A stretch of 49,805 nt of DNA from a virus. The translations under genes were made by a program, and so were the position numbers. The stretch is taken from positions 1-49,805 of IMG/VR virus record IMGVR_UViG_3300022927_000032, one strand, 5' to 3'. Below the pieces are notes generated by a model. It made no database searches, was not told the DNA's origin, and saw only the letters and a program-made list of their open reading frames with translations. Each line of letters begins with the position of its first letter. Within the stretch, counting starts at the first letter, position 1. Positions 1-49,805 of this stretch are shown here, in pieces.

Positions 1-6
1 GGGTTG

Positions 7-180
7 TTAAAATCTAGGTTTTCGACCTCGACACCACTTTGATTCTTCTGGTGTCCAATGGAGTCTAGCTTTCCCTCTTTTCTTTTTAAGAGCCATTTCA
101 GCTTTCATTGCTTCTGATCTGTCAGCGTATACTTACCACCTCTTGCGAAATCTCCACACTTTGTGTACCTTACATTTGAA
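7..180 (-). pseudogene. GIY-YIG endonuclease C-terminal remnant
   Basis: Read on the minus strand, the last part gives DRSEAMKAEMALKKKRG followed by HWTPEESKWCRGRKPRF and a stop at 9-7. This lines up with the C-terminus of the intact endonuclease just to the right (SRSEALKAEYKLKRTKRG, then KWSSKDSPLCVG). Upstream, in another frame, KCGDFARGGKYT matches that protein's GGKYTSKHRPW segment. The stretch that should join them is missing and the frame changes, so this is a decayed fragment facing the intact gene. The GIY-YIG catalytic half is absent. Its 5' side runs into the ribosome binding site of the gene at 203. An unusual small gene is possible, but a shifted frame plus a deletion favours decay. 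Confidence 0.6.
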
Positions 181-202
181 CAAACATAATGTGAGGTAAA
201 TC

Positions 203-1378
203 ATGGGACAAAAAAAGTGTGGTAAATGCAACCAAGTTAAAGACACATCTGATTTCAATAGGGATAAATCTCGTAAAGATGGACTTCAACCCTCATGTAA
301 GGATTGTTTAAAAGCATATCGAGATGCAAACAAGCATAAGGCTAAAGCCTATAACGTGAGGTATCGGAAAGAAAACCAAGAGCAGATAAAAGAGCAAAAG
401 AGAAAGTATCGGGAGAGAAATAAAGAGGAAATAAGAGAAGGGAAAAAGCTCTGGAAAAGAGAGAAAAGAGCAAGACATAAAGAGGAATTACTCACCAAAC
501 ACCAAAGGGGTGAGTGTTTAAATGAAGAAGAACAAAGACTAGTAGACCACTGGATAAGATCAGATTTTCTTCAATCTTTGAGTGTTGAGGAGAAAGAGCT
601 ATTGAAAAAAAGTGAAAGTAAAAAGTACAGGGAGAGAAATAAAGAGCGGATAAAAGAGCAAAGTAAAAAGTACAGGGAGAGAAATAAAGAGTGGATAAGG
701 TTGAAATCAGAGGCAAAGAAAGTGTGGTCTGTATATCGGATAAACTTTAACGACAATACTTATTACATAGGGATGTCTAACAGACCAGACCAGAGATTTA
801 ACAAGCATAAAAGCCTATCCTTGAGAGGTCTTGCTCAAAACGTTTTAAATCAGAAAGATTGGAGCGATGCTTCTTATGAAATACTAAGCCAACATAAGAG
901 CGAAGCAGATTGCTTAGATGAAGAAAATAAACTTATAGGAGAGATGATGAATGACCCTAATTGCCTTAATCAAAAAACAGAAAAGCGATCCAAGGACTAT
1001 TGGGTATATGTCATACAGAGTGAACAAAAGAGATATGGTAAGAATGGTAAGGAGCTACCAGGTTTCTTCTATGTAGGGATGACAACAGACCCTACAAGAA
1101 GATTAAGAGAACACAACGGGCTGTATGCTAACGGTAAAGAGGGAAACCCAAAGGGTGGTAAGTACACATCTAAACATAGACCTTGGGTCGCAAGGGCTTG
1201 CTTTGGACCTTATGCTAGTAGATCCGAAGCCTTAAAAGCTGAGTACAAACTGAAAAGAACTAAGCGAGGTGCTTCTAGGTGCAAGTGGTCATCTAAGGAC
1301 TCGCCTTTATGTGTGGGTTTAGGTGAGGCACACCCTTGGGTTTCGGATTCCTCTGGTTGGAAGCCACCAAAGCAATGA
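203..1378 (+). CDS. Homing endonuclease with two GIY-YIG-like modules
   Basis: 391 residues. The N-terminus has a CxxC...CxxC zinc-finger-like segment (CGKCNQ, then CKDC at about residues 33-36), common at the front of phage endonucleases. Residues about 55-170 are highly charged and repetitive (YRERNKE units), probably a long helical linker or DNA-contacting arm. Residues about 173-250 hold a first GIY-YIG-like module (VYRINFNDNTYYIGMSN). Residues about 267-370 hold a second, more canonical one (YVIQ...FFYVGMTTDPTRRLREHN...GGKYTSKHRPW). Two nuclease-like modules in one chain is unusual; the first may have lost catalysis and kept a binding role. It is not inside an obvious intron, so it is probably free-standing. 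The start at 203 follows GTGAGG. Confidence 0.8.
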   Translation: MGQKKCGKCNQVKDTSDFNRDKSRKDGLQPSCKDCLKAYRDANKHKAKAYNVRYRKENQEQIKEQKRKYRERNKEEIREGKKLWKREKRARHKEELLTKHQRGECLNEEEQRLVDHWIRSDFLQSLSVEEKELLKKSESKKYRERNKERIKEQSKKYRERNKEWIRLKSEAKKVWSVYRINFNDNTYYIGMSNRPDQRFNKHKSLSLRGLAQNVLNQKDWSDASYEILSQHKSEADCLDEENKLIGEMMNDPNCLNQKTEKRSKDYWVYVIQSEQKRYGKNGKELPGFFYVGMTTDPTRRLREHNGLYANGKEGNPKGGKYTSKHRPWVARACFGPYASRSEALKAEYKLKRTKRGASRCKWSSKDSPLCVGLGEAHPWVSDSSGWKPPKQ

Positions 1379-1504
1379 GGTCTTAGCAGACTTTCTTACT
1401 TGTTGACTCTGGATAACATATACAGTCCATTCACTCATCTTATTCCCTCTCAAATAGATTTGTTAGTTGGTATTATAGGATATTTAATCAAAGGATGAAG
1501 ACTA

Positions 1505-1687
1505 ATGAAAGATGACATAACGCTGTATGCTATAGTTTCCCCAGAGAATGAGGTGATTAAAACATCTTATGGGAAATACTATTTTACCAGAGCCACTGCT
1601 CGCAAAGCGAGGAAAGAAATAAAGACAAAGGCAAGGATTGCCAAGTGTCTTTTCTTATCAGCAGGTAAGTGGGAGACTTCTAAGTAA
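1505..1687 (+). CDS. Small hypothetical protein
   Basis: 60 residues, basic in the second half (ARKARKEIKTKARIAK). ATG follows AAAGGATGAAG at normal spacing. It starts with a beta-like stretch (ITLYAIVSPENEVIKTSYGKYYF) and then a probable helix. I do not recognise the family. It is the first of a run of short plus-strand genes and may be transcribed with the gene at 1737, 50 nt downstream. Confidence 0.6.
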   Translation: MKDDITLYAIVSPENEVIKTSYGKYYFTRATARKARKEIKTKARIAKCLFLSAGKWETSK

Positions 1688-1736
1688 TACCTTTTTTATA
1701 TTTCAAAGTTGTTAAACTTGAAAAAGGCAGGCAACT

Positions 1737-2342
1737 ATGAAATATGCAGGTATAGGACTTAAGTCAGTTCAGAAAGTCTTTCCAGGACTAACAGATAGAC
1801 AAGCAAACGAGCTACTTCATGCTCTTGCAGGGTTTATCTATACTTTACCCTTAGAAAAAATAAGGTTTGAGAAGATCGAAGGAGATATGACAGTCTCAGA
1901 TACACCTTATGTACATCCTTCAAGTCCTAGGCGAGAAGACTATGAGAGAGAGGGTGTTATAGGTGGTGTTCTCTCTGGGTTAGTCAGAATTGACTTAGAT
2001 GAGCTTGAAGATGACTTGAGCTTTGAGATAGAAGAATACAGTGAAGATACATCTGGATTAAGGGGTATTGCTTCTTCTTTAACTAAGAACATCAACCATA
2101 ACTTTCTTAAGGCAAGTAATATATTTAGCTTAAGTGATGTATATGCACCTGTTCAAAACCTTATTGAAGCACCTTATGGTTATGAGGTTAAGCAGAAAGA
2201 GTTGTATGAGTATGACTATCAAGTTGAGGCTCTGTTCTTTAGAGGAGAGATTCTTTTTGCAAAGGTAAGATACGAAGCTATTTATGATGTATACGCAGAG
2301 ATAAAAAGCTCTAGGCATAGATATTTTGATGAGGATGACTGA
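1737..2342 (+). CDS. Hypothetical protein, 201 aa
   Basis: Soluble, acidic in the middle (LDELEDDLSFEIEEYSED), no membrane segment and no motif I recognise. The N-terminus (GIGLKSVQKVFPGLTDRQANELLHALAGFIY) looks like an all-helical domain. ATG lies after an AAAAAGGCAGG ribosome binding site. A small hairpin (TTTCAA-a-GTT / AAC-TTGAAA, about 1702-1724) sits just upstream but does not cover that site. Function unknown. Confidence 0.65.
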   Translation: MKYAGIGLKSVQKVFPGLTDRQANELLHALAGFIYTLPLEKIRFEKIEGDMTVSDTPYVHPSSPRREDYEREGVIGGVLSGLVRIDLDELEDDLSFEIEEYSEDTSGLRGIASSLTKNINHNFLKASNIFSLSDVYAPVQNLIEAPYGYEVKQKELYEYDYQVEALFFRGEILFAKVRYEAIYDVYAEIKSSRHRYFDEDD

Positions 2343-2377
2343 TGAGATTTAGGGGCAAGAAAAATTATTTCTACCCC

Positions 2378-2424
2378 CCTTTTTTTTGATAAGTAGAGCT
2401 ACAACTAAACTTATTAAAGAAAGG
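2378..2424 (+). promoter_or_regulatory. SD-sequestering hairpin with embedded TTGATAA
   Basis: The arm at 2378-2394 (CCTTTTTTTTGATAAGT) pairs with 2409-2424 (ACTTATTAAAGAAAGG) over about 16 bp, with two G-U pairs and one bulge. The 3' arm contains the AAAGG ribosome binding site of the gene at 2433. TTGATAA (2386-2392) lies in the 5' arm, after a run of six C (2374-2379). RNA starting just after TTGATAA would lack the 5' arm and free the ribosome site. The fold is read by eye; the promoter role is inference. Confidence 0.5.
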
Positions 2425-2432
2425 TATTTACT

Positions 2433-2594
2433 ATGCGAAAATTTGTATCAAAACTAGGTCGTTTTAATTTTTTCATCCATAATGTTATTGCTCACCCACT
2501 GATGGAAGTATGCCATGTTCTTGGCTTTACAGAGCTTGGGAATAAAATCCATGATGGTACTCTTCCTCTTAGTGAAGAAGAACAACAGAGTTAA
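2433..2594 (+). CDS. Small protein with IAHPLMEV motif
   Basis: 53 residues. Begins MRKFVSKLGRFNFFIHN, then VIAHPLMEVCHVLGF, and ends in an acidic, polar tail. ATG lies 8 nt after GAAAGG. The short hydrophobic segment around residues 12-32 suggests membrane association. I believe small phage and bacterial proteins with an IAHPLM-like segment exist, but no function is known to me. It is preceded by a hairpin leader and followed by a structured region at 2646-2715. Confidence 0.65.
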   Translation: MRKFVSKLGRFNFFIHNVIAHPLMEVCHVLGFTELGNKIHDGTLPLSEEEQQS

Positions 2595-2645
2595 AAAAAC
2601 GCTTGTGTTCTAAATTTGAGTGGTATAAAAAAACACTCACTATGA

Positions 2646-2715
2646 GCCCAGATGAAGCTTGTAGGCACAGAAACTTAAAAATCTGTGAGTACGAGTCTTA
2701 TTCTGGGCATTTTTT
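2646..2715 (+). ncRNA. tRNA-like fold or small RNA ending in a terminator
   Basis: GCCCAGA (2646-2652) and TCTGGGC (2702-2708) form a perfect 7-bp closing stem, followed by A and then seven T. Inside are CACAGA / TCTGTG and an alternative GTGAG-TACGAGT-CTTAT arm of 5 bp plus a 7-nt loop that resembles a T-arm. At about 64 nt it is too short for a normal tRNA, the D-arm is poor, and the two inner arms compete for bases. It may be a degenerate tRNA, a small RNA, or just the terminator after the gene at 2433. A simple hairpin (TGAGTG / CACTCA, 2621-2643) lies just upstream. Confidence 0.3.
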
Positions 2716-2751
2716 TATTTTCGCTGAACCAAGCACAAACGAGGATTTCTA

Positions 2752-3309
2752 ATGAGAATCAAGAATCTTTTACTTGCCCTTACTTTTACCTTTATGGCAA
2801 CTCCAGCTTTTGCAAAGGAAACTTGTAAAGCTACCAAATACACAAAAGTCATTGATACTGTAAGATTTGGTATGACTATTCCTCAAGCAAAGAAAGCACT
2901 TAAAAAGAAGTATGGCTCTAAGGCAACTATTATTAACCCTAAAGAGGGCTTTCTAGTTGTTGACTTTACTCGCCCTCAGAAGAATATAGAACGAGCAATT
3001 TATCTTGCACAGAATGGAAAGATCACTCGTCAACTATTCCGATACTCAGAAAGCTTTCAAAGAAAGTTTGGTGGTCCTGCTCAGATGTTTGTAGCTATGG
3101 TTAAAAAGCTGCAAGAGAAATATGGCCAGCATGATGATCAAAATATGATTGAATCTGAAGACAAAGCCATTTTCTTTTGGGCAAACAATGGTGGAGCTAC
3201 TATGCAAGTCTCTGCTAGTAATGATGGGGTTGACCTAAGAATTGATTGTGAAGCACTTGAGAAAGAAATCCAAGAGGAAGCTTCAAAATCTGCTAACTTT
3301 GGTTTTTAA
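2752..3309 (+). CDS. Exported protein with signal peptide
   Basis: 185 residues. Residues 1-21 (MRIKNLLLALTFTFMATPAFA) are a textbook Sec signal with an AFA-KE signal peptidase I site. The mature part has only two cysteines, near its ends (ETCKATKY and IDCEAL), which could form a disulfide in the periplasm. The rest is a mixed alpha/beta domain (VRFGMTIPQAKKALKKKYG resembles a start found in small periplasmic bacterial proteins). Function not recognised. A phage-made periplasmic protein could act in superinfection exclusion, lysis timing or envelope change; none of these is shown. The GAGGA ribosome site ends 8 nt before the ATG. Confidence 0.75.
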   Translation: MRIKNLLLALTFTFMATPAFAKETCKATKYTKVIDTVRFGMTIPQAKKALKKKYGSKATIINPKEGFLVVDFTRPQKNIERAIYLAQNGKITRQLFRYSESFQRKFGGPAQMFVAMVKKLQEKYGQHDDQNMIESEDKAIFFWANNGGATMQVSASNDGVDLRIDCEALEKEIQEEASKSANFGF

Positions 3310-3310
3310 G

Positions 3311-3359
3311 TAGCTTTCTGTTAAGTTTTCTCTTAGAGTTGCAGAAAAGGAGAGAGCTA
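3311..3359 (+). promoter_or_regulatory. SD- and start-codon-sequestering hairpin
   Basis: TAGCTTTCT (3311-3319) pairs with AGAGAGCTA (3351-3359) with one G-U pair. An inner TTTTCT pairs with AGAAAA. The AAGGAG site and the A of the ATG at 3359 are in or flanked by the 3' side. No clear GATAA element is seen in this one. The structure comes from sequence complementarity only. Confidence 0.4.
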
Positions 3360-3547
3360 TGTGGCACTTAGAAAAAATAGTCGAGATGAACCAGCCAAAA
3401 GACGAACCACCTAAGGAAAAAGAAATCCAGCTAGAGACTGAAGATCTCCTTCTTATTAAAGAAGAGCTTAGGAAGTCTAAGGAGCTTTTGTTAGAGTTGA
3501 GAGAGCTGGTAAAGGGTACTCGAGAGATACTAAAAAATAATAGCTGA
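3359..3547 (+). CDS. Small acidic coiled-coil protein
   Basis: 62 residues: MWHLEKIVEMNQPKDEPPKE, then a leucine-rich heptad region (LLLIKEELRKSKELLLELREL). The composition and spacing of leucines suggest a coiled coil. The ATG follows AAAAGGAGAGAG. No enzyme motif. Possibly an assembly or adaptor protein, but the function is unknown. Confidence 0.6.
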   Translation: MWHLEKIVEMNQPKDEPPKEKEIQLETEDLLLIKEELRKSKELLLELRELVKGTREILKNNS

Positions 3548-3554
3548 AAATCCA

Positions 3555-3618
3555 CCCCCCCCACTCCTTATTTGATAAGAAAACCATTAATAAGGTTTTT
3601 TTAAAAAAAATAAGGAGT
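3555..3618 (+). promoter_or_regulatory. C-run/TTGATAA leader with alternative hairpins
   Basis: Eight C (3555-3562), 9 nt, then TTGATAA (3572-3578). ACTCCTTATTT (3563-3573) is a perfect 11-bp match to AAATAAGGAGT (3608-3618), which contains the ribosome site of the gene at 3626. The same 5' arm can instead pair through CCTTATT with AATAAGG (about 3589-3595), which is followed by seven T, a terminator-like shape. The two folds exclude each other. RNA starting after TTGATAA would have neither 5' arm. Confidence 0.5.
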
Positions 3619-3625
3619 AGGATAT

Positions 3626-4168
3626 ATGGGTATCAAAACCAAGATCAAGTCTATTGACTATAAAGGCAAGTCTAAGAGTCTCTTAAAGAGCGTAGTCTTT
3701 AATTATTACACATGGCTCACAGCTATCTGGTTTTTAACTGATACAGGACTAAAAGAAGACCCACGCTTCACCTTTCCCACACTAGCTTTAACATCCCTAA
3801 TTCTGGGTCTAGGGCTTTCTAAGGTGGAGTTTGGCTCTAAGCTAAAAACTCTCTATAAGAAGAGAGCAGAGCCTAAAAAGGCGAGAGCTTATGGGCGAAC
3901 TGTGTGGAATGGCTGGTTGATTGCTTTATCTAGCTTGCTAGTCTCTGGCAATCTTGTAAGAGAGACTTTAGATCTGCATTTCTTCAAGGGTCAGCCCTCT
4001 GCATTTGTATCAATGTTATTGATCGCATTTCTAGGCTTCTCTCTCTACAATGTCATAGAGAGTAAATACAAGAAGTCACATAGAATCTTCTGGTTAGCCC
4101 CAACAATTGCAGCAGGGATTCTATTAAACCATCTGTTATCAGAGATTAACTTTCAGATCTTTCCCTAA
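3626..4168 (+). CDS. Multi-pass membrane protein
   Basis: 180 residues with about four hydrophobic segments: WLTAIWFLTDTG, the FPTLALTSLILGLGL region, WLIALSSLLVSGNLV, and FVSMLLIAFLGFSLYNVIE with a further C-terminal WLAPTIAAGILLNHLL. The N-terminus is basic, so positive-inside would place it in the cytoplasm. No family recognised. It is followed by a strong terminator, so it ends its transcription unit. Confidence 0.65.
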   Translation: MGIKTKIKSIDYKGKSKSLLKSVVFNYYTWLTAIWFLTDTGLKEDPRFTFPTLALTSLILGLGLSKVEFGSKLKTLYKKRAEPKKARAYGRTVWNGWLIALSSLLVSGNLVRETLDLHFFKGQPSAFVSMLLIAFLGFSLYNVIESKYKKSHRIFWLAPTIAAGILLNHLLSEINFQIFP

Positions 4169-4173
4169 TTAAG

Positions 4174-4220
4174 AAAAGGACACTGTATTGCACATTATCT
4201 GCATACAGTGTCCTTTTTTT
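4174..4220 (+). terminator. Strong intrinsic terminator
   Basis: AAAAGGACACTGTAT (4174-4188) pairs perfectly with ATACAGTGTCCTTTT (4203-4217), loop about 14 nt, followed by further T. The A and T tails make it work in both directions. Confidence 0.9.
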
Positions 4221-4272
4221 TGTCTTGTGTTTGGTACTCTGAGAGTATCTATTTTTATAAGGAGTTTTTGTT

Positions 4273-4716
4273 TTGAGCAAAAAGCAAAAAAGAGCAATGA
4301 AGAAGAAGTCTGCAATTCGAAAAAGAAGAAAGCAGAGGAAACTCAATAAGAAGTATGAAAGCCTAAAAGAGAAAGAGAAGTCATTAGACTTTCTTGTTCA
4401 AATGATGGATGTCTTTAAAGGTATGGGTTTAGATCCAGAAGCTCTTTCTTCACTTGGTGGAGATGAGATGCCACCAGAGAGTTTAGGCGAGGGCGAGGAA
4501 GAAGACTTGTCTCCTGAAGAAATGGAGCAGTTTACAAATCTTCTTTCTGCTTTAATGGGTGGAGATCTGCCAGAGGGTTTATTTGATAACCTAGACCCAG
4601 AAAGTCTTTTTTCTGACGAATCTCCAACAGGGGGATCTGTAGCAGAGACAGATGAGGCAGATCCTGTATCTGAAGAAGAGTCTTCAACAGATGAAGAGCC
4701 TAATTCAGAAGACTAG
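4273..4716 (+). CDS. Hypothetical protein, basic head and acidic tail
   Basis: 147 residues starting with TTG, 8 nt after AAGGAG. Residues 1-37 are very basic (KKQKRAMKKKSAIRKRRKQRK); the rest is acidic and low in complexity. The middle (FLVQMMDVFKGMGLDPEALSSLGG and EMEQFTNLLSALMGG) has two short amphipathic helices. Such a layout could bind nucleic acid or act as a scaffold, but I recognise no family. Its stop overlaps that of the converging thymidine kinase gene at the palindrome CTAG. Confidence 0.65.
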   Translation: MSKKQKRAMKKKSAIRKRRKQRKLNKKYESLKEKEKSLDFLVQMMDVFKGMGLDPEALSSLGGDEMPPESLGEGEEEDLSPEEMEQFTNLLSALMGGDLPEGLFDNLDPESLFSDESPTGGSVAETDEADPVSEEESSTDEEPNSED

Positions 4717-5279
4717 CTTCTGTTAAATGTTCTCCTTGATACAGGTAGGTAGTGGAATCCAGGTGAGATGGGGTCTCCTGTTTTGACAGGATTACCTTCT
4801 TCGTCAACTTTTAAGTTAAAGGTTGCTTTCCTTACAGAACCTGGTTCGAAGGTTGCGATTTCTTCAATCATATCAGCCCAAGATAACAAATACTGACTAC
4901 CCTCAAAAGGTTCTCCTTTAAAGTCTGTTCTAAGTCCGTATGCAAAAACAGGCACTTCAAGTTCGTCTGCGATTCTGCATAAAGACCTGACCTGTTCTTT
5001 TGTTAAAAACTGTGCTTCATCTACAAACACGACTTGGAAAGAGAAGCCTTGCATGCCCTTTTCAAGTATGATCTTTAGGGGGCAATCTTCTTTACTAAGA
5101 GAAATGGCTTCTAATTTGAAGCCTATTCTTGAGCTGATGAGAGCTTTACCATCTCTGGCTTTTGCTACTTCGGGTACAAAAGTAAGGTAAGTGATACTTC
5201 TTTCGTGGCAAGAGTGCGTTCTCATTAGTAAGTTTGCAGACTTACCTGCGTTGACAGTACTGTATATATATTTTAGCAT
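4713..5279 (-). CDS. tk: Thymidine kinase (T4/type II), zinc site lost
   Basis: Phosphorylates thymidine to dTMP with ATP (salvage, cytoplasm). 188 residues. The P-loop is STVNAGKS (7-14), Walker B is VVFVDEAQFL with catalytic E88, and VPVFAYGLRTDFKGEPFEGS (109-128) is the conserved nucleoside-binding part, all very like T4 Tk. In the T4 enzyme the lasso region carries four zinc cysteines. Here the matching positions read ATFEPGSVRK, DPISPGF and LPVSRRTF, so all four are gone. The ATG overlaps the end of the sigma-like gene by 7 nt, indicating translational coupling. The structural zinc is probably replaced by hydrophobic packing; a catalytically altered enzyme is possible. Confidence 0.9.
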   Translation of the reverse strand: MLKYIYSTVNAGKSANLLMRTHSCHERSITYLTFVPEVAKARDGKALISSRIGFKLEAISLSKEDCPLKIILEKGMQGFSFQVVFVDEAQFLTKEQVRSLCRIADELEVPVFAYGLRTDFKGEPFEGSQYLLSWADMIEEIATFEPGSVRKATFNLKVDEEGNPVKTGDPISPGFHYLPVSRRTFNRS

Positions 5280-5887
5280 GGGATCAGATCTCTTCTGTCT
5301 AGTTTAATTGCAATAGTTTTTTGAATATCTTTTTTTATATTAGAGACTTTCCTAGCCTCCCAGCCAAACATTCTTGCAATATGTGACATTTTAAATCCTT
5401 GCATGATAGCATCAAAGACTTTTAGGTGGTCTTCTTTGAATGAAAGCCTAATTTCGTTCATAAAGATCTTGTCAGAAGGGTCTTCTTCATAAGAGGAATC
5501 GTATGAGGTTGCTACATCATCATCCACTCCTACAAAGTATCTTTCCCTTTCTTTCCTGTGTTTGTTAATGATGTTCATAATAACACAGTCCATCACAAGA
5601 ACAACATAAGTAGAGAGAGCCGACTTATCAGAGTCGAAAGGGCATTTACCTTTGTTTCTTATGAGGATGCCTTTATATACTTCATGTAGAACTTCTTCTG
5701 GGTCTAACCCCTCTCTAATCATACTTTGAGCTTGTCTCTTATAGAAGATTAGCTTGATATCTTCACTATGCTTCTCTATATCAACCCCTAGTTTTTTAGG
5801 TTTCTTGGGTTTGAATGTAAAAGAAAAAATAGATACCATTCCTTTGTGCCATATTTTTTGTGGTTGGAGTTGGGTATAGTCAAACAT
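5273..5887 (-). CDS. Small sigma-70-family factor (ECF-like)
   Basis: 204 residues. Residues about 45-120 resemble sigma region 2 (GLDPEEVLHEVYKGI...ALSTYVVLVMDCVIMNIINKHRKERER). Residues about 150-198 resemble region 4, a helix-turn-helix (KVFDAIMQGFKMSHIARMFG...KVSNIKKDI). An acidic linker (VDDDVATSYDSSYEEDPSD) joins them. It would redirect host RNA polymerase to phage promoters; T4 gp55 does this for late genes. It heads a two-gene minus operon with tk. Many leaders in this window carry a TTGATAA-type element it could recognise (inference). The upstream spacer shares a TCCTT/AAGGA inverted repeat with the divergent gene at 5929. Confidence 0.7.
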   Translation of the reverse strand: MFDYTQLQPQKIWHKGMVSIFSFTFKPKKPKKLGVDIEKHSEDIKLIFYKRQAQSMIREGLDPEEVLHEVYKGILIRNKGKCPFDSDKSALSTYVVLVMDCVIMNIINKHRKERERYFVGVDDDVATSYDSSYEEDPSDKIFMNEIRLSFKEDHLKVFDAIMQGFKMSHIARMFGWEARKVSNIKKDIQKTIAIKLDRRDLIPC

Positions 5888-5928
5888 AAAGTGTCCTTAC
5901 AAAGTGTTTATTCAAAAAGGAGAGAATT

Positions 5929-6891
5929 TTGGACTTATTAGAAAAGATTTCTGTGCTTCGTTGGGTCAAAACTAAATATAAGATTAACATAAACCTTGTC
6001 AAGCGTAAGTTAAAAGAGCAAGAGTTTGAAGAACTTGTTAAATATCTATCTTACTTAAAGGAAATTGGTGGGGTTTATGATGCAAAGGATGTCATACAAG
6101 AATTCATCCAAAAAAAAGGGATTGAATATAAGCCACTCAAAACTTATGGTGACAGCGTAGACTTTTTTCTGTTTAAGAATACACACCCAGAGGAAGATGG
6201 TGAAGTAGAAGTCTATTTTAGACACTTGCTTCTGGGTTCAGGCAGAAAACCAATCAGATCTAATGTAAGGTCTTTGAAGAGGGTATTGAAAGATCAAGGA
6301 TATGAGATCAGTTGGGGAGTGCCAATAGATAGTGTGAGCTTCTACAAAGAGCCTAAGGTCAAGATTCGTGAGGATTACGAATTAAAGCTGCCAGATACAG
6401 GTTTAAAGTCTTTCACTTCTAAGTGCTATCCTACCAAAGATATTAATACTTGGTTAGATGACCCAAAGATTGATTTTGAGAACGAAGATGGCAGTATAAA
6501 CTTGACCTTGAATGGTAGGTGGAAAGCCCATTTCACTCAGAGGTTCATATATCTTTTTGAGCAAAGCGAGTTACCTTATTTACTCAAGGGGCAAACAAGA
6601 GGGCAGTATAAGATGACTCCCGAAACAGAATTGCTTTGCCATTTAGCCTTCAGAGACATATTCCAGCCCATGCCTTTAGAGGAGTGGGTTAAGGTTGGAA
6701 TGGGGCATGAGGGGTTATCTGACGACTTTGTGAGCGAATTATTATCTACGTTTTTGGATGCTATTTCATATAACATGAAGAAGGTTTACTTGAATTCAAA
6801 GGTTTTGGATTTCAAGGAAGAAAATATATTTGGTTGGCAAGCAGTTCTTGCCTTGCACTTTGTGCATGAAATGATTCAGAAAGGTCAGTAA
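5929..6891 (+). CDS. Hypothetical protein, 320 aa
   Basis: Starts with TTG, 7 nt after AAAAAGGAGAG. The N-terminal 60 residues are helical and basic (LRWVKTKYKININLVKRKLKEQEFEELVKYLSYL); the rest is mixed and soluble. No catalytic motif recognised. It heads a plus-strand run of four genes (to 8312) that includes a lysozyme-like protein and a primase-like protein, spaced 2 nt or overlapping, so all four are probably co-transcribed. Confidence 0.65.
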   Translation: MDLLEKISVLRWVKTKYKININLVKRKLKEQEFEELVKYLSYLKEIGGVYDAKDVIQEFIQKKGIEYKPLKTYGDSVDFFLFKNTHPEEDGEVEVYFRHLLLGSGRKPIRSNVRSLKRVLKDQGYEISWGVPIDSVSFYKEPKVKIREDYELKLPDTGLKSFTSKCYPTKDINTWLDDPKIDFENEDGSINLTLNGRWKAHFTQRFIYLFEQSELPYLLKGQTRGQYKMTPETELLCHLAFRDIFQPMPLEEWVKVGMGHEGLSDDFVSELLSTFLDAISYNMKKVYLNSKVLDFKEENIFGWQAVLALHFVHEMIQKGQ

Positions 6892-6893
6892 AT

Positions 6894-7469
6894 TTGAATT
6901 TTGTTATTATCACTATGTTGTCTTTTCAGTGTATGCTGAATTCTTTAGAGGTTGCTTCTTCTTATGAGGTAAAATCACACTCTAAAAAGAGTGGGTGGTC
7001 TTTAATCAAGACACGAGCTTCTAAGAGAAGGCATTTAAAAAGAATACTCAAGTATACATGGGATGAGAAAGACACCCGAATCTATACATTAGCATGGTTA
7101 GAGAGTAGACTCCGACCTACTAAAAGAGGGGATAGGGGCAAAGCTTGTGGTATTTTCCAGATTCATGCGAGGCATTCATATCCGCTATTCCATAGAAAAA
7201 AAGGATATGTAGGCTATAAGGAAGAAGAGTCTAAGAAGCAGATTGAGTCTGAGTGTAGGAAACTTTCTAGCACTAAGTATTCTATTGAAACTGTTAAGAA
7301 GTTGCTTAAGTTTATGGATGAGAAAGATCTACATGTTTGTCATCACAACTCTGGACTCTATGGAAAATGTAATTCTTGGTATAAGAAGAGAGCAGATTTC
7401 TGGATGTCTTATTTTGAGTTATCTAAGTTTGTTTGTGATCGTGAAAGGTTAAAGAAATGGCTATGGTAA
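6894..7469 (+). CDS. Lysozyme-like / lytic transglycosylase with N-terminal export segment
   Basis: 191 residues, TTG start 2 nt after the preceding stop. Residues 2-22 are hydrophobic (NFVIITMLSFQCMLNSLEVAS), a likely signal or signal-anchor. The catalytic region ARLE-like YTLAWLESRLRP (E70) and GKACGIFQIHARHSY (83-95) matches the ESxxxP...GxxQI pattern of SLT/goose-type muramidases. Later cysteines (C85, C121, C149, C159, C181) suggest disulfides outside the cytoplasm. It could be the endolysin or a peptidoglycan-opening enzyme. No holin is obvious next to it. Confidence 0.65.
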   Translation: MNFVIITMLSFQCMLNSLEVASSYEVKSHSKKSGWSLIKTRASKRRHLKRILKYTWDEKDTRIYTLAWLESRLRPTKRGDRGKACGIFQIHARHSYPLFHRKKGYVGYKEEESKKQIESECRKLSSTKYSIETVKKLLKFMDEKDLHVCHHNSGLYGKCNSWYKKRADFWMSYFELSKFVCDRERLKKWLW

Positions 7470-7648
7470 AAACAGGGAATCCAATCCCAACAGCACCTGC
7501 TGAAATGATACAAGGGTATCTTGATTGTACTAATGGTAAAGAGGCTACCTCTGACTCTGCTGTTTATATGTCAGGTTATGACTTAGCAAAGCTAGTTAAA
7601 GAAGGTAAGGCAGATCCCCCAGCTTGGGCTATGGAGAAAAATGAATGA
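7457..7648 (+). CDS. Small hypothetical protein
   Basis: 63 residues: MAMVKTGNPIPTAPAEMIQGYLDCTNGKEATSDSAVYMSGYDLAKLVKEG and a short tail. It overlaps the lysozyme-like gene by 13 nt and the next gene by 8 nt. AAAGG lies 8 nt before its ATG, which supports expression. The sequence looks like a small soluble domain. Function unknown. Confidence 0.6.
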   Translation: MAMVKTGNPIPTAPAEMIQGYLDCTNGKEATSDSAVYMSGYDLAKLVKEGKADPPAWAMEKNE

Positions 7649-8312
7649 TTTGTGGATAAGGGAGGGTTTAGCTGACCCTCTATCAGAATACTTAAATTAC
7701 TTAGTATCAAGAGGTGTGGATGAAAGCTGTAAAGTCAGCTTCCATTCTTGGCAGACTCATGAAAATATCAAGTGTACGAGATTCTTGAGTCAATATGGCA
7801 ATGGGGGTCGAGGTATCTCCTCTCATCTAGTTATACCTATCACCTCACCTAGAGGTGTTATCATAGGTATGGAGTCTAGAAAAATAATGCCAGATGGTTC
7901 TAAAAAAGTGATACAGTACAGAACTCTCTCTGCTCAATGGAATCCATATATACTTGGTGCAGAAGATTGTTTTAAAACCTTACATGAAGGTGGTGACCTA
8001 TGGGTAGTAGAGGGCATCTTTGATAAGGTTTCTTTAGATAAGGTTGTCTCAAAGTATGATTCTGTCATAGCAACCTTAAGGGCTGGTATGGATAGTCTAA
8101 CTCTTGAAATGATCTCAAGATACTATTCTAAGGCCAGTACCATTTACATCTGTTATGATAATGATGAGACAGGTCAAAAGAAAGCTAAGTGGTTGCAGAA
8201 AGAGATGCAAGCAAAGGGTATTAGGGCAGTAGTCTGGAAATACAGAGGGAAAGACCCTAATGAAGTCTGGTCAAAAGGTGGGGATCAAGCACTAAGGAGA
8301 ATGTTCCTTTAA
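7641..8312 (+). CDS. DnaG-type TOPRIM protein (primase-like, no zinc domain)
   Basis: 223 residues. HLVIPITSPRGVIIGMESR (62-80) resembles the segment before TOPRIM in DnaG and T7 gp4. The TOPRIM core follows: WVVEGIFDKVSLDK with E124, then YICYDNDETGQKKA with D173 and D175, then KYRGKDPNEVW. These acidic residues bind metal in primases. The N-terminal zinc-binding domain of DnaG is absent, as is a helicase domain, so it either relies on a partner or acts differently. Lone TOPRIM nucleases are an alternative, but the PI...G...G..SR segment favours primase ancestry. Start overlaps the previous gene. Confidence 0.75.
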   Translation: MNDLWIREGLADPLSEYLNYLVSRGVDESCKVSFHSWQTHENIKCTRFLSQYGNGGRGISSHLVIPITSPRGVIIGMESRKIMPDGSKKVIQYRTLSAQWNPYILGAEDCFKTLHEGGDLWVVEGIFDKVSLDKVVSKYDSVIATLRAGMDSLTLEMISRYYSKASTIYICYDNDETGQKKAKWLQKEMQAKGIRAVVWKYRGKDPNEVWSKGGDQALRRMFL

Positions 8313-8920
8313 TATAAGTCAACTAGAATAGGTTCAGGATTTCTAAAAGAAGCCTGCTTGATCCCATCTGACTTGCTGAAGAACATGCTTTTTATTTTCT
8401 TGTAAATACCAAAATCTACAAGAACTAAATAAGCCACCATACCTATGAGCATGAGCTTTGTTAGGAACAATCCTACATTAATAACAAAGAGAGATCCCAT
8501 AGATAGCTTACAAGCATAAAAAAGGCCATGTGATAAAGCGACCCAGAAATAGTCATCCGCATGAATTATGCTTTGCTTTGCTTTTTTAGAAGCTCTGTCG
8601 AATCTACTTTCCCACAAATCAGAGAGGTATTTTACCCTAGCCTTGAAAGTAGGCAGGCGGTTGACATTTGAAAGGACTTCTTTTTCCAATTCAGAAGGAT
8701 TCTTTCCTACTCTATCAATCTCTCTTCCGATAGATCCCAGACTGTCTAGGTCACTCTCTTCCAAAAGTTCTTTCATATTCTTGAGTTCTTTTCTGTTTTG
8801 CTTTCTGGTTAGGTTTAAGCTTTTTTCGAACTCTTCAATCTTCTCTTCTATCCAGCTCCCTGCAACTTTGCTTTCAAGTCTGGCAATCCTCATTTCTAGG
8901 CTTCTTATTTTCTTATTCAT
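8309..8920 (-). CDS. Tagged membrane protein A (LExRIAxLE N-terminus)
   Basis: 203 residues from the ATG at 8920; the reading frame extends further but would run into the divergent promoter region, and a ribosome site (AAAGGG) fits this start. Residues 3-16 (KKIRSLEMRIARLE) nearly equal the start of the divergent neighbour. A long helical charged domain follows. Residues about 128-172 hold two hydrophobic segments (FWVALSHGLFYACKLSMGSL; LFLTKLMLIGMVAYLVLVDF). Only the tag is shared with its neighbours, so it may be a targeting signal. Function unknown. The gene ends overlapping the primase-like gene by 4 nt. Confidence 0.65.
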   Translation of the reverse strand: MNKKIRSLEMRIARLESKVAGSWIEEKIEEFEKSLNLTRKQNRKELKNMKELLEESDLDSLGSIGREIDRVGKNPSELEKEVLSNVNRLPTFKARVKYLSDLWESRFDRASKKAKQSIIHADDYFWVALSHGLFYACKLSMGSLFVINVGLFLTKLMLIGMVAYLVLVDFGIYKKIKSMFFSKSDGIKQASFRNPEPILVDLY

Positions 8921-8929
8921 GTCTTTTTC

Positions 8930-8984
8930 CCTTTGTAAGTTGTTTATAGCTCTCCTCATGCACTTGATAAATAACTTACAAAGG
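8930..8984. promoter_or_regulatory. Divergent promoter palindrome covering both ribosome sites
   Basis: CCTTTGTAAGTT (8930-8941) and AACTTACAAAGG (8973-8984) are perfect 12-bp inverted repeats around a 31-nt spacer. Each arm carries the AAAGG ribosome site of one divergent gene (8920 minus, 8993 plus). In the spacer are CTATAAAC reading left and TTGATAAAT reading right, similar promoter-like elements at similar distances. Either strand's RNA that crosses the whole spacer would fold and hide its ribosome site. Confidence 0.6.
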
Positions 8985-8992
8985 AGTGTATC

Positions 8993-9889
8993 ATGCACAC
9001 AAAGGTATCTGCACAACAAATCAGGTCTCTTGAAATGAGAATTGCTAGGCTTGAAAAAGAAGCTGGTATTACAGAGTTTATTTCTAATATTGGAAACAAG
9101 CTTGTGAATTACCCAAGAAACTTCATAAAGAGAGTCACTGATGCTCTTAAGGATGTTGGTTCTCAAACCGAGATTCTTCTTTGGGGTTCTCTTGGTGGTA
9201 AAAAGATTCTTAGAGAGTCTTTGGCAACTCAGTTAGAGATCCGAATCCGTACAGCTCTACAAGGAGCTATTTCTTCATTCAAAGACATGCCCTCTATTTC
9301 AAAGTTGGTTGTTTCAAATCCTATGAAATCAGAGTTCATACAGGTTGTGAGTGGTAGACCTAAGAAGATGGATGTCAAAGACCTTGCAGATTATTATGGT
9401 GGTCTTTCAGGTAAGTCAATCAAAGCAGCATATTTAAGTTGGGAAAAGGACTTCGGTCCTCTTTTGGATGCTCTTCAAGGGAAGAAACCAAGCTCTGGTG
9501 TATTGAAAACCGCTTTTAACAATTTCTTAAACTTCTTAAAAAGAACAAGTAAGCTTTTATATAGATTGATGAAGACTGTGCTTGCTGTATTCGGTTTTAC
9601 ATTTTTTATCTCTTTTGATTGGACTAGTCTTATTGTTGTAGCAGGAACACTTATTGACTTGACAACCACAAACGCAATTCCTTTGGGTACAGCTTCTAGA
9701 GGCTTTTTCGAGCTTTTCTCTAATCTACAAGGAGGCTTTATTCCTGCTCTCTTAAATCTAATTGAGAAGGCATTCATTAAATTTGGTGTAAATGTAGATG
9801 CCTTTGATGAGAGAGCTAGTAAGATGGCTTCTGCTGGTGCTTCTTATCCAAACATCAGAGTAGCTTTGGCTCAACTAGAGCAAATCTAA
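8993..9889 (+). CDS. Tagged membrane protein B
   Basis: 298 residues. Residues 7-23 (AQQIRSLEMRIARLEKEA) carry the shared tag. A soluble helical part follows (about 24-195), then hydrophobic segments around residues 198-225 (TVLAVFGFTFFISFDWTSLIVVAG) and about 240-262. The C-terminal part (VNVDAFDERASKMASAGASYPNIRVALAQLEQI) has a short Ala-rich segment. AAAGGAG lies 10 nt before the ATG. No known family; possibly a virion-associated or inner-membrane protein. Confidence 0.7.
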   Translation: MHTKVSAQQIRSLEMRIARLEKEAGITEFISNIGNKLVNYPRNFIKRVTDALKDVGSQTEILLWGSLGGKKILRESLATQLEIRIRTALQGAISSFKDMPSISKLVVSNPMKSEFIQVVSGRPKKMDVKDLADYYGGLSGKSIKAAYLSWEKDFGPLLDALQGKKPSSGVLKTAFNNFLNFLKRTSKLLYRLMKTVLAVFGFTFFISFDWTSLIVVAGTLIDLTTTNAIPLGTASRGFFELFSNLQGGFIPALLNLIEKAFIKFGVNVDAFDERASKMASAGASYPNIRVALAQLEQI

Positions 9890-9892
9890 AAA

Positions 9893-9933
9893 TCATTGGT
9901 AGAATCCTGTATCAACATAGGAGCTACCAATGA
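9893..9933 (+). promoter_or_regulatory. Hairpin burying SD and start codon of the DUF3310 gene
   Basis: TCATTGGTAG (9893-9902) pairs perfectly with CTACCAATGA (9924-9933), and inner TCCT (9905-9908) with AGGA (9919-9922). The AGGAG ribosome site is in the inner stem and the ATG at 9930 is in the outer stem, so both are hidden in one fold. Confidence 0.6.
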
Positions 9934-10157
9934 GTAAAGATAAGTACGAAAAAATCAATCACCCTAATCACTACCAATCCGAAAAGATGGAAGCGATAGA
10001 GGTGATTGAAGCTTATAACCTCAATTTCTCTTTAGGCTCTGCTGTCAAATATATACTCAGAGCAGGCAAGAAACCTGGAGAGTCTTCTATTGAAGATTTA
10101 AAAAAAGCGATCTGGTATCTTGAGAGGGAAGTTAAAAGGCATAGCGATCTTCAATAG
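9930..10157 (+). CDS. DUF3310 (SaV-like) protein
   Basis: 75 residues. INHPNHYQSEKMEAIEVIEAY and LGSAVKYILRAGKKPGESS, then EDLKKAIWYLEREV, are the hallmark of DUF3310, a small phage family often annotated as nucleotide-kinase related without firm proof. Length fits the family. It sits between two tagged membrane-protein genes. AGGAG precedes the ATG and lies in a hairpin. Confidence 0.85.
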   Translation: MSKDKYEKINHPNHYQSEKMEAIEVIEAYNLNFSLGSAVKYILRAGKKPGESSIEDLKKAIWYLEREVKRHSDLQ

Positions 10158-10160
10158 TTT

Positions 10161-10200
10161 TCTTATACATTACTCTTAATAAAAAACTTGGAGTATAAGA
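10161..10200 (+). promoter_or_regulatory. SD-covering hairpin
   Basis: TCTTATAC (10161-10168) pairs perfectly with GTATAAGA (10193-10200), and inner ACTC with GAGT. The GGAG site (10190-10193) and the A of the ATG lie in the 3' side. The loop contains CTTAATAAA. Confidence 0.5.
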
Positions 10201-11474
10201 TGAGAAATCTAACAGCATCACAAAGAGTTGCCTCTTTGCATATTGCAAAAATGGAAAAAGAAGCTTTTCTTCTTGAAGCCATAAAAGAGAAGCTGCTATT
10301 AGGCACATTGACTACAGAAGCAAAAAGACAGAGTAAAGAAATGTCCTCTGAAGCTCGAAAAGGCATGAGGATGTTCTTTAATGACTCTGGTATAAACAGC
10401 CCTAAGAAGTTTACAGATTATATGGCAAGCGGTAAAGTTGACCTCAAAGACCCTTTTTCAAAGCTTCTTCATAGAGTGTGTAAGGGAAAATCTGTAGGTG
10501 AGGTTGGCGATATTGGTGGTAGGTTCTTCTCAGCTTACTATAAAAAAGACATCGAGGGGATGGCAGATGTTGTAGGAGTTGATGAAAAGGTGATGATGAT
10601 CACTTGTATGCACTACATGAAAGACAGCCCCAAGATCAATTCTTTGGTTAAAAAAGGAGAGGACAGACTTAACAAGGCTTTATATGACAGAGTGCAAGAA
10701 ACTTATCAGCTATATGTTGAAGAAAAGGCTCGGCAAAACCCAAACCAAAAACGTGGTAGTGATGCTATCTGGTCAAAGGAATTTGCTCAATTTTGCAAAG
10801 ACCTTTGGCAGAATTCAGGAGATGCCTCTAAATTCGTAGATACTCTATTGACATATCTTAACGACAATATCATAAAAGATATGTTAGATGGCATTGTGGC
10901 TAAAGTGCCCATTGAGCATGAGATGTCTGCTGCCATCATGAAAGGCTTTTTCGGTGTTGTTGGATCTGTGGCTTCTTGGGTTGAGTGGGCTTTAGGTGGG
11001 GCTGTTTGGGCTTTGGGCTATGTTTTCACTATGCTTGTAGATGTTGAAAAGGGAGATGTCCTGCCCTATGTCTGGTCAACAGTTAGAGAAGTGTTACAAA
11101 TAGGTTGGGTTATCCTTTCTCATGGGATAAAGCTTTGCTTTAATGTTCTCTCAACGGGTCTTGTTTTAACAGCAGGGTTCTTAGGTCCTGCTTTTATTGT
11201 CAAGTTCCTCTTAGTAACTGTTGTTGCTTATCAAATATACCTATTTATGGCATGGGGTAACTATAAACTTACTGAATTACCAAAAGTTATATTCTGGGAC
11301 TTCCCTAAAGCAATGCTCAAAAAGCTTTGGGATTTAGTCACAAATGGTGTCTACAAGATGGACTCTAAAGCTAAGAAAGTTATAGTACAAGAAGTAGAGA
11401 AAGCAAAGAAGAAGTTGCCTGCACTTAAACCAGTACCTGCTGGAAGAGGCAGAAATAGGTACTCAATGCCTTAA
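10200..11474 (+). CDS. Tagged multi-pass membrane protein C
   Basis: 424 residues from the ATG at 10200 (6 nt after GGAG); a TTG four codons upstream overlaps the ribosome site and is unlikely. Residues 5-21 (ASQRVASLHIAKMEKEA) are a diverged copy of the tag. A large soluble domain (about 25-245) comes before hydrophobic segments at about residues 250-285 (GFFGVVGSVASWVEWALGGAVWALGYVFTML) and 305-360 (WVILSHGIKLCF; LSTGLVLTAGFLGPAFIVKFLLVTVVAYQIYLF). The C-terminus is basic and Pro/Arg-rich. Function unknown. The end overlaps the uvsE-type gene by 12 nt. Confidence 0.7.
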   Translation: MRNLTASQRVASLHIAKMEKEAFLLEAIKEKLLLGTLTTEAKRQSKEMSSEARKGMRMFFNDSGINSPKKFTDYMASGKVDLKDPFSKLLHRVCKGKSVGEVGDIGGRFFSAYYKKDIEGMADVVGVDEKVMMITCMHYMKDSPKINSLVKKGEDRLNKALYDRVQETYQLYVEEKARQNPNQKRGSDAIWSKEFAQFCKDLWQNSGDASKFVDTLLTYLNDNIIKDMLDGIVAKVPIEHEMSAAIMKGFFGVVGSVASWVEWALGGAVWALGYVFTMLVDVEKGDVLPYVWSTVREVLQIGWVILSHGIKLCFNVLSTGLVLTAGFLGPAFIVKFLLVTVVAYQIYLFMAWGNYKLTELPKVIFWDFPKAMLKKLWDLVTNGVYKMDSKAKKVIVQEVEKAKKKLPALKPVPAGRGRNRYSMP

Positions 11475-12374
11475 TAACTCTCTCATTTGAAATAAGCCCT
11501 GTTCCTTATGCTTACACTCAAGCATTACATCTGCATCATTACTATACAGGTCAAAAGCCTCCCAATATGAATCAGAGTGTGCTTGGGGCTTAATTTTACT
11601 GTCCTTCTTTTCTTCACTTCTGCTCTGGGAGTAGTGAACAACAGGTTTAATAGAACCCCAAGTAGATAATGCCATTTCTAAGGCTTCTCTTTCAGAGAGG
11701 TTTCCAGCACAAAACTTATGGTGGTGGTAGTCAAAGACTATAGGGGTCTTTGTTTTCTTGTAGATAAGGTTGTATAGGTCAAACACACTCCACATAGATG
11801 CTTTATCATCGTTTTCCAGAGTGAGTCTTGACTTCACTGATTCAGGCAATAACTTAAAGTTTTTGATCCACCTTTGAGCTGTAGCCTCCGCATCTCCATA
11901 CATACCACCCACATGAATGTTTATTTTAGCGTATGTGGACATTTCAAGACCCATAAGGTCAAAGACATCAGCATGAGTAGAAAGTTCTTTTATAGTTGAT
12001 TCTACGACTTTCTCATTTGGTGAACCAAGCACATTAAAATGTCCTGGGTGTGTTGTTATCCTATGCCCTTTACTTTTTGCATAGTCTCCAGACTTTTTTA
12101 ACAAAGAGCAGATTAGCTCATAATCAGGTAAGTCTTCTAAGTTATACTCACTCGACCAAGGAAAAAGATTAGAAGATAGTCTAAAGAAGCGTATGTTCTC
12201 TTTTTCATTCCACTCTAAAATGGAAGATAAGTCTCTACAATTTTTCACGGCCAACTCTGAAGCATAACTTATACCTTTTTGAGTAAATGTCCTTTTAATC
12301 ATCGACCTGTTTGTAGTTACTCTTTCTTTCGACTCATTCAAAGTCTTGTTAATGCAAGCATATCCTAAATTCAT
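11463..12374 (-). CDS. uvsE: UV-damage endonuclease (UvsE/UVDE)
   Basis: Nicks DNA 5' to UV photoproducts and some other lesions, starting an alternative excision repair. 303 residues, normal length. Family signatures in order: LGYACIN (3-9), FRLSSNLFPW (64-73), GHRITTHPGHFNVLGSP (103-119), INIHVGGMYGD, LTLENDD, PIVFDYHHHKFC, VVHYSQS and AHSD. Histidines and acids of the TIM-barrel metal site are all present. AAAAGGA precedes the ATG. It is a single gene on the minus strand within a plus-strand region. Confidence in the family is high. Confidence 0.93.
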   Translation of the reverse strand: MNLGYACINKTLNESKERVTTNRSMIKRTFTQKGISYASELAVKNCRDLSSILEWNEKENIRFFRLSSNLFPWSSEYNLEDLPDYELICSLLKKSGDYAKSKGHRITTHPGHFNVLGSPNEKVVESTIKELSTHADVFDLMGLEMSTYAKINIHVGGMYGDAEATAQRWIKNFKLLPESVKSRLTLENDDKASMWSVFDLYNLIYKKTKTPIVFDYHHHKFCAGNLSEREALEMALSTWGSIKPVVHYSQSRSEEKKDSKIKPQAHSDSYWEAFDLYSNDADVMLECKHKEQGLFQMRELLRH

Positions 12375-12430
12375 CCACTAATCCTTTTATTGTTACTTAT
12401 ATGAAGTGATCTCTTTGAAGGAGTTAAAAA

Positions 12431-13816
12431 ATGGACAGTATGATTGATAGAGTCCTTAGAAAATATGCTAAAAAGTCATTAAACAGGAAAATAGATGATG
12501 CCTTTAAAACATGGAAAGGCAAGAGTTCTCTTAGTAATCAAGAAATTGGCTATTGGACACTTAAGTCTTGGAAGAACTTTTCGAAGAAAGATATTTCTAA
12601 AGACCCTTTGAAGAGAAAGAGGAAAGAATACGCAAAGAGAGTTTTTAAAAAATTCGAAGAAGCTATTTTGAAAGATGAGGGAAAAAAGCAAGAGTCTCAA
12701 GATGGTTCTTTGGAAGAGAGCCAAGTAGTAAAGCTTCTTAGTAAGGAAAACTATGGATTACCTAAGAAGTTCTACAGTAAAAACAAATTGATGATCAAAG
12801 ATGTTAACCCCTCTGAAGAAGATGTTAAGAAGTTAGCTTCTGAAATAGGAGAGCTTTTTAAGACACCAGGTCACCAGAAAGGTTTAATAGGGTCTTTCGT
12901 TAGAGGTCAAAAGTTTTTCTTAAAGCGAAATGCTAAAATGATGAGTCAGTTTTACAAACAGACACATCAATTCTTTAAGAAAGAAAAGGATGAGAAGGAT
13001 TTAAGCCTAGAATCTAAAATTAAGGAAAACTTAGAAAGTAACCCAGAGCTACATAGGACTTCAAAGCTACTTGCTGCAAATTGGACTCAATCTACAATTA
13101 TTCCAAAAGTAGGTTTGCTTTTAGGTGTTGGGGGCAAGTTAAGCATAGGCTCTGCTGTAGCAGCCTCTGTCTCGACAGCAGTAGGTGGCTCTGCTGCTGT
13201 GGCTACTATGCCTGCATGGATTCCTTTGCTGGCTGGAGTCGCAGTTTCTTCCATTGTGATGGGTCAAGTGTTTAAAAAGACTGTCAAGCAATTAAATAAA
13301 ATGGAAGGTGGTAAGAGAGGTTATGAGTCCCTTGCTGCTGACATCTATGCAGGTTATGCAACTCCAGAGAAAATAGAAAAAGAGTATAAGGCAAAGATGG
13401 AAGAGATACTAAACTCTAAAGGTGACCCTAAAGCAAAGAAAAAGAAGATTCTTAAACTCTATGAGAAGTTTGACAAAGATGTCAGACCCTCAATAGATAA
13501 AGGTCTATATCTTTTAGGTGAGTCAGAGGGTGCAGCTTCTGGAGATTACTTAAAAAGAGGTGCTGAAGATGATCTTCCTGTTTACTTGCAACTCAAACAT
13601 CTTAAGCAATCTTATGAGTCTGAAGATATAATCTTGGAAACTTTAAAGAGTGACTCAAAAGACATCTCAAAAGAAGCACAGAAACTACTTTCTGGAAAAG
13701 AAGAGCTTCCTAAAGATGTCATGGACAGTATAAAGGGTTTTGTTGACTCTGGTAAGAAAGCAAGCTCTCAGAAGGTGGCTCAACTATACCTTAACTCTCT
13801 TCAATCTCTCTTTTAG
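12431..13816 (+). CDS. Large helical protein with Ala/Gly hydrophobic hairpin
   Basis: 461 residues. Mostly lysine-rich helices, with one hydrophobic block at about residues 217-285 (IIPKVGLLLGVGGKLSIGSA, VAASVSTAVGGSAAVATMPA, WIPLLAGVAVSSIVMG) that looks like a glycine/alanine-rich membrane hairpin. A structurally similar layout is seen in some virion-borne or toxin-like proteins, but no family is recognised. It lacks the LExRIAxLE tag of its neighbours. Ribosome site AAGGAG. The 3' end overlaps the converging pentapeptide gene by 26 nt. Confidence 0.65.
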   Translation: MDSMIDRVLRKYAKKSLNRKIDDAFKTWKGKSSLSNQEIGYWTLKSWKNFSKKDISKDPLKRKRKEYAKRVFKKFEEAILKDEGKKQESQDGSLEESQVVKLLSKENYGLPKKFYSKNKLMIKDVNPSEEDVKKLASEIGELFKTPGHQKGLIGSFVRGQKFFLKRNAKMMSQFYKQTHQFFKKEKDEKDLSLESKIKENLESNPELHRTSKLLAANWTQSTIIPKVGLLLGVGGKLSIGSAVAASVSTAVGGSAAVATMPAWIPLLAGVAVSSIVMGQVFKKTVKQLNKMEGGKRGYESLAADIYAGYATPEKIEKEYKAKMEEILNSKGDPKAKKKKILKLYEKFDKDVRPSIDKGLYLLGESEGAASGDYLKRGAEDDLPVYLQLKHLKQSYESEDIILETLKSDSKDISKEAQKLLSGKEELPKDVMDSIKGFVDSGKKASSQKVAQLYLNSLQSLF

Positions 13817-14435
13817 TTTTTCTGTAGTATCTGAAAGCATCTTTAAACTTTAAGAACTTCTTGCCCTTACTTACTTCGATTGTACTCTTATAATAGTCAG
13901 TCAAAGAAGTAATTACCAAGTAATATGCTTTCCCATTCTTCGATTCTAGTTTAACTATTCTAAGTTCTTGATTGTTAGGTAATATGAAGTACTCACCCAC
14001 AAGCATTTCTTTAGAGGTCTTTCCTAAAATCCTCTTTTGGACTTCTCTTAGCTCTTGGAAAGTGTGTTCTATTCTTTGAGGTCTGAGACTCGAAAGCTGT
14101 CTCTTTAACAAGATCATTATCCTCGGTAGCTTCCTTCTTACAGTTTGTATCCTGTTTTCTTTTCCAGAGTCATTGCCAACTTCTTCTAAGATAGTGCCTA
14201 CTACAACTGTTCTCAGTAAAATAGTATTACTGAGAACAGCACCTGAAAGATTAGCACCTGTCAAATCGGCACTTGTCAAATCAGCATTAGAGAGATCTGC
14301 GTTCTCTAAGTTGGCATAAGAAAGATCCGCTCCTATGAGTCTTGAGCCTGAGAAGTTGGTGTTTTTCAGATCTTGTTCAGACAACTGTATTTCGTTCAAG
14401 ATTCTTCCTGACAAGTTCATTCCAGAGTAGTTCAT
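13791..14435 (-). CDS. Pentapeptide-repeat protein 1 with C-terminal beta domain
   Basis: 214 residues. Residues about 5-70 are A(D/N)LxxA repeats (GADLSYANLENADLSNADL, TSADLTGANLSGAVLSNTIL), which form a right-handed quadrilateral beta helix. A basic middle (about 85-130) is followed by a C-terminal domain starting VGEYFILPNNQELRIVKLE that resembles the ends of the pentapeptide proteins at 25938 and 27514 (pattern G(D/E)xxxxxxxxxxxxVIxV). The repeats may mimic DNA, as in Qnr/MfpA, but many pentapeptide proteins have no known role. Start at 14435 follows TTAGGAG. Confidence 0.75.
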   Translation of the reverse strand: MNYSGMNLSGRILNEIQLSEQDLKNTNFSGSRLIGADLSYANLENADLSNADLTSADLTGANLSGAVLSNTILLRTVVVGTILEEVGNDSGKENRIQTVRRKLPRIMILLKRQLSSLRPQRIEHTFQELREVQKRILGKTSKEMLVGEYFILPNNQELRIVKLESKNGKAYYLVITSLTDYYKSTIEVSKGKKFLKFKDAFRYYRKTKREIEES

Positions 14436-14487
14436 ATTTTCTCCTAATCTTTTTTACTTTTGTTGGTCATAAAGAGATAAAAAGATA

Positions 14488-14544
14488 CCCCCCTTATTAT
14501 CTTTGATAACTAACCTTATCAAAAACTGTATAGATTATAAGGAG
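14488..14544 (+). promoter_or_regulatory. C-run/TTGATAA leader, nested hairpins over SD
   Basis: Six C (14488-14493), 9 nt, TTGATAA (14503-14509). CCCCTTATTATC (14490-14501) pairs with GATTATAAGGAG (14533-14544) at 10 of 12 positions and covers the ribosome site. Inside it, TTTGATAA and TTATCAAA form a perfect 8-bp hairpin. Confidence 0.55.
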
Positions 14545-14550
14545 AAAACT

Positions 14551-14982
14551 ATGATTTACTTACTATCAAAGGAAGAGCTTGAGTCTCTTCGAGAAGATAT
14601 TAACAATCAACTTAAAATGTTTGAACCAGATTCTACTCGTGGGGCTAAATTCAAAGAAGCTCTTGATCAGTTAGTGTTGGATGTTGAAGAAGCAGAGGAA
14701 AAGGACTTTAAAAGCCTTCGAGAGCTGGATAAGCGACTTGGAGAGCTTGAGGCAGATCCTTACTACTCAAAGTTGTATAAGCGAGATTTAGACTCATTGT
14801 TTATGAGCATTGTAATCAAGCACAATGGCTTCTTTCGGGTGTTGTATATGCTGCTAGGTAAAAGGCGGTGTGGTTGGCACTTAAGCTTCAAGATGCGTAG
14901 AGTTCCTCGACATAGTGTTCGTTGGAATCTTTTCGGTCTAGGACAACAAAAAGATTCTGATGAAGACTCTGAGATTCGATAA
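14551..14982 (+). CDS. Hypothetical protein, 143 aa
   Basis: ATG at 14551 is chosen because AAGGAG lies 6 nt upstream; a TTG 16 codons earlier overlaps the TTGATAA element and is rejected. The N-terminal two thirds is acidic and helical (LSKEELESLREDINNQLKMF; LDQLVLDVEEAEEKDFKSL). The C-terminus is basic (KRRCGWHLSFKMRRVPRHSVRW), so it might contact nucleic acid or membrane. Family not recognised. The next gene follows after 26 nt. Confidence 0.65.
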   Translation: MIYLLSKEELESLREDINNQLKMFEPDSTRGAKFKEALDQLVLDVEEAEEKDFKSLRELDKRLGELEADPYYSKLYKRDLDSLFMSIVIKHNGFFRVLYMLLGKRRCGWHLSFKMRRVPRHSVRWNLFGLGQQKDSDEDSEIR

Positions 14983-15008
14983 CACTATAAACAAAGAAAG
15001 GAAATTCC

Positions 15009-15257
15009 ATGAATAGAACAAAGATGGTTTGGGCTGCTCTTGCACTTTTTTCACTTGGCACAATGATTATGCAACAAGTAAAGATTGTAAAGCAAAGCCG
15101 ACAAATTAACATCTTGCAGTCTATGGTAGCTACTCAAAATGGCAATATTTCAAGCCAGCATGAGAGCATTAATAGACTTCAAGAGCAGAACATCTCTCTA
15201 CAAGATGATTTAAATTCTTGTGAGGAATCTGCTATTCAACTTAATTTTAAACGTTAA
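15009..15257 (+). CDS. Small membrane-anchored coiled-coil protein
   Basis: 82 residues. A short basic start (MNRTK), one hydrophobic segment (MVWAALALFSLGTMIM, about 6-21) and then a predicted coiled coil with heptads (QINILQSMVATQNGNISSQ; INRLQEQNISLQDDLNSCEE). One cysteine near the end. The topology (N-in, coil outside) resembles an inner-membrane spanin (Rz-type), but no matching outer-membrane lipoprotein is seen, so this is only a possibility. A terminator follows. Confidence 0.6.
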   Translation: MNRTKMVWAALALFSLGTMIMQQVKIVKQSRQINILQSMVATQNGNISSQHESINRLQEQNISLQDDLNSCEESAIQLNFKR

Positions 15258-15275
15258 TTTAAAAGTTGATGCCTT

Positions 15276-15328
15276 GAGCCAATAGGCTCTTAGCCCTGCT
15301 TTCCATTTGGGAAGTGGGGCTTTTTTTT
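15276..15328 (+). terminator. Intrinsic terminator with upstream hairpin
   Basis: GAGCC (15276-15280) pairs with GGCTC (15285-15289). A second, longer hairpin from AGCCCTGCTTTCC to GGGAAGTGGGGCT (about 15292-15320) is followed by eight T. It ends the plus-strand unit at the point where the minus-strand gene 15668-15327 also ends. Confidence 0.75.
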
Positions 15329-15668
15329 ATCCTCTAACAATGACTTTTAAATGAGCCACACCTCTTTTAGAGCCATTTTGGATAACAAGGTCATCAACTT
15401 TCGTAGAGATCACTTCAAAGTCAGTGAGGTTTCTGGCTTTTAGTTTTGCTTGGACTTGTTCAATCACCTCATCACCACAAATATGGACATTACTGCTGTT
15501 CTCCAAATCTTTGAGGTTGATATTAAAGGGTACAGAAAGTCGGAGAACCATATTGAACCCATCTACTTCGTAATTTGAATCTAAGAAGTCTGGGTCTTGA
15601 ATTAGAGATGTCAGTCTCTTTAAGTTATTTCGGGGGGTGCTCATAAGTTTTTTGATATATCTGATCAT
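15327..15668 (-). CDS. Hypothetical protein, 113 aa
   Basis: ATG at 15668 follows AAAAGGAGATTAAA. Basic N-terminus (IRYIKKLMSTPRNNLKRL), then alternating beta-like segments (GFNMVLRLSVPFNINLKDL; DFEVISTKVDDLVI; GVAHLKVIVRG). A small alpha/beta domain is likely. Function unknown. The 205 nt between it and the gene at 15874 holds AT-rich promoter-like sequence, including GTTTATAATCAG, and the hairpin at 15842. Confidence 0.6.
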   Translation of the reverse strand: MIRYIKKLMSTPRNNLKRLTSLIQDPDFLDSNYEVDGFNMVLRLSVPFNINLKDLENSSNVHICGDEVIEQVQAKLKARNLTDFEVISTKVDDLVIQNGSKRGVAHLKVIVRG

Positions 15669-15841
15669 TTTAATCTCCTTTTAATTTTTAAAGTATTTTC
15701 CCTTTTTATATGATCAGAAACCTAACTTCATAACTTATTCTTACCTCTCGCTAGTCTTTTATACAGGATATAGAGCAGATCACATAGAAAGAGATCATTG
15801 CATACAGGCCAGGAGTTATCTAATAAGCTGTTTATAATCAG

Positions 15842-15869
15842 CCCTCTTTTGACAAAGACACAAGGAGGG
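15842..15869 (+). promoter_or_regulatory. Hairpin over the SD of the split structural gene
   Basis: CCCTCTTTTG (15842-15851) pairs with CAAGGAGGG (15861-15869) with one bulge and one G-U pair, hiding AAGGAGGG of the gene at 15874. A TATAAT-like element (about 15832-15837) lies upstream of the hairpin rather than inside it, so this one would not free the site by late initiation. Confidence 0.4.
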
Positions 15870-15873
15870 TAAA

Positions 15874-16374
15874 ATGGCTGTAGCTTTTAAAAGAAACCAA
15901 ATACTAGGCAGGGGAGACTTAGATATCTTCCTCACTAATTCAAATGGCAATGTCTCAAATGCTGCCGAGATTACTTATGCCCTTTACTTTGTAGAGCCTG
16001 GACCACCAGAAGCAGATGTTCTTATCGGTGATCCACAGCGTATTCCAGAGAACCCATCTGTTGGGGAATACTATGCTTCTGTTAGGATTCCTACAACAGC
16101 TACTTATGGTAGATACAGGATAAGGTGGACTCTTAAAGAGTTTGTTAATAGTAACTCACAGACAGTAGTACAAGAGTTTGGTGTTGTTGCAGAAAATGCT
16201 GTTTTGGGTCTTCAGCTTACAGAAGCTCAGAAGTCTATGGTCTATAAGTTGCGTATGCTTTTAAGAGATCAGTGTCTTGCTGGAGAAGAACTCGTCACTG
16301 TTGATGCTGACGGTGAAAAGATCACACTCCCTATCGAAGAACTATATGACATCATAGGAGATGGAAATGCTTGA
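15874..16374 (+). CDS. Virion-type protein, N-extein plus short intein N-half
   Basis: 166 residues. Residues 1-133 are the N-terminal part of a likely virion protein (MAVAFKRNQILGRGDLDIF...YRIRWTLKEF...LRMLLRDQ). Cys134 starts an intein block A (CLAGEELVTVDADGEK), and the frame stops after only 33 intein residues. The rest of the intein and the host protein are in the frame at 17233. After trans-splicing the fragment RDQ would join CPDKYYHF. The extein continues with YSIGGISLDI... and SFGPAVGRGVLSPRNF, phage structural-protein-like, possibly neck or head-tail. A premature stop is an alternative, but the intein signals on both sides argue against it. Confidence 0.8.
   Translation: MAVAFKRNQILGRGDLDIFLTNSNGNVSNAAEITYALYFVEPGPPEADVLIGDPQRIPENPSVGEYYASVRIPTTATYGRYRIRWTLKEFVNSNSQTVVQEFGVVAENAVLGLQLTEAQKSMVYKLRMLLRDQCLAGEELVTVDADGEKITLPIEELYDIIGDGNA
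16273..16371 (+). other. Atypical split intein, N-terminal half (33 aa)
   Basis: Cys1 at 16273-16275, block A CLAGEELVTVD, then EKITLPIEELYDII. Most split inteins break after about 100 residues; this one breaks after 33, as in the rare AceL-TerL type. The 3' end overlaps the nuclease gene by 14 nt. Confidence 0.8.
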
Positions 16375-17236
16375 AGAACTGCTAGTTAAGTTTGACCTCA
16401 CAATAGAGCAACTGAACAAAAAAGGTCGAGTAGCTAAAGAGATTGTAGAAAAGCGTTCTGCTCTTGTTTCACATCTCCATAAGCAAGGGTTCTCTTGGAA
16501 AGAGATGACCGAAATCACAGGTCTTTCCAACGGGTCTATTCAGAGGCTGACCAAAGCGAAAGGCTGTAAAGCTGTTCAAGACAAACGCAAGAAGTTAGGT
16601 GCTAACGCTGGTCGATCCACCAAAGGTATGGATAGGTCTGAGCAACTAAAAAAACAATGGGCTAAAGGAGACTTTGATTTCCATCGGGGGAGAGTTCGAC
16701 CACAACATGAGCGTGATAAACTTAAAAAGGCTTGGGAAGATCCCAAACTTAGATTGTTAGCCTCCGAGAACGCTAAGAAGTATGTGTGGGGAAATTCAGA
16801 TGTGAAACAGAAGCTCATGGACTTTCACCACGATCCCGAAGAAAGAGCAAGGAGATCGAACGCTCAAGCGATTAGGATGAAAGAGAACCCGACACCTTAC
16901 CTTAGAGGCAAAACCTCAATAGAGGCTACACCTAAAGGTACTAAAGATGAGGTTCGTGTTCGCTCAAGCTATGAAGCAAAGACAATCTCCATCTTAGAGT
17001 CCGACCCTAATGTCAAAAGCTATACCTATGAGCCAATATACAAAGTTGCTGGAAGAACAATACTCCCCGACTTTGTTGTCCACTATCAAGATGGATCTAC
17101 TACTCTTGTTGAAGTTAAACCACAATGGGCTTTAAACCGAGAAGATGTTATCGCCAGGTTAGCCCTATCTCAAAAAGTTGCTGATGATAATGGTTGGTCT
17201 TACCAAACATGGACTGAAAAGGAGTTGGGACTATGA
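16361..17236 (+). CDS. Free-standing PD-(D/E)XK homing endonuclease between intein halves
   Basis: 291 residues. A helix-turn-helix-like region (about 33-67: HKQGFSWKEMTEITGLSNGS) is followed by a basic, repeat-like DNA-binding stretch (WEDPKLRLLASENAKKYVWG; FHHDPEERARRSNAQA). The C-terminal nuclease domain (about 200-291) contains ILPDFVVHYQDGSTTLVEVK, giving D237, E251 and K253, the classic catalytic trio, in a TnsA-like setting. It starts inside the end of the N-half gene and its stop overlaps the ATG of the C-half gene by 4 nt, so all three are translated in series. It would spread the intein by cutting intein-less copies of the gene. Confidence 0.8.
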   Translation: MEMLEELLVKFDLTIEQLNKKGRVAKEIVEKRSALVSHLHKQGFSWKEMTEITGLSNGSIQRLTKAKGCKAVQDKRKKLGANAGRSTKGMDRSEQLKKQWAKGDFDFHRGRVRPQHERDKLKKAWEDPKLRLLASENAKKYVWGNSDVKQKLMDFHHDPEERARRSNAQAIRMKENPTPYLRGKTSIEATPKGTKDEVRVRSSYEAKTISILESDPNVKSYTYEPIYKVAGRTILPDFVVHYQDGSTTLVEVKPQWALNREDVIARLALSQKVADDNGWSYQTWTEKELGL

Positions 17237-17619
17237 CATCTCAAGAACAAGCACAGAAGATTAAAGACGCTTTCAAAAAAAGGAAGCTATCAATCAAATC
17301 TATGGACACTCAAGGTGATTTCTCTTGGAAGCAAATCTCTAAAGCTCATAAGAACCCGACACCTATTGAACCCATTTATAAAATCACCACAGAGCAAGGT
17401 AAACATCTCACTATCACAGGTGGACACCGAGTCTATATGTCTCCTAACCTTTGTGTTCCAGCAGAGGAGCTGTCCGTAGGACTTAGCTTACAGACATCAC
17501 AAGGAGCAACTAAGATTTCCAATATCGAGGTCATCGAAAACAGACCCTTTATGTTCGACCTTACTGTTGAGGAGAACCATAACCTTGTACTCGAAGGTTC
17601 TGATGTGGTCGTTCATAAC
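17233..17619 (+). other. Split intein, C-terminal half (129 aa)
   Basis: Ends VVVHN, with Cys as the +1 residue at 17620-17622. Contains a block B (TGGHRVY) normally in the N-half, so the break is between blocks A and B. No endonuclease domain; that role is in the gene between the halves. Confidence 0.8.
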
Positions 17620-18624
17620 TGCCCAGACAAGTATTACCATTTTAGGCCACCAGAGCATGAGGCTAACATCGGTTCTTATAATCAAGTCTTTGGTCAAGTT
17701 TGGGAAGATGAAGAGTTTCTTGAGTACCTTGAGCGAGCACTCGACTGGTGGAACATGCAACCGCCAGAGACAGAGGATCTTCACACATTAGATCAGCTTG
17801 TTGCTCAGAAGCCTGCATGGAGAACACCTATTTTACAGGGTGCTATTCAGTTTGCAGCAATGGCATTACAGGCAAATTGGATTGTAGATGAATTCTCGGT
17901 TAGAGGAGATACTGACTTGGAGGTTTTACTTCCTAGTGGAGAAAAGGTCAAGCTCACTATTGAGGAGCTACATGAGATTATAAAAGAGGAGCGTATGATG
18001 GATAATTTGACCAAACAAGCAATCAAACAGGCTTTCTTACAAGGAGAGCTTAAGGTTCTTTCCGTTGATAATGAAACCAGCCAAGTAGGCTACCAAGTGA
18101 TTTCTGATGTGATGAAGCACCATACTCCACATAAAAAGATACTAAAAGTAGAACTCGATAATGGGCAGTTCGTTATTGCTACTCAAGACCATTCCCTCTT
18201 CACCATTGAAGAGGGCAAGATCAAATCCATTGAAACAGAAAACTTTTCTGTTGGAGACACCCTCGCTATCGTTGAGGGTGGTGAAGTTAAAGGGTGTATT
18301 ATCACTAACATCTCTCAAGAGGAAGACTGTGAATACACTTATGATCTTTGTGTGCCTATAAACGAGAACTTCGTACTTGCTAATGGCATACTAGCACACA
18401 ACTCATACTCTATTGGAGGTATTTCTCTCGACATAGACAGGTCTAGTAAGTACGAGGGTTTGAAATCCTCAGCAGAGCAGATGTGGTCTACTTCTGTAGA
18501 AGCCAAGGCTAGAACAACAAAGTTCATAAGGGGTTTGAGGCAACCGAAATATGGTGTGGGAATAAGATCGAGTTTTGGGCCTGCGGTGGGTCGTGGTGTA
18601 TTGAGTCCGAGAAACTTTATTTGA
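17233..18624 (+). CDS. Intein C-half, middle extein, second intein, C-extein
   Basis: 463 residues with four parts. 1-129: intein C-half (block B-like TITGGHRVYMS, block F FDLTVEENHNLVLEGSDV, block G VVHN). 130-221: host protein from Cys130 (CPDKYYHFRPPEHEANIGSY). 222-390: a second, complete mini-intein. 391-463: host protein (SYSIGGISLDIDRSSKYEG...VGIRSSFGPAVGRGVLSPRNFI). Trans-splicing of the first and cis-splicing of the second would give a 298-residue protein. The ATG overlaps the nuclease stop by 4 nt. The 3' end seems to have been replaced (see 18620). Confidence 0.85.
   Translation: MTSQEQAQKIKDAFKKRKLSIKSMDTQGDFSWKQISKAHKNPTPIEPIYKITTEQGKHLTITGGHRVYMSPNLCVPAEELSVGLSLQTSQGATKISNIEVIENRPFMFDLTVEENHNLVLEGSDVVVHNCPDKYYHFRPPEHEANIGSYNQVFGQVWEDEEFLEYLERALDWWNMQPPETEDLHTLDQLVAQKPAWRTPILQGAIQFAAMALQANWIVDEFSVRGDTDLEVLLPSGEKVKLTIEELHEIIKEERMMDNLTKQAIKQAFLQGELKVLSVDNETSQVGYQVISDVMKHHTPHKKILKVELDNGQFVIATQDHSLFTIEEGKIKSIETENFSVGDTLAIVEGGEVKGCIITNISQEEDCEYTYDLCVPINENFVLANGILAHNSYSIGGISLDIDRSSKYEGLKSSAEQMWSTSVEAKARTTKFIRGLRQPKYGVGIRSSFGPAVGRGVLSPRNFI
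17896..18402 (+). other. Second intein, contiguous, Ser at position 1 (169 aa)
   Basis: Begins SVRGDTDLEVLLPSGEK after extein VDEF, has block B ATQDHSLFTI, block F YTYDLCVPINENFVLANG, ends LAHN with Ser +1 (18403). Serine in place of the usual Cys1 implies an oxygen rather than sulfur nucleophile. It is similar in layout to the split intein. At the equivalent of the split point it contains GAGGAG (17986-17991) and two ATG codons (17995, 17998). Confidence 0.8.
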
Positions 18625-18735
18625 ACCCTATGTAGGCAGAGGAGTATTGAGGTAAGCAACGAAAGTATGGTGTTGGTATCTGTACTTTGAGTGAGTACTT
18701 TGAACCCTATGTGGGCAGAGGGGTGAGAAAAAAAT
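18620..18735 (+). repeat. Two leftover copies of the gene's 3' end
   Basis: TTTGAACCCTATGTAGGCAG (18620) and TTTGAACCCTATGTGGGCAG (18699) are near-identical, 79 nt apart. Translated, they read FEPYVGRGVLR-stop and KYGVGICTLSEYFEPYVGRG followed by VRKKS-stop. Both match the real end of the upstream gene (KYGVGIRSSFGPAVGRGVL). The tail of the gene has thus been duplicated and partly replaced, with old ends left as scars. Confidence 0.7.
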
Positions 18736-18759
18736 CTTGACCACTTGCTTGCTTTTCAT

Positions 18760-18798
18760 ATAAGTTAATCTCAACTCAAGAATAAAGGATTAACTTAT
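18760..18798 (+). promoter_or_regulatory. SD/start hairpin of the Vsr-like endonuclease gene
   Basis: ATAAGTTAATC (18760-18770) is a perfect 11-bp match to GATTAACTTAT (18788-18798), which overlaps AAAGGA and includes the first two bases of the ATG at 18797. CATATAAGT, a promoter-like element, is in the 5' arm. T4's intron endonuclease I-TevI is controlled by an equivalent hairpin. Confidence 0.6.
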
Positions 18799-20071
18799 GG
18801 CTACTTGCCCTCACTGTAAAAGAGATTTCAAAACAGCAATAATTAGTGGTAGACACCGCAAGGTGTGTTGGCCAGATTGGAAGCCCCAACCAATTACACC
18901 ATGTATCTGTGGACATGAATCCACATCAAACACACAGATGAAAAGACATAAGAAAGAATGCGAGGTATGGCAAGGTCGAGATAAGAAAGCGATCTCAAAG
19001 TTCAGACGCAAACAAACGATGAAGAATCGTTATGGGGTTGAGAATCCAGCCCATAGCAAAGAGTCTGTAGAGAAGCGTAAACAGACTAACCTCAAGCGTT
19101 ATGGTGCAGAGAACCCTTTCTCAAAGGAGAGTAGCCTTTTTGAAAAGGTGCAAGATGCTCTTGATGGTAAGCGACCAGTCTTAAAGGGTAAGGATAACCC
19201 TTTTGCTTGGGAGAGCGTACAGGATAAGATCAAGCAGACGAACCTTGAGAGATATGGTGTGGTCAACCCTCAACAGAATGATGTGGTCAAGGCTAAGACA
19301 GAGGCTACTAATCTTGAGAGGTATGGTGGAACGCTATTGGGATCACCAGAGCTTAGGGCTAAGATTGAGGCAACGAATATAGAGCGTTATGGTGTGCCTA
19401 TCCCTAGCATGAGTAAAGAAGTCATGGATAGGGTTGTAGCGACTAATATGGAGCGATATGGTGTACCTTATACGAGTGCAGTGGGGGAGTTTAGACAGAA
19501 GCAACTCAAGACGATGATTGAGAACTATGGAAGCCACTACTTTGCGTCTGAGCAAGGCAAGGGGGAGATTAGGGCTACGATGGTGGATCGTTATGGTGTT
19601 GAGTTTCCTGGTGCTATTGATGGTCATTGGGATAAGGTGCAAGAGACATTGAAAGATAGGTATGGTGTGGAGTTCCCTATCTTGCTTATGAATCAGAAAG
19701 AGATGAACAAGTTTGAGTCAAGGGTAGCCTCATATAGCGACTCGCTCACCTTTACAGGTAATGGTGCATATTGGAGATTTCTTCCAAGCAAGAAGAACTT
19801 TGATGGCTCGATTGGTGGCTACAAGAATCCAGACTTTGTAGTTTGTGTGAGTGATGATCCCGAACATCCTTACATGGGTGCCACAAAGGTAGTGGAGTGT
19901 TTTGGTCAGTATTGGCACTCACAAGCGTTAACAGGGATGAGTAAAGAGGAGCATGAGCGTAATACGATAGAGGCTTATGCGGAGGTAGGGCTTGATTGCC
20001 TTGTGATTTGGGAGGGAGACATTCGTTCAGATGAGGGTTCAGTGATTGAGAAGGTGGAGAGGTTCTGCTAG
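18797..20071 (+). CDS. Vsr-like homing endonuclease with RYGV repeats
   Basis: 424 residues. The N-terminus has two zinc-finger-like units (CPHCKRDF...H...C; CICGHESTSNTQMKRHKKEC). Residues about 75-300 consist of repeated TNxERYGVxxP units (nine or more), DNA-binding repeats typical of phage homing endonucleases. The C-terminal domain has NPDFVV (D346), KVVECFGQYWHS (E367, H374) and LVIWEGDIR (W405-E406), which is the Vsr fold. This nuclease family was first described with fractured genes that carry split inteins, and here it sits directly after one. It probably targets the neighbouring structural gene. Confidence 0.85.
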   Translation: MATCPHCKRDFKTAIISGRHRKVCWPDWKPQPITPCICGHESTSNTQMKRHKKECEVWQGRDKKAISKFRRKQTMKNRYGVENPAHSKESVEKRKQTNLKRYGAENPFSKESSLFEKVQDALDGKRPVLKGKDNPFAWESVQDKIKQTNLERYGVVNPQQNDVVKAKTEATNLERYGGTLLGSPELRAKIEATNIERYGVPIPSMSKEVMDRVVATNMERYGVPYTSAVGEFRQKQLKTMIENYGSHYFASEQGKGEIRATMVDRYGVEFPGAIDGHWDKVQETLKDRYGVEFPILLMNQKEMNKFESRVASYSDSLTFTGNGAYWRFLPSKKNFDGSIGGYKNPDFVVCVSDDPEHPYMGATKVVECFGQYWHSQALTGMSKEEHERNTIEAYAEVGLDCLVIWEGDIRSDEGSVIEKVERFC

Positions 20072-20132
20072 TCAGATGCTTGATGAGCTTCAGAGAGAAA
20101 TAGATTCTCTAAAGAGAGACCTAAATAAAAAA

Positions 20133-20190
20133 CCCCCCCCAGAATCCTATTGATAAGAGGTGTATTACAATAACTATTATTAAAAGGATT
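20133..20190 (+). promoter_or_regulatory. C-run/TTGATAA leader with SD hairpin
   Basis: Eight C (20133-20140), 9 nt, TTGATAA (20150-20156). AATCCTATTGATAA (20143-20156) pairs with TTATTAAAAGGATT (20177-20190) over 14 positions with one mismatch and one G-U pair. The 3' arm holds the AAAAGGA site of the gene at 20195. Confidence 0.6.
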
Positions 20191-20194
20191 TTAT

Positions 20195-21139
20195 ATGAAC
20201 ATTTCTAAAAATCATTTATCTGAGGCATTCCCCCTTGAAGGTCAAAACCCATTAAAATGTGAGCCATTGGCTTTTAGAGGAACTGTTGAGGATATTGACT
20301 TTGAAGAAAGTGACTTTGAAGGTATTACTGCGTTAAACACTTATTATAAAGGTGTGCATTTTAAAGGTTGTACTTTCAATCTTACTTCTTTTTTCAAGTT
20401 TGTGGACTGCACTTTCACTGATGTTTCTTTTAAATACATCAGTGAAGAACGCTATAAGAAAGATAATGAAGAAGATAGGAGAAGTCTCTTTATCAACTGC
20501 AAGTTTGTAAACACAACTTTTAAAAAAGTAAGTCTGGCTGGTGTAAGATTTGATAATTGCAGTTTAGAGAACATCGCAATCATATCTTCATGTTTTGAAG
20601 CAGTTGATTTTGAGACTTCAACCTTAAAGAATGTGAAGTTTGTAAGCTGTTTTGTTAAGAACCTCTTGGTTTCAAGTGGAGAAAAAGTTTCTTTTGTTGC
20701 CTGTAAGACTACTGCAAACAAACATAAGCCAGCCACAATTGAGTTTCTAAATACACGAAGCAATTCTAAACAGAAGATTGTTAGCCCTAAGTTAGAGCTG
20801 CTGGATGCAACAGATAACCAAAGCCATGTCTTTGCAGGGAAGGGTGCATATAACCAATATGTTGCTTTTCAGCAACATAGGACATATTCTTATTTTTATG
20901 CAACTACCTTAAAAAGATTATATGAGAAAGCCAGATTAGCCGCCCCACAGGGGTTACATCTTCACGAAAAACTAAAACTTCTTGATGAGAAAGACGCAAG
21001 GGAAAAGAAAGCCTTTCGGAAGAAGCTGAGAAAAAATATTCTTGGGCTTATCCTTATTGGACTTAGTTCCTATCTTCTATATTCAAATCAAGAAGCTGTT
21101 CTTCAGTCTATTGAATACCTTAAAAACCTTAGCTTCTAA
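20195..21139 (+). CDS. Pentapeptide-like repeat protein 2, C-terminal membrane anchor
   Basis: 314 residues. Residues about 30-165 are divergent pentapeptide-type repeats with F/C at the central position (VHFKGCTFNLTSFFKFVDCTF; VRFDNCSLENIAI). A basic region (about 215-285) follows and then one hydrophobic segment near the C-terminus (NILGLILIGLSSYLLYS). The C-tail anchor distinguishes it from the other four pentapeptide genes. It might hold the beta-helix at the inner membrane. A strong terminator follows. Confidence 0.7.
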   Translation: MNISKNHLSEAFPLEGQNPLKCEPLAFRGTVEDIDFEESDFEGITALNTYYKGVHFKGCTFNLTSFFKFVDCTFTDVSFKYISEERYKKDNEEDRRSLFINCKFVNTTFKKVSLAGVRFDNCSLENIAIISSCFEAVDFETSTLKNVKFVSCFVKNLLVSSGEKVSFVACKTTANKHKPATIEFLNTRSNSKQKIVSPKLELLDATDNQSHVFAGKGAYNQYVAFQQHRTYSYFYATTLKRLYEKARLAAPQGLHLHEKLKLLDEKDAREKKAFRKKLRKNILGLILIGLSSYLLYSNQEAVLQSIEYLKNLSF

Positions 21140-21178
21140 GAAAAGCTGTTGCTTTAACCTGACTTTCTTCTACTATTA

Positions 21179-21215
21179 GGCACATACTCCATCTTTGGGG
21201 TGTGTGCCTTTTTTT
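21179..21215 (+). terminator. Intrinsic terminator
   Basis: GGCACATACTCCA pairs with TGGGGTGTGTGCC (13 bp with three G-U pairs), loop TCTT, followed by seven T. Confidence 0.88.
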
Positions 21216-21258
21216 GTCTTTATATATTTTTTTAGATAAGTATATCAAGGAGAAGAAA

Positions 21259-21687
21259 ATGAAAATAAACAATAAGATAGAAAACCTTGAGAATCGCATC
21301 GCCAAGCTAGAGGTTCAAAGTGCCCTCAACGATCCTTTCCTCAAAATTATAGGACCTACTGACCCAGAAGCAATCGCAGATTACCTTGAGTTTAATTCTA
21401 GGGGGGTTGCTTATATTGAGGATGATAGGTTATTCGCTAGTAAAATCATGAAGCGACCTCAGCTCATTCTTGATGAGTTGATTTTGATTGAGTGGAGAAA
21501 AATGGGCTATGGTGGTAGGGCTGGAGAGAGAAATGAGTTCGGTGAGGTCATGTATGATGAGATGGATGATTGGGTGGCTTCTGGTGCTCGTAAAAGGTAT
21601 GAAAAATACAAGAGGTCTAAGCTCATTGTGAAGCAAGTAGTGTCACCAAGAACGGGTAAGAATGGTTGGGTTTTAACTCTGAAATAA
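21259..21687 (+). CDS. Tagged soluble protein D
   Basis: 142 residues from the ATG at 21259, which follows CAAGGAGAAGAAA; a longer frame start at 21202 overlaps the terminator and is rejected. The tag is at residues 6-18 (KIENLENRIAKLE). No hydrophobic segment follows. The rest is a small basic domain (WRKMGYGGRAGERNEFGE; VSPRTGKNGWVLTLK). A weak 8-of-9 pairing (21218-21226 with 21241-21249) around AGATAAG lies in the leader. Function unknown. Confidence 0.65.
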   Translation: MKINNKIENLENRIAKLEVQSALNDPFLKIIGPTDPEAIADYLEFNSRGVAYIEDDRLFASKIMKRPQLILDELILIEWRKMGYGGRAGERNEFGEVMYDEMDDWVASGARKRYEKYKRSKLIVKQVVSPRTGKNGWVLTLK

Positions 21688-21741
21688 TAGTTCGCTTATA
21701 TTGCTTCTTCAACAAACCATTGTAAAAAAAAGAGGGTCTGT

Positions 21742-22566
21742 ATGAGAAAGCTAGCATCCGATATTCGCAGTCTTGAACTGAGGATAGCCAAACTAGAGAA
21801 AATAAAAGACAAGGCATCTTATGTCAGTAAGTTAAAGGACAAGATTGCAGATGCTTATGTTGCCTTTAAGAGAAAAGTGCCTGGTAAGAGTGAAGTCAGA
21901 TCAATGGTTAAAGAAGTTTTATCAAACCTTGAGTCTGACATTAACAGTTATTCTTATAGTTCGATGGAGTCAACTATATCTCTTAAAGGAGAATCTGTTT
22001 TCTTTAACATTGTTTTTGAAACTAGTTCTGGGATTAAGGAATTGAATTTTAGTCTTAGGGATAGAGAAGACATCCTTTCAGTTCGGGAGCTTAATCTTAA
22101 GGAAACGACTTCAGCAAATGTTAGACCACTTAGGCATATAAGAGCTGTCATACACAGACATCTTTATTATGGTAATCCCTTATTTTGGGGGTTATTAAAA
22201 GGAGACCTCACTAGTTTGATTGATGATTTGGATTCGAAGACTAGAAAAGATTTTGAGCAGAAGTTCTGGAAAGACCTTGAGCGTAAGTCTTCAGTGGCAG
22301 CTAAAATTTTAAAAATAATTGCTGCTGTTGGTATGGGTGGGTTGCTTGTAAAGCTTGTTATGGCAGTTTTCGGACTAAGTTTGTGGAATTTAATTGGCTG
22401 GTCAGTTTTTGGTCTTTTGATTACAACTCTGGGGGCTCTTGCAACAGCTATGTGGGAACATATAGGACAAGCTAATAAGAGGGCTTCAAGAAAAGACAGG
22501 AAAAAATTAGAGTCTTTTCTTTTTGACCTGTCTTGGTATGGCCTTGAGGCTCTTTTGGGGATCTGA
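21742..22566 (+). CDS. Tagged membrane protein E
   Basis: 274 residues. Tag at residues 5-20 (ASDIRSLELRIAKLEK). A soluble mixed domain follows (about 25-190, with beta segments such as SVFFNIVFETSSGIKELNF). Two hydrophobic segments lie at about residues 188-240 (ILKIIAAVGMGGLLVKLVMA; WNLIGWSVFGLLITTLGALA). The C-terminal 35 residues are charged. ATG follows AAGAGGG. Same overall plan as proteins A and B: tag, soluble domain, C-terminal membrane hairpin. Confidence 0.68.
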   Translation: MRKLASDIRSLELRIAKLEKIKDKASYVSKLKDKIADAYVAFKRKVPGKSEVRSMVKEVLSNLESDINSYSYSSMESTISLKGESVFFNIVFETSSGIKELNFSLRDREDILSVRELNLKETTSANVRPLRHIRAVIHRHLYYGNPLFWGLLKGDLTSLIDDLDSKTRKDFEQKFWKDLERKSSVAAKILKIIAAVGMGGLLVKLVMAVFGLSLWNLIGWSVFGLLITTLGALATAMWEHIGQANKRASRKDRKKLESFLFDLSWYGLEALLGI

Positions 22567-22574
22567 AAAACTTC

Positions 22575-22632
22575 TATCTTGCTCTCTTAGTTCTATAATG
22601 GGTCTTACTATTTAACTAAAGAGAGGAAGATA
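22575..22632 (+). promoter_or_regulatory. Long SD/start hairpin before the nuclease-methylase gene
   Basis: TATCTTGCTCTCTTAGTT (22575-22592) pairs with AACTAAAGAGAGGAAGATA (22614-22632), about 17 bp with one mismatch and one bulge. The 3' arm carries AGAGAGGAAG and the first base of the ATG. TATAAT lies at the start of the loop. Confidence 0.65.
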
Positions 22633-25169
22633 TGATTTTTTATTCCGAGAAAGATGTTGAGGTTCATTTTCGCAAGGTTTTAGAAGATGCAACAGGAGAA
22701 CATTTTAAAACACTTCGTAAGGTAAAAAACTCAAAAGGAAGACATTGGGAAACAGATGGTGTAATAGAATGGCAAACACCTTCAAAAACACCTGTTAGAG
22801 TTCTTTTAGAAGCCAAATTTGGTGCTGACTTTAAGAAAGCAACTTCAAGAAGTTCGGTTTTAGCTCAAGCTTTGTTTTACTGTAAGCGTTTTGAGGAACA
22901 GGGAGATGACTTACCAAATGTAATATTTATTGGAGATGAGGAATACTGTTTCGCAGTTCCTATGTCTTCCCTTAAATCTTTTTTAGAAGCAGAGGTAGAT
23001 TGGTCAAGAGCACCATCAAATCCAGATCCTTCTTTAGAAGTTAATGTAGATACTCATTTAGAAAGTACTCTTGGAGTAGATGGTGAGCATTTAAAGCAAC
23101 TTTGTGAGGGATTGGCTAGTGCTTGTCTTCAAAAGGTAAAGCCTTCACCTCAAAACATCTCTGCAATGTATCAATATTGGGTAGATCAAATATTCTTAGA
23201 GGGTCACTCATACACACCTGTTGAGATGACAGACATTTTTTTTGGTTGTGTGTTCTACTCAGAGATTGACGAACATTATGTTCAAGAACACAGGGTTAAA
23301 AAGAATACTATCATGATGAGTGGTAAAGAGTACAACATCAATGTTTCAGCTATGAGAGGTTTTTTCCAGCGTAGGGAAAGAGGTCTTTCTAAAAAAGATG
23401 TGGATGAACTTGTTTCCATGAGAGACCGAATTATAGAAGATGATACAAGACGCAGGCAAGGTGCTTTTTATACCCCTACTCTATGGGTAGCAGAAGCTCA
23501 TAAAGAAATGGAGAAAGAGTTAGGGGAAGATTGGAGGGATGAATGTGTTGTCTGGGATTGTTGCTCTGGGACAGGGAATATTACTCGAGACTATGATTTT
23601 CAAAATCTAATTCTTTCCACAGCAGAGAAGCCAGATGTTGATGTTATTAAAAGAGAGTGTTACAACGAGGGTGCATTTGTATTCCAATATGACTTCTTGA
23701 ATCCAGAAGATGAAAGTCCTTTCTTTACAGGTGACTCTGACAACGTATTACCTTTAAAGGTAAAAAAGATGTTAAAAAAGGCTGCTGAGGAAGATAAGAG
23801 GATAGTATTTTTAATAAACCCTCCTTATGCAGAGGATGGTGTTGCAGGGGCTAAAGGAAATACTCGTAAAGGGGTTGCAAGTAACACTCTTGTGAACAGT
23901 GAGATGCCAAAGTTAGGCAGAGCAAATAGACAATTATATGCCCAATTCCTATACCAATGTGAAAAGGTAAGTAGAGATTATGGTTTTGACAAAAAGACCA
24001 TAGGGATTTTCTGCCCTTCCATATTTATGTCCTCTGGGTCTTTTAGTAAGTTTAGAGAATGGTGGTATGCAAAGTATTCATACAAGTCAGGGTTTTTGTT
24101 TCAGGCATCACACTTTGCTGACGTTAAAGGGTCTTGGGGTATTTCCTTTACACTTTGGAGTGAAGGTAATACAGCATTAGAAAGCAATCTTCCTCTTTTA
24201 TTAAAAGACACATGTCAAGCTGAGAAAGTTAGTGTTATTGGGGATAAGAATTTATATTCACCCTCAGCATCTTCGGCATCTTCTTGGGTTTCAGCTCTTT
24301 CACCTGCTTCTTCTAATATAGACACACCAAAGTTTTCTAGTGGTCTTAAAGTTAAAGAATCTGTAAGCAATGACAAAGGTATTGATCAAGATGCTTTGGG
24401 GGTCATGTGCAATATGGGCAATAGTTTAATGAAGTCTGCTACAGATGTTTATTTTATATCTGGAAAGCCCTCTCATAAAGGATGCTGTAATTTCCCTTTG
24501 GTTGAAGGAGAAGGGTGGAGAAGGGCTATTTCCTTATTCTCAGCTAGAAAGCTTGTTTCATCTAATTGGGTTAACCAGAAAGATGAATACCTAATACCTG
24601 ATGTAAGCAAAGAGGGTTATGAAGATTGGGTTGATGATTGCCATGTATATGCTCTTTTACACTCTTCTAATAACATAGTTTCAATGAGAAGCCTCGATTA
24701 CAAATCTAAGAAGTGGGATATTTATAATCACTTCTTTTGGATGAGTAGAGCAGAGGCTATGGAGTTGTATGGAGAGAGCAAGGAAGCTAAGTCTCTTTAT
24801 CGAGATGCTAGAAACAACCCAATCTCTTATAATAAGAGTTCTGGGCAAGTTAAAGAGTGGAGAAAAAATGGAGATCCTTACTTCTCATATATTCTCCCTA
24901 AGCTAACTCTTTCTTCACTCTCAAGAGAAATCTTGAGTGATCTTCAAAAGCTCTTTATTGAGACTATACCTTATAGGTCGCAGATAACACATGAAAAAGG
25001 CTTAGACTTACACTTAGGCTCATGGGATGCTGGCATCTACCAGCTTAATAAGATTTGGAAGCAATTACCTATTTTGAATAAAAAGTGGGAAGCTTTGAAA
25101 GTAAAGCACAGACAACTTGGTAAAAACCTAGAGCATGGAGTATATACTTTTGGGTTTTTGAAGAAATGA
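22632..25169 (+). CDS. Type IIG-like restriction-modification protein (nuclease + N6-adenine MTase)
   Basis: 845 residues. Residues 36-66 hold a PD-(D/E)XK-type nuclease motif (TDGVIEWQ...VLLEAKFG: D42, E60, K62). An MTase domain follows, starting at RRQGAFYTPTLWV (about 280), with AdoMet motif I WDCCSGTGNITRD (about 308-320) and the catalytic N396-PPY. Residues about 520-845 would be the target recognition part. This order (nuclease, helical linker, methylase, recognition) is that of type IIG/IIL (MmeI-like) enzymes. Phage roles could be self-methylation against host restriction, or attack on competing DNA. It overlaps the next pentapeptide gene by 4 nt. Confidence 0.78.
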   Translation: MIFYSEKDVEVHFRKVLEDATGEHFKTLRKVKNSKGRHWETDGVIEWQTPSKTPVRVLLEAKFGADFKKATSRSSVLAQALFYCKRFEEQGDDLPNVIFIGDEEYCFAVPMSSLKSFLEAEVDWSRAPSNPDPSLEVNVDTHLESTLGVDGEHLKQLCEGLASACLQKVKPSPQNISAMYQYWVDQIFLEGHSYTPVEMTDIFFGCVFYSEIDEHYVQEHRVKKNTIMMSGKEYNINVSAMRGFFQRRERGLSKKDVDELVSMRDRIIEDDTRRRQGAFYTPTLWVAEAHKEMEKELGEDWRDECVVWDCCSGTGNITRDYDFQNLILSTAEKPDVDVIKRECYNEGAFVFQYDFLNPEDESPFFTGDSDNVLPLKVKKMLKKAAEEDKRIVFLINPPYAEDGVAGAKGNTRKGVASNTLVNSEMPKLGRANRQLYAQFLYQCEKVSRDYGFDKKTIGIFCPSIFMSSGSFSKFREWWYAKYSYKSGFLFQASHFADVKGSWGISFTLWSEGNTALESNLPLLLKDTCQAEKVSVIGDKNLYSPSASSASSWVSALSPASSNIDTPKFSSGLKVKESVSNDKGIDQDALGVMCNMGNSLMKSATDVYFISGKPSHKGCCNFPLVEGEGWRRAISLFSARKLVSSNWVNQKDEYLIPDVSKEGYEDWVDDCHVYALLHSSNNIVSMRSLDYKSKKWDIYNHFFWMSRAEAMELYGESKEAKSLYRDARNNPISYNKSSGQVKEWRKNGDPYFSYILPKLTLSSLSREILSDLQKLFIETIPYRSQITHEKGLDLHLGSWDAGIYQLNKIWKQLPILNKKWEALKVKHRQLGKNLEHGVYTFGFLKK

Positions 25170-25879
25170 GTTTGGGTATGAAGCCTAGAGAAAAATATGA
25201 GGATTTATTTTTCCACAACGAAGACTTCCCTATCCTTGATCTAAATGTACATTTAGTGAAGTGTCATTTCTATGCTTCAAGGTTTAAGAAGACTTCTTTC
25301 AAAGGGTCTATTTTAGAGGACTGTACTTTTGACTACACTATCTTTAGTAGGTGTAACTTTGATGGGGCTGTACTTAAGGATAGTGATGTCTCTGTGTACA
25401 CAAAGCAGGTCTATTTTAGAGGTTGTAGCTTTAAAGGTGCTACTATATCACTTCTGGTAGATGGGGATGCTGTTTTTGACAACTGCAACCTAGAAGGTGC
25501 GACTTTTAAAGATTGTGACTTTGCCTGTGCAAGTTTTCAAGGCAGCAACTGTAAAGGGGTAGACTTTACAGGCATTACATATAACTACCAAGAAGCTCAA
25601 GATCAGCATTTCAATGGATATAACCATGACCCTCGCTTATTGTTTCAAGGTGCTGATCTCTCTGGGGCTAAGTTTGATGGGTTTTCTTTAAACCATGCAC
25701 AATTTGAGGGTGCTATTTTGGATGGTGCTAGCTTTAGAGGGTGTGACTTAAGTTCAGAGCTTGTAGATCTCACAGGTTGGGGCTGTTGTGACTTTTATTC
25801 TGAGGGGACTAGCTTTAAGGGTTGTGACATGAGTAAAGCAGACTTCACAGATGCTGATCTTACGGGTGTTTTGAAATAG
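25166..25879 (+). CDS. Pentapeptide-repeat protein 3
   Basis: 237 residues, repeats through nearly the whole length (HFYASRFKKTSFKGSILEDC; CNLEGATFKDCDFACASFQG; CDMSKADFTDADLTGVLK). Central positions are F or L, as the family needs. It has no C-terminal extra domain. ATGA overlap with the nuclease-methylase gene means translational coupling, so the two may work together, for example a DNA mimic that restrains the nuclease (speculation). Confidence 0.8.
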   Translation: MSLGMKPREKYEDLFFHNEDFPILDLNVHLVKCHFYASRFKKTSFKGSILEDCTFDYTIFSRCNFDGAVLKDSDVSVYTKQVYFRGCSFKGATISLLVDGDAVFDNCNLEGATFKDCDFACASFQGSNCKGVDFTGITYNYQEAQDQHFNGYNHDPRLLFQGADLSGAKFDGFSLNHAQFEGAILDGASFRGCDLSSELVDLTGWGCCDFYSEGTSFKGCDMSKADFTDADLTGVLK

Positions 25880-25883
25880 TTTT

Positions 25884-25938
25884 TTTATTTCTTCTATACT
25901 TCTATATTCGATAATAGATAGTAAAAAGGAGAAATAAA
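25884..25938 (+). promoter_or_regulatory. SD/start hairpin with GATAAT in loop
   Basis: TTTATTTCTTCT (25884-25895) pairs with AGGAGAAATAAA (25927-25938), 12 bp with one G-U pair, covering AAGGAG and the first base of the ATG. Inner TCTAT pairs with ATAGA. TTCGATAATAG is in the loop. Confidence 0.6.
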
Positions 25939-26768
25939 TGACTAAACTACCTACAAAAATATCAGTTTATTGGGACTATCAAGACAGCCTATACGAAATT
26001 CTCGAAGAAGAAGAGATTGAGAATCTAACAGTAGAAGAGAAGCTGGAAGAGCTGGGTCTTGAAAGAGAAATCGAAATTCCAAGAAACATACTTCTAGAGA
26101 TGGCTCTCACTCCAAAAGATGATAGAGAATTCCTTCTTTCGGATTATTTGTCAGACACTTATGGCTACACCCATTTTGGCTGGGTTGTTATGGAAGAAAA
26201 AGCTCTGAAAGATATGGAATTTAGAAATGTCTATGTCGGAGACTTGGAAGACAGCTTCGCATCTTTAAACCTAGATGGGTTAAGGCTAAGTAAGTCTGAA
26301 ATGCATGTTACTTTCAAAGATGTTCACTTTAAGGGTGCTGTTTTTACAGGGTCTGATATTAAGTCTTCCTCATTTATGAATTGTGGAATGGCTTCTGCTA
26401 ACTTTACGGGGTGTGATCTTAGAGAAGTCTACTTTGCTTACTGTGACCTTAAAGATGTAGACTTCACAGGTGCTGATGTAAAAGGTGCTATCTTTAAGAA
26501 ATGTAAAAACTTGACCATAGAGCAACTTAGAAAAGTAAAGTCTGGGTTCATAGATATTGAAATAGGAGATATTTTAAAATCGACAACCTCCACAGAACAA
26601 TATGTAGTGATTGCTGTTAAAGGCGACAAGATTAAAATGAGAAACATAAGAACAGGTCGTAAATATATTAGGAAAGCTGTTTTTGATAACTCTGGGCATC
26701 AGGGCAAAGTTATGATTTCAGTGATAGATAATCGTAGAAACATCTACTATAACTTTAAGAGGAAGTAA
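25938..26768 (+). CDS. Pentapeptide-repeat protein 4 with C-terminal beta domain
   Basis: 276 residues. Residues 1-95 are an acidic N-terminal domain (YDQDSLYEILEEEEIENL type sequence). Residues about 96-190 are the repeats (VHFKGAVFTGSDIKSSSFMN; CDLKDVDFTGADVKGAIF). The C-terminal 80 residues begin IEIGDILKSTTSTEQYVVIAV and end in basic, Tyr-rich sequence (NRRNIYYNFKRK). This end resembles those of the genes at 13791 and 27514. It may be a small beta-barrel for binding. AAGGAG precedes the ATG within a hairpin. Confidence 0.75.
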   Translation: MTKLPTKISVYWDYQDSLYEILEEEEIENLTVEEKLEELGLEREIEIPRNILLEMALTPKDDREFLLSDYLSDTYGYTHFGWVVMEEKALKDMEFRNVYVGDLEDSFASLNLDGLRLSKSEMHVTFKDVHFKGAVFTGSDIKSSSFMNCGMASANFTGCDLREVYFAYCDLKDVDFTGADVKGAIFKKCKNLTIEQLRKVKSGFIDIEIGDILKSTTSTEQYVVIAVKGDKIKMRNIRTGRKYIRKAVFDNSGHQGKVMISVIDNRRNIYYNFKRK

Positions 26769-26771
26769 GTT

Positions 26772-27512
26772 ATGAAGAATTTAAATAACCTTGAAGAAAG
26801 AGTATCAAACCTAGAGAAGAAGTCTGCTCGTAAGAGAAAGACTATCGGAGATACAGTTAAGGACCTAGAGTTCCTAAGATCTGCACACCCAGATAATCTT
26901 AGTGCCTCTGAGCTAACTAGAATAGTTAAAGATAGAAGAATCTCTAAAGAGTTGAAAGCAGCGATTAGAAGTTATGTTAAAACTCAAGCTAAATATTTTG
27001 AGCTTCGTGATAAGAGACTAGATCTTTCTCGTTTAATTAAGGGTCTCTCTAGAACAGAGAAAGAAACAGTAGCATTAGCCTATTCTGACAAAATGGATCT
27101 GATAGTAGAGAAACTTACCTCTGCTATTAAGCAGACTACTTTGACTTATAATGGGAAGAAGTTAAGTCCTGGTATCCATGTAGAAAAGACAGAGAATGGT
27201 CAAAATAATGGTGTGTTCGACAATAGAAAATTCAGAGTCAAGTTTATTTTTAAGCCTTATGACTTTGCACACTATATCTTTGCTGTCTATCCAAATAGGC
27301 ATGTCAGGACAAAGGTATTGCCTAATGGCTTTGACCAAGACGATTTCTTTTCAAAGCTATCTGATGCCTTTGGGAAAAGTATTGAGAGACACCTGCCAGG
27401 TTTTACTTCGATAATAAGTAGTTATGACCTTGTAAACGCAAACTATCATGGCAATGGTGTGTTAGATATTACAGTTGATGGATTAATCCATTACATAGAG
27501 AAGAAGAAATAA
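26772..27512 (+). CDS. Tagged soluble protein F
   Basis: 246 residues, starting 3 nt after the preceding stop with GAGGAAG as ribosome site. The tag is diverged (residues 4-19, LNNLEERVSNLEKKSA). A helical region follows, then a mixed domain with aromatic beta segments (FRVKFIFKPYDFAHYIFAVY). No membrane segment. It sits between two pentapeptide genes, spaced 3 nt and 1 nt, so these three are one operon. Confidence 0.65.
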   Translation: MKNLNNLEERVSNLEKKSARKRKTIGDTVKDLEFLRSAHPDNLSASELTRIVKDRRISKELKAAIRSYVKTQAKYFELRDKRLDLSRLIKGLSRTEKETVALAYSDKMDLIVEKLTSAIKQTTLTYNGKKLSPGIHVEKTENGQNNGVFDNRKFRVKFIFKPYDFAHYIFAVYPNRHVRTKVLPNGFDQDDFFSKLSDAFGKSIERHLPGFTSIISSYDLVNANYHGNGVLDITVDGLIHYIEKKK

Positions 27513-27513
27513 A

Positions 27514-28782
27514 ATGGCTAATCCAATACATGTAGAAAAAGCCTTAAGTGGTGAGAAGGATCTAAGAAACCTAGACCTGTCTGGTGCTAATTTAAAAGGA
27601 GCTGAACTTACAGGAGTTGACCTAAGAGGTTCTAACCTTAAAGGAACTAACCTTAAAAATGCTGAATTGGCAGGCTCTGATTTCAGAGGTTGCACCTTTG
27701 ACAAAAATACTAAGCTAATTATGGCTCGGTTAAGCGATTCAGACTTTAGAGGTGTTAACTTCAATGGTTTAACTCTCTTTTATCTTGTCACAGTAAGGTC
27801 TGATTTTTCTGGTGCTAGTTTTGTGGGGTGTACAATAGATATTTTCAAATCAGAAAAAGCTAACTTTACAGGTGCAGACTTTACAGGTGCTACTCTGAAG
27901 GATACAGACTTTACAGAAGCTAATCTTTCAAAGGCTAAGTTTGTAAGAGCAAATCTTAAACTCGCTAGCCTAGGAGGTGCTAACATAACAGATGCAGACT
28001 TCACTAAGGCTGATCTTAGTGGTGTATTTTTCAGGAAAGTTGATTTAAGTACAGCAGCTTCCTTTTCTGGTGCTACGTTTGTTAATGCTAAGATGCCTCA
28101 TGCTAAACTCAAAGACATGGATCTTTCCAATGTAGATTTCACAGGTGTAGACCTCTTTGGTGCAGATTTGTCTGGTTCTATTCTCAGAGGTTGTTTGTTT
28201 GAGAGCACAGAAGCTAATCGGGCTCTCTTTCATGGGTCTATTTTAGAAGAAGCTATCTTTTTATATAGTAAAATTAGCGGTTGTAGTTTTATGAATGCAA
28301 AAGTTAAAGGTGCTAGCTTCACAAAGTGTAATCTGAATAGATCAGGCTTTCATGGATCAGACTTAACTGGTGTCTCCTTTGATGGTGGAGATCTTATCTT
28401 TTGTGGGTTTGTTAATACTGAGATTAAAGGTGCAACTTTCAAGAATGTTGATTTAAGATACTCTGACTTCTACAAAGCAACAGGAGAAAGATCTGCTACC
28501 TTTTCAAAAGTGGAAGCACAGAAAATCAAAGCTGGTGATGTTCTTACTAGTCAACACCCTAACATGAGAGACACTGAGTTGGATGTTATTAAAGTAACTC
28601 CAAAGATGCTTTTAGTAGCTCTCAATTTAGGGGATCTAGGCATTAAGACTTATAGGAAGAAGAGGAAATTGGGTCTTGTTCGAGTAGGTGATAACACTAC
28701 TTACTACGCTGAGTATGTGGATTATAATAAATACAAAGTCACAAGTGTTAAAGCATATGATACATGGAGCTTATTAAGTTAG
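27514..28782 (+). CDS. Long pentapeptide-repeat protein 5 with C-terminal beta domain
   Basis: 422 residues, the longest of the five. Near-perfect A(D/N)LxxA/F repeats run from about residue 15 to 330 (DLSGANLKGAELTGVDLRGS; ANFTGADFTGATLKDTDF), about 60 units, giving a beta helix of roughly 15 coils. The C-terminal 95 residues (KIKAGDVLTSQHPNMRDTEL, then VIKVTPKMLLVAL) form a separate domain like those of the genes at 13791 and 25938. Basic, tyrosine-rich end. Possibly a DNA mimic or scaffold. No catalytic motif. Confidence 0.82.
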   Translation: MANPIHVEKALSGEKDLRNLDLSGANLKGAELTGVDLRGSNLKGTNLKNAELAGSDFRGCTFDKNTKLIMARLSDSDFRGVNFNGLTLFYLVTVRSDFSGASFVGCTIDIFKSEKANFTGADFTGATLKDTDFTEANLSKAKFVRANLKLASLGGANITDADFTKADLSGVFFRKVDLSTAASFSGATFVNAKMPHAKLKDMDLSNVDFTGVDLFGADLSGSILRGCLFESTEANRALFHGSILEEAIFLYSKISGCSFMNAKVKGASFTKCNLNRSGFHGSDLTGVSFDGGDLIFCGFVNTEIKGATFKNVDLRYSDFYKATGERSATFSKVEAQKIKAGDVLTSQHPNMRDTELDVIKVTPKMLLVALNLGDLGIKTYRKKRKLGLVRVGDNTTYYAEYVDYNKYKVTSVKAYDTWSLLS

Positions 28783-28793
28783 TTTTTTTTTAA

Positions 28794-28850
28794 AACCCCC
28801 TGACTAGTTATTGATAATAAGAGTAATTAGTCTAATAAAGAAAGGGGGTT
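28794..28850 (+). promoter_or_regulatory. C-run/TTGATAA leader of metG
   Basis: AACCCCCT (28794-28801) is a perfect match to AGGGGGTT (28843-28850), which is the metG ribosome site. Inside, GACTAGTT (28802-28809) pairs with AATTAGTC (28825-28832) with one G-U pair. TTGATAA (28811-28817) lies in the loop, 10 nt after the C-run. Confidence 0.6.
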
Positions 28851-28853
28851 ACT

Positions 28854-30380
28854 ATGAACAACTATTATGTTACAACACCTATATATTATGTGAACGACAC
28901 ACCTCATATAGGTCATGCTTATACAACAATAATAGCAGACACATTAGCTCGTTGGGAAAAGATTAAAGGTAATGATACTTACTTTTTAACAGGAACTGAT
29001 GAGCATGGTTTAAAGATTGAACAGTCTGCTAAAAATAAAGGTGTGTCTCCACAAGAATTAGTAGATGATGTCTCACAGAGCTTTCGAGATCTTTGTTTAA
29101 AAGTAGATAGTTCTCCTAATGACTTTATCCGTACAACTGAATCTCGACACAAAGAAGTTGTTAAAGATCTCTGGCTTAAGCTAGTAGAATCAGGTGACAT
29201 TTACTTAGGAGAGTATTCAGGTTGGTATAGCGTTAATGATGAGGCTTATTTCACAGAAGATGAAATAGTTGATGGTAAAGCACCCTCTGGTCACAAAGTT
29301 GAATGGTTAGTAGAAAAATCTTATTTCTTTAGACTTTCTAAGTACACGGATTTGCTTCTCAATCACTTTGATGAGAACCCAGACTTTATCCAGCCAAAGA
29401 AAAGACTGAATGAAGTTAGAAGTTTTGTTAAGCAAGGGTTAAAAGACATTTCTATATCAAGAAGCACATTTTCTTGGGGTATAGAAGTTCCAGAAGACCC
29501 TGAGCATGTAATCTATGTGTGGCTTGATGCTTTAGCTAACTACATTAGTGGTTTGGGTGGTTTCGAGGGTTCTCTTTTCGAGAAGTATTGGGGAAACTCA
29601 CACCATATCATTGGGAAAGATATTCTCCGATTCCATGCTGTGTATCTCCCCTGCTTCTTACTTAGCGTTGGTGAAGATCTTCCAAAGAAGATTATTGCAC
29701 ATGGCTGGTGGACAGCAGAGGGTGAAAAGATTAGCAAGAGCAAGGGGAATGCCATTGACCCTAATAAAGTAATTGATGCAATAGGAAGTGATTCCTTTAG
29801 GTATTTCTTACTACGAGAGATCTCATTAGGTTCTGATGGAGACTTTAGCTATAACTCATTAGTTTCTAGAATAAACTCTGACCTCTCTAATGAATATGGG
29901 AATCTTGTTAGTAGAACGCTAGGCTTACTTAAGAAGTATAGAGCCTCTAAGATACCAGAGTCCTATGAGCTAGGGCTAGATGAGGTAGAATTGCTCAAGG
30001 TGATTAACTCTTCAAAGAGTGAATTAGAGCTTGCCTTTGACAACTACCGCTTAAATGATGCTTTGAAAGCAATCTGGAAAGTGGTTAAGGCAGGCAATAA
30101 GTATGTGAACGACACAGCACCTTGGGTTCTCTACAAAGAGGGTAAAGATAAAGACCTAGATAGGGTTTTATACACTCTTGTAGAGCTCTTAAGAGTCATT
30201 GGTATTTGGACTTCTCCTTTCTTGCCAACTTCTTCAAAGAAGCTTTTAGATAGTCTTGGAGTGGTCAATAGAGATTTCCAATCTTCTATTAAGTGGTTTG
30301 TATTAAAGCCCAACACCGAAATCAAAGACTCTTTGCAACTGTTTCCTCGCTTAAATCTAAAACCAGAGGACATCAAATAA
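28854..30380 (+). CDS. metG: Methionyl-tRNA synthetase, full length
   Basis: Charges tRNA-Met with methionine using ATP (cytoplasm). 508 residues, the normal length for the short alphaproteobacterial/mitochondrial type. HIGH motif H18-IGH, TGTDEHGLKIEQ, the connective peptide (EYSGWYSVNDEAYFTEDEI) without zinc cysteines, WLDALANYISGLGG, KMSKS motif K292-ISKS, and an anticodon-binding helical domain (DNYRLNDALKAIWKVVKAGN; DTAPWVLYK). No C-terminal tRNA-binding domain. All key motifs are intact, so it is probably active. It is flanked by its own promoter-like leader and a terminator. Such genes in phages are typical of very large genomes. Confidence 0.95.
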   Translation: MNNYYVTTPIYYVNDTPHIGHAYTTIIADTLARWEKIKGNDTYFLTGTDEHGLKIEQSAKNKGVSPQELVDDVSQSFRDLCLKVDSSPNDFIRTTESRHKEVVKDLWLKLVESGDIYLGEYSGWYSVNDEAYFTEDEIVDGKAPSGHKVEWLVEKSYFFRLSKYTDLLLNHFDENPDFIQPKKRLNEVRSFVKQGLKDISISRSTFSWGIEVPEDPEHVIYVWLDALANYISGLGGFEGSLFEKYWGNSHHIIGKDILRFHAVYLPCFLLSVGEDLPKKIIAHGWWTAEGEKISKSKGNAIDPNKVIDAIGSDSFRYFLLREISLGSDGDFSYNSLVSRINSDLSNEYGNLVSRTLGLLKKYRASKIPESYELGLDEVELLKVINSSKSELELAFDNYRLNDALKAIWKVVKAGNKYVNDTAPWVLYKEGKDKDLDRVLYTLVELLRVIGIWTSPFLPTSSKKLLDSLGVVNRDFQSSIKWFVLKPNTEIKDSLQLFPRLNLKPEDIK

Positions 30381-30420
30381 AAAAAAGACTCATATTGTTT
30401 ATGATATGGGTCTTTTTTTT
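30381..30420 (+). terminator. Terminator after metG
   Basis: AAAAAAGACTCATAT (30381-30395) pairs with ATATGGGTCTTTTTT (30404-30418), 15 bp with one G-U pair, loop 8 nt, followed by T. It starts one base after the metG stop. Confidence 0.9.
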
Positions 30421-30448
30421 GCTTAGGGAGATTTATATATCTTCTATT

Positions 30449-30497
30449 AACCTCAATGTCTGTGAGATAATATTTACAGAACATTGAGGTTTTTTTT
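30449..30497 (+). promoter_or_regulatory. Terminator-shaped hairpin abutting a start codon
   Basis: AACCTCAATGT (30449-30459) is a perfect match to ACATTGAGGTT (30481-30491), with CTGT/ACAG inside. Eight T follow and then directly the ATG at 30498. The GAGG ribosome site is within the 3' arm. The loop contains GAGATAATATT. The hairpin may both end read-through RNA and hide the ribosome site. Confidence 0.65.
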
Positions 30498-31532
30498 ATG
30501 AGCTATGATTTACACATAGCCCACGCTTGCCCTCACCATATTAGGTATGAGCGAGTTGGGATAACAAACGGCAGATTAGTTTCTCCCAGATCACCTATTG
30601 GAGGTGTTGGTCTTCTTGAGATAAGAAGAGATGGTGTTCTTCTTAATAAAGAGGGCAACTTGAGAGAAGCTTTTACTGTTGCCCCTCAATCCTCTCCCTA
30701 TAGGATAAGGCAAGGTAAGAATGTTCTTGGTATAAGGACTTCAAATGGGGATGACTACCAAATCACTATCCCTTCTAAGATATATCAGGCAGAAGCTCTT
30801 GCCACATATCTCAAACCAAAGCTGAAAGATGTTATAGTTAGCCTGGAAAGAAAAAGCTTAAAGTTTTCAGATAACCTTGTGGGCTTTAATTTTACTCTAT
30901 ATGGCAGCGTACTTAAATCTTTAGGATATGCTAAAGAAAAAGAAGTTGTTAAAAGTAAAAGAATCACACCACCTTGGTCATTAGTTAAAAGACTGAATGG
31001 CTATGACGTTCTTTTTTCAAAAGACCTATCTCCAGAGGGTCTTTTAGACATTTCTTACACAACACTTAAAGAGTTCTGTAGACGCTGCAACAGCACAGGA
31101 GTAGAGAACGACATAAGGTGGAATGATCAAGGAGAGATGGGTATTCTAGGCGGTACTGACTTACTTTATCAGAATGTTGCTAAGTCAATACTAACAGAGA
31201 TAGGTTCAAACCCATACCACAGCTTTTATGGGTCAAACGCTTTAAGCCTTATAGGTCGTAAAGTCAACTCTGGAACAGCCATGTCTTTAAGGGAGAGTGT
31301 GAATAGCTCTTTAAATAAGTTAATCAGTGTTCAGAGGCTTCAAAGAGAGTCTCAAGATCTTTCAGCAGAGGAAAAGATTTTGGGTGTTGAGTCTATAACA
31401 GTCTCACAAATTGACAATGATCAGACTTCCCTACTTTGCAATGTTGTAGTTAGAAGTGGTGCAGGCCAGCCTGTTAGTGTAAATGTAATCTTCTCTGTTC
31501 CTGGTTCAACATCTCTTAATGGAGACTTATAA
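30498..31532 (+). CDS. Baseplate wedge protein with gp25-like domain
   Basis: 344 residues. The C-terminal half contains CRRCNSTGVENDIRW (a conserved CxxC-type start in such phage proteins), GTDLLYQNVAKSILTEIGSN and PYHSFYGSNALSLIGRK. This is the pattern of T4 gp25/GPW-like baseplate wedge initiators (LLT..GS.P..P.YG). The N-terminal half is beta-rich. It stands first in the structural block, immediately before the gp6/J-like gene, which is the usual order. It would start wedge assembly in the baseplate and match tail-sheath attachment. Confidence 0.7.
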   Translation: MSYDLHIAHACPHHIRYERVGITNGRLVSPRSPIGGVGLLEIRRDGVLLNKEGNLREAFTVAPQSSPYRIRQGKNVLGIRTSNGDDYQITIPSKIYQAEALATYLKPKLKDVIVSLERKSLKFSDNLVGFNFTLYGSVLKSLGYAKEKEVVKSKRITPPWSLVKRLNGYDVLFSKDLSPEGLLDISYTTLKEFCRRCNSTGVENDIRWNDQGEMGILGGTDLLYQNVAKSILTEIGSNPYHSFYGSNALSLIGRKVNSGTAMSLRESVNSSLNKLISVQRLQRESQDLSAEEKILGVESITVSQIDNDQTSLLCNVVVRSGAGQPVSVNVIFSVPGSTSLNGDL

Positions 31533-31534
31533 AG

Positions 31535-34500
31535 ATGAGTTCTTTTAAAATAACAAGACCTGATGGTGTTTCAATTTCGACAAACTTAACCTACTCTGTC
31601 ACAGAAGATGAAGTTAAGATATATGGTCTGATTGATGGATACTCTAAAATAGAAGCTTCTTATGAGTCCATAGAGTTTACCTCTGAAGGTGCTGAAGCCG
31701 ATATAGATATCAATCAAGATGGTACTTGGGTATTTCCTAATACCACAGAAGGTTTAGATATAAGCCAAGGATCTAACTCTTTTACTTTCATAGCTTCCGA
31801 CAACTCGGGCAACAGTACTCGACTTGAGCTTATTCTTGTTTTAGCAAATGATGACTTAGCTGAATCACCAAGCTCTCCTACTGACATTAGAGTAGAAAGA
31901 GGGGGTGATAAGGTTGATGTGTCTTGGGTTCATTCAGACTCTAATGTCAACTACTATAATCTATATGCCTCTACATCTTCTGGTGGTGGAGAATTGGGTT
32001 ATGTTAGAGTAAATGCCTTGCCCATAGATGTTGTCTCTTATGGAGAGAGTAAAGAAAAAGTAAGCTTGATCTCTCAAGTAGTTTCAGATGTTAATACTAT
32101 TGAAGAAGACCCTTTAATAGTTGAACTTAACCTTAGTCAGAATGATAGCTCAACAACCACAATAGGTTCTTTAGAGATTCCAGAGAATGTAAAGAGGTTA
32201 AGGGTAGAAAGTAATGTTAGTTCTACTGAGTTAGAGACAAGGGTTTCTTTTTCTCACAACAGAAGTGCAGACCTGACTTCTACTCCCCCTACGATCCCTT
32301 TAGGTGCTTTTAACATTCTCCCCAGAACTGAACCTCTTTATTATGTTGTGACCTCAGTCAACTTTATTGATGGTGTTGAAAGAGAGTCTGTTTTTAGTGT
32401 GGAAGTTCCAGGTTTGCCCATAGACATTGAAGCATCTAACTTAGGTTTGCCCACAGTGTCAGATGAAGTTTTAACAAATGAGTTGATTGCATCTATTTAC
32501 GAGGCAGACCCCTCTGCGAGTGTTCATGCAGGCTCTGCGGTAAGAGATCTCTTTGTAGACCCTGTGGTGTCTGAAATATCCAGAGTCCGATTTATGGTAG
32601 ACTTTTCTTATAGGTCTACTAACTTTATAAGCCTTTTAGGTATAGATGACCCTTTGAATACAGGGATTTCAATAAGTGTAGCTTCTTCTAGCTACAAGCA
32701 AACTTTAAAGGAAGCTCTATTTTTAGATAATGATTTTCAGGTTCAAACTTTGATAGACCAATGTTTTGAACGTCTTGCTTCTAACTTAGGGATTAAGAGA
32801 AGAGAGGGTACAAAGTCAAGGGGCGAGGTCACGTTCTATACTTCTTCTACCCCTACTTTTGATCTTGAAGTTTCAAGAGGTGAGATTATCTCCTCTGGTT
32901 CTGTTTCTTTCAGGACTGTAGACTCTGTGACTATCCCTTCAGACAGCTCTGCTAGCTATTATAATCCTTTAACAAAAAGGTATGAAATAAAGGTCTTAGT
33001 AGAGGCTCTTGAAGTAGGTTCTTCTGGAAACCTTTCTTCTGACAAGATTACACAAGGAGCACCTTTAGGTTTAAGAGTGACAAACAAAGCTCCAACTTTT
33101 GGTGGCCTCAATAGAGAAACAAATAGAGACTTAGCTTCTCGAGCTTTATCTTATATCTCATCTGTGGACAATGGAACAAAGGCTGGTTATGAAAGAATAG
33201 CTAGAGAGTCTGCTGGTGTGGAAAGTTATTCAATTATAGGTGCTGGCCATGAATATATGGTTAGAGATGGTGGTTTAGGAGGAAAGGTTGACATTTGGGT
33301 TCGAGGAGAGGTTTTAAATGAGGTGACTGATGTTTATGCACCCTCTTATAAGTCAGTAAGAGGGGCTCGGTTTACACCTCTTTATTCTGAAGGGTCGTAT
33401 GTGTTTTTAGCAACGACAGCAACCAATGCTGATCCTTTGTTTGCTATGATTGATCGAGAAGATAAGTTTGGGCTAAAGAACCAGACCTCTGGTGAGTTCT
33501 TTGATCTTACAAATGCGACAATCACAGAGGGTAGGGTTATTACTTTAGACTCTAGTTTAGATCAGCCCACATATCGCTTAACAGATATAATCTTAGGTGA
33601 TTATAGAACAGATGTCTCAAGTCAGGTTGTCTTAGATAGACAGCCTGTGAGGTCTATTGCTTCTATAGCTACAAGTTCTGGTGTAGAGATCACCGACTAT
33701 ACTTTTTATAAGAGTGAAGATCCTTTAGTCTTAGGTCAATCTACCAAATCTTCAGACTATGTAGTTCTTGGCAATAATGGTGAGGAAAAGATTATAGAAG
33801 TTCTTGAAGAAGAAGTTACTTTTAATGGTCTTTATCCAGAGCCTCTTTCAAATAAGGGTGTAGATATATCCTCTGTAAGGGTTTACAATCCTTTAAACTC
33901 AGTAGATTTCACAAATCAATTAACTTCAAGCACTCCAGACTATAACATTTACACAGAGAGTAATGGCTTAACTTACATTCAAAGAACATCTTCTTCTTCA
34001 ATAGGAACTTCTGATACTGTGTCAGTCGATTATGAGCATCTTGAGAACATTGTTGTTTCTTACACAACAAATCTTGTTTTAACAAACTTGCAGAGTGTTG
34101 TTGACGAAGAAAAGCATATGGGTGCAGATGTTCTTGTTAAAGAAATCACACCCTCTCCTGTGGATGTAAAAGCTTTAGTTTACATTGATCGTGGAGAAGA
34201 CCCCTCTTTGGTAGATAATTCAATTAGAGCCAATTTAACTATTAGAATAGAGTCAGAGGGTCAAGGGGGTAGGATTTATCCTTCAGATATAATCCGAGAG
34301 ATAGATTCTGTTGTTGGTGTTTCTCATATAGAAATGCCTTTACTTCAACTAAGTTTAGCAGAGGGTACATTAGTTTTAAGGGAAGAAGTTTTAACAACAG
34401 TACCTACACTCATACCAGAGATTTCATTATCAGGGCATCAGGTTTGGGTTTGTGATATTCCTTTAAAGCATATCCCAGCGTTGAATGGTGGTGATGGTGC

Positions 34501-34825
34501 TAGGCTGTTCTTAGATGGTGTTGAGTACCCTTTATTAAGTAGATCTCAAAGACAAACCATTTCAAATTGGAATGAGACTATAGGCTCTATAATAGGAACA
34601 GAAGGTATGTACCTGAATATAGATGGGTCACTTGCAGCTATCTCTGACACAAACCAAAAGCTGGTCATATCCTTACCTCAAGGAAAGGTCACTTCTGACT
34701 ATAAGATTGAAATAAACTACAGGGTAGGAGACTCCACAGGGTATGTTAATTCAATTGTTCTAAATGACTTTTCTTATTTAACTAGTGGAGACTTTAGCTT
34801 TACTTATGAGGAGACTGATAGATGA
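31535..34825 (+). CDS. Baseplate J / gp6-like wedge protein with Ig and Fn3 domains
   Basis: 1096 residues. Residues about 1-105 form an Ig-like beta sandwich and about 112-300 a fibronectin-III-like domain (SPTDIRVERGGDKVDVSWVH...YYNLYAST). From about 305 the baseplate J core begins (VHAGSAVRDLFVDPVVSEIS), with GTKSRGEVTFYTSS about residue 428, then GGLNRETNRDLASRALSYIS (about 522) and the following GTKAGYERIARESAGVESY. These match the J/gp6 family, which forms the ring that holds the baseplate wedges together. The N-terminal extra domains are unusual. It overlaps the next gene by 4 nt (ATGA). Confidence 0.8.
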   Translation: MSSFKITRPDGVSISTNLTYSVTEDEVKIYGLIDGYSKIEASYESIEFTSEGAEADIDINQDGTWVFPNTTEGLDISQGSNSFTFIASDNSGNSTRLELILVLANDDLAESPSSPTDIRVERGGDKVDVSWVHSDSNVNYYNLYASTSSGGGELGYVRVNALPIDVVSYGESKEKVSLISQVVSDVNTIEEDPLIVELNLSQNDSSTTTIGSLEIPENVKRLRVESNVSSTELETRVSFSHNRSADLTSTPPTIPLGAFNILPRTEPLYYVVTSVNFIDGVERESVFSVEVPGLPIDIEASNLGLPTVSDEVLTNELIASIYEADPSASVHAGSAVRDLFVDPVVSEISRVRFMVDFSYRSTNFISLLGIDDPLNTGISISVASSSYKQTLKEALFLDNDFQVQTLIDQCFERLASNLGIKRREGTKSRGEVTFYTSSTPTFDLEVSRGEIISSGSVSFRTVDSVTIPSDSSASYYNPLTKRYEIKVLVEALEVGSSGNLSSDKITQGAPLGLRVTNKAPTFGGLNRETNRDLASRALSYISSVDNGTKAGYERIARESAGVESYSIIGAGHEYMVRDGGLGGKVDIWVRGEVLNEVTDVYAPSYKSVRGARFTPLYSEGSYVFLATTATNADPLFAMIDREDKFGLKNQTSGEFFDLTNATITEGRVITLDSSLDQPTYRLTDIILGDYRTDVSSQVVLDRQPVRSIASIATSSGVEITDYTFYKSEDPLVLGQSTKSSDYVVLGNNGEEKIIEVLEEEVTFNGLYPEPLSNKGVDISSVRVYNPLNSVDFTNQLTSSTPDYNIYTESNGLTYIQRTSSSSIGTSDTVSVDYEHLENIVVSYTTNLVLTNLQSVVDEEKHMGADVLVKEITPSPVDVKALVYIDRGEDPSLVDNSIRANLTIRIESEGQGGRIYPSDIIREIDSVVGVSHIEMPLLQLSLAEGTLVLREEVLTTVPTLIPEISLSGHQVWVCDIPLKHIPALNGGDGARLFLDGVEYPLLSRSQRQTISNWNETIGSIIGTEGMYLNIDGSLAAISDTNQKLVISLPQGKVTSDYKIEINYRVGDSTGYVNSIVLNDFSYLTSGDFSFTYEETDR

Positions 34826-37800
34826 TTTTTGACTATGACCCTCGATTAGAAAGAGAAACAGTCTCTTCTGAATCTTCTTCTTATAGGTTGCTAAAAGACA
34901 TACTCACAGAGCAAATTGTAGACTCTATGAGTAATGGCACAGCTTCTAACTATATTACAAATTCTTATGGCTCTAACCATAGAATATTGTATGAGGGTGT
35001 AGCTAGTTTAATTGCTGATCTTATTTTAAAGTCTGCTGATGGCATTGAAGATAATGAGTACTCACAACTGAGAGCAGAGTATGTTTCAACTCGATTGCTT
35101 TATTCAGTTTTTCCAGATGAAGACTCTGTGCCTACTAGCCAAAATGTAGGTGAGGTCATAAATATGCTCTTACAGACTTATGAAGCTCTTTTAGAGGGGG
35201 CTACAAAGAAGTCTATTGATGAAGCCCTTAATGATATATTTAATAGGTCAACAGTCACTACAGAAGTAGAGAACTATATTGCTAATATAACCACTTCTAT
35301 ATTAGCTACTACAGAGTTTAATACAGATGGTATTGTCTCTGAACACAAACACCATGCCTTTACCAAAAGTGCTGGTTATGGTTCGACTTTAAAACCTATT
35401 GGTTATCGCTGGGGTGATGATCTACATACACATGAAATCATAGATGGTGAAATACAGCCTCATACTGACGCTGATGGTGTTTCTCACACACATGAGATAT
35501 ACTTTGGTCTACCAGAGAATGTAATGCTCTTACAGAGCAATCTGAGGAAGATTTTTGAAGTAATTAAACCCTCACATATAAAAACAGGTGAGATCACATC
35601 TATCTTAGAAGAACCAAGTAGCCTTTCTCCCACAATAGAAGACGAAATCAATGGCCTTGATTCTGTGTTCTTGGGCTTGGGTTCTATCTACCAAGAAGAT
35701 ATGAGAAAAGGAAGAGATGGGGTTTGGGAAGATGAGCTTTATGGCTATGTGTCTGGAAAAGAGATAAGGTTTTGGAGACATCCTTTAAATGTTGCCGACA
35801 ATGTAGTTGCAATATGGGAAGAAATAGACCCAAACACCCAACAAACTATTGTAAAGACCCAGAAGTTGAGGGTTATTTCTACTTTCGAAGAGTCCCCAGC
35901 AAACCAAACAGCATTTAATCAAGGAGAGACTCTATCTTTTGTTAGAGAAGTTGCCTCTGCCTCCAACTATGCAGAACAGGTAAGAATACAAAGTGGCTCT
36001 TTACTCCCACCAGGTCAAGGTGAAGTAGGGTTGATAAACCTTTCTTTTGCAGATGATGGAGAGCCTTTACTGTATAGTGGTGATAGTAAAGTATACTATC
36101 CAACAATAACAGGATATGAGGGAGAAGAAGTTCAGCCTGCAACTAAGCCTTATGGTGACAGAGTAAGGCTTTCTTCATTTGTTGTAAGGGTAGATGCAAA
36201 CATACAAACAGAAGGCATTACATTATTTAAGTTAGTCTCTTTGCCTTGGTCAGTTCGTAAAACAAGAGAATACTCTATCGACACTTACATCAATGATGGG
36301 GTCGATAGCTTTGTCTTAGATTTACCTTCCTATATCCCAGAGCTTTTACAGAAGAATCACAGAAATCTCCCAATCATAGGCAGCGACCTTGAAATTAAAC
36401 TTAATGGTGTCTCACTACAGACACCCTTCTTCCTTGATCTTCGGACAAATCAAGTTATCTCTCAGCTTCCCGTATTTTCTTTAGGTCAAGAAATTACTTT
36501 AACTTATCCCTCTGTGCAAAGCTCTGTTAAGTCTTTTAGGGAGTTGAATAACACGAACCTACTTCTAAACTCCATAAGACCTGTTAGGAAAGTAAGTCTT
36601 TCAGGTCGAGGTGGAGATTCAAAGAGGGCTTCAAGACCAAGCTTTACTTCTTATGTTTTAAATCAAGCTAGTCCTGTAAGACCTTTGACTCTTTCCGAAA
36701 GGAAGATTAGTTATTCTGTTTCGACTTCTGACATATTAAACACTTTCAACCAGAGCTTAAACAGCTCTTTTGTTTTAAACAGAGGATCTTTCACCTTAAA
36801 TCTCTCACAAGATCAGGTTTTTGCTCCTGCGGTTAAGACAATAACTTTAACAAGTGGTGAGGTGGCTTTTTCTCAATTAGGCTACATCCCTTCTTTTATA
36901 ACTTTAGTGGAAGATGACTTAGGCAATAGTTATGACTTCACCTTAAGTAGTTCAAAGCTAGATATTAAAGGAATAAGCAGCTTTCCAATATCTTTAACAA
37001 TCCATGCAGTTTCTTCTAGTCCTCTAAACCTTAACCAAACATGGCACAAGGGAGATACTTTAGTAGAGGGTCAGGCTTTTGTAGGGTTGAAAGACACATC
37101 AACTTTACCTTTCCTTATAGAAAACACCCCAGAAGAGATCATCCAAAACCCTCTAGGTTTAGGTACTGATGAGGGAGATAGGAACATCTTATCTTCGAGA
37201 AAGGTTGATGAGTCTGGGGTGTATGGCGAACTTACATTTTATGAGGACTCAGCAGTTGAATATGAGATAGATGGTACAGATGGTTTTGCTAATGACTATA
37301 ATCCAATTCAATATGAAGACACTCTCTTATACCAAGATCCAACTCTTTATATTTTAGGACCTAGAGTTGAAGTTGAAAGCAATTTAGTAAACACTATCCC
37401 AACCTACCTGTTTTTTAATTACTTCTTCTTAAATACTTTCGGTGGTGATGGTCATTACTTTTCAATCTACAGGGTGGGTGCTGATGGTGTAAAGTATTAC
37501 CAGACACTTACTCTGATTGCAGACAGTGGTGGTTTTCTAGCATTAGAAGAGTATCCAAATTTACCTGCACCTAATGGGTCTCCTTTAGCTTACCGTTTTA
37601 GGGATGATGGCAATGGTGGTGGCTTCAATGTAAACTACACAAATGGTGAGTTTGCAGATAACTACACAGCAGAAATAAATGCCTCTTTCAACCACATCCC
37701 AAACCAGACTTACTTCATAGAGTTATATATGGAAGAAGATGGAGGTGGTGCTGATACTCTTCATTTCTTCTCAAGTGGAACAAACCAGCCATTTGTCTTA

Positions 37801-40221
37801 GGTCAAGATTGGTTGAGCTCTCCAGAAACTTACAGACTAGATGATGCTAATGGTGGTGGTTTTGGTGCTGAGTATTATTATGAGGTTTTGTTTGCCACCA
37901 ATCCTGGTGAAGTTGTTTCTTTTGACCCTTCTACTGATGAGTTCCCAGCTTATTCAAAAGAGAGTGAAGAAGTAGGTTTGACACATGAGGTAGGTGTTCC
38001 TTCTTACTATGGAGAAAACCTTTATCCTGTTGCGTATAGTAGCTTTGATCAGAATACCAACTTTATTCCCAGAAATGCTGATGGTAGTATTCAATACTTT
38101 TTTGGGGTTGAGGATGAGCTTTTAGTTAGCACAGATGAAGTAATTGCAAGATTTAGCTTTAACTCTAACATTCCTATTTTAACAGATAGCATTTCTTTAA
38201 CATACTATCTCTACCCTTCTGATATAGAAGAGATTCTTGCCAATACAGAAGATATTGTAGAGGTGACTTATAGGTATCAGTCACCTCAGGTAGAAGATAC
38301 ACTTTCTTACTCTGCCGATGTAGATTACTTCTATGATCTGGGAGATGTTATAGAGGAAGACAACCTATCTTATGGAGATACTGTTTCTACTGTTTACAGA
38401 TTTAACCCTATAAATGAAGAGTCAAGTATCAATGCTTTTGGTGACGATTTATCTGCTCGTATATCTTCACTGCACTTAGAGGATAGCTTTGATACCAGAT
38501 CTGAACCAATCATTGCTTCCTATAGCTTAGTTCCTGTTTCAGAGGAGTCACTTGTAGGAGATCTTTCTGATGATGTCTTAACTACATTTGCATATTCTGG
38601 TGTAAGTGAGTCTGATTCACTAACTTATGAAGATTCGGTTTCAACAGGGATTCGTAGTTTATTTGTTTCAGACAGTCTAAGTTTTGATGCTGACGCTTCA
38701 AGGGATATATCTTTAGATCCCATTGAGGTTGAGAGTGAAATAGTTAAACTAGGTTCAGAGATTACAACTCAGTATAGCTATGCTGCTGTTAATGAGGAAA
38801 GTCTTGTTGTGTACTTGAATGACACAGTTAGTTTCCAAATGGGTGTTTCACAAGTAGACACGCTATCTTATTCTGATGATGTATCACATGTTTACAATTT
38901 AGGAGGCTCGTCTGTAGAGAGCGATTTGGATATAACAGATGCAGTCTCTTATCGTTACAAGATTTCTTTAACAGACAATGCACCGATAGTAGATGCTTAC
39001 CCTAATACCAGCTTCTTATTCTCTGCTTCTGCGACAGAATCTTTAACATATGAGGATTCAGTTTCAACAACTCATAATAGAACAGTTAGTGTAGAGGGTT
39101 CTCTTTCTTCTTCTGACGCAGTAAGTACAATAGAAACTCCTTCAGGGATTTCTGTTGCAGACACCCTAAGTATGTCTGATACGGCGACCACTTCTATCGG
39201 GACTATTTCTGTTCCAAGTTTGGCTGTTGGTGTGAAATATAATAACTTTGCACAGGCAGATGATGAAATGTTCTCTGTTTACATAGGAGAAATGGATACT
39301 TTAGTTTATCCAGAAGTGACTGTGTACCAGCCAGACTCTCAAGATCTTTCACCTATTAGTTTGGTAGAAGGAAGTAAAGAGATCAAAGTATTGGCTTCTT
39401 CAAGTGACGCTTATGCAAACACTAATGATGATGCATCACTCAGGTTTGGCCCTCTTCAATATGACACAGACTATACCCTGTATTCACATACAAGCTATTT
39501 AGATACAACACCTGATATTTCTGCAGCATTTAGGGCATCTTCTTCTGCATTGAACCCAGATGGATTTATGTCTGGTAAGGGCTATACTGATCTCATGCCA
39601 GGTAGCACAGATGGAGCTCAAAGGTACTTTAGGCATAGTTTCTACATTAGGTCTTCAGATGATGCAGTGATCTTTACAGCAGACACAGGCACTGATTTTA
39701 CTTTTGATGACTTAGAGCAGATTCGATTATACTTACACTTCATTTACACATATAGTACAGGAGACAGTGCAGATAACTTTGCAATAAGGCAAGCACCGAA
39801 TGGGGCTACTTTTGCGAGTCCCGATGGTTCACCTGCATCAACAGGTGGTTGGATAGAGCCTACAGTACATTCTGATGTGGTCAACCATAAGACTAATGGT
39901 GTGTATGACTATACTGACTTACCAGATTCAAGTGTTGCAAATACAGATAATGACGCACAGGTTTCATGGGATTTGGTTATAGGCACTCGTTATCATTTGA
40001 AGGTTTCTTCTGTAGACAATGCATCAGATTTCCAAGTTTTCCTTGATCCTAGAACAGAAGACAATGGTACTTCATGGAACACTGAATACACCTCGTCTAG
40101 CTCTTTGACCTATACCGAGACTTTAACAAATAATGATTCACAAAGTTATACTTTCAACCACTTCTTTACTATTCGTAGGGATGGTTTCATTATTTGGGAA
40201 CAAGACCCTAGCGGTTCTTAA
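34822..40221 (+). CDS. Giant tail/baseplate protein with His motifs and repeats
   Basis: 1799 residues. The N-terminal 250 are helical and resemble a baseplate attachment region. Residues about 174-228 carry clustered histidines (HKHHAF; LHTHEIIDG; PHTDADGVSHTHEIYFG); HxH motifs bind metal in the trimeric fibre gp12 of T4. A long beta-rich middle includes two Gly-rich concanavalin-like stretches (about 870-1030). Residues about 1150-1465 are about ten copies of a 30-residue repeat with the core (D/E)SLSYxDxVST. The last 330 residues are beta-rich. Low cysteine. It is probably a baseplate wedge or long fibre protein; I cannot name the exact T4 equivalent. Confidence 0.65.
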   Translation: MIFDYDPRLERETVSSESSSYRLLKDILTEQIVDSMSNGTASNYITNSYGSNHRILYEGVASLIADLILKSADGIEDNEYSQLRAEYVSTRLLYSVFPDEDSVPTSQNVGEVINMLLQTYEALLEGATKKSIDEALNDIFNRSTVTTEVENYIANITTSILATTEFNTDGIVSEHKHHAFTKSAGYGSTLKPIGYRWGDDLHTHEIIDGEIQPHTDADGVSHTHEIYFGLPENVMLLQSNLRKIFEVIKPSHIKTGEITSILEEPSSLSPTIEDEINGLDSVFLGLGSIYQEDMRKGRDGVWEDELYGYVSGKEIRFWRHPLNVADNVVAIWEEIDPNTQQTIVKTQKLRVISTFEESPANQTAFNQGETLSFVREVASASNYAEQVRIQSGSLLPPGQGEVGLINLSFADDGEPLLYSGDSKVYYPTITGYEGEEVQPATKPYGDRVRLSSFVVRVDANIQTEGITLFKLVSLPWSVRKTREYSIDTYINDGVDSFVLDLPSYIPELLQKNHRNLPIIGSDLEIKLNGVSLQTPFFLDLRTNQVISQLPVFSLGQEITLTYPSVQSSVKSFRELNNTNLLLNSIRPVRKVSLSGRGGDSKRASRPSFTSYVLNQASPVRPLTLSERKISYSVSTSDILNTFNQSLNSSFVLNRGSFTLNLSQDQVFAPAVKTITLTSGEVAFSQLGYIPSFITLVEDDLGNSYDFTLSSSKLDIKGISSFPISLTIHAVSSSPLNLNQTWHKGDTLVEGQAFVGLKDTSTLPFLIENTPEEIIQNPLGLGTDEGDRNILSSRKVDESGVYGELTFYEDSAVEYEIDGTDGFANDYNPIQYEDTLLYQDPTLYILGPRVEVESNLVNTIPTYLFFNYFFLNTFGGDGHYFSIYRVGADGVKYYQTLTLIADSGGFLALEEYPNLPAPNGSPLAYRFRDDGNGGGFNVNYTNGEFADNYTAEINASFNHIPNQTYFIELYMEEDGGGADTLHFFSSGTNQPFVLGQDWLSSPETYRLDDANGGGFGAEYYYEVLFATNPGEVVSFDPSTDEFPAYSKESEEVGLTHEVGVPSYYGENLYPVAYSSFDQNTNFIPRNADGSIQYFFGVEDELLVSTDEVIARFSFNSNIPILTDSISLTYYLYPSDIEEILANTEDIVEVTYRYQSPQVEDTLSYSADVDYFYDLGDVIEEDNLSYGDTVSTVYRFNPINEESSINAFGDDLSARISSLHLEDSFDTRSEPIIASYSLVPVSEESLVGDLSDDVLTTFAYSGVSESDSLTYEDSVSTGIRSLFVSDSLSFDADASRDISLDPIEVESEIVKLGSEITTQYSYAAVNEESLVVYLNDTVSFQMGVSQVDTLSYSDDVSHVYNLGGSSVESDLDITDAVSYRYKISLTDNAPIVDAYPNTSFLFSASATESLTYEDSVSTTHNRTVSVEGSLSSSDAVSTIETPSGISVADTLSMSDTATTSIGTISVPSLAVGVKYNNFAQADDEMFSVYIGEMDTLVYPEVTVYQPDSQDLSPISLVEGSKEIKVLASSSDAYANTNDDASLRFGPLQYDTDYTLYSHTSYLDTTPDISAAFRASSSALNPDGFMSGKGYTDLMPGSTDGAQRYFRHSFYIRSSDDAVIFTADTGTDFTFDDLEQIRLYLHFIYTYSTGDSADNFAIRQAPNGATFASPDGSPASTGGWIEPTVHSDVVNHKTNGVYDYTDLPDSSVANTDNDAQVSWDLVIGTRYHLKVSSVDNASDFQVFLDPRTEDNGTSWNTEYTSSSSLTYTETLTNNDSQSYTFNHFFTIRRDGFIIWEQDPSGS
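38280..39220 (+). repeat. Tandem protein repeats (SLSYxDxVST type)
   Basis: Within the giant tail gene. Examples: DNLSYGDTVSTVYRF, DSLTYEDSVSTGIRS, DTLSYSDDVSHVYNL, ESLTYEDSVSTTHNR. Roughly 28-32 residues apart. The DNA copies are diverged, so they are old rather than freshly slipped. Probably an extended fibre shaft. Confidence 0.65.
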
Positions 40222-40271
40222 TACTCTTTTTATAAACAACTTTTATCTAAACACTCACTAAGGAGAACACT

Positions 40272-40973
40272 ATGTTCAATATCAAAGGTTATGTAGAGGC
40301 TACTTTCAGAGACTCTGAGGGAAATGTAATTCAATACGAAGAGGGTCATAATACAGTTGTTCAAATGTCTAGCAATATTATCATGGACAATATTCTTCCC
40401 AGACTCGGAGCTTCTGGAACAGCTACGGGAGTATCAAATCGCCCTGAAGCTACTAACATGGATGATGATACCACATTCCCTAATGGTGGTAACTACATTG
40501 GTCCAGCAGGTGCAAGTACAAACACTTCTGCAGCTCATGCAATCAATAACATTGCTTACATTGCAGTAGGTGACAACTTGGGCACAGATTCAGCAGGAAA
40601 TGCCCATTCCTCACAGAATGCAGATGTTGCAAGTGCAAGCACACAAGTTAACATGGTAGATGATAGCTTTAGCCTGACAAGCACAAACCCTTATTTTGCT
40701 CGTTTGGTTGATTCTGTGAGTTTCCCTGCATACAACCAGATTCGATTCACTACTACCTTTGCACTTGGTGAGGGTAATATCACAAATGGCATTGCAGAGA
40801 TTGGTTTGTGGACTGCTGGTGATAATGTTGATGCAGATGGTTTTGCAAACACCACAACACCAACTGTGACAACTAACATGAGACTTTTTGCTAGAAAAGT
40901 TTTGGATAACACCATTACTAAGACTGATGATGGTACTCTTGAAATAAACTACACCATCACATTCAACGCTTAA
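40272..40973 (+). CDS. Tail structural protein, GLF-type (paralogue 1)
   Basis: 233 residues. Starts MFNIKGYVEATFRDSEGNVI, then VVQMSSNIIMDNILPRLG, IAYIAVGDN, a Ser/Asn-rich stretch, and FTTTFALGEGNITNGIAEIGLWTAG with a beta-rich end. The order matches the downstream gene (helix, AVGTG, F..TF.....G.. E.GL). This fold is common in phage tail and fibre proteins. AAGGAG lies 6 nt before ATG. A TATAAACAACTT element at about 40231-40242 may be a promoter. Confidence 0.6.
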   Translation: MFNIKGYVEATFRDSEGNVIQYEEGHNTVVQMSSNIIMDNILPRLGASGTATGVSNRPEATNMDDDTTFPNGGNYIGPAGASTNTSAAHAINNIAYIAVGDNLGTDSAGNAHSSQNADVASASTQVNMVDDSFSLTSTNPYFARLVDSVSFPAYNQIRFTTTFALGEGNITNGIAEIGLWTAGDNVDADGFANTTTPTVTTNMRLFARKVLDNTITKTDDGTLEINYTITFNA

Positions 40974-41023
40974 TTTTTTCTTGTTATGAGGTTCGAGAGG
41001 GATATTTTTTAGTTGTTTTATCA

Positions 41024-41054
41024 CCTCCATATCGTACCCCATAACCTGTGGAGG
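41024..41054 (+). promoter_or_regulatory. SD-covering hairpin
   Basis: CCTCCA (41024-41029) pairs perfectly with TGGAGG (41049-41054), which is the ribosome site of the gene at 41060. Confidence 0.45.
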
Positions 41055-41059
41055 AAAAT

Positions 41060-41719
41060 ATGATAAAGTCCAAAGTAAATCCCCCTCACACATCTGCCTT
41101 AAACTTTGGTTTGGCTTTTGGTGACAATATAGGAATCAAAGTTAAAGGTGATGTCTTTGCTACTCTCAGGTATGAGGATGGCAAAGAAGAGATCGTAATT
41201 GATAAGTCCAATATCTACACTTTGGATGGTGGAGTTTTGGCAGCTATTTTGTTTTCTAACAATGCAGGGCAAAGCAACAATAGATTTGTGAATATGCTTG
41301 CAGTTGGAACAGGTGCTTCTGGTTCATCACAGAATCCAGACATTCCTGATTATCAACAAAGAGCTTTAAACACACCACTCTATAAGAAAACTTTCTCGAG
41401 TGTAGTTTATCGCAAAGCAGATGGGAGCTTAAGTGTTGATGGGAATAATGACCCTATTCCAACCAACATTGTAGATTTCACAACAACTTTTGAGTCTTCT
41501 GAAGCTGTGGGTGCTTTAACTGAAATGGGTTTAATAAGTTCAGTCAACAATAGCTTCTTAGAAAACTCCTTTGTTAAAAACCCAAACAACTTCCCTCTTG
41601 AAAGAGATGTTTCAGAAGCTGTTTTAGATTATGACGTACTTGTTAATTATTTAACCTTCCCTGTCATAAATAAACCTAATGGGGCAATTCTTGCAATCAC
41701 ATGGCGATTAACTTTTTAA
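41060..41719 (+). CDS. Tail structural protein, GLF-type (paralogue 2)
   Basis: 219 residues. The ATG at 41060 is preferred over a GTG at 41048, which lies inside the GGAGG ribosome site. Key parts: IKVKGDVFATLRYEDGKEE, LDGGVLAAILFSN, NMLAVGTGASGSS, VDFTTTFESSEAVGALTEMGLI. The architecture equals that of the gene at 40272, so the two are likely paralogues forming related tail parts. Function within the tail is unknown. Confidence 0.6.
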   Translation: MIKSKVNPPHTSALNFGLAFGDNIGIKVKGDVFATLRYEDGKEEIVIDKSNIYTLDGGVLAAILFSNNAGQSNNRFVNMLAVGTGASGSSQNPDIPDYQQRALNTPLYKKTFSSVVYRKADGSLSVDGNNDPIPTNIVDFTTTFESSEAVGALTEMGLISSVNNSFLENSFVKNPNNFPLERDVSEAVLDYDVLVNYLTFPVINKPNGAILAITWRLTF

Positions 41720-41735
41720 GTAGGAGACTACCCTC

Positions 41736-44700
41736 ATGAAATACCTCTCTTCTACTAGCAGAAACTTAAACCCTGCAAACTATGCATGGGAATCTGTTGT
41801 CCATCAGTTTGGAAGACCTCTCCTAGATAGTGAGCTAAACCTTTCTCAAGATATTCTGAGACAGAGACTAGACTTGCCATCTGGTATGATTTCAGACCAA
41901 TCAAGCATGAATGACAAGAATAGGTTCTTGTTCTATTCTCCTTACACAGGAAACCCTAGAGTCTTAAACCCAGAATTCAGAGCGAATACTTTAACCATTG
42001 AAAGGTTCATTGCCTCTGTTAATGGGATGGCTGTGGATGTTAAGGGAACTAACTCTGTAGACCCAGAACTTAACCATGTTGAGCTATCTGAACCACAAGA
42101 GGGAATAGATCTAGTAGATTTTGTTTTCTTAGAGGTATGGAGAAAAGAAGTTACTCCATCAATGGATGCCAGAGCCAGACTCAAAGTCTCTAGCCCATTA
42201 GCAAATGACACTTTAACCTTTCAAGATGCAAACAACTCTGTAGTAATAACAGCAGGTGTTGACTTTCAAATCAGCAACTCTAGCCCCGAAACGGCTAGAA
42301 ACCTATCTGAAGCTATAAATAACTATGATGGACAAGGCTTAGGTCTAACTCTTGGCTCTGTCACAGTCACCTCTGAAACAAGAGGCACTCCTTATTTATT
42401 TCTCAGTTTAACTGGTGGTGCTAGTGGCAATACTCCAACATTTAATATTACAAGTGGTTCTGTAGGCATACTTGTAATAACCCAACCTTCTGGTGGTTCA
42501 GATGGTGAGGGTAAGCCTAATGCAAACAACATTTATTATGCTGGTAATCTTGACTGTCATAGTGATCTTTATTTGGATGATGACATACAAGACCCTACTT
42601 TGAATGTTTCTTCGACAAGAAGGGTTCAAATACAGTATCGTCTTAGGGTTCATGCCAATTTTAACTATAGTATATCTCAAGACATCTTTGGCTTAGATAG
42701 CTTTGGTTTATTTGCTCAAGGTGCAAATGCAAATCCCATTAACACAGCTACTTTCAGTAGGCATAGTAATGATTCTGGACTTTGGGTTGCAGGCGATGGT
42801 TCAGAAGCAAGTGCTTCAACTTTAGGTACTGTTGATGGGTATATCTATGCAATACCTGTAGCTTTTGTCTATAGGCGAAATAAGCCTCTAAATGGCAATG
42901 AGGGATTTCACCCCTTAGATAGATATAACACAGGTGCTTTACATGACCATGATGGATCAACCTTACAGGCAAACCCTTATGTAGATCGTGTAGCCACTAC
43001 ATATTCAGATAGGCCAGATGGTCTTTTCTCCGACCAGATTGCAGAAGAAGATGTACTTGATTTAAGAAGAAGAGTTTTCCCTAAAGGTTTAGACTTTAAA
43101 TCAGAGCTTGTTCATCAATATCATTCTTTACTTGATGGTTTAAATAAGACTTGGATTGCAGAAGCACATAACTTAGCAGATACAGGTAATGGTACAGCAG
43201 GGATATCTCACACTCCTCTTATGTGTGATGTTTTTGGGAGTAATGCTAATTCTTTAAACATTGGTAATTACAAGAGAGACTTTAACAATGTTTCCAGAAG
43301 GTTCTCTAATGTGCCTTTAGTAGAAAGAGTCTTCTTTATTATCTATCCAGGACTTAACACCTCAGGTATTAGCTACACTCCAAACGATAATGCTCAAGCG
43401 AATGGTTGGCACGTTGGAGATACCATTGTTGTAAGTCTGAATGATTTAGATGCAAAGGGAGACACAGAGTGGGTTCCTGTTGATGCATTTGGGTCTATTG
43501 GTATAGATTTACCCTCAGGTTCTAAGATCACAGATTTAGGTATGTGTTGGCACAATGATGGTCACTATGTGAATGATATAGTTCAAGATGTAGAGATTTC
43601 CTATGTCAACATCACAGATAGTGCAATCTCTGTGGTTCTAGGAGAGAATGACCAAGTTGCTAATGGAGGTATCTCTGGTGCTGCTGATTATGCTGTGGTT
43701 TCAGACGATTCTTTAACATTAGGGAGTGAAGCAGTTATTTTCCTTGAGTTGGTTATTGAGATGCCTTCTGGTGATCATGGTTTAACAGGGAGAGTAGATC
43801 AGATCCCTAGCTTCGATTCAGAAGTTTATGCAACAGGATCTTGTATTTCTTTGAATGAGCCAGAGGCTGTTGTTAATCTGTATCCTAATGTAGGAAACGG
43901 GGTTGCTTCGCCCATTATTAACCTAAGAGAAGGTAAGCGAGAAGTTTCTTTAGAGTATGTTAGGGGTTTGATGACAAGAACTATAGTTTCTACTAGGTCT
44001 AGCTTCACATATTTACCTTATAGGGTTTATGGAGATCCATCTACAATCACAATTACAGATGTTTCTGATCCTTTAAATCCAAGTGTTTTAACGCTAGATT
44101 CTTCTAGTTCTAAGTTCTCACACTCTGAACCTTTGTTAGCTTGGCAGGCTGTTTGGGTTTCTGGTCAAAGAAGTTTGGAGATAGAGTTCCACCCTGTAGT
44201 TCCTTATCCTGCTACAGACACTTCAAATAACTCTATATTCGTCTTTTATAAGAGACAAGCACCTCAGACATGTGGTTCTGACTTTCCGATTGCTAACGAC
44301 AATATAAGCACTGATTCTGGTGGTGTTGTACCTGTTGAGATGGAGTTGAGTCCTTTAGCAATAGGGGAGAAGATTTCTTCTTTTATGAACTCGGACTTTA
44401 CTTATCCTTTCCTTGCTCCAACAGAGCATTTAGGGAGTTCTCCTTTAGCAGAGAACAACTATGGCTATGATGAGTATCTGGTTTTGAACAGCAATGAGGT
44501 TTTCCTAGATGACTTGACAGTCAATACAGGTAATGTGGACTTATCAAGTTTAGTGCCTTTAGCTTCATCGGTTAAGCTAACACTAGGAAGATCGGCTATA
44601 CCACCTGTCAAAGACAACTATAACCGAGTTGTCTATCAAACAATGAGTGAAGCTAGCTATTACCCAGCTTCATATGCTAAGAATCTTTCGGTCTTTAACA

Positions 44701-44909
44701 AGAGCTATAAAAATGCCTTGCCTTGTTTAATGAAAGTCACATCAGACAGTCATGATCTCTACAGAAGTGGAGAGGTTCTGTTAGTGGTTTTCATTAAGAC
44801 TTCTATTTGGGGTCAATCAGTATCTGTAGATATGAGAGATAATAATTCAAACAACTTAGTTGTTGCGTGTGTTTATAGGACTCGCAATTTGCTTCTTTTA
44901 GGAGATTAG
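41736..44909 (+). CDS. Large tail fibre/baseplate protein
   Basis: 1057 residues. Residues 18-40 (WESVVHQFGRPLLDSELNLS) match a start seen in many large phage tail proteins. DFVFLEVWRKEV (about 130) and DRPDGLFSDQIAEEDVLDLR (about 425) are conserved marks of the same group. The rest is beta-rich with few cysteines. The ribosome site AGGAG sits in the loop of a small hairpin GTAG-GAGA-CTAC (41720-41731). It probably forms part of the outer baseplate or a fibre. Followed at 2 nt by another giant gene. Confidence 0.65.
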   Translation: MKYLSSTSRNLNPANYAWESVVHQFGRPLLDSELNLSQDILRQRLDLPSGMISDQSSMNDKNRFLFYSPYTGNPRVLNPEFRANTLTIERFIASVNGMAVDVKGTNSVDPELNHVELSEPQEGIDLVDFVFLEVWRKEVTPSMDARARLKVSSPLANDTLTFQDANNSVVITAGVDFQISNSSPETARNLSEAINNYDGQGLGLTLGSVTVTSETRGTPYLFLSLTGGASGNTPTFNITSGSVGILVITQPSGGSDGEGKPNANNIYYAGNLDCHSDLYLDDDIQDPTLNVSSTRRVQIQYRLRVHANFNYSISQDIFGLDSFGLFAQGANANPINTATFSRHSNDSGLWVAGDGSEASASTLGTVDGYIYAIPVAFVYRRNKPLNGNEGFHPLDRYNTGALHDHDGSTLQANPYVDRVATTYSDRPDGLFSDQIAEEDVLDLRRRVFPKGLDFKSELVHQYHSLLDGLNKTWIAEAHNLADTGNGTAGISHTPLMCDVFGSNANSLNIGNYKRDFNNVSRRFSNVPLVERVFFIIYPGLNTSGISYTPNDNAQANGWHVGDTIVVSLNDLDAKGDTEWVPVDAFGSIGIDLPSGSKITDLGMCWHNDGHYVNDIVQDVEISYVNITDSAISVVLGENDQVANGGISGAADYAVVSDDSLTLGSEAVIFLELVIEMPSGDHGLTGRVDQIPSFDSEVYATGSCISLNEPEAVVNLYPNVGNGVASPIINLREGKREVSLEYVRGLMTRTIVSTRSSFTYLPYRVYGDPSTITITDVSDPLNPSVLTLDSSSSKFSHSEPLLAWQAVWVSGQRSLEIEFHPVVPYPATDTSNNSIFVFYKRQAPQTCGSDFPIANDNISTDSGGVVPVEMELSPLAIGEKISSFMNSDFTYPFLAPTEHLGSSPLAENNYGYDEYLVLNSNEVFLDDLTVNTGNVDLSSLVPLASSVKLTLGRSAIPPVKDNYNRVVYQTMSEASYYPASYAKNLSVFNKSYKNALPCLMKVTSDSHDLYRSGEVLLVVFIKTSIWGQSVSVDMRDNNSNNLVVACVYRTRNLLLLGD

Positions 44910-44910
44910 T

Positions 44911-47900
44911 ATGCCAAAGAAAACAGTAGACACCGACAGCTTGATTACTGTCAATTCTTCACAAGGGACAGACAGTATCAGTTTGGGCTTAACTTCTTCT
45001 TCAAGTCAAAGAGTATCGACTAATGCAGAAGATATATTTTCTTCAAATGCACTAGGTGGGTACTTAGACGAGAACTTGCAATCTAATTTAGATAACTTAT
45101 CTTCAGAAGCAAAGAGAAACCAGCCCCCTAAGCTAGGCTATGGAGCAATTACTTTTTCAAATGACTTAGGTGTCTCTATATCACATGATGGCCGACCTGA
45201 TTGGGGGTCAGCAAAAGTGGTAGACTACCCATCTTGGGTCTACAAAAAAAAGATCTGGGCAGAGAAAAGAGAGATGCCTCATATAGGTTTCGGGAATGAG
45301 CAAGAAGACTTAGCAACCTCTATATCTGATTCTAAATGGATAAACGAAGGCGGTCTTTATGACACTTTAAATTTAAATTATAGAGACAACCGAGAAACAG
45401 GATCTCCTAGTAGCTACAGCTATTATGGTTTTGGAGATACACAATTTGACCATATAGGATTTCCTTTAATTGCTCAGTCTGCACCGAGAGACTCATTTAA
45501 CTTACTAGACAATAGTCAGATATACCCTTTCTTGTACCAAGAACCTCTTTTCACACCAGATGAAACAAATGATTTATTCAATGCCTCAACAGGTATTACT
45601 TTAGGTCTGACCTCTGGAGAGGGCACTTCAAGCTTTGGCTTAAGAAAAGGTGAGCCTGCTATTGCAATGTCTCCTATTTCAACAAGAAGCAACTCACCTT
45701 TTAACTCTAAGATATTGATAGATAGCTACAATGATGACTTAGGATTCGTTATTTCTGGCCTACTCTTTCCAGCAGATAGAGGTGTTTTAGCTTTGATTCG
45801 TTTTGAATCAGATCCTAACGGAGTCTCATCTGGCATATCTACACCAGCAACCAATGCAGAAGAAGTTTTAAATAGAGTGGTTGCTGCTATAAAGTTAGGG
45901 CATGGTGTAGGCCCTCTTGATGGAGAATCTGGTGGTGACATCTTTAATGATTCAGAGGGAGAGACATTCCCCTCTCTTAAAACAGGTCAGTATGATCTGT
46001 ATGAATTACATACAGGAAACTATATACCAAACTCAACTAGGTCAGGTGCTAACCCCAACTTAGTTGCAGACCCCACTAAAGGTCAAGTACGATTGTTGAC
46101 AGATCCTTTAGCTTTCAATGTTGAAGATAATACTTATTCTTTAGGGATACCTGTCTTATTCTCTCCATATGACTACTCAAGAGAAGTAGAGGCTCGTTTT
46201 TTCTTCCCTAATAGAAACTTTCTTTCTTATAGAATGCCTTTGTTAAAGGATTACTCACCAGAGGGTCTTTTAACACCTGTTGCAGAAAGAGATAGATTCT
46301 TTGTTAAAAACACACCTAACAAAGATCAAGCTAAAAAAGTATATGAGCCACTTTTTAAAACTGCTGGTGGGTATGTTACCTTTGGTGCAAGAGATAACTA
46401 TAGTTATCAAGTGGCTCGTTATAGACATGTTGTAAACCTAATGGATTTAGAAGCAGATACTTATGTAAACATATCTTCTGACCCCACAGACGATGAACCA
46501 GACTATAACTTTGGGTCATTTGCTTTAATCCACTTTAAGACAGAAGCAGCTTTTGAAAGACTTGTCAGAGATGGTATTGCACCTTCAGATGAAGAGGTAT
46601 TCAGTAGAAACCTCATAGACTTTGATGACCTGTCAAATAACATTGCTCAAGACTTAGGGACTGTAGGTGGAGATGGTCTTGAAGATGGTGTTTCTTCTTT
46701 CTCATCTAGTAATGCACTAAGTATTTTTAGACCTAACTTTAACTTTGAAAGACCATTGTTTGATGGATTGTTTAACAGCTTTGATTTTACACCTAAAGCT
46801 CAGACAGAAAACTTCTATCCTAACTATGATGCAGCAAACTCCGAAAAGATTAACAAGAATAATAGTTACTTCTCTTTTATCTCTGGAGTTATTTATGTCA
46901 GCCCTACTATTCCATTTAGATATAACGGACACCCTGACTTACAAGGGAACTCTCTAACACCTACTGTTCAAGAGAGCCTTTACTCTAAGATTAAAACAGA
47001 GTTTAACATTACTCAAGAGCTAGAACTAAATGATCTTACTAAATGGGATACAACAGAGCCTTCTGAGAATTCTTCAGTCAGACCATTTGCCCAAATCTTA
47101 GCAAGCTCTTTAACAGCACAAGATAATTTAGAAGCAACTGTATATACCCAATGCTCAGTGACTACTAAACATCAGAGTCTATTTGTTAATCAGCGTCTTG
47201 GGGTTAATACCTTATATGCTAAGGGTGATGCAGTTAAGCCAATTACAGATCTTACTTTAATGAATGAGAAAGATGGTTTCTGTACTTTATCTACCTCTGC
47301 AACTAGGACTTCTTTGCTAGTAAACAGAGCTTCTAGGCAACATGACAATATAGGTGTTGAGATTGTTGCAGATGATGTTGAAACATTATTAGGAAACCCT
47401 GTCACCAATAACTCTAAAGTCCTTTATCACTCTGCTCGTAAAATATCACTTCTTGAATTATACGGACAGAGGTTTAGACCAAATGGGTCATTGCCTGGAT
47501 TCGCTGGCACTTCTATATCTTCTCTATCCGAGATCTACACCCCATTTGGAGATGTTGGATATCCTGGTGGAGAGAATGATGATTTTACTTATGGGTATGT
47601 TTTTGCATGGTGGGAAAATACAAATAATACAGGTCACCATCCCAAAGTTGCAGGTCAGTCCTTCTCAATTTATAGATATGATGAAGAAGGTTATAGGATA
47701 TACCAAGAGCTAGAACTTCTTCCTATCGGTGGAGATGAAGCAAATGGTTATGCTTTGGAGCTTTGTTCTGGTTGGAATCGTGTGAGCCATGCAGATAATA
47801 ATGTGAACACAGACCCTAAGTACAGATACCCTCAAAACAGACCTGTTTATAGACCTGTAGAGAACAACGATTCTAGATTAGCTGTGACTACTCATGCAGA

Positions 47901-49805
47901 TGCTCGTTTCTTACTTGTTAAAGATGTAGATTACTATATTGAGTGTTATCCTTCTGTTCCTTACACAGCAGCAAGCCCACTCAATCCTTTAAACTTTGAT
48001 GAGACAACAGCAAATCAAAGTATCTCTAGTATTGGTGGGTCTGCTTACTCAGACCTTCAGCTTAAAGTAGTTGAAGAGTTAAACCCTGCACAGTCGGTCT
48101 GGAATGCTTATGCTGGAACAAACAGCCTTTATGACAATCTAGCAGGGGTGAATACTAACCAATGTCAATGGTTAGGGAAGGACACCTTGTTCCCACCACC
48201 TGTGGCAAACCCTGTTGCGGATGTTGGTTATACTTCTCATGTTAGGGGTATAAAGTACTTAAGAAGAACTTCTTTATTTTCGTATGAGTCATCAATACCT
48301 CATCCTCACCCAAGACCAAGTTATGACCTTGTTGGTGAAATTCATTATGGGGATGTCTTTATTGAGGTAGCACCTACAGGAAACATGGAGCTTCCTGAAT
48401 ATGGTAACTTTACCCAAGACATAAGAGGCTTTATAACAGTCTCTGGGCTAGGTAATGAACCATACTTTGCAGAAGATCAGATTCATGCTGTAGCTCCTAC
48501 TTACAATCCTAGAATCCCTTTGAAGTCTCTCTTTACTAGAAGAAAAGACACACAAGAGAGGTTCTTAGATGAGTCTTACAGAATAGAGTCTAGTTTACAG
48601 CACTTGCTTACAGTAGTAGGAGACCCTACTTCTTCTGCAAGATACAGTAACAATTCGGTAGCTAATTTTAATCCAGCACTTCCAGACAACATGTTCAATT
48701 CAAATACTGACTTGATTGAAAACTTGCAAGGACCAGGATTGCCGAATGGTGGTGCAGGGGTCAATTCTGGCTATATCTGCTTCCCTGTTAGAGATGAAAG
48801 CACTTTTAATGGCCGAGTTTTCTTAGATCTTCTTGATTCTTTCCCTGCTGATGATCTCTTTAGGAAAAGAGCAGGTCATGGTGGTGCAGGTTATTTAAGA
48901 AATAGCTGGCACATTAGAAGGGCTGCTATGTCAACAGACCCTCTTGAGAATGATTGGAGAGAAGCACAGGTAATAGGTTTCCCAGATATGACAAGAAACT
49001 TAATGAGTGGTTCTAAGTATGGAACACCACCAAGAGGTTTGCTTGTTTATCCTTATATGGACTTTTCTAGTAATGCAGCTTTCTCTTTTGAGGGTCAGAC
49101 TACAGGGGCTAATAACCTCATTGCTTCTAACGAGGGGTATTTCTTACCTAATGCAAACATAGGTTCAACAGATACAAGAGAGGGTTCTGATTGGGTTGAT
49201 GATGACTTAAACAATGCAGGTTTCTCACTCAATCCTAAGTTGAGACACGCTCAACCTAATTATTATAAGACTTCCCTACTTAGTGATTTTGCTGACCCTA
49301 ATGACTATCCAGATGTTGGGTATGTCAGAGCATTTGATCTTAACTTTGGAAAGAATCCTACACTAACACCTCAAGCACCTTATTGGAATAAGAATTGGGT
49401 TGAGGACACAGAGCAAGGCGAGGAAAATAGAACTTACCTTGAAGCTCAGAACTATGGTTTGATTGAATCTGGTCAATGGATTAGAGCAGAAGTATACCCT
49501 GATGAAAGAGGCTTTAGGTTTGCCCCTGTTAATCTAAGGCTTGTTGGTATAGATTGGGATATGATTTCATTTGTAGATAGAAATTTCCCTCTCCAGAAAA
49601 GGGATGGTTTAGTCCATGAGGTAAGTGGCTCTCAGTATCTTTGTAGAAAGCGAGTAATGAGAGTTTTTGTTAAAGTTCCAGGTTTAACTGCTTGGCTAGA
49701 TGTGGGTGTGAAAGATGGTGAGATAGGCGAATCTTACAGACATTGGACAGGAGACAAATCAGATCCAAATGTTGGAAATAAAGACCCTAATGGTGCAACA
49801 AGTAG
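44911..49805 (+). CDS. Giant virion protein, 3' end beyond window
   Basis: Open from ATG 44911 (1 nt after the preceding stop; AGGAG upstream) to the window end with no stop: 1631 codons are visible. N-terminus MPKKTVDTDSLITVNSSQGT is Ser/Thr-rich. The body is rich in Asn, Gly, Tyr and Pro with frequent aromatic beta segments (YKKKIWAEKREMPHIGFGN; FYPNYDAANSEKINKNNSYF). No enzymatic motif or repeat was recognised. Codon use and position suggest a tail-fibre or baseplate-decorating protein. Size and beta-rich composition fit, but the exact role is unknown. Confidence 0.75.
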   Translation, partial: MPKKTVDTDSLITVNSSQGTDSISLGLTSSSSQRVSTNAEDIFSSNALGGYLDENLQSNLDNLSSEAKRNQPPKLGYGAITFSNDLGVSISHDGRPDWGSAKVVDYPSWVYKKKIWAEKREMPHIGFGNEQEDLATSISDSKWINEGGLYDTLNLNYRDNRETGSPSSYSYYGFGDTQFDHIGFPLIAQSAPRDSFNLLDNSQIYPFLYQEPLFTPDETNDLFNASTGITLGLTSGEGTSSFGLRKGEPAIAMSPISTRSNSPFNSKILIDSYNDDLGFVISGLLFPADRGVLALIRFESDPNGVSSGISTPATNAEEVLNRVVAAIKLGHGVGPLDGESGGDIFNDSEGETFPSLKTGQYDLYELHTGNYIPNSTRSGANPNLVADPTKGQVRLLTDPLAFNVEDNTYSLGIPVLFSPYDYSREVEARFFFPNRNFLSYRMPLLKDYSPEGLLTPVAERDRFFVKNTPNKDQAKKVYEPLFKTAGGYVTFGARDNYSYQVARYRHVVNLMDLEADTYVNISSDPTDDEPDYNFGSFALIHFKTEAAFERLVRDGIAPSDEEVFSRNLIDFDDLSNNIAQDLGTVGGDGLEDGVSSFSSSNALSIFRPNFNFERPLFDGLFNSFDFTPKAQTENFYPNYDAANSEKINKNNSYFSFISGVIYVSPTIPFRYNGHPDLQGNSLTPTVQESLYSKIKTEFNITQELELNDLTKWDTTEPSENSSVRPFAQILASSLTAQDNLEATVYTQCSVTTKHQSLFVNQRLGVNTLYAKGDAVKPITDLTLMNEKDGFCTLSTSATRTSLLVNRASRQHDNIGVEIVADDVETLLGNPVTNNSKVLYHSARKISLLELYGQRFRPNGSLPGFAGTSISSLSEIYTPFGDVGYPGGENDDFTYGYVFAWWENTNNTGHHPKVAGQSFSIYRYDEEGYRIYQELELLPIGGDEANGYALELCSGWNRVSHADNNVNTDPKYRYPQNRPVYRPVENNDSRLAVTTHADARFLLVKDVDYYIECYPSVPYTAASPLNPLNFDETTANQSISSIGGSAYSDLQLKVVEELNPAQSVWNAYAGTNSLYDNLAGVNTNQCQWLGKDTLFPPPVANPVADVGYTSHVRGIKYLRRTSLFSYESSIPHPHPRPSYDLVGEIHYGDVFIEVAPTGNMELPEYGNFTQDIRGFITVSGLGNEPYFAEDQIHAVAPTYNPRIPLKSLFTRRKDTQERFLDESYRIESSLQHLLTVVGDPTSSARYSNNSVANFNPALPDNMFNSNTDLIENLQGPGLPNGGAGVNSGYICFPVRDESTFNGRVFLDLLDSFPADDLFRKRAGHGGAGYLRNSWHIRRAAMSTDPLENDWREAQVIGFPDMTRNLMSGSKYGTPPRGLLVYPYMDFSSNAAFSFEGQTTGANNLIASNEGYFLPNANIGSTDTREGSDWVDDDLNNAGFSLNPKLRHAQPNYYKTSLLSDFADPNDYPDVGYVRAFDLNFGKNPTLTPQAPYWNKNWVEDTEQGEENRTYLEAQNYGLIESGQWIRAEVYPDERGFRFAPVNLRLVGIDWDMISFVDRNFPLQKRDGLVHEVSGSQYLCRKRVMRVFVKVPGLTAWLDVGVKDGEIGESYRHWTGDKSDPNVGNKDPNGATS

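What the first reader, a model, noticed from the sequence alone, without database searches (positions are those of the whole stretch)
15874..18624. Structural gene broken by an atypically split intein with a nuclease gene between the halves
The N-half gene ends after only 33 intein residues (Cys1 block A). The C-half gene supplies 129 residues including block B, so the split lies between blocks A and B. Usual split inteins break much later. A free-standing PD-(D/E)XK nuclease gene fills the gap, and the three frames overlap by 14 and 4 nt. Fractured genes with split inteins and free-standing nucleases are known from marine metagenomes, and very short N-halves are known from AceL-TerL, but this nuclease looks TnsA-like rather than Vsr-like, and the host is a small virion-type protein.
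Basis: partly seen in the sequence, partly recalled or inferred. Interest (0 to 1): 0.85.

Follow-up and report, generated by a model that had tools for sequence, protein, structure and literature searches.

The report
Phage neck-protein gene repeatedly broken by inteins
A probable neck-protein gene of huge bacteriophages is broken into two or three pieces by mobile split inteins that each carry a DNA-cutting enzyme gene, and in this phage one of the breaks has visibly been repaired by a small deletion, so related genomes show invasion, decay and healing side by side.

Summary
At 15874-18624 a 298-residue phage protein is encoded in two genes. The first ends after 33 intein residues; the second supplies the other 129 and carries a second, contiguous 169-aa intein. 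A TnsA-like PD-(D/E)XK nuclease gene lies between the intein halves. In IMG/VR, 52 contigs carry the gene unbroken across both sites. Their +1 residue is N at site 1 and D at site 2 (52 of 52 each); where an intein sits it is C/S or S/T. Relatives show every state. Site 1: split with nuclease (6 distinct loci), split with a 33-codon nuclease remnant (1), contiguous (1). Site 2: split with a Vsr-like nuclease (17), nuclease fused to IntC (2), contiguous (2, one being this window). The cassettes are mobile: window and L031 match at 91-95% of third codon positions in nuclease and IntC but 41% in the extein. The window's contiguous intein looks like a healed split intein: it fits a deletion between two AGGAG motifs and keeps the old C-half start region. 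In three relatives (L037, L123, L126) both inteins are split, so one protein must come from three polypeptides. I call it a new variant of the known 'fractured gene' arrangement. Splicing and cutting are inferred.

The parts
15874..16272 (+). N-extein, residues 1-133 of the host (neck/connector-like) protein
   Evidence: colinear with the gene in 52 contigs where it is unbroken
16273..16374 (+). IntN of site-1 split intein, 33 aa (Cys1), with stop codon
   Evidence: net charge -8 against +6 for the first 45 residues of IntC
16361..17236 (+). Free-standing TnsA-like PD-(D/E)XK nuclease, 291 aa (likelier start 16367); N-terminal helices including a helix-turn-helix-like stretch, catalytic core at the C-terminus
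   Evidence: Pfam PF08722 2.3e-8; fold match TnsA 1t0f 1.9e-4; E205, D237, E251, K253 invariant in 6 of 6 aligned nucleases (their catalytic role is inferred from the fold)
17233..17619 (+). IntC of site-1 split intein, 129 aa (block B TxxH, C-terminal HN)
   Evidence: AGGAG 8 nt before the ATG
17620..17895 (+). Middle extein, 92 aa, beginning with Cys+1 (Asn in the 52 contigs empty at both sites)
17896..18402 (+). Site-2 contiguous intein, 169 aa (Ser1, HN, Ser+1), grouped with split relatives in the intein tree
17982..18000 (+). Healing scar: fusion point of former IntN and IntC; keeps AGGAGCGTATGATG, as at the start of the separate C-half in L027 and L037
   Evidence: DNA comparison with L027/L037
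18403..18624 (+). C-extein, 73 aa, with stop codon
18620..18726 (+). Diverged repeat copies of the gene's 3' end between its stop and the downstream nuclease (perhaps a third mobile element at this gene, not part of either intein)
18797..20071 (+). Free-standing DUF7487 / phrog_3339 homing-endonuclease-like gene just after the host gene

Best explanation
This is a fractured gene: two nuclease-carrying split-intein cassettes have invaded two fixed sites of a probable neck (head-tail connector) gene of huge phages. At each site the nuclease gene sits between a short IntN (30-43 residues) and an IntC of about 130 residues, and each piece is translated on its own from neighbouring, mostly overlapping genes. 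IntN and IntC should assemble and trans-splice the extein pieces into the full protein (inferred). The nuclease most likely cuts the empty site in a co-infecting phage, so that repair copies the whole cassette, including its own +1 Cys/Ser/Thr codon (mobility shown by sequence; cutting and copying inferred). Afterwards the nuclease can be lost by short deletions. Either a remnant stays and the intein remains split (L037 site 1), or the frames fuse and the intein becomes contiguous again (window site 2, with scar).
For: Gene unbroken at both sites in 52 contigs, 40 distinct sequences. +1 residue: N 52/52 and D 52/52 there; C 5 and S 3 of 8 at occupied site 1; S 16 and T 3 of 19 at occupied site 2; at the empty site of singly occupied loci never C/S/T (site 2: D 4/4; site 1: N 13, D 1, A 1, R 1 of 16). 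Same anatomy in diverged phages including the 485-kb LR745208, L105, L123, L126. Horizontal movement: third-codon identity window/L031 nuc1 91.1%, int1C 94.6%, extein 40.6%; L027/L037 nuc2 80.6%, int2C 88.2%, extein 51.3%. L031 and L027 (extein DNA 88.4% identical) have opposite occupancy. Site 1 needs 8 changes for 8 occupied rows on the extein tree (quick tree). Site-1 and site-2 inteins form two clades, 100/100, each with its own nuclease type. The 21 near-full-length relatives of the site-2 nuclease in the scan all lie at site 2; the full-length relatives of the site-1 nuclease found (L040-L042, L044, L110, L123, L126) all lie at site 1. Healing: window int2 groups with split L027 (96/83) and fits a 952-nt frame-restoring deletion (L027 lengths) between two AGGAG motifs. 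L037 site 1: nuclease cut to 33 codons, between GAAAAG repeats when compared with the window.
Against: No splicing, cutting or expression data exist here. L105, L123 and L126 lack the penultimate His at site 1 (K, S, S), although mycobacteriophage inteins with Gly, Lys or Ser there are reported (PMC5050341, passages). There is no clear co-conversion tract around site 1 in L031, only a short candidate of about 40 nt after site 2 in L027. Weaker partial matches to both nucleases lie in other places: L145 and 4 phage records for the site-1 nuclease domain, 26 of 47 scan loci for the site-2 one. Occupancy counts are biased because many site-2 loci were fetched with the nuclease as bait. L126 IntC1 shows no ribosome-binding-like motif (1 of 24 starts looked at). 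The host protein's role rests on weak matches.
Confidence: 0.88

Rival explanations
1. The halves are not spliced: the gene is a decaying pseudogene, or the two polypeptides work as separate subunits.
For: No biochemical evidence of splicing is available; a reductase gene that a homing endonuclease split into two working peptides is mentioned in PMC10448857 (passage).
Against: Both halves stay open, with intact Cys1, TxxH, HN and Cys+1. Splice-junction nucleophiles track occupancy without exception in what was measured. The split form persists in LR745208, whose extein pieces are only 55-68% identical. 23 of 24 starts looked at have a ribosome-binding-like motif (short motifs, no control).
Confidence: 0.05
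2. RNA-level or ribosomal rescue: a group I intron or programmed frameshifting joins the halves, and the intein similarity is incidental.
For: Group I introns and endonuclease genes fragment genes in another huge-phage clade (PMC12363816, a preprint, section 8 read).
Against: No Rfam match in 14000-21000 at E<=0.1. The inserted sequence codes for complete intein blocks on both sides, and the joined product matches intein models. N-half/nuclease junctions vary from 77 nt of overlap to a 30-nt gap by mechanical start choice, so a common slippery site is unlikely.
Confidence: 0.03
3. The contiguous site-2 intein of the window is the ancestral state and the split relatives are derived, so nothing has been healed.
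For: [quoted passage not shown] the tree root is not inferred and the place of contiguous L103 among the site-2 inteins is unresolved.
Against: The window intein groups with split L027 (96/83) inside a subclade whose other three members are split (100/99), and it carries AGGAGCGTATGATG, the start region of the separate C-half in L027 and L037.
Confidence: 0.07
4. The nuclease is not a homing enzyme but serves the phage otherwise (for example head completion or exclusion of rivals) and merely sits there.
For: Its domain also matches phage 'head closure' family phrog_218, 4.8e-11, and 3 of 4 other phage records hit are annotated 'head completion protein'.
Against: Full-length relatives were found only at this site with this intein; it moves with the intein between diverged phages, and is reduced or absent in some intein carriers (L037, L034).
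Confidence: 0.08

Closest known systems
[quoted passage not shown] 2009; paper not held, content recalled; seen only as a reference in PMC10448857 and PMC11766414)
   Same: Split-intein halves in neighbouring genes with a free-standing nuclease gene between them; the site-2 nuclease of the relatives resembles Vsr (PF03852 1.9e-5, below cut-off).
   Different: Site-1 nuclease is TnsA-like; split lies between blocks A and B; two independent cassettes in one gene; decayed, fused and healed states seen.
Atypically split inteins: AceL-TerL, GOS-TerL, PolB16 OarG (PMC11766414, PMC10189870, passages read)
   Same: Short IntN (25, 37 and 15 aa against 30-35 here at site 1) and long IntC.
   Different: Hosts there are TerL (terminase, recalled) and a PolB-type polymerase; here a neck-like protein, with nuclease genes, and contiguous alleles of the same inteins.
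Homing cycle of inteins (PMC3229294, passages read)
   Same: Empty, invaded and nuclease-decayed alleles, with transfer between diverged hosts.
   Different: There the cycle is described for nuclease domains and mini-inteins; here the nuclease is a separate gene, the intein is split, and healing re-joins the intein itself.
Jug huge phages (PMC12363816, preprint; passages and section 8 read)
   Same: Huge phages with genes in several fragments and inserted endonucleases or intein domains; nrdD reported in 4 fragments (figure legend).
   Different: Mostly group I introns; nrdD insertions only described as commonly coding for endonucleases or intein domains; no split-intein anatomy or healing in the section read.
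Tn7 TnsA (PDB 1t0f) and phage head-completion nucleases (phrog_218)
   Same: Nuclease core fold and catalytic residues.
   Different: N-terminal part is a helical, probably DNA-binding region; transposon partners were not searched for; full-length relatives found only beside this intein.

Membership tests
Split intein | Two ORFs carrying complementary intein parts, with Cys/Ser1, block B TxxH, C-terminal Asn and C/S/T+1 | tested here: met
Split intein | Joined halves equal a contiguous intein homologue | tested here: met
   L034, 47% over 162 residues in one piece
Split intein | Trans-splicing activity | not testable with these tools
   needs co-expression and mass spectrometry
Fractured gene | Free-standing endonuclease gene between intein halves | tested here: met
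Fractured gene | Nuclease of the Vsr-like (EDxHD, name recalled) family | tested here: not met
   window site 1 is TnsA-like; the site-2 nuclease of L027 matches Vsr models below their cut-offs (PF03852 24.8 of 27 bits, TIGR00632 30.9 of 97.85) and DUF559 above its cut-off
Homing endonuclease cassette | Element moves between homologous sites, empty alleles exist | tested here: met
Homing endonuclease cassette | Nuclease cuts the empty site but not the occupied one | not testable with these tools
   needs purified enzyme
TnsA-like nuclease | Conserved E, D, E, K catalytic core in PD-(D/E)XK fold | tested here: met
   NCBIfam TnsA_like 7.7e-10 but below its cut-off (38.6 of 110 bits)
TnsA-like nuclease | Partner transposase genes (TnsB/TnsC) nearby | not tested
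   not searched for
Head-tail connector protein | Homology to a proven connector | tested here: inconclusive
   tblastn 2e-21 to a protein annotated as connector, neighbouring tail genes there; phrog_17327 only 0.015; model pLDDT 66.9

The most novel reading that the evidence does not exclude
Some of these phages naturally make one virion protein from three separate polypeptides by two different split inteins acting in series (L123 and L126 with both nucleases, L037 with one). The inteins entered at two highly conserved positions that lack a splicing nucleophile, so each brings its own +1 residue and leaves the host protein permanently changed. The cassettes cycle empty -> split with nuclease -> decayed or healed to contiguous, a direct case of split inteins turning back into contiguous ones.
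Probability: 0.75. Interest if true: 0.85.

Novelty: new variant of a known kind. Interest (0 to 1): 0.72.

Why it matters
[quoted passage not shown] Here one gene shows empty, split, nuclease-decayed, nuclease-fused and re-fused alleles, the last with a DNA scar, so the whole cycle, including the way back, can be tested. It puts a TnsA-like nuclease between split-intein halves; a search for TnsA with homing endonuclease and intein listed only 2 papers, on other subjects by title. It also offers, ready-made by evolution, pairs of inteins (Cys1 and Ser1 types) that must not cross-react inside one protein, which is what three-part protein ligation needs.

Tried and rejected
Group I intron or other structured RNA: no Rfam match in 14000-21000 at E<=0.1. 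Assembly error: thought unlikely, the window equals contig L036 over 12,402 nt and the anatomy recurs elsewhere. Bacterial genomes: of 46 stretches in genome contigs that matched an extein pattern, none encodes a relative; the one further scan that was allowed was not used. Solved structures: no match for the extein profile, three irrelevant weak ones for the nuclease profile. The extein model is too poor for a firm fold (pLDDT 66.9, pTM 0.40): the first PDB matches are transglutaminases at TM about 0.2; the viral library ranks phage proteins, first an unnamed one (4.1e-10), fourth Bacillus phage G gp165 (4.3e-7). Co-conversion tracts: none clear at site 1. Charge complementarity of halves: seen at site 1 in the 6 loci computed (IntN -5 to -8, first 45 residues of IntC +1 to +6), not at site 2 (IntC -6 to +4 in 10 loci). 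The AU test on the three contiguous inteins (p 1.6e-49) is no evidence on healing: they come from both sites, which are separate clades anyway. Papers: Dassa 2009 is not held; a natural three-piece split-intein gene was looked for through the listings and no description was seen; that is not proof of absence.
Full report
What is there. ORF 15874-16374 is 133 extein residues plus 33 intein residues. ORF 16361-17236 is a nuclease. ORF 17233-18624 is 129 IntC residues, 92 extein residues, a second intein of 169 residues, and 73 extein residues. The joined site-1 intein matches the intein N- and C-terminal models (5.1e-10, 1.8e-5) and Pfam Intein_splicing (2.6e-11). In L034 it exists as one contiguous piece. 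The window is a whole 49,805-base virus record. Its baseplate wedge gene (phrog_6, 5.1e-32) marks a tailed phage, and it is identical over 12,402 nt to a 312-kb contig.

Unbroken relatives. Scans of IMG/VR with the joined extein gave 38 loci and with a profile of intact relatives 69, partly the same contigs. I examined 85 loci with an extein profile, one per contig except that L105/L110 are one contig and window/L036 one virus. Of these, 52 carry the gene as one open frame across both sites (40 distinct sequences; L020 and L021 end at a contig end shortly after site 2), L106 and L038 are truncated and were not counted, and 31 are interrupted. In the 52 the residue after site 1 is Asn and after site 2 Asp, each 52/52. 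Every occupied site has a nucleophile instead: Cys 5 and Ser 3 of 8 distinct loci at site 1; Ser 16 and Thr 3 of 19 measured at site 2. At the empty site of singly occupied loci it is Asp in 4 of 4 (site 2) and Asn 13, Asp 1, Ala 1, Arg 1 of 16 (site 1; L124 does not reach it). Published native sites typically precede a Cys, Ser or Thr (PMC3359363, passages). Here the empty alleles do not, so the cassette appears to bring that codon with it. None of the 52 empty genes keeps a C/S/T footprint of a lost intein.

States at site 1 (8 distinct loci; contigs with the same match tables counted once). Split with a TnsA-like nuclease: window, L031, L043 (LR745208, 485 kb), L105, L123, L126. Split with the nuclease reduced to 33 codons: L037. 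Contiguous without nuclease: L034. The nuclease has invariant E205, D237, E251 and K253 in six aligned sequences. Pfam TnsA_N gives 2.3e-8, NCBIfam TnsA-like 7.7e-10 but below its cut-off, and the model's best PDB match is TnsA 1t0f (1.9e-4; model pLDDT 72.8).

States at site 2 (21 distinct loci). Split with a separate Vsr-like nuclease: 17, of which L028 and L125 are cut off by contig ends. Nuclease fused in frame to IntC: L130, L131. Contiguous: window, L103. In the site-2 nuclease scan 21 of 47 loci match over nearly the full length (L111-L131, near-identical contigs included) and all 21 lie at this site. The other 26 match in part and show no match to this gene; two of them, L148 and L153, have a short intein-like match nearby. 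Site-2 numbers are therefore not frequencies.

Three-piece genes. L123 (222-kb contig) reads 2850-3341, nuclease 3301-4233, 4223-4996, nuclease within 4656-5942, 5900-6571 (likelier C-half start 5939). L126 (104-kb contig) reads 2901-3398, nuclease 3355-4293, 4262-5008, nuclease 4965-5936, 5920-6549. L037 (297-kb contig) reads 5516-6019, remnant 6012-6113, 6110-6880, nuclease 6880-7827, 7824-8453. One protein there needs two trans-splicing events.

Mobility. Third-codon identity between window and L031 is 91.1% in the nuclease and 94.6% in IntC but 40.6% in the extein. Between L027 and L037 it is 80.6% and 88.2% against 51.3%. L031 and L027 have exteins 88.4% identical in DNA but opposite occupancy. 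On the extein tree the 8 occupied rows at site 1 need 8 changes and the 18 at site 2 also 8 (quick tree, +1 columns not removed, L124, L125 and L028 not in it). The inteins of the two sites form two clades, 100/100.

Decay and healing. Window site 2 reads ..AAAAGAGGAG|CGTATGATGG.. where L027 has ..AAAAGAGGAGGGTGAGGAGTAATG (nuclease) GCAAAGGAGCGTATGATGG... A 952-nt deletion (L027 lengths) between AGGAG copies, the second being the ribosome-binding-like motif of the C-half, would join the two frames. In the intein tree window site 2 groups with split L027 (96/83) inside a four-member clade (100/99) whose other members are split; contiguous forms need three changes on the whole tree. In L037 the site-1 nuclease lacks, compared with the window, the stretch between two GAAAAG repeats, yet the start/stop overlap and split remain.

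Host protein. Tunturi_5 'head-tail connector protein' (26%, 2e-21) lies ahead of minor tail protein, tail terminator and sheath genes. phrog_17327 connector gives 0.015. The structure model is weak. I take it as a neck protein, not proven.

What is shown and what is inferred. Shown by sequence: anatomy, empty alleles, nucleophile swap, horizontal movement, nuclease loss, scar. Inferred: trans-splicing, cutting of empty sites, direction of healing (from tree and scar), role in the virion.

Known and new. Fractured genes with split inteins and free nucleases are known (Dassa 2009, recalled). Short IntN fragments are known (PMC10189870, PMC11766414, passages), and so is the homing cycle (PMC3229294, passages). 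Multi-fragment genes in huge phages are reported (PMC12363816, preprint, section 8). New here, as far as my searches go: the TnsA-like nuclease, two cassettes in one gene giving three-piece proteins, and a contiguous intein re-formed from a split one. PMC12707363 (passage) states the usual view that split inteins come from contiguous ones.

Noticed in passing
window 18620-18726 and 18797-20071; also L031, L027, L004: Diverged repeat copies of the host gene's 3' end lie between its stop and the DUF7487 endonuclease gene (measured in the window; by eye in L031, L027 and L004), and by eye not in L002 or L003, which lack that gene; perhaps a third, free-standing homing element that replaced the gene's end.
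   Followed up: partly
L130 3880-5205 and L131 4995-6308: The site-2 nuclease is fused in frame to IntC while IntN is a separate ORF, a possible intermediate between intein-embedded and free-standing nuclease.
   Followed up: partly
window 203-1378: GIY-YIG endonuclease gene with an endonuclease-VII-like N-terminal part.
   Followed up: no
window 22632-25169: 845-aa protein without a phrog (E<=0.001) or Pfam (E<=0.01) match; by eye an N-terminal nuclease-like stretch and a methyltransferase NPPY motif (motif recalled), perhaps a restriction-modification enzyme.
   Followed up: no
window 13791-14435, 20195-21139, 25166-25879, 25938-26768, 27514-28782: Five ORFs that look like pentapeptide-repeat proteins in one phage fragment (family match run only for 20195-21139).
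   Followed up: no
L024 651-959, L034 666-962, L118, L125, L126, L128, L129: A distant paralogue of the host protein's N-terminal domain lies upstream of the gene.
   Followed up: no
records of L036, L032, L037, L043, L029, L123, L126, L128: These huge-phage records hold further intein-like matches in other, often long ORFs; the L123 record has 10 matches in all.
   Followed up: no
window 28854-30380: ORF that looks like a methionyl-tRNA synthetase (motifs recalled, not searched).
   Followed up: no
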